From NCBI GenBank assembly GCA_021324295.1, contig JAJPJJ010000063.1:1-32408 (forward strand): 32,408 bases of DNA. The letters are read 5' to 3'. The position numbers were made by a program, and so were the translations under genes. Under the pieces are notes generated by a model. That model saw only the letters and a program-made list of their open reading frames with translations. It did no database searches and was not told the origin of the DNA. Positions within the stretch are counted from its first letter, which is position 1. Each line of letters starts with the position of its first letter. Positions 1 through 32,408 of this stretch are shown piece after piece. The stretch comes from Bacillota bacterium. Its GTDB lineage: Bacteria; Sysuimicrobiota; Sysuimicrobiia; Sysuimicrobiales; Segetimicrobiaceae.

Positions 1-41
1 CGCGGGCAGGACAAAGACAAGGGCATCAAGGACGGATGCTG

Positions 42-102
42 GGTGACCACCATTATGAGGCATCACCCCCTACTTCGGTGACCAGGAATTATGAGGCAAC
101 AC
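42..102. repeat. Imperfect direct repeat, two copies about 25 bp, offset 35 bp
   Basis: Two similar stretches lie at 42-66 and 77-102. Both begin with GGTGACCA, share ATTATGAGGCA and end CAAC or ATCAC. The offset between copies is 35 bp. They lie at the very left edge, so more copies could lie outside the window. No gene is convincing in 1-256, and I see nothing else there apart from the Shine-Dalgarno of the next gene. Confidence 0.4.
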
Positions 103-256
103 GCCGGCGTCCCGGGAGCCGGATGCGCCGGGGTCGCCCGCGCCGGGCGCCGCAGCAGCGGAAAGCGCGAGGCTGGATAAAAACATCGTGGAGGCGGGAA
201 GCGCCCGGCGGGGTGCTCGGTGCCCACATCCCACCTGGAAGGGAGCGTGAGCCTCC

Positions 257-607
257 ATGGTTTGGCAGAACCTCGTGAATGCGTTGATCGGCATCTGGTT
301 CATCGTCGCCCCGTTCGTGCTGGGGCTGGCCTCCAACACGCGGGAGGTGTGGACCAGCCTCGTCGGCGGCGCGATCCTGCTCATCCTGGCCGGCAGCGCG
401 GCCCTGTACGAGCAGCCGCGCCGGCAGGCCTGGATCCAGTATGTGAACGGGCTCGTCGGGATCTGGTTCATCGTCGCGCCGTGGGTTCTGTTGCTGCAGG
501 GCAGGCTCGATCTGGTCTGGACGTCGGTTGTCGGAGGAATCATCGCGCTCGTACTGAGCGCGTGGCTCGCCCTCGCCATCATGCCCAGCACGGTCGCGCA
601 GCGGTAA
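257..607 (+). CDS. SPW-repeat integral membrane protein
   Basis: This 116-residue protein is almost entirely membrane-spanning. It contains two copies of one motif: the first starts at about residue 3 (WQNLVNALIGIWFIVAPFVL) and the second at about residue 62 (WIQYVNGLVGIWFIVAPWVL). Each copy is followed by a second hydrophobic segment (SLVGGAILLILAGSAAL and SVVGGIIALVLSAWLAL), giving four predicted helices from an internal duplication. This is the SPW-repeat architecture, a small bacterial membrane family without a settled function. A GGGAG Shine-Dalgarno sits about 10 bases before the ATG. The gene stands alone and is followed by a strong hairpin. The family call is good; the role is unknown. 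Confidence 0.85.
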   Translation: MVWQNLVNALIGIWFIVAPFVLGLASNTREVWTSLVGGAILLILAGSAALYEQPRRQAWIQYVNGLVGIWFIVAPWVLLLQGRLDLVWTSVVGGIIALVLSAWLALAIMPSTVAQR

Positions 608-613
608 GGCGAC

Positions 614-668
614 GGCCCCCGCCGCGCTGCTCCGCCCGGTCCCGCCCCCTCGGGGCACGGCGGGGGCC
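614..668 (+). terminator. Hairpin terminator after the SPW gene
   Basis: An 11-bp perfect inverted repeat has its left arm at 614-624 (GGCCCCCGCCG) and its right arm at 658-668. It begins 6 bases after the TAA stop. The 33-base loop is itself GC-rich. There is no U-run after it, so it is either an unconventional intrinsic terminator or an mRNA-stabilising hairpin. Confidence 0.5.
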
Positions 669-695
669 GCCCCAGCGGCGGGTCGGGCACGAGGA

Positions 696-724
696 TTGTC
701 CCCGCCCGACCGATGATCTATACT
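696..724 (+). promoter_or_regulatory. Candidate sigma70-type promoter
   Basis: TTGTCC (696-701) is separated by 17 bases from TATACT (719-724), a good spacing with 4/6 and 5/6 consensus matches. It lies just after the preceding terminator hairpin and upstream of a short hydrophobic reading frame at 778. This is a visual prediction only. Confidence 0.4.
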
Positions 725-777
725 GGTGGCACCGCACGATCGCCGGGGGGGTCGGTACGCCGCTCGCGCACCTCGGG

Positions 778-936
778 ATGAGCGCAGCCATCATGCTGGG
801 ATGGGGGCTGCCGCTGACCGCGCTCACGCTCCGGGTCCTGCGCGTCTCGGAAGAGGAGCACCTCGTCGCCGGCTCGTTCCTCGCGGTCGCGTACGGGCTG
901 CTGGCCACCCCGATCCTGCACTGGCTCGTGCGGTAG
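778..936 (+). CDS. Possible small membrane protein, 52 residues
   Basis: This short frame encodes a mostly hydrophobic peptide with two likely helices: residues 1-18 around AAIMLGWGLPLTALTL, and residues 31-51 around VAGSFLAVAYGLLATPILHWL. A short charged link (RVSEEEH) separates them. The frame stays open and hydrophobic-looking for about 20 codons upstream, but I see no in-frame start there, so the ATG at 778 is a guess. No good Shine-Dalgarno precedes it. A plausible promoter lies at 696-724. No family was recognised. It could be a real two-helix protein or the remnant of a longer one. Confidence 0.4.
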   Translation: MSAAIMLGWGLPLTALTLRVLRVSEEEHLVAGSFLAVAYGLLATPILHWLVR

Positions 937-962
937 GGTCGCCTGCCGAGGGCGCCCGGCCG

Positions 963-1739
963 CTACCAGGCGGTCGCCCCTCCGTCCACGGCGAGCACCT
1001 GCCCCGTGACGAACCCCGCCGCACGGCTCGCAAGAAACACGACGGCGCCCTTGAGGTCGTCCTCGCGACCGAGCCGGCCCAGGGGGATGGTCCGGAGGAC
1101 GGCTTCGCCGCGCCGCTCGAGCAGCGAGCGGGTCATCCTGGTCGGGAAGAAGCCGGGCGCGATCGCGTTCACCGTGATCCCGTGCGGCGCCCACTTCACC
1201 GCGAGGTCCCGGGTCAGCGCGACGACGGCTCCCTTGCTCGCGCTGTAACCGACGGCGTCCAGGACCTGCGGATCCTGGCCGGCGAGGCCGGCGATGCTGG
1301 CGATGTTGATGATCCGGCCTCCCCGGCCTTGCTCGATCAGGGCGCGTCCTACCGCCTGCGCCATCAGAAATGTGCCGGTGACGTTCGTCTCGATCACCCG
1401 CCGCCACGCCTCCGCCGGCATCTCCGTCGCCGGCGCGCCCCAGGCGGTCCCCGCGTTGTTCACGAGGATATCGATGCCGCCATACTCGTCCCGGGCGCGT
1501 GCGACCGCGGCGAGGACCTCGTCCGGCCGGGTGACGTCGCAGACGGCCGGCACCGCGCGGATCCGCTGCGCCCGAAGCCCGGCGGCGGCGTCCTCGAGCG
1601 CCGCGGCGCTCCGCGCCGCCAGCACGAGCGCGGCCCCGGCCTCGCCGAGAGCGGTGGCCATCTGCAGCCCGAGGCCCCGCGACGCCCCGGTGACGATCGC
1701 AACGGAGCCTGTGAGATCGAAGAGGTCACGAACGTGCAT
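963..1739 (-). CDS. Short-chain dehydrogenase/reductase (SDR, classical)
   Basis: This 258-residue NAD(P)-dependent oxidoreductase has the full classical SDR set. The cofactor loop TGASRGLG is at residues 17-24 and NNAG at about 94-97. The catalytic triad is S148, Y165 and K169 within GYSASKG, and the C-terminus is VTGQVLAVDGGATAW. The length is normal for the family. Overall look and start resemble the gluconate 5-dehydrogenase / 3-oxoacyl-ACP reductase branch, but the substrate cannot be read from sequence. The ATG is preceded by AGAAGG at good spacing. It is the last gene of the minus-strand run, 108 bases downstream of the CBM48 gene, so it may be cotranscribed with the lar block. Alternatives are a sugar-acid or hydroxy-acid dehydrogenase. 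Confidence 0.9.
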   Translation of the reverse strand: MHVRDLFDLTGSVAIVTGASRGLGLQMATALGEAGAALVLAARSAAALEDAAAGLRAQRIRAVPAVCDVTRPDEVLAAVARARDEYGGIDILVNNAGTAWGAPATEMPAEAWRRVIETNVTGTFLMAQAVGRALIEQGRGGRIINIASIAGLAGQDPQVLDAVGYSASKGAVVALTRDLAVKWAPHGITVNAIAPGFFPTRMTRSLLERRGEAVLRTIPLGRLGREDDLKGAVVFLASRAAGFVTGQVLAVDGGATAW

Positions 1740-1847
1740 GCGCCTTCTCGGCCGGCGCTGTTCGCGGGCCCGCAGATGGTCTCCTGCACGAGTGGGGATG
1801 TCCGGCGGAGGGATCGGGCCGCCGGGGGGGCGGACGCCGTCTACGCG

Positions 1848-2156
1848 CTATGCGCCGGAGGTGGTCCGCTCGGGCCGGACGTAGCGGACCGAGTACTCGG
1901 AGCCTCGCGTGCTGGCCAAGCGACCCTCGCCGAGCGGATCCGGCCGGATCGCCCCGTCCACCCAGAACCCGTACACCACGCGCCCAGGCGGCAGGAACAC
2001 CGTCGTCGCCCAGTCGCCCCGCGGCGTGCGCTCGAGCGGGTGCGCGGCGGGGTCCCAGCCGTTGAACGAGCCGACGACCGACACCCGCCGGCCCTGCGGC
2101 GCCCGATCGCGAGGATAGCGAAACGTCACGGAGACGAGCATCGTATCCAGCCGCAT
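1848..2156 (-). CDS. Stand-alone CBM48 / AMPK-type glycogen-binding domain protein
   Basis: This 102-residue protein is essentially one carbohydrate-binding module of the CBM48/AMPK-beta type. It has VTFRYP near the N-terminus, the hallmark VVGSFNGWDP at about residues 27-36, then PLERTPRGDWATTVFLPPG and YGFWVDG, which matches the usual 'F.G.W....PL......W..t..LppG.yeY.F.vDG' pattern. There is no attached catalytic domain, membrane segment or signal peptide. In bacteria such solitary modules are usually annotated as isoamylase early-set or glycoside-hydrolase-like proteins, and their role is poorly known. It lies 56 bases downstream of rpiA on the same strand. The start at 2156 gives the best N-terminus, though the Shine-Dalgarno is weak and distant. 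Confidence 0.8.
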   Translation of the reverse strand: MRLDTMLVSVTFRYPRDRAPQGRRVSVVGSFNGWDPAAHPLERTPRGDWATTVFLPPGRVVYGFWVDGAIRPDPLGEGRLASTRGSEYSVRYVRPERTTSGA

Positions 2157-2212
2157 GATGCGAGCATTTTTCCCTCTTCGCCGGGGAGGCAAACCTGCGT
2201 GCGCCGCGGCGG

Positions 2213-2905
2213 TCACCCGGCCGGGATGCAGCGCCGGACGCCCTCGGGTCCGGCCACGTAGGCGGCGGCGGCGATCCCGATGAAGAGCCCGTGGCCCACG
2301 ATACCGGGGACGCTGTCGAGCGTCGCCGCTACCGCCGCGGGATCGGGGAGTGGCCCGCAGACCAGATCCACGAGGGGATTGCCGTTGTCCGAGAGGCAGG
2401 GGCGCCCGTCCCGCATCCGCACCCGGGGCTCGCTGCCAGGCACGCGGTCCGGCAGGAGGCGCAGCACCCACGGCAACGCGAACGCGAGCACTTCGAGCGG
2501 CACCGGGCCGCGCAGCCGCGCGACGAGCTTGGTGTGGTCGGCGACGATCGCGACGCGCCGCGCGGCGAGCGCCACGACTTTCTCCCGCACGAGCGCCCCG
2601 CCCCGGCCCTTGACGAGACGCAGCGCCGGATCGATCTGATCCGCGCCATCGAGCGCGACGTCCGGGCTGGCATCGAGCGTCACGAGCGGGATGCCGAGGC
2701 GGCGGGCCTCGGCGGCGGTCCGCTCGGAGGTGGGCACGCCCTGGATCCGCCACCGGGCCTCGCGCGCGCGGCGGGCCAGCTCGCGCAGGACGAACGTCGC
2801 GGTGGATCCGGTCCCCAGGCCCACGATCATCCCGTCGCGGACCTCCTCGGCGACCGCCCGCACGGCCGCCTGCTCCTTGTACCGGGCGAGCTCCTCGACC
2901 TCCAT
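2213..2905 (-). CDS. rpiA: Ribose-5-phosphate isomerase A
   Basis: This cytoplasmic enzyme interconverts ribose 5-phosphate and ribulose 5-phosphate in the non-oxidative pentose phosphate pathway. The 230-residue length fits RpiA. Family motifs are clear: GLGTGSTA (residues 29-36, phosphate loop), GVPTSERTAAEARRLGIPL, DGADQID (86-92) and KGRGGALVREK (99-109), with E108 as the expected catalytic base. SDNGNPLVDL and PGIVGHGLF follow. The start ATG lies 5 bases after the larC stop codon, so it is translated from the lar transcript. A link between RpiA and the nickel-pincer pathway is not known to me. Shared transcription may simply reflect a sugar-phosphate or hydroxy-acid metabolism context. 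Confidence 0.93.
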   Translation of the reverse strand: MEVEELARYKEQAAVRAVAEEVRDGMIVGLGTGSTATFVLRELARRAREARWRIQGVPTSERTAAEARRLGIPLVTLDASPDVALDGADQIDPALRLVKGRGGALVREKVVALAARRVAIVADHTKLVARLRGPVPLEVLAFALPWVLRLLPDRVPGSEPRVRMRDGRPCLSDNGNPLVDLVCGPLPDPAAVAATLDSVPGIVGHGLFIGIAAAAYVAGPEGVRRCIPAG

Positions 2906-2910
2906 CCCGG

Positions 2911-4176
2911 TCAGGAGCGCCAGGCGTCGCCGAGGAGCGAGGCGGCGGCCCGCTGGGCGGCGGCCAGCACCCGCTTGACGGGGACACCCCGGCGCCTCGC
3001 GAGCGCCCGGCACGCGTCGAACTCCGGGCTGACGTTGAGGACGCCGGCCGCGTCGCCGGCTACCTTGACCGGCACCGGGCCGAACTCGGTATCGACGTCC
3101 GCGATCCTCCGCTCCGCCGCCCACCGTTCCACCTCGTAGGCGCGCACGCCGATCGTCGTGGTCTCGGCCAGCAGGATGCCCACGAGCGCGCGCGCCGCCG
3201 CGGGCGCCGCGAGGACCCGCACAAGGTGCCCGGGCCGGCCCTTCTTCATCAACGCCGGCACCACGGCCACGTCGAGCGCGCCTGCTTCGAGCAGGCGCGC
3301 CGTGACGTACGGGTACAGCTGCGGGCTCATGTCGTCGATCGACGTCTCGAGCATCACGAGGCGCTCGGCCGGCGGCAGCGCGGGCCCGCGGTCCCGGACG
3401 CGCGGCCGGCCCTCCGGGGCGGCGACCCCGGCGCCTTCCGCGGGGCGATGCTGCGGCACGCCGTCGAGGGCGTCGCCGACGAACAACCGCAGCACGTTGG
3501 CGCGCGGAGGGTCGGCGTGTCCCGCCCCGGTGCCGACGCGCTGGAGCCGCATCCGCGGCAGCGGCCCCCAGCCACCCACCAGCCGGGAGAGCAGCGCGGC
3601 CCCGGTGGGGGTCAGCAGCTCCCCCTCCACGTCCCCCGCGTAGACCGGCATCCCGGTGAGGAGGGCGGCGGTCGCCGGAGGCGGCACCGGCACCGCGCCG
3701 TGTGCGATGCGGACCCATCCCCGGCCCACGTTGACCGGGGAGGCGACGAGATGCTGCAGGCCGAGCGCGCGCACGCCGGCGAGGGCGCCCACGACGTCCA
3801 CGAGCGTGTCGAGCCCGCCGAGCTCGTGCAGGTGCACCTGCTCGATCGGGACGCCGTGTACCTCCGCCTCGACCTCGGCCAGGCGCCGCAGCACCGCCGC
3901 CGCCTCCTCCCGCACCGGCTCGGCGACCGCGCTCGCCGCCAGGATCCCGGCAAGATGCGGGTACGGCCGCGCGGCGGGCGGGTCGCGCTCCTCGACTTCG
4001 ACGCGGACCGCGGGCACACCGCGCCTCTCCACCCGGCCGACGCGCACCCGCACCGGCACGGCGAGGCGCGCGACAACTTCCTCGAGCGCCGCCTCCGGCC
4101 AGCCGGCGCCGATGAGCGCTCCGAGCAGCATGTCGCCGCTCGCGCCGCTCGAGCAGTCAAGGTAGCCGATGCGCAT
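2911..4176 (-). CDS. larC: LarC, nickel-insertion protein for the nickel-pincer nucleotide
   Basis: LarC is a CTP-dependent cyclometallase that inserts nickel into the dithiolated pyridinium nucleotide, the last step of nickel-pincer cofactor synthesis. The N-terminus MRIGYLDCSSGASGDMLLGAL is the family signature. HLHELGGLDTLVDVVGA, GELLTPTGAALL and the C-terminal block from ETSIDDMSPQLYPYV through LMKKGRPGH and ETTTIGVR are also typical of LarC (formerly DUF111). The protein is 421 residues. In Lactobacillus plantarum larC is split into larC1/larC2 and needs a ribosomal frameshift; here the frame is continuous. The start at 4176 is chosen because the conserved domain begins there, although the frame is open for a further 54 codons upstream. 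It overlaps the larB end by 20 bases. Confidence 0.93.
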   Translation of the reverse strand: MRIGYLDCSSGASGDMLLGALIGAGWPEAALEEVVARLAVPVRVRVGRVERRGVPAVRVEVEERDPPAARPYPHLAGILAASAVAEPVREEAAAVLRRLAEVEAEVHGVPIEQVHLHELGGLDTLVDVVGALAGVRALGLQHLVASPVNVGRGWVRIAHGAVPVPPPATAALLTGMPVYAGDVEGELLTPTGAALLSRLVGGWGPLPRMRLQRVGTGAGHADPPRANVLRLFVGDALDGVPQHRPAEGAGVAAPEGRPRVRDRGPALPPAERLVMLETSIDDMSPQLYPYVTARLLEAGALDVAVVPALMKKGRPGHLVRVLAAPAAARALVGILLAETTTIGVRAYEVERWAAERRIADVDTEFGPVPVKVAGDAAGVLNVSPEFDACRALARRRGVPVKRVLAAAQRAAASLLGDAWRS

Positions 4177-5020
4177 CGGTCGCCGCGGGCGCGCCCCCAC
4201 CGTCGGATGTGCCTTCCCCGGCCTGCGGCGCGCCCTGCGACGCCCCGGGCGCGTCCCCCGTGGCTTCGGAGGCCGGGGCCGCACGGTTGATGATGGCGGC
4301 GAGATAGCCCGCGCCGAAGCCGTTGTCGATGCCGACAACGGCGACGCCCGGGGCGCAGGCGGTGAGCATCGTCAGCAGGGGCGCGATCCCGCCGAGGTGA
4401 GCGCCGTATCCCACGCTCGTCGGCACGCCGATCACCGGCGCGCGGGTGAGCCCCGCGACGACGGCGGGGAGCGCGCCGTCCATGCCCGCGACGACGACCA
4501 GCACGCGGGCGCGCTCGAGCAGCGCCCGCTCCGCCAGCAGGCGGTGGAGCCCGCTCACGCCGACGTCGAAGATGCGCTCGACGGCGGCCCCCATCGCCTC
4601 GGCCGTCCAGGCGGCCTCCTCCGCCACGGGACGGTCGCCGGTGCCGGCGGTCAGGACCCCGATGCACCCGGTGCGCTGCGAGGGCATCGGGCCGACGATC
4701 ACGAGGCGCGCCTCCGGCACGTGCCGGCAGTCCGGAAGCGCGCGGACGACCTGCGCCGCCACGTCGGGCGCGGCGCGCGTGACCAGCACCGGGCCCCCGG
4801 CGCGACGGAGCCGCCGGGCGATCTCCACGACCTGCTCCGGAGACTTCCCCGGGCAGTACACCGCCTCGGCGGCACCGCGGCGGAGCGGGCGGTGCGTGTC
4901 TACGCGGGCGAACCCGAGGTCCGCGAACGGAAGCCAGCGCAACGCCGAGATCGCGTCCGTGATCGAGGTCCGGCCGCTCCGGACGTCGTCGAGGAGGCGG
5001 CGCAGCGCGTCCTCGGTCAC
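4157..5020 (-). CDS. larB: LarB, nicotinate adenine dinucleotide carboxylase/hydrolase
   Basis: LarB carboxylates C5 of the pyridinium ring of nicotinic acid adenine dinucleotide and cleaves its phosphoanhydride, the first step of nickel-pincer nucleotide synthesis. The 287-residue protein starts with the helical LRRLLDDVRSGRTSITDAI, followed by ADLGFARVDTHRPLRRGAAEAVYCPGK. The C-terminal half is PurE-like: VLTAGTGDRPVAEEAA, DVGVSGLHR, VVVAGMDGALPAVVAGL, and a close that includes PTSVGYGAHLGGIAPLLTML. The last 35 or so residues (after AAIINRAAP) are an Ala/Gly/Pro-rich tail that looks disordered. The start is a GTG whose bases form a GTGA overlap with the larE stop, which indicates tight translational coupling. 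Confidence 0.93.
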   Translation of the reverse strand: MTEDALRRLLDDVRSGRTSITDAISALRWLPFADLGFARVDTHRPLRRGAAEAVYCPGKSPEQVVEIARRLRRAGGPVLVTRAAPDVAAQVVRALPDCRHVPEARLVIVGPMPSQRTGCIGVLTAGTGDRPVAEEAAWTAEAMGAAVERIFDVGVSGLHRLLAERALLERARVLVVVAGMDGALPAVVAGLTRAPVIGVPTSVGYGAHLGGIAPLLTMLTACAPGVAVVGIDNGFGAGYLAAIINRAAPASEATGDAPGASQGAPQAGEGTSDGGGAPAATDAHRLP

Positions 5021-5847
5021 GGGCGGGCCTCTTTCGTGGTCCCCGCCGCCAGCCCGGCGACCAACCGTCCCGACCGCAGCCCGTCCGGGGCGACCGACAC
5101 GGCGCGAAAGCCGATCGCCGCGAGCTGCGCCGTGATCTCCGGCAGCACGCGGGTCAGGCGCGGGATCTCGCCCACGGGGACCTCGATCCCGGCGCGCTCG
5201 CCGTAGTAGCGCACGCGCACCTCGGGAAAGCCGTACGCGTGGAGGACGCGCTCGGCCTGGTCGATCGCGGCCAGCGCCCCGACCGTCACCGGCGTGCCGA
5301 ACGGAAGGCGCGAGGCGAGGCAGGGCGACGCCGGCTTGTCCCACACCTCGAGCCCCCGCGCGCGGGCGAGCGCGCGGATCTCCGCCTTTGTGAGGCCGGC
5401 CTCCAGCAGCGGCGCGCGCACCGAGAGCTCCCCGGCCGCCCGCATGCCCGGCCGGTAGTCCCCCGTGTCGTCGGCGTTGGCGCCGTACACGACGTGTGCC
5501 AGTCCGCACGCCGTGGCGAGGCCGCGGAGCTCTGTGAACAGCGCGTGCTTGCAGAAGTAGCACCGCTGCGCGTCGTTGCGGAGGTAGCGCGGGTCGGCGA
5601 ACTCGCGCGTCCGGACCAGCGCGTGCCGCACGCCGAGACGCCGGGCGGTCCGTCGGGCGAGCACGAGCTCGCCGCGCGCGAGCGAGGGGGACACCGCGGT
5701 CGCCGCCACGCAGCGGTCGCCGAGCACGTCGTGCGCCGCGGCGAGCAGGTAGGCGCTGTCCACCCCGCCCGAGAACGCGACCACGGCGCCGCCCAGCTCG
5801 CGGAGCACCGCACGCAGCCGCGCCTGCTTCGCCGGGGCCACCGTCAT
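5017..5847 (-). CDS. larE: LarE, ATP-dependent sacrificial sulfur transferase
   Basis: LarE adenylates the carboxylates of the LarB product and converts them to thiocarboxylates. The 276-residue protein has the PP-loop SGGVDS at residues 26-31, RCYFCKHALF at 95-104, YGANADDTGDYRPG at 121-134 and WDKPASPCLASR at 169-180. C176 falls at the same number as the sulfur-donating Cys176 of L. plantarum LarE, so this looks like the sacrificial type, which gives up its own cysteine sulfur. C96 and C99 form an extra CxxC whose role I cannot assign; iron-sulfur LarE variants do exist. The start overlaps the larA stop as ATGA, and the stop overlaps larB as GTGA. Confidence 0.93.
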   Translation of the reverse strand: MTVAPAKQARLRAVLRELGGAVVAFSGGVDSAYLLAAAHDVLGDRCVAATAVSPSLARGELVLARRTARRLGVRHALVRTREFADPRYLRNDAQRCYFCKHALFTELRGLATACGLAHVVYGANADDTGDYRPGMRAAGELSVRAPLLEAGLTKAEIRALARARGLEVWDKPASPCLASRLPFGTPVTVGALAAIDQAERVLHAYGFPEVRVRYYGERAGIEVPVGEIPRLTRVLPEITAQLAAIGFRAVSVAPDGLRSGRLVAGLAAGTTKEARP

Positions 5848-7193
5848 CGGAAATCGCCCCGCGCGGGCCCGGCGGCCGCCGCCGCCGCAAGCGGCGGCAG
5901 GAGCGTGCCGTCCGCGGCGAACGACAGCGGCGCCGGCTCCGAGGCCGGACGGGCGTGCGGCTCGAGCGCGGACCCGAGCGACGTGGAGACGGCGACCTCG
6001 CCGAGCGCCAGCGTGTTGCGGATGTAGACGAGCCGCACCTGGCCCGGGCCCGGCCCGGGAGCCGTGAGGATCGCCGCGGCGATCGCGTCCCGGTCGGTCG
6101 CGAGGACCATGGGCAGGCGGACGGTCTCGGCGACCGTCGAGGTGAGCGCGTTCATGTACGTGGCGTGGAGGTCGATCGTTCCCAGCGCCCGCTGCGTGAT
6201 GAAGTCCGCGAGCCCGATCCCGTTGGCGTTCCCATGCGTCTCGGGGGTGAGGCCGAGGACCACGATCTTCCGGATCTGCGGCCCTCCGGACGCGTACGGC
6301 GTCGGATACCGGCCCGTAATGTTGGGGTCCATGCCGTCCCCGCTGACGTTCTTGCCGATCTCCTGCACGACGAGCACGTCGGCCGCGCGCACCGGCAGCC
6401 GGGCCATGAGGCGCCGCGCCCGGTCGAGCAGCGCGGGCTCCCGGTCCCGCCACGCCTCCGGCGGGAGCACTGCGATCTCGACCGGCTGGTCGTAGGCGTC
6501 CTCCACGACCGCGACCCCGAAGAGCAGCGGCGCCCGCCGCCGGACGATCTCCCACGCCTCGAGGAGGCGGTCGCCGAAGCCCGCGAAGCCGGGTGCGTGC
6601 AGCGACTGCGCGCCCCGCTGCTTGCCCAAGCCGATCGTGGCCATCTTGATGAGGCCGCTCTCGACCCGGCCCCGGAACGCCGTGTGGGGCTTCACGCGGC
6701 ACACGACGACGGCCGCGCCCGCCTCGTACGCCTCGCGGTCCCAGTACACGCCCGAGCCGTCGGCGAGCCGCCCGAGCTCGACGACGTCCATCGACGAGAC
6801 GACCGGCGCGCCGACCCGCGCCTCCGTGATGCCCAGGCTGGCCAGCACCTCGCGCTGGCCCTCCGCGGTCGCCCCGCCGTGGCTGCCCATCGCCGGGACG
6901 ATGACAGGCTCCGCGCCGCCCCGGCGCAGGGAGGAGACGACGGCCGCCGTGATCCGGTCGAGTGCGCCGATGCCTCGGCTGCCCACCGCGATGGCCACCC
7001 GCCGGCCCCGGGGAATGCGCCCCGCCGTCTCGAGCGCGCCGACCTGCCGGGCGACCTCCGCTTCCACGTCGCAGCGGCCCGGGGTCGGGAAGCGCTGCAC
7101 CACGCGGATCATCCGGGGAAACACGACCGGCGCGGGCGCGCGGATTCCCGCCACCGCAACCGGTCTCGAATGGCGCGCGCCCGCGTCGTTCAC
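5844..7193 (-). CDS. larA: LarA-family nickel-pincer racemase/epimerase, substrate unknown
   Basis: The N-terminal lactate-racemase domain (DUF2088) and C-terminal domain fill this 449-residue protein. Counting from the GTG, H105 (GSHGGAT), H170 (KPHT), K183 (SGLIKM) and H199 (QSLHAPGF) fall almost exactly on L. plantarum LarA His108, His174, Lys184 and His200: catalytic bases, the lysine that holds the pincer, and the nickel ligand. VVQEIGKNVSGDGMDPN and the close of that block resemble the broad LarA-homologue group rather than lactate racemase proper. The enzyme should therefore interconvert stereoisomers of some 2-hydroxy acid, but the substrate is open. GTG at 7193 is preferred over ATG 7268 because GGGAGG lies 5 bases before it. 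Its maturation genes larE, larB and larC follow directly. Confidence 0.85.
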   Translation of the reverse strand: MNDAGARHSRPVAVAGIRAPAPVVFPRMIRVVQRFPTPGRCDVEAEVARQVGALETAGRIPRGRRVAIAVGSRGIGALDRITAAVVSSLRRGGAEPVIVPAMGSHGGATAEGQREVLASLGITEARVGAPVVSSMDVVELGRLADGSGVYWDREAYEAGAAVVVCRVKPHTAFRGRVESGLIKMATIGLGKQRGAQSLHAPGFAGFGDRLLEAWEIVRRRAPLLFGVAVVEDAYDQPVEIAVLPPEAWRDREPALLDRARRLMARLPVRAADVLVVQEIGKNVSGDGMDPNITGRYPTPYASGGPQIRKIVVLGLTPETHGNANGIGLADFITQRALGTIDLHATYMNALTSTVAETVRLPMVLATDRDAIAAAILTAPGPGPGQVRLVYIRNTLALGEVAVSTSLGSALEPHARPASEPAPLSFAADGTLLPPLAAAAAAGPARGDFR

Positions 7194-7218
7194 GGCGACC
7201 TCCCGCTGCGGCCCGCGA

Positions 7219-7701
7219 TCAGAGCTTGTAGCCGATCTTCCGGAGCAGATCGCGGCGAGCGGCGACATCCCGCGGGGCCTCGACGCCGAGCGGGGGCTGG
7301 CCGTCTATGACCCCGAGGATCCCCCGGCCCTGCTCCGTCTCGGCGACGACCACCTCCAAGGGGTTCGCCGTCGCGCAGTAGATCCGGCAGACCTCCGGAA
7401 CCTGCCGCACCGCGGGCAGGACGTTGATCGGGTAGACGTTTCCGAGGAAGATCACGAACACGTGCCCGCAGCCAATCGCCTGCGCATTCCGGGCCGCAAG
7501 GGACACCAGCTCGGGCTCCGTGCCGGTGGTGCGCACGAGGCGCGGGCCGCTCGACTCGCAGAACGCCACGCCGAACCGGATCCCCGGACAGGCGCCAACG
7601 AGCGCCTCGTGCAGGTCCTCGACGGTCTTGATGAAATGCGCCTGGCCGAGGATCAGGTTGAGCCCCGCGGGGTTCTCGACCCGCACCACGTGGATCTCCA
7701 T
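7219..7701 (-). CDS. Adenosine-specific kinase family protein (PF04008/DUF355)
   Basis: This 160-residue single-domain protein starts MEIHVVRVENPAGLNLILGQ. It continues with HFIKTVEDLHEALVGACPGIRFGVAFCESSGPRLVR and GHVFVIFLGNVYPINVLPAV, then ATANPLEVVVAETEQGRGILGVIDG. This is the compact family first described in archaea as an adenosine-specific kinase; its real cellular role in bacteria is uncertain. It is the first gene of the minus-strand block, 25 bases upstream of larA, with a GGAGG Shine-Dalgarno 8 bases before its ATG. Leading a nickel-pincer operon is suggestive because the pathway begins from an adenine dinucleotide and releases AMP, but that link is inference. Confidence 0.85.
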   Translation of the reverse strand: MEIHVVRVENPAGLNLILGQAHFIKTVEDLHEALVGACPGIRFGVAFCESSGPRLVRTTGTEPELVSLAARNAQAIGCGHVFVIFLGNVYPINVLPAVRQVPEVCRIYCATANPLEVVVAETEQGRGILGVIDGQPPLGVEAPRDVAARRDLLRKIGYKL

Positions 7702-8042
7702 CCGCGTCGCCTCCGGCCCCGGATGCCCCGTGGTCGTTCTTCACCCGTGCGGCGCCGCATTCCTGTGCGCGGGCCCACCCCACGGGGCATCGGCGCACCG
7801 CGTCGAGGCCAGGCGGTTCTGGAGGGCCGAGGCCGGGCACGATGAGAGCCGCCGCGACGGCGCGCGCTGTGGCAAACGCACGTTCGCCCAGGCGGCCGCG
7901 CCGCTGGGCGGCCTGGGCCGTCGCGACGGGGCAGAAGGAGTTTCCCTCTGGTGCGCGTAGGGAACCGGTGGACGCCGATCGGGCGCCGGGCCCGCGCCGG
8001 CGGGTCTCGCACACAAGAGCATAAGGCACGGGAGGGATCACC
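7702..8042. other. Divergent intergenic region between the lar and fdh operons
   Basis: This 341-base gap separates the minus-strand lar block from the plus-strand formate dehydrogenase locus, so promoters for both should lie here. I see no convincing -35/-10 pair. An 8-bp inverted repeat (GCCCAGGC at 7886-7893, partner at 7911-7918) could form a hairpin or operator. A clear GGGAGG lies about 8 bases before the fdh GTG. The short open frames in the gap look like GC-rich noise rather than genes. Confidence 0.5.
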
Positions 8043-11000
8043 GTGGCCACGCTCACGCGCCGTGACTTCCTGAAGTTGACGGGGGTGAGCGTGGGAACGC
8101 TTGCCCTCTCGGAGCTGGGCTTCGACCTCGCCCGCGCTGCGGAGGTCCGCCAGACCCTGCGCATCGCCGGGGCGACCCAGTCCCACTCGATCTGCCCCTA
8201 CTGCGCCGTCGGGTGCTCGCTCATCGCATACACGCGGAAGGAGCCCGACGGGAGCGTCAAGCTGCTGCAAATCGAAGGCGACCCCGATAGCCCCGTCAAC
8301 GAAGGCCGGCTGTGCCCCAAGGGGGCCACGGCGATGCAGCTCGCGACCTCGAACCGCCGCGTGGAGCAGCCCCTCTACCGGGCCCCGGGCGCGTCGTCCT
8401 GGCAGAAGGTGTCGTGGGACTTCGTGCTCGACAAGCTCGCGCGCAACATCAAAGCCACCCGTGACCGGACCTTCGTCACCACGGACGCCGCGGGACACGT
8501 CGTCAACCGCTGCGAGGGGATGGCGTTCGCCGGCGGGGCGGCGTTCAGCAGCGAGGAAGGGTACTTCGCCGTCAAGGTGATGCGCGGCCTGGGGGTCGTC
8601 TTCATAGAACAGCAGGCCCGGGTCTGACACGGCCCCACGGTGGTCAGTTTGGCCGCCACGTTCGGACGAGGGGCAATGACAAACCACTGGAGGGACATCA
8701 AGAACAGCGACCTGATCCTGATCAACGGAGCCAACCCCGCGGAAGCCCACCCGGTCGGCTTCCAGTGGTTCATGCGGGCGAAGCTGGACCCCCAGCGCGG
8801 CCCCGGCAACGGAGGCGGGGCCAAGATCATCCACGCCGATCCGCGGTTCTCTCGCACGTCGGCGGTGGCGGACATCTACCTCCGGATCCGCACCGGCACC
8901 GACGTCGCGTACTTCGGCGGGCTGATCAACTACGTCCTCCAGCACAACCTCCACCACGCCGAGTACGTCACGCACTACACGAACGCGTCCTTCATCGTCA
9001 AGGAGGGGTACGGCTTCACGGACGGCCTCTTCGCCGCGTACGACCCGGAGCACCGGGCGTACGACACGAAGGCCTGGGGCTACGAGCTCGACGAGCAGGG
9101 GTTCGCCAAGCGCGACATGACGCTCCAGCACCCCCGGTGCGTGTTCCAGCTCATGAAGCAGCACTACGCCCGCTACACCCCGGAGATGGTCTCCCGGATT
9201 ACCGGCATCCCGCAGGACGACTTCCTGAAGGTGGCCCAGCTCGTGGGCCAAATGGGCCGGCCCGACAAGGTGATGACGATCGTCTACGCGGTCGGCCTCA
9301 CCCACCACACGACCGGCGGTCAGCTGATCCGGTCGGGCGCCGTGCTGCAGCTCCTGCTCGGCAACATCGGCCGGCCGGGCGGCGGGATGAACGCCGAGCG
9401 CGGGCACGCCAACATTCAGGGGAACACCGACCACGCGATTTCGTGGGAGATCCTGCCCGGGTATCTCGCCATCCCGTCTCCGGGCGAGCGCACCCTGGAC
9501 GACTACGTCCGCGAGAAGGCGCCCAAGAAGCTGGACCCGAACGCGTGGAACTTCTTCGGCACCAACTACCGCAAGTTCATGGTGAGCCTGCTCAAGGCGT
9601 GGTACGGCGACGCCGCGACCAAGGAGAACGACTTCGCCTTCAACTACATCCCGAAGCCGGCCGGCAACTCCTCGTGGATGTCGATCTACGACCAGGCGCT
9701 CAAGGGGAAGATGGAGGGAGTCATCCTCTCCGGGATGACCGCAACGAGCATCGGCCCGGACAGCAACCAGGTCCTGCAGGCGCTCGCAAACCTCAAGTGG
9801 CTGGTCGTGATGGACGCCTTCCCCACGACCAGCTCGGAGTTCTGGCACGGGCCGGGGATGGACCCGGCCAAGATCCAGACCGAGGTCTTCCTGCTGCCGT
9901 GCACGCACTGGATCGAAAAGGACGGCACGTTCGTCAACAGCGGCCGGTGGGTCCAGTGGAAGGACCAGGTGATCCCGCCCCAGGGAGAGGCGCGGCACGA
10001 TCACTGGATCCTCGCCGACCTGTTCCACCGCGTGAAGCAGCTCTACGAGCGCGAGGGCGGGGCGTTCCCGGACCCGGTCATGCACCTCACGATGAACTAC
10101 AAGGACCCGCTCCGGCCGGAGCTGGACGAGATCGCGCAGGAGATCAACGGGAAGAACCTCGTGACGGGCAAGCGCCTCGCGACCTTTGCCGCGCTCAAGG
10201 ACGACGGCACCACGATCGCCGGTGACTGGATCTACACCGGGCACTACCCGGAGTCCGGCAACCTCACCAAGCGCCGCGAGGGCGTCCAGGATCCCCAGAA
10301 GAACGACCCCACCGGCATGGGCTTCTACCCCAACTGGGCGTGGAGCTGGCCGCTCAATCGCCGGGTGATGTACAACCGTGCCTCGGCGGACCTCCAGGGC
10401 CGGCCCTGGGACCCCAAGCGTCCCGGGATCCAGTGGAACGGCCACCGCTGGGTGGGCGACGTGCCCGACTACCCGCCGACGATGAGCCCGTCGGATCCCA
10501 AGGCATGGCTGCCGTTCATCATGACCGGGGAGGGCACGGGCCGCCTGTTCAGCAGCACGATGATCGACGGGCCGTTCCCGGAGCACTACGAGCCGGTGGA
10601 GTCGCCGATCGAGAACCCGCTCCACCCCCGGGTGTCCTCGTCCCCGGTGGCGTTCCTCTACGACAAGGCCGCCGGCCGGCCGAACCGGTTCGGCACGGCC
10701 GAGGAGTTCCCGATCATCGCCACCACCTACCGGCTCACCGAGCACGAGCACTACATCACGCAGCAGGTCCCGCACCTGGTGCAGCTCCAGCCCGAGGCGT
10801 TCGTCGAGCTGCCGGAGGGCCTGGCCCGCGAGAAGGGGATCAAGACCGGCGATATGGTGCGCGTGCGGTCGAAGCGCGGCGAGATCCGGGTGCGGGCGAT
10901 CGTCACGCGCCGGCTGGGTCAGCTCGACCTCGGCGGCACGAAGGTCTACCAGATCGGGATCCCCATCCACTGGGGGTTCGTCGGCGTGTCGGCCGAGCTC

Positions 11001-11117
11001 TTCCCGGAGAAGTCGCAGCACTGGCTGGCCAACTCGCTCACGCCGTTCGTCGGGGACGCGAACGCCAGGACGCCCGAGTTCAAAGCGTTCCTGGTCAACG
11101 TCGAGAAGATGGCATGA
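8043..11117 (+). CDS. fdnG: Selenocysteine-containing formate dehydrogenase, catalytic alpha subunit (FdnG/FdoG type)
   Basis: This is the molybdenum/tungsten bis-MGD enzyme that oxidises formate to CO2. The reading frame is 1024 residues with an in-frame TGA at codon 195 (8625-8627), read as selenocysteine: RV-Sec-HGPTV, then FGRGAMTNHW, matches E. coli FdnG (Sec196). Stopping there would leave an inactive fragment. A Tat signal is visible (TRRDFLKLTG, residues 5-14), so the enzyme is exported. C51, C54, C58 and C91 form the [4Fe-4S] site. The C-terminal molybdopterin-binding domain is complete (QPEAFVELPEGLAREKGI and onward). The start is GTG with GGGAGG about 8 bases upstream. It overlaps fdhE by ATGA. 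Selenocysteine machinery (selA, selB, selC, selD) is not in the window. Confidence 0.95.
8625..8657 (+). promoter_or_regulatory. Selenocysteine UGA codon plus bacterial SECIS hairpin
   Basis: The UGA (8625-8627) is followed 11 bases later by a 7-bp stem: GGTGGTC at 8639-8645 pairs with GGCCGCC at 8651-8657, including two G-U pairs, around the loop AGTTT (8646-8650). Position, stem length and the AGU loop closely match the E. coli fdnG SECIS, whose loop is AGUCU. In bacteria this element lies inside the coding sequence and is bound by SelB. Confidence 0.85.
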
Positions 11118-11986
11118 CGTCGCAGGCGGTCGCCGCGGACCGCTGGGCGGAGCGCCGCCGTCGCGCCGCGGATCTCGCGGAGCGGTGGCCGTTCGCGGCG
11201 GAGGTGCTCGGCTTCTACGCCGCGCTCGTCGCGGCGCAGGCGGAGATCTACGAGGCGGCGCGGGCGGAGCTCGACGACCCGGCCCGGGCGGCCGCCTACG
11301 CAGCCTCGCGTGCGCTGCCCGTGGTCAGGGACGTGACCCGGAGCCACGGGCCGGAGAAGCTGGCGCGGGCGGTGGCCGGGGATACGTCGGCGCGGGGGGA
11401 GGACGTGGTGAGGAGCTGGCTCGCGGGCCGGGACCTCCCCCCGGTGGACCGGTACCTGGCGCGGGCGGCGGCCGGGCCGGTGCTCGAGGCGCTGGGGGAG
11501 GAGGCCGGGCGCGCGTGCGAGGGGCTGCGGGACGACCGGCACTGCCCGCGCTGCGGCGGGCCGCCACAGCTCAGCGTGCTCGCCCAGTCCGAGGACGACT
11601 TGGTGGCGCCCCGGCGCTCCCTCGAGTGCGCGCGGTGCGCGTGGCGCTGGCCATACGCGCGCCTCGTGTGCGCGGCGTGCGGGGAGCTCGACACCCGCCG
11701 GCTGCCGATCTTCGCAGAAGAAGGCACGATGCTCGGCGAGGCGACCGGAGCGGTGGTGCGGGGAGCGCGCGACGTGCCCACCGCCCCTCTGGGGACCCAG
11801 ACCCCGCGCTTCCCGCACCTCAGCATCCACGCGTGCCGGAGCTGCGGGCGCTACCTTCTGAACGTCGACCTCGGGCGAGACCCGCGGGCGGTCCCCGTGG
11901 TCGATGAGATCGCCGCGATCCCGCTCGGCCTGTACGCGGCCGAGCACGGCTTCGTGAAGATCGTGCCCAACCTCATGGGCCTCTGA
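11114..11986 (+). CDS. fdhE: FdhE, formate dehydrogenase accessory protein
   Basis: FdhE is a cytoplasmic, iron-binding rubredoxin-like accessory protein required for activity of exported formate dehydrogenases. This 290-residue copy has the typical helical N-terminal half, then four CxxC pairs: C144/C147 (HCPRCGGPP), C172/C175 (ECARCAWRW), C186/C189 (VCAACGE) and C241/C244 (ACRSCGRYLLNVDL). The segment from PRFPHLSIHACRSCGRYL to VPVVDEIAAIPL is characteristic of the family. The start ATG overlaps the stop codon of the catalytic gene (ATGA), so the frame continuing far upstream is a shadow. It sits between the catalytic and ferredoxin subunits, an order consistent with cotranslational maturation. 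Confidence 0.9.
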   Translation: MTSQAVAADRWAERRRRAADLAERWPFAAEVLGFYAALVAAQAEIYEAARAELDDPARAAAYAASRALPVVRDVTRSHGPEKLARAVAGDTSARGEDVVRSWLAGRDLPPVDRYLARAAAGPVLEALGEEAGRACEGLRDDRHCPRCGGPPQLSVLAQSEDDLVAPRRSLECARCAWRWPYARLVCAACGELDTRRLPIFAEEGTMLGEATGAVVRGARDVPTAPLGTQTPRFPHLSIHACRSCGRYLLNVDLGRDPRAVPVVDEIAAIPLGLYAAEHGFVKIVPNLMGL

Positions 11987-12001
11987 GAGGAGCGGGAGGA
12001 G

Positions 12002-12832
12002 ATGCCACAGGCGGTCGGGTTCTTCACCGATACCAGCGTCTGCATCGGCTGCAAGGCCTGCGAGGTCGCCTGCAAGGAGTGGAACCAGCTCAAGGGCAAC
12101 CCGCCCGAGTTCCGCGGGGACAGCTTCGACAACACGGGCAAGCTGGACGCCCAGAACTGGCGCCACGTCGCGTTCTTCGACAAGGTGCCGGAGGGGCCGG
12201 TGGCCACGGGGAACGGCCAGGCCTGGCTGATGTTCTCGGACGTCTGCAAGCACTGCACGCACGCGGCCTGCATGGAGGTGTGCCCGACCGGCGCGATCAT
12301 CCGCACCGAGTTCGACACGGTGTTCATCCAGCAGGATGTGTGCAACGGATGCCGCGACTGCATCGCCGCCTGCCCCTTTGGCGTGATCGGCTTCAGCGAG
12401 GAGACCGGCACTGTGCACAAGTGCACCTTCTGCTACGACCGGCTGCAGAACGGCCTGACGCCGGCGTGCGCCAAGGTGTGCCCGACCCAGGCCATCCAGT
12501 TCGGCCCGCTCGAGGAGATGCAGAAGAAGGCGGATGCGCGGCTCGCCCAGTTGCACGGCCAGGGCCAGACGCAGGCCCGGCTGTACGGGCGCGACGACAA
12601 GGTCTACGGCGGGCTCAAGGCGTTCTTCCTCCTGATGGACAAGCCGGAGGTGTACGGGCTCCCCAACGAGCAGAACGCGGTCCTGCCGCGGCGCAACAAC
12701 CGGCCCGGCTACCTGGGAGCGTTCGCGACCGCGGTCCTCGGCGTGCTGGCCGGGCTCGTCGCGTTCCGCGAGCGGGGCGAGGTGCGGCGGGCCGAGGAGG
12801 CCCTGCGGACCGGCAGGACCGACAAGGCGTAG
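12002..12832 (+). CDS. fdnH: Formate dehydrogenase beta subunit, four [4Fe-4S] ferredoxin-like protein
   Basis: This is the electron-transfer subunit linking the catalytic subunit to the membrane subunit. Sixteen cysteines fall into four clusters in 276 residues: C14/17/20/24, C82/85/90/94, C114/117/120/124 and C141/144/156/160. Motifs are CIGCKACEVACKEWN, CKHCTHAACMEVCPTGAI and CNGCRDCIAACPFGVIGF. This is the FdnH/HybA/PsrB layout. A single C-terminal hydrophobic helix at about residues 236-255 (YLGAFATAVLGVLAGLVAF) would anchor it, as in FdnH. There is no signal peptide, so it is presumably exported together with the Tat-bearing alpha subunit. GAGAGGAGCGGGAGG lies just before the ATG. It lies 15 bases after fdhE. 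Confidence 0.93.
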   Translation: MPQAVGFFTDTSVCIGCKACEVACKEWNQLKGNPPEFRGDSFDNTGKLDAQNWRHVAFFDKVPEGPVATGNGQAWLMFSDVCKHCTHAACMEVCPTGAIIRTEFDTVFIQQDVCNGCRDCIAACPFGVIGFSEETGTVHKCTFCYDRLQNGLTPACAKVCPTQAIQFGPLEEMQKKADARLAQLHGQGQTQARLYGRDDKVYGGLKAFFLLMDKPEVYGLPNEQNAVLPRRNNRPGYLGAFATAVLGVLAGLVAFRERGEVRRAEEALRTGRTDKA

Positions 12833-12889
12833 CCGCCCGGCGGGCACGCGGGGCAGCGGCCGGAGCGCCACGAGGGGAGGGTCCCACCC

Positions 12890-13834
12890 ATGGCAGAGCA
12901 CTTCGTTAAGCCTCCTCACTGGGAGTGGTACATCCTCGCCTACTTCTTCCTCGGCGGGCTCACAGGCGGGCTGTACGCGCTCGGCACGATGCTGAGGTTG
13001 TGGGGCACGGCGGAGGACGAGGCGGCGGCGAAGGTCGCCTTCGTGGCGGCCTTCCCCTTGCTGCTGGTGTGCCCGGTCCTGCTCGCGCTCGACCTCGGAC
13101 AGCCGGCGCGCTTCTGGCACATGCTGATCGATACGACCCCCGGCCGCGGCGGCATCGCCTTCAAGTACTGGTCGCCGATGTCGATCGGGAGCTGGGTGCT
13201 CCTCGTCTACGGCGCGTTTGCGTTCCTCTCGTTTCTCGAGGCGCTCGCGCTGGACGGGCGCCTGCGCGGGGGCCTCGGCAGCGCGATCGTCCGCGCGCTC
13301 GCGGGATCCGGCGGCCGGGCCTTCAACATCATCGGCGCCATCTTGGGCCTGTTCGTCGCCTCCTACACCGGGGTGTTGCTCAGCGTGTCCAACCAGCCGA
13401 TCTGGAGCGACGCGTGGGCGCTCGGCGGGCTGTTCCTCGCCTCGGGGTTGAGCGGAGCGGCGGCGCTGCTCGCGTGGCTGACGCGGTACCGACGGGGGGC
13501 GGAGGCCACCGAGGCACGCCTTGCGCGGGCGGAGCGGTACTTCGCGACCCTGGAGCTGGTGCTGATCGTCGTGTTCTTCGTGAACGTGGCCGGAGCCGGC
13601 ATGCTGTCGCGCGCGCTCGCCGGTCCGTGGGCCGCGGCGTGGGCGCTCGTGGTGGTGAGCCTTATCCCGTCGCTCGCAGCCCGCGGCGGTCCGAGCATCC
13701 AGGTGGCGTCGACCTCCGGGCCGGCCGCGGTGGCGCGGGCCGCAGGCGGCGTCTCGCATGCGGCCGTGCTCGTGAGCGTCCTCGTGGGCATGCTGCTCAT
13801 GCGGTTCGTCGTCATCTTCAGCGCCCAGTTCTGA
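12890..13834 (+). CDS. nrfD: NrfD/PsrC-type membrane subunit of formate dehydrogenase
   Basis: This 314-residue integral membrane protein begins MAEHFVKPPHWEWYILAYFFLGGLTGGLYALG, a recognisable NrfD/PsrC start. It has about eight or nine hydrophobic helices. ALDLGQPARFWHM and SPMSIGSWVLLVYG are also typical of the family. Such subunits bind quinone and take electrons from a four-cluster ferredoxin subunit; they lack the haem-binding design of FdnI-type cytochrome b. So the enzyme here uses the haem-free NrfD exit rather than the E. coli FdnI exit. It lies 57 bases after the beta subunit with a GGGAGGG Shine-Dalgarno, and ends the structural part of the operon. Direction of electron flow and possible proton coupling cannot be read from sequence. 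Confidence 0.9.
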   Translation: MAEHFVKPPHWEWYILAYFFLGGLTGGLYALGTMLRLWGTAEDEAAAKVAFVAAFPLLLVCPVLLALDLGQPARFWHMLIDTTPGRGGIAFKYWSPMSIGSWVLLVYGAFAFLSFLEALALDGRLRGGLGSAIVRALAGSGGRAFNIIGAILGLFVASYTGVLLSVSNQPIWSDAWALGGLFLASGLSGAAALLAWLTRYRRGAEATEARLARAERYFATLELVLIVVFFVNVAGAGMLSRALAGPWAAAWALVVVSLIPSLAARGGPSIQVASTSGPAAVARAAGGVSHAAVLVSVLVGMLLMRFVVIFSAQF

Positions 13835-14082
13835 GGATTCCACGCATCGCCCCGGGCGGGCCGCGCCTCCCGGCGCAGCCCGCGTCGCCTTCGCCGGCTT
13901 GCGCGCGGCGCGAGGTGTGGACGTCGCCGCAAGCGTCTTCCACCGCCCCGTCTGTCCCGCCCGGACGTCCTGCGCACGGAAGCCGCAGCGCGTCGCGGCG
14001 TCCGGGCGGCCGCTGAGGGGGCAGGCCCTCGGCGGCGGGCGTGGAAGAGACTCCTCGATGCAGGGGCGCCGGGGGACGTGCG

Positions 14083-15861
14083 ATGGAGGTTGAGGAGGCG
14101 CTGCGCCGACTCCTGGAGGAGGCCGCACCGCTGCCGGCCGAGCACGTCTCCGTGTGGGAGGCCGGCGGTCGCGTCGCGGCGCTCGACGTCGCGGCGCCGC
14201 GGCCGGTTCCCCATTTTCGGCGCGCCGCGATGGACGGCTACGTGTGCCACGATGCCGATCTGCGCGGCGCGTCCTCCGAGAGGCCGGTGCTCCTGCGCAT
14301 CACCGGCGCGGCGCAGATGGGCGACCCGCCCGGCCCGGGCCCGGATCGCGGCGAGGCGTGGGCGATCGCGACCGGCGGGCCGATGCCGGCCCGCGGCGAC
14401 AGGGTGCTGCCGCTGGAAGACGGCCGGCTCGACGGGGATCGCCTGCGCATCACGCGACCTGCGGCGGGCAAGGCGAATATCGCCCTCCCCGGCGAGGAGA
14501 TCCGCCCGGGCACCGTCCTCGCGACCGCCGGCCGGCCAGTGCCGGCGGTCGCGGCCGGCGCGCTCGCGGCGTGCGGCATCGGCCGCCTCAGCGTCTACCG
14601 GCGGCCGCGCATCGCGCTCGTCGCGACCGGCAGCGAGCTCGTGGAGGCGCCGGGCCGCGAGCGGATCGATCGCGAAGACGCCGCGGATGGGGCTCCACCG
14701 GCCGGCCGCGTGATCAACAGCAACTCGATCACGCTCACCGCCGCGCTCCGGGCGGCAGGCTACCGCGCCGACTACCGGGGGATCATCCCCGACCGGCCGG
14801 ACCGGCTCCGCGATGCGTTCGCCGCGCTCGCCGACGGCCACGACGTGGTCCTCTCCACCGGCGGCGTCTCGATTGGCCGGCACGATGCGGTGCACCGCAC
14901 GTGGCTCGACCTCGGCGCCCGGCGCGTCGCCGGGCGTCTCAACCTCAAGCCGGGAGGCCCGTTCTTTGCCGGGAAGATCGGGGAGACGTGGGCGGTCGGC
15001 CTGTCGGGCACCCCGGTGGCGTGCCTGGCGGCGTTCCACCTCCTCGTTCTCCCGCTCCTCCGACGTCTCGAGGGCAGGCGGTGCTGCGTCCGCCCGCTCC
15101 GCCGGGCGCGGCTGACCGCCGCCGTGCCGCAGCCGGCCGACCGGCTGCGTGCGCTCTGGGCGTGCGCCCGCACGGAGGCCGCAGCGCTTCCGGAACTGGA
15201 GTTGCTCACGGGACAACCGGAGGGGACCGTGGCGTCGCTCCTCCGGGCCAACGCGCTCGTCCTGCTGCCCCGGGGGACGCCTGCGCTGCCGCCCGGGTCC
15301 CGCGTCGCGGCGCTCATGCTCGACGGCGAGGAGGACCGCAACGAGCTCGCGATCGCGCCGCCCGTGGCGGGGCCGATCATCGTGGGGGTCGTGGGCGCAT
15401 CGGGCAGCGGCAAGACCACGGTGATCGAGGGAGCGCTGCGGCGCCTCTGCGCCGAGGGCGTTCGTGCCGCCGCGGTGAAGCACGCGGCCCACGGGTTCGC
15501 GGTGGACCGTCCGGCGAGCGACAGCGCCCGCTTAGCCCAGGCCGGCGCCCGCATCGTCGTGCTGGCCGGCCCCTCCGAGACGGCGATTCGGATCGCCGCG
15601 GGGACCTGCGGCCCGGATCTCGCCGTCCTCCTGGCCGAGGACATCGCCGTCCGGCTCTGGGGCGCGCCCCCGGACCTCTTGCTCGTCGAAGGCTTCAGCC
15701 ACGCGGGACGGCCGGTGATCGCGGTCGGCGAGCAGAAGCCCGCGACCGCGGCGGGCGAGTGCTGGGCGCATGTGCCCGCGGTCTCCGGGATGCCGGCCGC
15801 CGAACTCGCGGGGGAGATCGCGCGCGTGGCCGACGTCCTGCGTGCGCGCCTCGTCCGTTGA
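14083..15861 (+). CDS. moeA: MoeA-MobB fusion: molybdopterin molybdenumtransferase with MGD-synthesis adapter domain
   Basis: Two cofactor-assembly domains share one 592-residue chain. Residues 1 to about 410 are MoeA, which inserts molybdate into adenylated molybdopterin: AMDGYV, ATGGPMPARGD, NIALPGEEI, VATGSELV, NSNSITL, STGGVSIGRHDAV and LKPGGPFFAGK with LSGTPVA. Residues from about 430 are MobB, a GTP-binding adapter for molybdopterin guanine dinucleotide formation: P-loop GASGSGKTT at 438-446, AAVKHAAHGF, DSARLAQAGA and DLLLVEGFS. The fusion suggests direct handover of Moco toward bis-MGD for the neighbouring formate dehydrogenase. No MobA partner is in the window. ATG 14083 is chosen over GTG 14041 because the domain starts there. 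The gene follows a 248-base gap, 13835-14082, in which I see nothing definite. Confidence 0.92.
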   Translation: MEVEEALRRLLEEAAPLPAEHVSVWEAGGRVAALDVAAPRPVPHFRRAAMDGYVCHDADLRGASSERPVLLRITGAAQMGDPPGPGPDRGEAWAIATGGPMPARGDRVLPLEDGRLDGDRLRITRPAAGKANIALPGEEIRPGTVLATAGRPVPAVAAGALAACGIGRLSVYRRPRIALVATGSELVEAPGRERIDREDAADGAPPAGRVINSNSITLTAALRAAGYRADYRGIIPDRPDRLRDAFAALADGHDVVLSTGGVSIGRHDAVHRTWLDLGARRVAGRLNLKPGGPFFAGKIGETWAVGLSGTPVACLAAFHLLVLPLLRRLEGRRCCVRPLRRARLTAAVPQPADRLRALWACARTEAAALPELELLTGQPEGTVASLLRANALVLLPRGTPALPPGSRVAALMLDGEEDRNELAIAPPVAGPIIVGVVGASGSGKTTVIEGALRRLCAEGVRAAAVKHAAHGFAVDRPASDSARLAQAGARIVVLAGPSETAIRIAAGTCGPDLAVLLAEDIAVRLWGAPPDLLLVEGFSHAGRPVIAVGEQKPATAAGECWAHVPAVSGMPAAELAGEIARVADVLRARLVR

Positions 15862-15995
15862 CGCTCCCGGCGGCCGATGCTACGATGGGTGCAGCAGCAC
15901 GGCCCTTTCCCCACGACAGCCTGTCCGCCGCGTTGACCCGGATGGCCGGGAGGGCGCCCGCGGTCGCCGCGGAGCGCAGCGGAGGTGACGGCGGG

Positions 15996-16883
15996 GTGGC
16001 GACCCACCTCAAGCAGCCCGCGGCGGCGCGCACCAGCACCGCGCGGCGCCGCGTCGCGCAGGTCGAGGACGGCGCGGCGCGCGCCCGCGAGGATGTGCTG
16101 GCGGTCGAGGAGCCCCTCGAGATCCGGCTCCTCCCCCCGGACGGCGGCCCGCTCACCCGGGTCGCCGTCACGATGCGCACCCCCGGGCACGACTTCGAGC
16201 TCGCCGCCGGGTTCCTCTACACGGAAGGCATCCTCCAGCACCCGGACCAGATCCGATCGATCAGCTACTGCACGGATCCCGCGCTCGACAGCGCGCAGCA
16301 GTACAACATCGTCAACGTCGTCCTCCGGTCCGGGACGCCGTACGACCCGGAGCGGCTCCGGCGCAACTTCTACACGACGTCCAGTTGCGGCGTCTGCGGG
16401 AAGGCCTCGATCGAGGCGATCCACGTGCGCGGTATCTGCCCGGTCGCCGACGACGCCCTCGTCGTGGATGCGGGGACGATCGGCCGGCTCGGTGAGGGAC
16501 TGCGACAATCCCAGGCGCTCTTCGCCAAGACCGGCGGCCTGCACGCTGCCGGCCTGTTCGACGCCGGCGGCACCGTGCTGGCGACCCGGGAAGATGTCGG
16601 GCGCCACAACGCCGTCGACAAGCTCGTCGGCTGGGCCTTCCTCGGGCGGCAGCTTCCGCTGCGGCGGCATATGATGATGGTAAGCGGGCGGGCGAGCTTC
16701 GAGATCATGCAGAAGGCCGCCGCCGCCGGCATCCCGATCGTCGCCGCGGTCTCGGCGCCGTCGAGCCTGGCGTGCGACGTCGCGGAGGCGTTCGGCATGA
16801 CCCTCGTGGGCTTTGCACGGGGCGCCCGGTTCAGCATCTATGCCGGCGCCCACCGGATCCGGTTCTCTCATCCCGGCACATGA
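15996..16883 (+). CDS. fdhD: FdhD, formate dehydrogenase sulfurtransferase
   Basis: FdhD carries sulfur from IscS to the bis-MGD cofactor before it enters formate dehydrogenase. The protein has EEPLEIRL, TMRTPGHDFELAAGFLYTEGI, SSCGVCGKASIE with the sulfur-carrying pair C131 and C134 (C121/C124 in E. coli), FAKTGGLHAAGLFD, REDVGRHNAVDKLVG and SGRASFEIMQKAA. All are family hallmarks. The frame opens at ATG 15885, but GTG 15996 has a near-perfect GGAGGTGA 7 bases before it and gives the usual length (295 residues), so I chose it; the extra 37 residues look like low-complexity leader. The gene directly follows moeA-mobB and precedes the second molybdoenzyme. Confidence 0.92.
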   Translation: MATHLKQPAAARTSTARRRVAQVEDGAARAREDVLAVEEPLEIRLLPPDGGPLTRVAVTMRTPGHDFELAAGFLYTEGILQHPDQIRSISYCTDPALDSAQQYNIVNVVLRSGTPYDPERLRRNFYTTSSCGVCGKASIEAIHVRGICPVADDALVVDAGTIGRLGEGLRQSQALFAKTGGLHAAGLFDAGGTVLATREDVGRHNAVDKLVGWAFLGRQLPLRRHMMMVSGRASFEIMQKAAAAGIPIVAAVSAPSSLACDVAEAFGMTLVGFARGARFSIYAGAHRIRFSHPGT

Positions 16884-16981
16884 CGGCCGGTCGGCCGCGC
16901 TGGCGGCCGTCGCCGGCGTCCCGCGACGGCCGACCGGCGTCGGAGGCGCGCAATGCCACGCGCGGCGGGAGGCGGATGGCC

Positions 16982-19360
16982 ATGAGACCCAGTCGCACGT
17001 GGCCGTGGATCGCCGGAGGCATCGGTCTCGCGGCCCTCGCACTCGGGGGGACGGTGGTGAGGAACAGCCGGGCGACCGGGCGCCGCTACGTGAGCCCGTC
17101 CCCGATCGGCCTGGGGCACACGAAGCCCAACCACTACCTCGAGATCGCCAAGGTCCTGCGGGAGAACAGCGACCAGCTCGGCTACGCCTGGCGGATCCTC
17201 AACGACGGGTGCTGCGATGGCTGCTCGCTGGGCACCATCGGCCTGCGCGACTGGACGATCCCCGGGATCCATCTCTGCACGATCCGCCTGAAGATGCTGC
17301 GGCTCAACACGATGCCGGCCCTGGACTGGCGGATCCTGGAGCAGCCTGCGTCGCTCGCGGGGCGGTCGGCCCGGGCGCTGCGCCGGCTCGGCCGGCTGCC
17401 GGTCCCGATGCTGTGGCGGTCCGGGGAGCCGGGCTACCGGCGCGTCGCGTGGGAGGAGGCGCTGGCCGCGTGCGCGGACGCGATCCGGCGCACGGTGGAG
17501 CGGGATCCGGACCGGATCTACTTCTATCTGACGGCGCGCGGCATGCCCAACGAGACCTACTTCGCGTTCAACAAGGTCGCCCGCTTCCTCGGCACCAACA
17601 ACATCGATAACTCCGCGCGGATCTGCCACGCGCCGAGCACCTCGGGCCTCGCGGCGACGATCGGGTACGGCGCGACCACGTGCTCGTACGCCGACTGGAT
17701 CGGGACGGACCTGCTGATCCTGGTCGGCACGAACCTCGCCAACAATCAGCCGGTGGCGATGAAGTACATCGACGAGGCGAAGAAACGGGGCACGCGCGTC
17801 GTCGTCGTCAACACCTACCGCGAGGAAGGGCTCGAGCGCTACTGGGTGCCCTCCTCCTGGGACAGCGCCCTCTTTGGCACGCGCATCGCGGACGACTTCT
17901 TCACGGTCACCAACGGCGGCGACGCCGCGTTCTTCACCGGGGCGCTGCGGCACCTCATCGAGGCCGGCCGGGTCGACGAGGAGTTCATCCGCCGGTACAC
18001 GACCGGGTTCGACGAGCTGCGCGACTACGTTCGCGGCCTGTCGTGGGAGCAGCTCGAGCGGGGGTCGGGCACGACGGAGGCGGAGATGCGCCGCTTCGCG
18101 TCGCTGTACGCCGCCGCCGACACCTCGATCACCGTATGGTCCATGGGCGTGACCCAGCACGAGCACGGGCAGCAGAACGTCTTCGCGATCAGCAACCTCG
18201 CGCTGGCGATGGGGCGGATCGGCCGGCCGCACACCGGCCTCACCCCGATCCGGGGCCACTCGGGCGTCCAGGGCGGGGCCGAGGTCGGGGCGGTCCCCAA
18301 CAGCTACGGCCAGGGGCGGAAGGTCGGCGACCCGCAGGCGATGGCTGCGATGCGGGAGATCTGGGGGTTCGACGTGCCCGCCGCCCCCGGGCTCACCGCG
18401 TCGGCGGCGATGCACGCCGCGCACGACGGCAAGCTGGACGTGCTGTACGCGGCCGGCGGCAACTTCCTCGAGACGATGCCGGACCCGGCGTACGTGCGGG
18501 AGGCGCTCGCCCGCGTCCCGGTCCGCATCTTCCAGGACATCGTCGTGAACCCGATGATGCTGCTCCCGCCAGGGGAGCTGTCCGTGGTCCTGCCGGGCGC
18601 CACCCGGTACGAGACACCGGGCGGCGTGACGGAGACGACCACCGAGCGGCGGATCGTCTTCAGCCCCGAAATCCCGGGCCGGCGCGTCGGGGAGGCCAAG
18701 CCGGAGTGGGAGATCCCCATGCTCATCGCCGAGCGCGTGTTCCCGGAACGCCGGCAGCTCATCCACTACGAGACGACCGCGCAGATCCGCGAGGACATCG
18801 CGCGCGTCGTCCGCGACTACGAGGGCATCCAGCACCTGCGGCGGAAAGGGGATCAGGTTCAGTGGGGCGGCCCGCGGCTGTGCAGCGATTACCGCTTCCG
18901 CACGCCGGACGGGAAGGCGCACTTCGGCATCCCCCGCTGGCCGGACGGCGCGATCCCGGAGGGCCGCTTCTACGTGAGCACCCGTCGGGGGAACCAGTTC
19001 AACAGCATGATCTGGGACGAGCACGACCCGCTGACCGGCTCCGACCGCGACGACGTGATCATCTCGCCGGAGGACGCCCGCCGGCTCGGCCTGCGGACGG
19101 GCGACCCGGTGCTGCTGCGCTCGGAGGCGGGGGAGCTCCGCGGCAAGATCCGGATCGCCGGCGTGGCGCCCCGGAACCTCGAGGTGCACTGGCCCGAGGC
19201 GAACGCCCTGATCCGCGCGGGGCGCTACGATCCGAGCTGCGGGGAGCCGGACTACAACGCGATCTGCGAGCTGATCCCGCTCCTCGAGCCGGCCGCAGCA
19301 CGCGCGGCCGGCGGACGCGCCGCGCCCGGCTGGGGGCGCGCGCAGGCGCCGGCCCGTTAG
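16982..19360 (+). CDS. FdhF/YdeP-like molybdopterin oxidoreductase with N-terminal membrane anchor and cysteine Mo ligand
   Basis: This 792-residue bis-MGD-type oxidoreductase has one hydrophobic helix at residues 7-26 (no twin arginine), then a cysteine group at C77, C78, C81 and C99 (DGCCDGC...HLC) that could hold an iron-sulfur cluster. At the place where the neighbouring formate dehydrogenase has selenocysteine this protein reads ARICHAPS, with C215 as the likely metal ligand. Further motifs are ADWIGTDLLILVGTNLANNQPV, VWSMGVTQHEHGQQNV, TPIRGHSGVQGGAEVGAVPN and YVSTRRGNQFNSM. It belongs to the FdhF/YdeP-like group, whose substrate is usually unknown. ATG 16982 has GGGAGG 9 bases upstream; ATG 16976 is also possible. 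Its place after fdhD suggests it needs the same sulfuration and bis-MGD supply. A formate-related role is only inferred. Confidence 0.85.
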   Translation: MRPSRTWPWIAGGIGLAALALGGTVVRNSRATGRRYVSPSPIGLGHTKPNHYLEIAKVLRENSDQLGYAWRILNDGCCDGCSLGTIGLRDWTIPGIHLCTIRLKMLRLNTMPALDWRILEQPASLAGRSARALRRLGRLPVPMLWRSGEPGYRRVAWEEALAACADAIRRTVERDPDRIYFYLTARGMPNETYFAFNKVARFLGTNNIDNSARICHAPSTSGLAATIGYGATTCSYADWIGTDLLILVGTNLANNQPVAMKYIDEAKKRGTRVVVVNTYREEGLERYWVPSSWDSALFGTRIADDFFTVTNGGDAAFFTGALRHLIEAGRVDEEFIRRYTTGFDELRDYVRGLSWEQLERGSGTTEAEMRRFASLYAAADTSITVWSMGVTQHEHGQQNVFAISNLALAMGRIGRPHTGLTPIRGHSGVQGGAEVGAVPNSYGQGRKVGDPQAMAAMREIWGFDVPAAPGLTASAAMHAAHDGKLDVLYAAGGNFLETMPDPAYVREALARVPVRIFQDIVVNPMMLLPPGELSVVLPGATRYETPGGVTETTTERRIVFSPEIPGRRVGEAKPEWEIPMLIAERVFPERRQLIHYETTAQIREDIARVVRDYEGIQHLRRKGDQVQWGGPRLCSDYRFRTPDGKAHFGIPRWPDGAIPEGRFYVSTRRGNQFNSMIWDEHDPLTGSDRDDVIISPEDARRLGLRTGDPVLLRSEAGELRGKIRIAGVAPRNLEVHWPEANALIRAGRYDPSCGEPDYNAICELIPLLEPAAARAAGGRAAPGWGRAQAPAR

Positions 19361-19594
19361 GGACCGGCTGCACAGGCGCGACGGCACGGGCTCTCCGCAT
19401 CCGCGCTCGCCGCCGGGCGGCTGCGCGAGCCGTATCGCGGCGACGCCGCCCGCTGCCGCCATGCCCAAGGGTGCCCTGTTTGGACGTGGTGTTTGCACCG
19501 AGGGGAGGCCTCCGCGTGGGAACAGGGTCACACCCCTGCCTCCGGATCCTCCAACCGAGGCCTGACCAGCTTCGGAAGAGGGAGGAGGAGCGGT

Positions 19595-19876
19595 ATGGCC
19601 CTCGAGGACAGCGTTCGCCGTCATCGCCTGGCGATCTAGCAACGCGCCGCCCTGCTCGGCAATGTCATCCATGCCTGCCGCGAGGCCGGGATCTCCCGGA
19701 CGCTCCTTTGCCGCTGGCGCCGGCGCCATCTGCGGTACGGGGCCGGTCCCGACGCGCGTAGCCGCCGTCCCGCGCCGTGGGGAGCGGGCCCGTGTACCTC
19801 GCCGGATTTGCGGGAACATTGTAGTGTGGACGGATCGCGCGACCCGCGCGGGCGCGCATTGACTCGCGCGATATAA
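19595..19876 (+). pseudogene. Decayed HTH transposase-like remnant
   Basis: An ATG after a GAGGGAGGAGGAG Shine-Dalgarno opens MALEDSVRRHRLAI. It then meets an in-frame TAG at 19637-19639, and the frame continues QRAALLGNVIHACREAGISRTLLCRWRRR (read across as two stretches, with REAGISRTLLCRW being the helix-turn-helix). This resembles the N-terminal HTH of IS481-like transposases and integrases. After about 19790 similarity to anything familiar is lost and the frame ends at 19876. No catalytic domain and no clear terminal inverted repeats were seen. Upstream, 19361-19594 holds no gene; it may be further remnant DNA. Confidence 0.6.
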
Positions 19877-19877
19877 T
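19872..19877 (+). promoter_or_regulatory. Consensus -10 box TATAAT
   Basis: A perfect TATAAT lies 32 bases before the ATG of the small basic/acidic protein, in otherwise GC-rich sequence. TTGACT at 19859-19864 is only 7 bases upstream, too close to act as its -35, so the promoter may rely on another activator or a poor -35. A GGAGGTGA Shine-Dalgarno follows just before the ATG at 19910. Confidence 0.45.
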
Positions 19878-19909
19878 AGGTGGCGTGATTCCCGAGTGGA
19901 GGTGAGGCC

Positions 19910-20251
19910 ATGACCCGGAAGTCGGCGGCACGCGGGCGCAAGGGGGCTGCAGGACGCTCCGGCAGAGCCACGTCACGTGCAGCCAGCCGGACGGGCAGGA
20001 AGACGGCGAGCGCCCGCGCGGCGCGTCCGGCGGCCCGGAAACCGGCCGAGCGGAAGGGCGCACCCGCGCGCCGGGGCGCGGTGCGCGCGCCCGAGCCGGT
20101 CGTCGAGGAGCGCGAGCCGGATCAGCTTCCCGGCTCCCGTGCGGAAGAGGACGAGGACTTCGACTGGCTGGCAGAGGAGGACGAGGTTCCCCGCAGCCAG
20201 ATCGTCGAGGACGACGACGAGTGGGAACGGAACCACGAGGAGGAGTGGTAG
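19910..20251 (+). CDS. Small charge-segregated protein: basic Lys/Arg/Ala-rich half, acidic half
   Basis: This 113-residue protein has no recognised domain. Residues 1-65 are rich in Arg, Lys, Ala, Gly and Ser, resembling the tails of histone-H1-like bacterial DNA-binding proteins. Residues 66-113 are strongly acidic with aromatic spots (EDEDFDWLAEEDEVP, then EDDDEWERNHEEEW). The gene has an excellent start: TATAAT 32 bases upstream and GGAGGTGA just before the ATG. It ends 20 bases before a strong hairpin. The opposite-strand frames here look like shadows. DNA or RNA binding by the basic part with an acidic regulatory tail is possible, but the function is unknown. Confidence 0.7.
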   Translation: MTRKSAARGRKGAAGRSGRATSRAASRTGRKTASARAARPAARKPAERKGAPARRGAVRAPEPVVEEREPDQLPGSRAEEDEDFDWLAEEDEVPRSQIVEDDDEWERNHEEEW

Positions 20252-20271
20252 CGCCGCCCGCGTGACCCCCG

Positions 20272-20309
20272 GGGGCGCCCGCCCGGCCTGCGATCCCGGC
20301 GGGCGCCCC
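20272..20309. terminator. Strong hairpin between convergent genes
   Basis: A 12-bp perfect inverted repeat has arms GGGGCGCCCGCC at 20272-20283 and its complement at 20298-20309, with a 14-base loop. It lies between the stop of the small basic/acidic gene (20251) and the stop of mocA (20320), so it can terminate both. No U-run follows on either strand. Confidence 0.6.
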
Positions 20310-20319
20310 GTGCAGTTGC

Positions 20320-20919
20320 CTACCCCCCGGGCTCTCCCCCCACGCACCGCCTGAGACGCTGCAGTTGCTCCGGCGTATCGATGTCCCACGATGCCGCGGC
20401 CGGCAGCGGCACCTCCGCCACGAGCTCCGGGTGTCTTTGGATCAGGGGGCGACCGCCCACGTCGCCGCCGAGGCCGGCGGCTTCCTCGAACAGGGCGCGG
20501 GCGATGAGCGTCGGGGCGCCGACGACGTCCCCGTACCGCGAGGCGACGATCGGCTTCCCGGTCGCCCGGTACGTCGCGATCAGCGCGTCGATGGCCGCGG
20601 CATCGACGCACGGCTGGTCGCCGAGCAGCACGACCGCGGCCTCGCAACCCGGCGCGAGCGCCGCGATCCCGGCGGCGAGCGACGTGCCCATGCCCTCGCG
20701 GTAGCGAGGGTTGAGGACGGTCCGGGCCCCCGCCGCCATCGCCTCCTGACCGACCTTGTCGGCCGCCTCTCCGAGGACGACGAGCACGTCGTCACACCGC
20801 GACGCCCGGGCTGACGCGATCACGCGCGCGAGCAGCGTGCGGCCGTCCAGCGTGAGGAGGAGCTTGGGCACCCCCATCCGCACCGCCCGGCCGGCCGCCA
20901 GGATGAGCGCCGTGACCAT
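20320..20919 (-). CDS. mocA: MocA-type molybdenum cofactor nucleotidyltransferase
   Basis: This 199-residue NTP-transferase attaches a nucleotide, expected to be CMP from CTP, to Moco to make molybdopterin cytosine dinucleotide for xanthine-dehydrogenase-family enzymes. The N-terminal LILAAGRAVRMGVPKLLLTLDG is the nucleotide-binding loop of the MocA type (MobA usually has LAGGxxxRMGG.DK). Then come NPRYREGMGTSLAAGI, VVLLGDQPCVD with metal-binding aspartate, GAPTLIARALFEE, GDVGGRPLI and WDIDTPEQLQRL. It ends the coxD-coxE-xdhC-mocA operon, 9 bases after xdhC, which fits supply of MCD to the divergently encoded Mo hydroxylase. CTP rather than GTP use is inferred from family and context. Confidence 0.9.
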   Translation of the reverse strand: MVTALILAAGRAVRMGVPKLLLTLDGRTLLARVIASARASRCDDVLVVLGEAADKVGQEAMAAGARTVLNPRYREGMGTSLAAGIAALAPGCEAAVVLLGDQPCVDAAAIDALIATYRATGKPIVASRYGDVVGAPTLIARALFEEAAGLGGDVGGRPLIQRHPELVAEVPLPAAASWDIDTPEQLQRLRRCVGGEPGG

Positions 20920-20928
20920 GCGGGTCGC

Positions 20929-22128
20929 TCACTCCTGGCACGCGAGAACGTTCCGCGCGGCGCCCTCTCCAAAGACCCCGGACCGCTCCGGCTCCGTGGA
21001 AGCCGCCGGCGAGGCGTGGATCGGCCCCGGACGGCTCCGCAGGGACGTCACACCCCGGCCGCGCTGGACGGCGAGGATCTCGGAGGCGATGCTGAGGGCG
21101 ATCTCTTCGGGCGACTCCGCGCCCAGGTCCAGGCCGACCGGCCCGTAGAGCCGGGAGCGCTGCGCATCGGCCAGCGTGATCCCCTCGCTCGCGAGCTCCC
21201 GGAGCAGCCGCTCGGTGCGGGCGCGCGGGCCCAACAGGCCGATGTAGCGCGCGGGCGTGCCGAGCAGGCCGCGGAGGATCGTCCGGTCGTGGAGGAAGTT
21301 GTGGGTCATCACGACCACGAACGTCTGCCGATCGATGCGCACCGCCCGCGGGATCTCCTCGTCGTCGACGCGGACGACCTCGTCGGCCTCGGGAAACCGC
21401 TCCCGCGTCGCGAACGCCGGCCGGCTGTCCGCGACCGTCACCCACCATCCCAGCTCGTGCGCCAGCCTGACGAGCGGCCGAGCGTCGTGGCCCGCCCCGC
21501 ACACGAGCAGCGGAAGGGGCGGCGCCACGACCTCGATGAACACCTCCCCGGCACCCCCGGGCGTCTCCACCGGCAGCACCCCAGACCGGCCCGCCGCGAT
21601 GTGCGCGCGCGACGCGGCCACGACGCGGGCCGCGACGGCGGGGTCGCCGAGCTGCCCCCGCGGCTCGCCGTCTTCCGGCACGACGATGCGCGCGCCCGGG
21701 ACCGGCCCGCCGGGCGGTGATGCGATCACGGTCGCCACGGCGAGGGTGCGTCTGTGCGTGATCGTGTCCTGGAGCAGGGCCAGCAGGTCCACGCCCGCGT
21801 CGGCGGAGATCCGCTCGACGAACACGTCGATCGCGCCGTTGCAGCCGAGCCCGAGCCCCCACACCGCGTCGTCGTCGGAGGTCAGGTCGTAGGTGAGCAG
21901 GCGCGGCTGGCCCGTCGCCATCACGTCCCGCGCCACCTCGGCGACGTCGCCCTCCAGGCACCCGCCGCTGATCGATCCCACCGTGCTCCCGTCGGCGCGG
22001 ATGAGCAGGCGCGCTCCCTCCCGGCGGTAGGTCGAGCCGCGAACCCGCACGACGGTCGCGAGGGCCGCGCGCTCGCCGCGGGCCCGCCCCTCGGTCGCCG
22101 CGCTCAGAATATCTCGGATCTCCTTCAT
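20929..22128 (-). CDS. xdhC: XdhC/CoxF-family Moco maturation protein
   Basis: XdhC-type proteins bind MCD Moco, promote its sulfuration and hand it to the apo-hydroxylase. The 399-residue protein has the N-terminal XdhC/CoxI domain (LATVVRVRGSTYRREGARLLI, VGSISGGCLEGDVAEVA, TYDLTSDDDAVWGLGLGCNGAIDVFVE) and a C-terminal Rossmann domain. The latter has VCGAGHDARPLVRLAHELGW, DSRPAFATRERFPEAD, VVVMTHNFLHDRTILRGLL and YIGLLGPRARTERLL. The last 40 or so residues are a Pro/Ser-rich tail. Its ATG overlaps the coxE stop (ATGA) and mocA follows closely. In cox gene clusters the equivalent is CoxF/CoxI. Confidence 0.92.
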   Translation of the reverse strand: MKEIRDILSAATEGRARGERAALATVVRVRGSTYRREGARLLIRADGSTVGSISGGCLEGDVAEVARDVMATGQPRLLTYDLTSDDDAVWGLGLGCNGAIDVFVERISADAGVDLLALLQDTITHRRTLAVATVIASPPGGPVPGARIVVPEDGEPRGQLGDPAVAARVVAASRAHIAAGRSGVLPVETPGGAGEVFIEVVAPPLPLLVCGAGHDARPLVRLAHELGWWVTVADSRPAFATRERFPEADEVVRVDDEEIPRAVRIDRQTFVVVMTHNFLHDRTILRGLLGTPARYIGLLGPRARTERLLRELASEGITLADAQRSRLYGPVGLDLGAESPEEIALSIASEILAVQRGRGVTSLRSRPGPIHASPAASTEPERSGVFGEGAARNVLACQE

Positions 22129-23474
22129 CGGTTCGTCCCTCCGGATCCGCCGACCGCGCGGCCCGCGTGGCGTCCCGGCGCCGGCCCGGCCGCGCGCGGC
22201 AGCGGGTGTCGGCGGCGCGGCTCACGGAGATGCCGCTCCAGCTCGCGCAGGCTGCGGACGTTGTGCGCGGAGGCGAAGACGTCGACAAACGGCAGCGCCG
22301 CGCTCATGCCTTGGGTCACCGGCTCGTAGCCGGGGCTGCCCAGCAGCGGGTTGAGCCAGATCAGCCTGCCCGCGCGCGCCCGCAGCGTGCGCATCGCGGA
22401 GGTCAGGAGATCGATGTCGCCGGTGTCCCACCCGTCGCTGCAGATGATCACGATCGTCCGCGGATCCACGAGGCGCCGCCCGTATTCCTCGTTGAACGTG
22501 TGAAGACACGCGCCGATCTTCGTTCCGCCCGACCAATCGGGCACCCGGCGGGACGCCTCCTGGAGCGCCTGCTTGATGTCCCGCTGGGCGAGCGCGTCGG
22601 TGACCCGGGTGAGCTGCGTGCTGAAGAGGAAGGACTCGACCCGTCCAAGGGTCCCCTGCAGCGCGTAGATGAACTGCACGAGGAAGCGGCTGTAGACGTC
22701 CATCGAGCCGCTGACGTCGCACAGGAGGACCAGCTTGGCCTTGCGGATCTTCCGGCGGCGCCACACGAGCGGCGCGGGATCCCCCCCGTATTGCAAGCTG
22801 CGCCGCATCGTCCGCCGCAGGTCCACGAGGGAGCCCCGGCGCGCCGGGCGCATCCGCCGGGAGAGGCGCGTCGCGATGCGGCGGGCGATCAAGAGGATCA
22901 GCTCCGAGATCGCCTCCAGGTCGTCGGCCGAGAACGCGGCGAAGTCCTTCCGCGTCCGGATCTCCGCCGGGCTGTACGCGGGAACCGCCCGCTCGTCCTC
23001 CTCCGGCGCCCCCTCGCCGGACCACTCGGTCACGGATAGCTGCCCCTGCGGCTCTCCTCCGGGGATCGCGCCGGGCGGCCGCTGCGTCCCGCCGCCGTCC
23101 TCCGGCCGGGCGGAGCCGGGCGCCGGCGCCGGTCGGCTCCAGAACCGCTCGAACTCCTCGTCGAACACCGGGAGATCCTCGGCGCGCGCGCACAGAATCG
23201 TCCGGAGCACGAGCCGGACCTCTCCGCGGTCCGCCAGGTTCGCCTCCCCGAGGCCTCTCAGCGCGAGCTCGATCTCGGCCGGCCCGACGAGCAGGCCGCG
23301 GCTCCGGAGGCGGCGTCCGAAGAGGGTGACGTTGGCCACGAGGTTCCCCGGGCGCGCCTGCGCGGCTCCGGCCCGCAGGGGCCCGTCCGACGCCCCCGGA
23401 GGCCCGGAGGCCGCGTCAGCGGGCCCGCGGGAGCTGGGCGGCAAGCTGGCCGACCCGCTCAGGCGTCCATCCAT
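22125..23474 (-). CDS. coxE: CoxE-like VWA-domain protein
   Basis: CoxE works with the AAA+ ATPase CoxD in inserting or maturing the Mo active site of Cox-type hydroxylases. From the ATG at 23474 the protein is 449 residues. The conserved region begins about residue 45 (LVANVTLFGRRLRSRGLLVGP). A Pro/Gly/Glu-rich linker covers about 115-170, then RTMRRSLQYGGDPAPLVWRRRK, and a C-terminal VWA domain with MIDAS DVSGS at 253-257, FSTQLTRVT and SDGWDTGDIDLL. The start is uncertain: this ATG overlaps coxD by 59 bases, and a later GTG near the conserved domain could be used instead. The frame is also open upstream inside coxD, which looks like shadow. Confidence 0.88.
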   Translation of the reverse strand: MDGRLSGSASLPPSSRGPADAASGPPGASDGPLRAGAAQARPGNLVANVTLFGRRLRSRGLLVGPAEIELALRGLGEANLADRGEVRLVLRTILCARAEDLPVFDEEFERFWSRPAPAPGSARPEDGGGTQRPPGAIPGGEPQGQLSVTEWSGEGAPEEDERAVPAYSPAEIRTRKDFAAFSADDLEAISELILLIARRIATRLSRRMRPARRGSLVDLRRTMRRSLQYGGDPAPLVWRRRKIRKAKLVLLCDVSGSMDVYSRFLVQFIYALQGTLGRVESFLFSTQLTRVTDALAQRDIKQALQEASRRVPDWSGGTKIGACLHTFNEEYGRRLVDPRTIVIICSDGWDTGDIDLLTSAMRTLRARAGRLIWLNPLLGSPGYEPVTQGMSAALPFVDVFASAHNVRSLRELERHLREPRRRHPLPRAAGPAPGRHAGRAVGGSGGTNR

Positions 23475-24387
23475 CGCCACTCGCCGCATCCACCGCGTCG
23501 AGGATAGGGCGCACGTAGTGGGCGCGGATGCGGACCAGGTCCTCCTGATCCTTGCACAGGCACCCGAGCGTCTCCTCGACCGCACCCGGGTCCAGGTGCT
23601 CGTAGTGCAGGGCCATCAGCGCCGCGCTCCAGTCGAGCGTCTCCGCGATCCCCGGCACCTTCGCCAGCGGGACGGTGCGCACGAGCTGCATGAAGCCACA
23701 GATCTGGCGCGCGAGGCGCTCGTTGATCTCGGGCACCTTCGCGCGCACGATCGTCAGCTCTTTCTCAAACGAGGGGTAGTCGATCCACAGGTACAGACAC
23801 CGGCGGCGCAGGGCATCGCTGAGCTCGCGCGTCCGGTTGCTCGTGAGGACGACGTGCGGAATGTGTCGTGCCCGCACCGTGCCGATCTCGGGGATGCTCA
23901 CCTGGAAGTCGGAGAGCACCTCGAGGAGAAACGCCTCGAACTCCTCGTCGGCCCGATCGACCTCGTCGATGAGCAGCACCGGGGCCCGCTCCGCGGTGAT
24001 GGCCTGCAGCAGCGGGCGCTTCAGGAGGAACGGCTCGCTGAAGATGACCTGCTCCTTCTCCTCGACGGGCCGCCCGGTCGCCTCCTCCAGCTTGATCCGG
24101 AGCATCTGCCGCTGGTAGTTCCACTCGTACAGTGCCGTGTGCACGTCCAGCCCTTCGTAGCACTGCAGCCGGATGAGATCGGTGCCGATCGCCTGGGCCA
24201 TCACCTTGGCGACCTCGGTCTTGCCGACCCCGGCCGCTCCCTCGATCAGCAGCGGCTTGTGCAGCACAACGCTCAAGTGGATCGCGGTCGCGACCTCGCG
24301 ATCGGCGACGTAACCCTGCTGACGCAGCGCCTCGGCGATGTTCGGGATGCCTCGAAACTGCTCGGGCTGGGTCGGTGCCGCTGCCAT
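23416..24387 (-). CDS. coxD: CoxD-like MoxR-family AAA+ ATPase
   Basis: This 323-residue MoxR-type ATPase is thought to drive remodelling or active-site assembly of Cox-type hydroxylases together with a VWA partner. Walker A is IEGAAGVGKTEVAK (about residues 49-62), Walker B is VLLIDEVDRADEEFE (about 136-150), sensor-type residues are in HVVLTSNRTRELSDAL, and the arginine-rich RRRCLYLWIDYP follows. The C-terminal helical lid starts at about residue 220. The start is the ATG at 24387 with AAGGAGTGA about 8 bases upstream. It is the first gene of the operon and is preceded by a leader containing three 35-bp tandem repeats, after a possible TACAAT -10 element. Confidence 0.93.
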   Translation of the reverse strand: MAAAPTQPEQFRGIPNIAEALRQQGYVADREVATAIHLSVVLHKPLLIEGAAGVGKTEVAKVMAQAIGTDLIRLQCYEGLDVHTALYEWNYQRQMLRIKLEEATGRPVEEKEQVIFSEPFLLKRPLLQAITAERAPVLLIDEVDRADEEFEAFLLEVLSDFQVSIPEIGTVRARHIPHVVLTSNRTRELSDALRRRCLYLWIDYPSFEKELTIVRAKVPEINERLARQICGFMQLVRTVPLAKVPGIAETLDWSAALMALHYEHLDPGAVEETLGCLCKDQEDLVRIRAHYVRPILDAVDAASGDGWTPERVGQLAAQLPRAR

Positions 24388-24442
24388 GCGCGACGGTCAC
24401 TCCTTCTCGTTGAGCCGTCCACGGGGCGACGCTCGGGGCCGC

Positions 24443-24554
24443 GCGCCGCTTCGTCAAAGCCCGCGGGCGGCGCTCACGCGCCGCTTCGTCAAAGCCTACG
24501 GGCGGCGCTCACGCGCCGCTTCGTCAAAGCCTACGGGCGGCGCTCACGCGCCGC
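24443..24554. repeat. Three tandem 35-bp units with alternating self-complementary arms
   Basis: Three full copies start at 24443, 24478 and 24513, plus the first 7 bases of a fourth at 24548. Each unit is GCGCCGC, then 17 bases beginning TTCGTCAAAG, then GCGGCGC, then TCAC. Copies 2 and 3 are identical; copy 1 differs at two bases. GCGCCGC and GCGGCGC are exact complements, so hairpins can form within a unit (17-base loop) or between units (TCAC tetraloop). Thirty-five is not a multiple of three, so this is not a peptide repeat. The array lies in the likely 5' leader of coxD. Confidence 0.85.
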
Positions 24555-24557
24555 TCC

Positions 24558-24592
24558 ATTGTAACATAACGCTCCCGCCCGAGAAACGTTTC
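24558..24592 (-). promoter_or_regulatory. Candidate coxD operon promoter with overlapping palindrome
   Basis: On the minus strand TACAAT (24558-24563) would place the transcription start near 24550, at the first arm of the repeat array. The -35 region is weak (TTTCTC at 24581-24586, 17-base spacer). A 10-base perfect palindrome GAAACGTTTC (24583-24592) covers it and could be an operator. This is one of the few AT-containing stretches in the region. Confidence 0.4.
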
Positions 24593-24702
24593 CCCGCGCA
24601 GCGACGCGGACGCCGGCCCGGCGAAGGCGCACGGCTAACGCCCTGTCGCCGGACGAGGACCGTGATGCGCGGGGACGGGCGGGACGGCGACGCGACACCT
24701 GC

Positions 24703-25083
24703 TCATCGGGGGCGGCCGCGCGGCGGCCGGACCGGCAGGCGGCGCGCCCCGAGCGATCCCGCGTCGGGAATCAGGGCGGCCAGCGCCGCTCCCTGCGCGA
24801 GCCGGCGGCGTTGCGCGTGACGCATCCCCTTGAGGAGGCGCTCCAACCGCATCGCCGCCGCGAGCGTGGGACACCGCCACACCGCGGCGAGCCGAACGGG
24901 GCCGCGGCCTCGCGTGTACCGCGAGGCGACCCCGCGCCGGTGGGCGTCGAGGCGCCGGACGGGATCGACCGTGTACCCCGCGTAGTAGCTGCCGTCCCCG
25001 CACCGGAGCAGATACGCAAAGTACCTGCCTGCGGCGGCGCCTCCACCGCCACCTCCCACCTCGCGCGATCCCATCCGCGCCAT
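24703..25083 (-). CDS. GIY-YIG nuclease superfamily protein (UPF0213/YhbQ type)
   Basis: This small 126-residue protein has a single GIY-YIG domain starting around residue 21: YFAYLLRCGDGSYYAGYTVD, then RRLDAHRRGVASRYTRGRGPVRL and AAAMRLERLLKGMRHAQRRRLAQ. The pattern of conserved Tyr, Arg and Glu matches UPF0213/YhbQ proteins, small nucleases implicated in DNA repair or single-strand cleavage. The first 20 residues are a Gly-rich leader that may be partly artefactual; a later start near residue 20 is possible. It is divergent from the coxL operon and lies upstream of the coxD leader on the same strand. No functional link with the molybdoenzyme genes is evident. Confidence 0.85.
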   Translation of the reverse strand: MARMGSREVGGGGGGAAAGRYFAYLLRCGDGSYYAGYTVDPVRRLDAHRRGVASRYTRGRGPVRLAAVWRCPTLAAAMRLERLLKGMRHAQRRRLAQGAALAALIPDAGSLGARRLPVRPPRGRPR

Positions 25084-25173
25084 CGCGCCGTGGGATTCGC
25101 CGCCGCCGCCGGGGGCCCTGGCGCGGAGCCGCTATAGGAATCGCCGGGCACGCCAGCGAAGGCTAATCTCCCC

Positions 25174-27507
25174 ATGGGCACACGCTACGTGGGCGCGCGC
25201 ATCGCCCGCAACGAGGATCCGGCGCTGCTCCGCGGCCGCGGGTTGTTCGTGGACGACGTCCGGCTGCCCGGCATGGTGCACGCGGCCGTGCTGCGCAGCC
25301 CGCACGCCCGCGCCCGGATCCACGGCGTCGACACCCGCCGGGCCCGCGCGGTCCCGGGCGTGCTGGCGGTGTACACACACGCCGACCTGGGTCGGCTCGG
25401 CGCGCCGCTCCCGAAGCTGATCCCGCACCCGTCGCTCATCCACCACAAGACGCAGTGCCCGCTCGCCTCCGATGCGGTCCGATACGTAGGCGAGCCCGTC
25501 GCGCTCGTCGTCGCCGAGAGCCGCTACCTCGCCGAGGACGCGTGTGACCTCATCGAGGTCGCCTACGAGCCCCTCCCGGCGGTCGCGAGCGTGGAGGAGG
25601 CGGTCCGGCCGGGCTCGCCGCTCGTCCACGAGGACATCGGCACCAACGTCTGCGCGCGCTACACGCAGCAGACGGGCGACGTCGACGACGCCTTCGCGCG
25701 GGCGCCGCACCGCTTCCGGGAGCGGTTCGTCGTCGACCGGGGAGCCGCGTGCCCGATGGAGACCCGCGGGGTCGTGGCGCCGTGGGACGCGCGGACGGGC
25801 CTCCTGGAGGTCTGGGACAGCACCCAGGCGCCGATCCCGATCCGCAACGGCCTGGCCGCGATGTTCGGCCTGCTGCAGCACAACGTGCGCGTGGTCGCCC
25901 CGGACGTGGGCGGAGGATTTGGCGCCAAGATCATGATGTTCTATCCGGAGGAGGTCCTGGTGCCGTGGGCGGCGATGCGCCTCGGGCGGCCCGTCAAGTG
26001 GATCGAGGACCGCCGCGAGAGCATGGTCGCGATGAATCAGGAGCGGGAGCAGATCCACGACGCGGAGATCGCCGCGGACGGGGACGGGCGGATCCTCGGC
26101 GTGCGGACCGTCTTCCTGTACGATTCCGGCGCCTACATCCCCTACGGGCTCATCGTCCCGATCGTCGCGAGCACGACGCTGCCGGGTCCGTACCGGGTGC
26201 CGAGCTACCGCTGCGAGTTCGCGGCGGTGTTCACGAACAAGACGACGGTGAGCCCCTATCGGGGCGCCGGACGCCCGCACGGGGTCTTCGTGATGGAGCG
26301 CCTGCTGGACCGGGTGGCGCGCGAGCTGGGGCTGGACCGGGCCGAGGTGAGGCGGCGCAACCTGATCCAGCCCGACCAGTTTCCGTACGACGTGGGGCTC
26401 ATCTACCAGGACAACGCGCCGCTGCGGTACGATAGCGGCAACTACCCGCTGTGCCTGGAGCGCGCGCTCGACCTCATCGACTACGCGGCGTGGCCGGCGC
26501 GCAAGCAGGCGGCGCGGTCGGAGGGCCGGTACGTCGGCTGCGGCGTGGCCTGCTACGTGGAGGGCACCGGGATCGGCCCGTACGAGGGGTGCCGGATCAC
26601 GGTGGAGCCGTCCGGCAAGGTGGTCGTGGCGACCGGCGTCGGCACGCAGGGGCAGGGGCACATGACGTCGCTGGCGCAGATCGCCGCCGACGCGCTGGGG
26701 GTGACGCCCCGGGACGTCTCGGTCCACACCGGCGACACCGCGCTGTTCAACTGGGGGACGGGCACCTTCGCGAGCCGGGCGGCGACGGTGGCCGGGAACG
26801 CGGTCGCGCTGGCCGCGCAGGCGGTACGCGAGCGGGCCCGGCGCGTGGCCGCGACGCTGCTGGAGGCGCCGGTGGAGGAGATCGAGCTCGCGGGGGGCAA
26901 GGCATCCGTGCGCGGGGTGCCGGCCCGGGCGGTGTCGCTCGGGGAGCTTGCGGTCGCCGCGAACCCGCTGCGCTTCGCGATGCCCGCCGACTGGGACGGC
27001 CCGGGGCTGGAGGCCGTCCGGTACTTCACGCCCCCGCAGGGAGCCTTCAGCAACGGCGTGCACGCGTGCATCGTCGAGGTGGATCCGGAGACCGGCATGC
27101 TCTCGTTCCATCGGTACGTCGTCGTGCACGACTGCGGCCGTGTCATCAACCCCACGATCCTGGAAGGCCAGATCCACGGCGGGGTCGCCCAGGGGCTGGG
27201 CGGCGCCTTCTGGGAGAAGCTCGCGTACGACGAGCAGGCGCAGCCGCTCAGCACGACGTTCATGGACTACCTCCTGCCGACGGCCGCGGAGGTGCCGGCG
27301 CTCGAGGTCGCGCACGTGGAGACGCCATCCCCGCTCAATCCCCTCGGCATCAAGGGCGCCGGGGAGGCGGGTGTGATCCCGGTCGCCGCCGCCGTCGCGC
27401 AGGCGATCGAGGACGCGCTCGAGCCGTTTGGCGCCCACATTGCGGAAGCGCCGCTCAGCCCCAGCCGGCTGCGGCAGCTCATCGCGGAAGGGCGGAGGAC
27501 CCCATGA
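25174..27507 (+). CDS. Form II Cox-like molybdenum hydroxylase, large (Mo-binding) subunit
   Basis: This 777-residue xanthine-dehydrogenase-family catalytic subunit would bind MCD-type Moco. Motifs are VGARIARNEDPALLRGRG, VRYVGEPVALVVAES, DVGGGFGAKIM, GVGTQGQGHMTSLAQIA and GIKGAGEAGVIP, with catalytic base E731. The active-site loop reads PYRGAGR at residues 361-367. Genuine aerobic CO dehydrogenases (form I CoxL) have AYxCSFR with the copper-binding cysteine; AYRGAGR-type loops mark form II enzymes, which act on other substrates such as aldehydes or N-heterocycles. So CO oxidation is unlikely. There is no signal peptide. It heads a plus-strand operon with coxG, FAD and Fe-S subunits; no strong Shine-Dalgarno precedes the ATG. 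Confidence 0.92.
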   Translation: MGTRYVGARIARNEDPALLRGRGLFVDDVRLPGMVHAAVLRSPHARARIHGVDTRRARAVPGVLAVYTHADLGRLGAPLPKLIPHPSLIHHKTQCPLASDAVRYVGEPVALVVAESRYLAEDACDLIEVAYEPLPAVASVEEAVRPGSPLVHEDIGTNVCARYTQQTGDVDDAFARAPHRFRERFVVDRGAACPMETRGVVAPWDARTGLLEVWDSTQAPIPIRNGLAAMFGLLQHNVRVVAPDVGGGFGAKIMMFYPEEVLVPWAAMRLGRPVKWIEDRRESMVAMNQEREQIHDAEIAADGDGRILGVRTVFLYDSGAYIPYGLIVPIVASTTLPGPYRVPSYRCEFAAVFTNKTTVSPYRGAGRPHGVFVMERLLDRVARELGLDRAEVRRRNLIQPDQFPYDVGLIYQDNAPLRYDSGNYPLCLERALDLIDYAAWPARKQAARSEGRYVGCGVACYVEGTGIGPYEGCRITVEPSGKVVVATGVGTQGQGHMTSLAQIAADALGVTPRDVSVHTGDTALFNWGTGTFASRAATVAGNAVALAAQAVRERARRVAATLLEAPVEEIELAGGKASVRGVPARAVSLGELAVAANPLRFAMPADWDGPGLEAVRYFTPPQGAFSNGVHACIVEVDPETGMLSFHRYVVVHDCGRVINPTILEGQIHGGVAQGLGGAFWEKLAYDEQAQPLSTTFMDYLLPTAAEVPALEVAHVETPSPLNPLGIKGAGEAGVIPVAAAVAQAIEDALEPFGAHIAEAPLSPSRLRQLIAEGRRTP

Positions 27508-27947
27508 AGCTCGACGGCACCAACACGCTGGCGGCTCCGATCGAGACTGTGTGGACGACGCTCAACGATCCCGAGGCGCTGCGCCGGTGCACCCCCGGGC
27601 TGCAGGAGCTCAAGGAGGTCGGGCCGGATACCTATCAGGCCACCTTGACCATCGGCATCGCCGCCGTCAAGGGGACCTACTCGGGGACACTGCGGATCAC
27701 CGACAAGCAGCCTCCGCGGCACTACAGGATCGCGCTCGAGGGAAGCGGCGGCGCCGGGTTCATGAAAGGGGAGGGCAGCGTGGACCTCGAGCCGCAGGGG
27801 AACGGCACGTTGCTCCGGTGGTCCGGGGACGTCCAGGTCGGCGGCTTGATCGCCGGCGTGGGACAGCGCATGCTGGGGGGCGTAGGCAAGATGCTGATCG
27901 GCCAGTTCTTCAAGTGCCTGGAGCAGCGGCTCGGGAGCGGGACATGA
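27504..27947 (+). CDS. coxG: CoxG-like SRPBCC-domain protein
   Basis: This 147-residue SRPBCC (START-like) protein has MKLDGTNTLAAPIETVWTTLNDPEALRRCTPGLQEL, GTYSGTLRITDKQPPRHYRI, GEGSVDLEPQGNGTLLRWSGDVQVGGLIAGVGQRML and a C-terminal amphipathic helix (KMLIGQFFKCLEQRL). This is the CO dehydrogenase subunit G type, which in carboxydotrophs helps recruit the enzyme to the cytoplasmic membrane and can bind quinone. Its ATG overlaps the large-subunit stop (ATGA). Its presence inside the structural operon suggests that this form II hydroxylase also passes electrons to the membrane quinone pool; that is inference. Confidence 0.9.
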   Translation: MKLDGTNTLAAPIETVWTTLNDPEALRRCTPGLQELKEVGPDTYQATLTIGIAAVKGTYSGTLRITDKQPPRHYRIALEGSGGAGFMKGEGSVDLEPQGNGTLLRWSGDVQVGGLIAGVGQRMLGGVGKMLIGQFFKCLEQRLGSGT

Positions 27948-27996
27948 GACCACCGCGGCGTCGACAGACGGCCGCGCCGGGCGGCGGGGACGGGCT

Positions 27997-28869
27997 GTGA
28001 AGCCGGCGGCGTTCGAATACTTCGCGCCGCGGACCGTCGAGCAGGCGGTCGACCTCCTGGCGCAGCACGGCGATCAGGCCAAGGTGCTCGCCGGCGGCCA
28101 GAGCCTGGTGCCGTTGATGAACATGCGCCTCGCCCGCCCGGCGGTGATCGTGGACATCAACCGCGTCGACGGGCTCGAGTACATCGTCGCGGCGCCCGCG
28201 GTCCTCCGCATCGGCGCGCTCACGCGCCAGCGGGCCGCGGAGCGCTCGCGCCTGGTGGCCGAACGGTGCCCGCTCCTGCGCGACGCGCTGCGCCTCGTCG
28301 GCCACGTGCAGATCCGCAACCGGGGGACCGTCGCCGGCAGTATCGCGCACGCCGACCCGGCGGCCGAGCTGACCGCGGTCCTCACCGCGCTCGACGGGGA
28401 GGTCGTGGCCCGGGGGCCGGGCGGGACCCGGGTGATCGCCGCGTCCGACCTGTTCGTGACGTACCTCACGACCTCGCTCGACCCGCGCGAGATCATCACC
28501 GAGGTCCGCTTCCCGGCGCTGCCCCCCGGGACCGGCTGGTCGTGGATGGAGATCGCCCGACGCCACGGCGACTTCGCGCTCGCCGGGGTCGGCGTGGTCC
28601 TCGCGCTCGGAGGCGGGGTGATCACGGAGGCCAGGATCGCCCTGACCGGGGTCGGTCCAACGCCGGTGCGCGCGACGAGCGCGGAGCGTCTGCTCACGGG
28701 GCGCGCGCCGTCTGAGGGGCTGTGGGCGGACGCCGCCGAGGCGGTGCGGGCGGCGGTGGACCCGGACGGCGACATCCACGCCTCCGCGGAATACCGCAGG
28801 CATGTGGCGGGCGTCCTCGTCCAGCGTGCGCTGTGCGAGGCGCTCACCCGGGTACGGGAGGCTGCGTGA
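27997..28869 (+). CDS. coxM: Mo hydroxylase FAD-binding medium subunit (CoxM type)
   Basis: This 290-residue FAD subunit accepts electrons from the 2Fe-2S subunit. FAD-binding signatures are LAGGQSLVPLMNMRLARPAVIVDI (about residues 30-53) and IRNRGTVAGSIAHADPAAEL (about 106-125), then ITEVRFPALP and SAEYRRHVAGVLVQRAL in the C-terminal CO_deh_flav_C domain. The length is typical. The start is a GTG, with GGCGGGGACGGG upstream, 49 bases after coxG. Its TGA shares the final base with the ATG of the 2Fe-2S subunit, so the two are coupled. Confidence 0.92.
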   Translation: MKPAAFEYFAPRTVEQAVDLLAQHGDQAKVLAGGQSLVPLMNMRLARPAVIVDINRVDGLEYIVAAPAVLRIGALTRQRAAERSRLVAERCPLLRDALRLVGHVQIRNRGTVAGSIAHADPAAELTAVLTALDGEVVARGPGGTRVIAASDLFVTYLTTSLDPREIITEVRFPALPPGTGWSWMEIARRHGDFALAGVGVVLALGGGVITEARIALTGVGPTPVRATSAERLLTGRAPSEGLWADAAEAVRAAVDPDGDIHASAEYRRHVAGVLVQRALCEALTRVREAA

Positions 28870-29555
28870 TGGCGCTCCACGACGTCCGGCTGCGCATCAA
28901 CGGGACAGAGTACACGGGTCGGGTCGAGGCCCGAAAGACGCTCGCCGACTTCATCCGTGAAGATTGCGGCCTCACCGGGACGCACCTCGGCTGCGAGCAC
29001 GGAGTGTGCGGGGCGTGCACGATCCTCATGAACGGGGAGGCCGTCCGCTCCTGTCTCCTCTTCGCCGTGCAGGCGGACGGCGCGGAGTTGATGACGGTGG
29101 AGGGGCTCGCGGACGGCGACCGCCTCCACCCGATCCAGCAGGCGTACTGGGAGCATCACGCGCTGCAGTGCGGGTTCTGTACGCCCGGCTTCCTGATGAC
29201 GAGCCTCGTGTTTCTCCGCGACCACCCGCATCCGACGGAGCGGGAGATCCGCGAGGGGCTGGCCGGCAACCTCTGCCGGTGCACCGGCTATCAGAACATC
29301 GTCGCCGCGGTCGCCGCGGCGGCGGAGGCGCTCGCCTCTGGCGCGCACCCCGACTTCTTCCCGGCCCCGGCGCGGCCCACCGCATCCGTCGAGCAGATCG
29401 AGGCCACAGAGGACGCCGTCCCGGCCGCGCACGGGGCGCCGGCGGACATGCAGGGGGACGGCGCGACGGGAGCAAAGAAGGCAGGACGACGCGGGGCCCG
29501 CGGCGCGACGACGCCGCGGGGCACGGCCCGTCGAACGCGCAAGCCGAAGGGCTAG
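28869..29555 (+). CDS. coxS: Mo hydroxylase 2Fe-2S small subunit with long basic C-terminal tail
   Basis: The small iron-sulfur subunit carries electrons from the Mo site to FAD. The plant-type cluster ligands are C42, C47, C50 and C62 (GCEHGVCGAC); the second, CO-dehydrogenase-type cluster uses C101, C104, C136 and C138 (QCGFCTPGF and GNLCRCTGY). The conserved domain ends near residue 160, the usual size of the family. Here about 68 extra residues follow: first Pro/Ala/Glu-rich, then strongly basic with KKAGRRGARG and ARRTRKPKG. The tail looks disordered and is unusual. ATG 28869 is chosen because the domain starts there and it overlaps the coxM stop. Confidence 0.92.
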   Translation: MALHDVRLRINGTEYTGRVEARKTLADFIREDCGLTGTHLGCEHGVCGACTILMNGEAVRSCLLFAVQADGAELMTVEGLADGDRLHPIQQAYWEHHALQCGFCTPGFLMTSLVFLRDHPHPTEREIREGLAGNLCRCTGYQNIVAAVAAAAEALASGAHPDFFPAPARPTASVEQIEATEDAVPAAHGAPADMQGDGATGAKKAGRRGARGATTPRGTARRTRKPKG

Positions 29556-29609
29556 CGGCCAGAAGGGACCGGCGCAGCGGACTGTTCGCTGCGTGGTGAC
29601 GCGAACACG

Positions 29610-30602
29610 ATGGCGCAGTACGTGGACGCACTGTCGATGAGCTGGCGGGTCGCCCGGGCGATCCGCCAGGACGGGTGGACCGGTGAGGTCCTCGCCGTGC
29701 ACCCGCGAAGCTGTTACCTCACGAGCGACGCCTCGGAGATCTACGCGCTCGCGCTGCAACCGCTCGGCAACGGCCCCCTCCATGTGGTGCTGCCGGCCGC
29801 ATCCGGCCATCCCTTCGCCGGGCTCGCGCCGGGCGCCGCCGTTACATCGAACGGCACGCGCCTGCTGCTCGGCGACGTGCTCGAGGTGGGCCTGGAGCGA
29901 GCGGTGCTCTGGGACCCCAAAGGGTACCGCCGGCTCGGCGCCGATCCGGCCGCGCTCCAGCGGTGTCTGGCCGAGCTGTACCGCACCGCCGCCACCCGGT
30001 CGCCGCGGCGCAGCCTTGCGCGCCTCCTCCCGCATTTGCACGAGGAGGACCTGCCGGCCGCGCTCGAGAGCGTCGAGCACTTTCCTCGGAGCCACGCGCT
30101 GATCGGAGGACTGGTCGAGTCGCTGGCGCGGCGAAATCGCCGGAGCCTCAAGGTCGTCGCCTCCTCCTTGGCGGGCCTGGGGCCCGGGCTCACGCCCGCC
30201 GGCGACGACTTCCTCGCCGGCATGCTGCTGGCCCTCGCGCTCGTCCGGGAGCACCACCCGGACGCGGAGCTCGCGGAGCTCGCCACGCTGCTCCTGGACA
30301 CGGCGGCGCCGCGGACGCACGAGATCAGCGCAGCATACCTGCGGAGCGCCCACGCCGGGGAGACGAGCGAGCGGTGGCATCCCCTGCTCGCGGCGTTGTC
30401 CACGGGAGACCTCGAGGCCGTCCGCGCGGCTGCCGGGGCCGTGATGGAGGCCGGCGAAACTTCCGGCGCCGACATGCTGGCGGGGTTCATCGCGGCGATG
30501 AACGCGGTGCACGGGGGATCCCCGGATCTCTGGCAGCGGGCCGGGGCCGTGCTCCCGAGGGAGACGCTGCCGCCCGCCGGCAGCCTTCCGCCGGCAGGCT
30601 GA
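29610..30602 (+). CDS. DUF2877 family protein (AllH-like)
   Basis: This 330-residue protein bears the DUF2877 signature SLAGLGPGLTPAGDDFLAGM at about residues 189-208, followed by helices including HEISAAYLRSAHAGETSERWHPLLAAL and TSGADMLAGFIAAM. DUF2877 is found in AllH, a subunit of the oxamate carbamoyltransferase of anaerobic allantoin breakdown, where it works with FdrA/AllF and AllG. Neither partner is visible here. The gene lies 54 bases after the 2Fe-2S subunit on the same strand and is likely the last gene of that operon, so it probably serves the same substrate pathway. The last residues duplicate LPPAGS. It ends only 14 bases from the convergent accDA stop. Confidence 0.8.
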   Translation: MAQYVDALSMSWRVARAIRQDGWTGEVLAVHPRSCYLTSDASEIYALALQPLGNGPLHVVLPAASGHPFAGLAPGAAVTSNGTRLLLGDVLEVGLERAVLWDPKGYRRLGADPAALQRCLAELYRTAATRSPRRSLARLLPHLHEEDLPAALESVEHFPRSHALIGGLVESLARRNRRSLKVVASSLAGLGPGLTPAGDDFLAGMLLALALVREHHPDAELAELATLLLDTAAPRTHEISAAYLRSAHAGETSERWHPLLAALSTGDLEAVRAAAGAVMEAGETSGADMLAGFIAAMNAVHGGSPDLWQRAGAVLPRETLPPAGSLPPAG

Positions 30603-30616
30603 CGCCCGACGCTGCG

Positions 30617-32380
30617 CTAGATTCGCACGCCCGCTCCTCTGATCCGGCGCCACGGGCCCTCGCCGCGCGGGAACCGGCGCGCGAGCGCATCGAGCGCCTC
30701 CTGCATCTCCGCCCGGACGATCTCGCGCCAGTAGACCCCGGTGCGCCCGATGTGCCGGTACTTGGCGTACCGGCGGGCCAGCAACCGGCGCAGCGGCAGC
30801 CGGCGCAGCACGAGCAGCGACGCGACGACGTGGCGCTTGACCGCCGCCACCGTCGCCGCCTGGTCCAGGTGCGCGCCGCCGTCCGGCTCCGGCACCACGG
30901 CGTCGATCACGCCCAGCCGGCGCAGATCGTGCGCGGTGATCTTGAGCGCCTCCGACAGGCTCTCCGCCTTGCCGGCGTCCCGGTAGAGGATCGCCGCCGC
31001 CCCCTCCGGGGAGATCACCGAGTAGATCGCGTGCTCCAGCATCAGCACCCGGTCCGCCACCCCCAGCGCGAGCGCGCCGCCGCTGCCGCCCTCGCCGATG
31101 ATCACGGCCACGATCGGCGTCGGCAGCACCGCCATCGCGGCCAGGTTGTGCGCCAGCGCCTGCGCGATCCCGCGCTGCTCGCTCTCGTAGCTGGGATCCG
31201 CGCCGGGCGTATCGATCAGGGTCACCACCGGAATGCGGAACTTGGCGGCCAGCTGCATGAGCCGTAGCGCCTTCCGGTAGCCCCCGGGCCCCGCCATCCC
31301 CCGCCGGTGGGCCGCCTGCGCCTCCGGCGTCGCACCCCGCTCGTGCCCGATGATCATCACCGTCTGCCCGTCCAGCTCGGCGAGGCCGGCCACGATCGCG
31401 GGATCGTCCCCGCCCTGCCGGTCGCCGTGCAGCTCGACAAACCCCGCCGTCATCCCGGCGATGTAGTCTCGCGTGGTGGGCCGCCCGATGTGGCGGGCCA
31501 GCCGCACCTCCTCCCACGCCGCCAGGCCGCCCGTCACGAGACCCGGCGGCATCCGGCGCGGGCGAGGCCGCGCGGTGGGCGCGGGCGCGAGGCGGCCCGT
31601 GAGGTAGGCCACCACCCCGCGCAACTGCTCCCTCGGCACGATGAGGTCCACGGCGCCGGCGCGGAACAGCGTCTCCGCACGGTGGGAGTCGGGGGGCAGC
31701 GGCGCCCCGGTGGTCTGCTCGATCACCCGCGGGCCTACAAACCCGATCTGCGCGCCCGGCTCCGCGATCAGCACGTCCCCCAGCGAGGCGAAGCTGGCCG
31801 TGACCCCGCCGAAGGTGGGATCGGTGAGGATCGAGAGGAAGGGCAACCCCGCGCTGCTGTGCCGGGCCGCCGCCGCCGCCACCTTGGCCATCTGCATCAG
31901 CGATAGCATGCCCTCCTGCATCCGGGCGCCCCCGCTGGCGGCCACGCTCACCAGCGGCAGCCGGCGGCGCGTCGCGTGTTCGAACGCGTTGGCCACCTTC
32001 TCGCCGACCACGGAGCCCATCGTCCCGCCGAGGAACTCGAAGTCGAACACGACCAGCACCACCGGGCGGCCGCCCACGCGGCACAGGCCGGTCGTCACGG
32101 CCTCCCGGAGCCCGGTCTGCCGCCGGGCCTCGATCAGCCGCTCCCGGTACGGCTTGCGGTCGATGAACTGCAGCGGGTCGACGGAGATGAGGCCGCGGTC
32201 GAGCTCGCGGAACGTCCCGGGGTCGGCCAGCATCCGGATCCGGGCCGGGGACGGCATCGCCAGATACCGCCCGCAGCCCGCGCAGACGTACAGACGCTGC
32301 TCGAGCGCCTCCGGCGGATGCTCCAGGTCGCAGGACGGGCAGGCGATCGGGTTCGGGGGAGGCACGGTGCGCCGGAACAT
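30617..32380 (-). CDS. accDA: Fused acetyl-CoA carboxylase carboxyltransferase, AccD-AccA
   Basis: This transfers the carboxyl group from carboxybiotin to acetyl-CoA to make malonyl-CoA for fatty acid synthesis. Both halves are in one 587-residue chain. The beta half (1 to about 275) has the zinc ribbon C14/C17/C33/C36 (CPSC and CAGC), FEFLGGTMGSVVGEKV, SGGARMQEGMLSLMQMAK and FGGVTASFASLGDV. The alpha half (about 295-587) has WEEVRLARHIGRPTTRDYI, FVELHGDR, GPGGYRKALRLMQLA, LIDTPGADPSYESEQRGIAQ and IIGEGGSGGALALGVADRVLML. In E. coli these are separate genes. The linker between them is basic and Pro-rich. The ATG abuts the stop of an upstream gene. Confidence 0.95.
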   Translation of the reverse strand: MFRRTVPPPNPIACPSCDLEHPPEALEQRLYVCAGCGRYLAMPSPARIRMLADPGTFRELDRGLISVDPLQFIDRKPYRERLIEARRQTGLREAVTTGLCRVGGRPVVLVVFDFEFLGGTMGSVVGEKVANAFEHATRRRLPLVSVAASGGARMQEGMLSLMQMAKVAAAAARHSSAGLPFLSILTDPTFGGVTASFASLGDVLIAEPGAQIGFVGPRVIEQTTGAPLPPDSHRAETLFRAGAVDLIVPREQLRGVVAYLTGRLAPAPTARPRPRRMPPGLVTGGLAAWEEVRLARHIGRPTTRDYIAGMTAGFVELHGDRQGGDDPAIVAGLAELDGQTVMIIGHERGATPEAQAAHRRGMAGPGGYRKALRLMQLAAKFRIPVVTLIDTPGADPSYESEQRGIAQALAHNLAAMAVLPTPIVAVIIGEGGSGGALALGVADRVLMLEHAIYSVISPEGAAAILYRDAGKAESLSEALKITAHDLRRLGVIDAVVPEPDGGAHLDQAATVAAVKRHVVASLLVLRRLPLRRLLARRYAKYRHIGRTGVYWREIVRAEMQEALDALARRFPRGEGPWRRIRGAGVRI

Positions 32381-32408
32381 CTACACCACCCGCTCCTCGC
32401 GCAGGGCC
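32381..32408 (-). CDS. 3' end of an upstream gene (partial)
   Basis: On the minus strand a TAG (32383-32381) lies immediately before the accDA ATG and is preceded by an open frame ending ALREERVV. This is consistent with the C-terminus of a tightly linked upstream gene that continues past the window edge. Neighbours of accDA are often other fatty-acid genes such as accC, but eight residues are too few to say. Confidence 0.35.

Follow-up and report, generated by a model that had tools for sequence, protein, structure and literature searches.

FdhA is, with SelD, the most widespread bacterial selenoprotein (PMC1794560), and its selenocysteine (Sec) lies in a listed UHxP motif (PMC13188914). In Escherichia coli, FdnG, the alpha subunit of formate dehydrogenase N, carries this residue at position 196 (PDB 1KQF), and in the annotated genome codon 196 of fdnG is a TGA in the context QARV*HGPTV. 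The fdnG hairpin has a GUC triloop 19 nt from the UGA and a stem of 5 contiguous base pairs. The general bSECIS model allows an upper stem of 4-16 bp, a loop of 3-9 nt with a G in the first two loop positions, and a distance of 16-37 nt from the UGA (PMC13188914).

The window studied here is a whole contig (C26; 32,408 nucleotides) of a draft genome of 4.02 Mb (129 contigs, 96% complete, 4.7% contaminated); since the draft consists of 129 contigs, contig membership depends on binning. It encodes a homolog of FdnG that aligns end to end with the E. coli protein (E=0) and shares its Tat signal. The features on which the argument rests are the following.

8043-11117, plus strand: fdnG-type formate dehydrogenase alpha gene, 1024 codons with the predicted Sec at 195; stop codon TGA at 11115-11117
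8622-8680, plus strand: match to the full Rfam SECIS_3 model (RF01989), 58.5 bits, E 2.5e-13, model positions 1-59
8625-8627, plus strand: predicted selenocysteine codon UGA, codon 195
8639-8657, plus strand: putative apical SECIS hairpin GGUGGUCA-GUU-UGGCCGCC with an 8-bp stem, from fold, homologue alignment and covariation

The TGA at 8625-8627 is the sole interruption of the alpha frame and is followed by 829 open codons. Standard ORF calling breaks the gene into two pieces, 8043-8627 and 8640-11117, just as the original prediction, made from the sequence alone, had anticipated; automatic gene calling will split the formate dehydrogenase of this lineage in the same way. Translated across the TGA, the product matches TIGR01553 (formate dehydrogenase-N alpha; curated cut-off 814.2) with 1336.8 bits over positions 2-1009 of 1009, which places it in this family at full length, and it shows a Tat signal (RRDFLK) together with 4Fe-4S and molybdopterin domains. 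The same prediction had matched codon 195 with Sec196 of E. coli FdnG, its active-site selenocysteine, and the alignment with PDB 1KQF agrees: the non-standard residue X in 'qarvXhgptv' falls on residue 195 of the window's protein, in the identical context QARV-U-HGPTV. The UGA of the UHxP motif (V-U-HGPT) is aligned with a known Sec, as belongs to an FdhA selenoprotein. We conclude that TGA 195 is almost certainly read as selenocysteine (probability about 0.97), and that the alpha gene is an ordinary representative of a very common, known selenoprotein family.

To assemble homologs, we scanned named bacterial and archaeal genomes with search patterns that excluded the TGA site and retrieved 80 loci. 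All 80 carry TGA at the codon 195 site, as does a second FdhA of the same genome, located on contig C14 (81/81 in total), and none carries Cys. The records are named Chloroflexi, Dormiibacterota, Eremiobacterota, Actinobacteria, Acidobacteria and Betaproteobacteria. Among named relatives, two genomes recorded as 'Terrabacteria group bacterium ANGP1', now Ca. Segetimicrobium genomatis (phylum Sysuimicrobiota) in the NCBI taxonomy, stand closest; their FdhA (L057, L070) is 86-88% identical to that of the window and shows the same TGA and hairpin, with differences at the sequence level only. Within the same family, a tRNA-Sec was found in 11 of 12 genomes, and every FdhA match covering the site carries one TGA.

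Directly downstream of the UGA, the hairpin can be drawn as an 8-bp stem with a GUU loop 19 nt from the UGA, or as the 7-bp stem with an AGUUU loop described in the original prediction, in which case the distance is 18 nt. In the 8-bp form, the stem (8 bp), the loop (3 nt, beginning with G) and the spacing (19 nt) all fall inside the bSECIS limits. Compared with E. coli fdnG, the triloop is GUU rather than GUC at the same 19 nt, and the stem is fully paired over 8 bp as opposed to 5 contiguous bp. A covariance-model search had been proposed as a check, and its outcome was divided: the SECIS_3 match is significant (E 8e-13 when the search is run genome-wide), but its score lies 4.5 bits below the curated gathering score of 63, and an Rfam scan of the window at the gathering threshold returned no matches, SECIS_3 emerging in E-value mode. 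The hairpin probably works like SECIS_3, though it is no member by Rfam's own cut-off. The fold energy of the single sequence was not significant (z -0.88) and was therefore left out of the evidence; the significance of the hairpin comes from the SECIS_3 match, the TGA in 81/81 homologs and the covariation.

Three codons in the SECIS alignment are invariant or close to it. The Thr codon is ACG in 81/81 readable sequences (80 of the 81 homologs plus the window), and in the same set the Ser codon that follows is AGT in 80/81 and the Leu codon TTG in 74/81; these codons are kept although most of the homologue genomes are GC-rich. Pair 18-30 links a Val codon to an Ala/Gly codon, each at its third position, and occurs as G-C, C-G, G-U and A-U. 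It is paired in 48 of 55 distinct sequences versus 27.3 +/- 2.9 under synonymous-codon reshuffling (0/5000 shuffles reached 48), and a pair-count test on a 38-sequence subset gave 93.1% paired versus 85.1%, with both sides changed in 15 cells versus 3.0 in shuffles, both tests being somewhat inflated by shared ancestry. Because the hairpin covaries at paired synonymous positions, protein coding cannot account for the covariation, and four pair types at such sites are hard to explain other than as RNA pairing. The alignment offers a clean example of an RNA structure kept through synonymous codons.

By analogy with E. coli, UGA 195 would be decoded as Sec by a SelB-GTP-Sec-tRNA(Sec) complex, with SelB binding the hairpin directly downstream, and the inserted Sec would ligate the active-site Mo/W as in FdnG. 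The product would then be the catalytic, Sec-containing subunit of a formate dehydrogenase that is exported by the Tat route, is anchored in the membrane and presumably oxidizes formate.

Decoding of this kind calls for SelA, SelB, SelD and tRNA-Sec, which the original prediction had expected elsewhere in the organism. All four genes were located.

C106:122441-124309: selB
C106:124453-125543: native selA, adjoining selB
C106:111446-111536: tRNA-Sec with anticodon UCA (selC)
C90:137275-138198: selD

As these genes are present in the window's own draft genome, the expectation was borne out, and the genome has the Sec-decoding trait (selA, selB, selC, selD), although the assembly shows a one-base frameshift in the native selA. 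SelD has an in-frame TGA of its own at the active-site position (MVACAG-U-ASK). These results support the use of selenocysteine in a lineage that has been little studied and lies close to Ca. Segetimicrobium (Sysuimicrobiota), and a literature search for selenocysteine with CSP1-3 found nothing; given that FdhA is so widespread a selenoprotein, the finding itself changes little.

Two further observations concern the surroundings of sel genes. ARAGORN called a 93-nt 'tRNA-Ala (cgc)' at C106:110079-110171 (L030:2080-2172), 1.3 kb from the tRNA-Sec, which is unusually long and probably a false call. In a relative of the same family (G007, C34:5051-14119), a second SelA, SelB and tRNA-Sec share a stretch of about 9 kb with a Sec formate dehydrogenase, a set that looks like a transferable Sec-FDH cassette.

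The only unusual thing we saw is a second selA-selB pair. This intact but divergent pair sits at the end of contig C42 (C42:39209-42869, L028), with a PemK/MazF-like ORF between the two genes and a TnpB C-terminal fragment adjoining at the contig end. Its SelB shares about 45% identity with the SelB of the family, versus about 68% for the C106 SelB. All eleven family genomes have an aminotransferase 82-89% identical to one on C42, so the contig is probably of this lineage; the selA-selB pair was probably acquired, or else the contig end is chimeric. No copy of the C42 SelB was found in 241 other genomes at E <= 1e-100, and a plasmid search gave partial matches only, at <60% identity.

This pair opens a different route to the same residue, in which the native selA would be truly broken and the horizontally acquired selA-(pemK-like)-selB of C42 would supply the Sec-tRNA, the decoding or both, and so maintain Sec insertion into FdhA and SelD; a foreign copy would then have taken over part of the Sec pathway. 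The frameshift of the native selA and the intact pair on a contig that carries a gene of this lineage speak for it. Against it, the frame of the native selA (C106 about 124,900; L005:3964, minus strand) is split by the loss of one C from a CCCCC run in a draft assembly, for which an error in assembly or sequencing is the simplest reading; the frame is otherwise conserved, each of the 30 SelA regions checked from relatives stays in one frame at this site, and a search of the genome for a second tRNA-Sec found none. We consider this route unlikely.

The draft state of the assembly and that same one-base indel in another of its genes could suggest that TGA 195 is a sequencing error, or a nonsense mutation in a broken or mis-assembled gene. 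Against this, the same codon is TGA in 81/81 homologs from independent assemblies, and 829 open codons and the covarying SECIS lie behind it; the conserved TGA in practice refutes such an accident. Least probable of all is a general reassignment of TGA, in frame here, to a sense meaning (Trp or Gly) in this organism: the alpha gene itself ends with a TGA that overlaps the next start (ATGA), several neighbours also end in TGA, and a tRNA-Sec(UCA) and a SECIS are present, so genome-wide recoding was rejected on the TGA stops of the same operon.

Downstream of the alpha gene, whose stop is shared with the fdhE-like start, the window continues with genes for partner subunits and maturation factors.

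11114-11986, plus strand: fdhE-like accessory gene; the Pfam models for the central and C-terminal parts of FdhE match weakly (E 2e-4 and 7e-4), short of the Pfam cut-off
12002-12832, plus strand: FdnH-like 4Fe-4S beta subunit, TIGR01582 170.7 bits (below the curated cut-off of 334.7), Fer4 domains
12890-13834, plus strand: NrfD-type membrane subunit, PF03916 76.2 bits
14041-15861, plus strand: moeA-mobB fusion for molybdenum cofactor maturation, by profile match
16035-16883, plus strand: fdhD, formate dehydrogenase sulfurtransferase, start approximate, NF001943 311.2 bits
16772-19360 (open frame), plus strand: second molybdopterin enzyme, FdhF/YdeP family, TIGR01701 620.6 bits

The NrfD-like protein stands in place of cytochrome b556 FdnI, the membrane partner in E. 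coli. The fdhD gene is the C-terminal part of a longer open frame (14154-16883), of which NF001943 covers residues 628-903. In the FdhF/YdeP-family enzyme, alignment places a Cys (RICHAP) at the Sec position. As judged from its gene content, the operon fits a Tat-exported, quinone-linked formate dehydrogenase, with a predicted electron path.

Other metal-related genes flank the operon. On the minus strand, the region 2911-7268 of the window encodes a LarC-like nickel insertion protein, an AIR-carboxylase-domain protein (LarB-like) and a weakly LarA-like ORF, which suggests that a gene cluster for the nickel-pincer cofactor adjoins the formate dehydrogenase operon. On the other side, positions 20929-29555 hold genes for molybdenum hydroxylases of the xanthine dehydrogenase/CO dehydrogenase type and an XdhC-like maturation factor.
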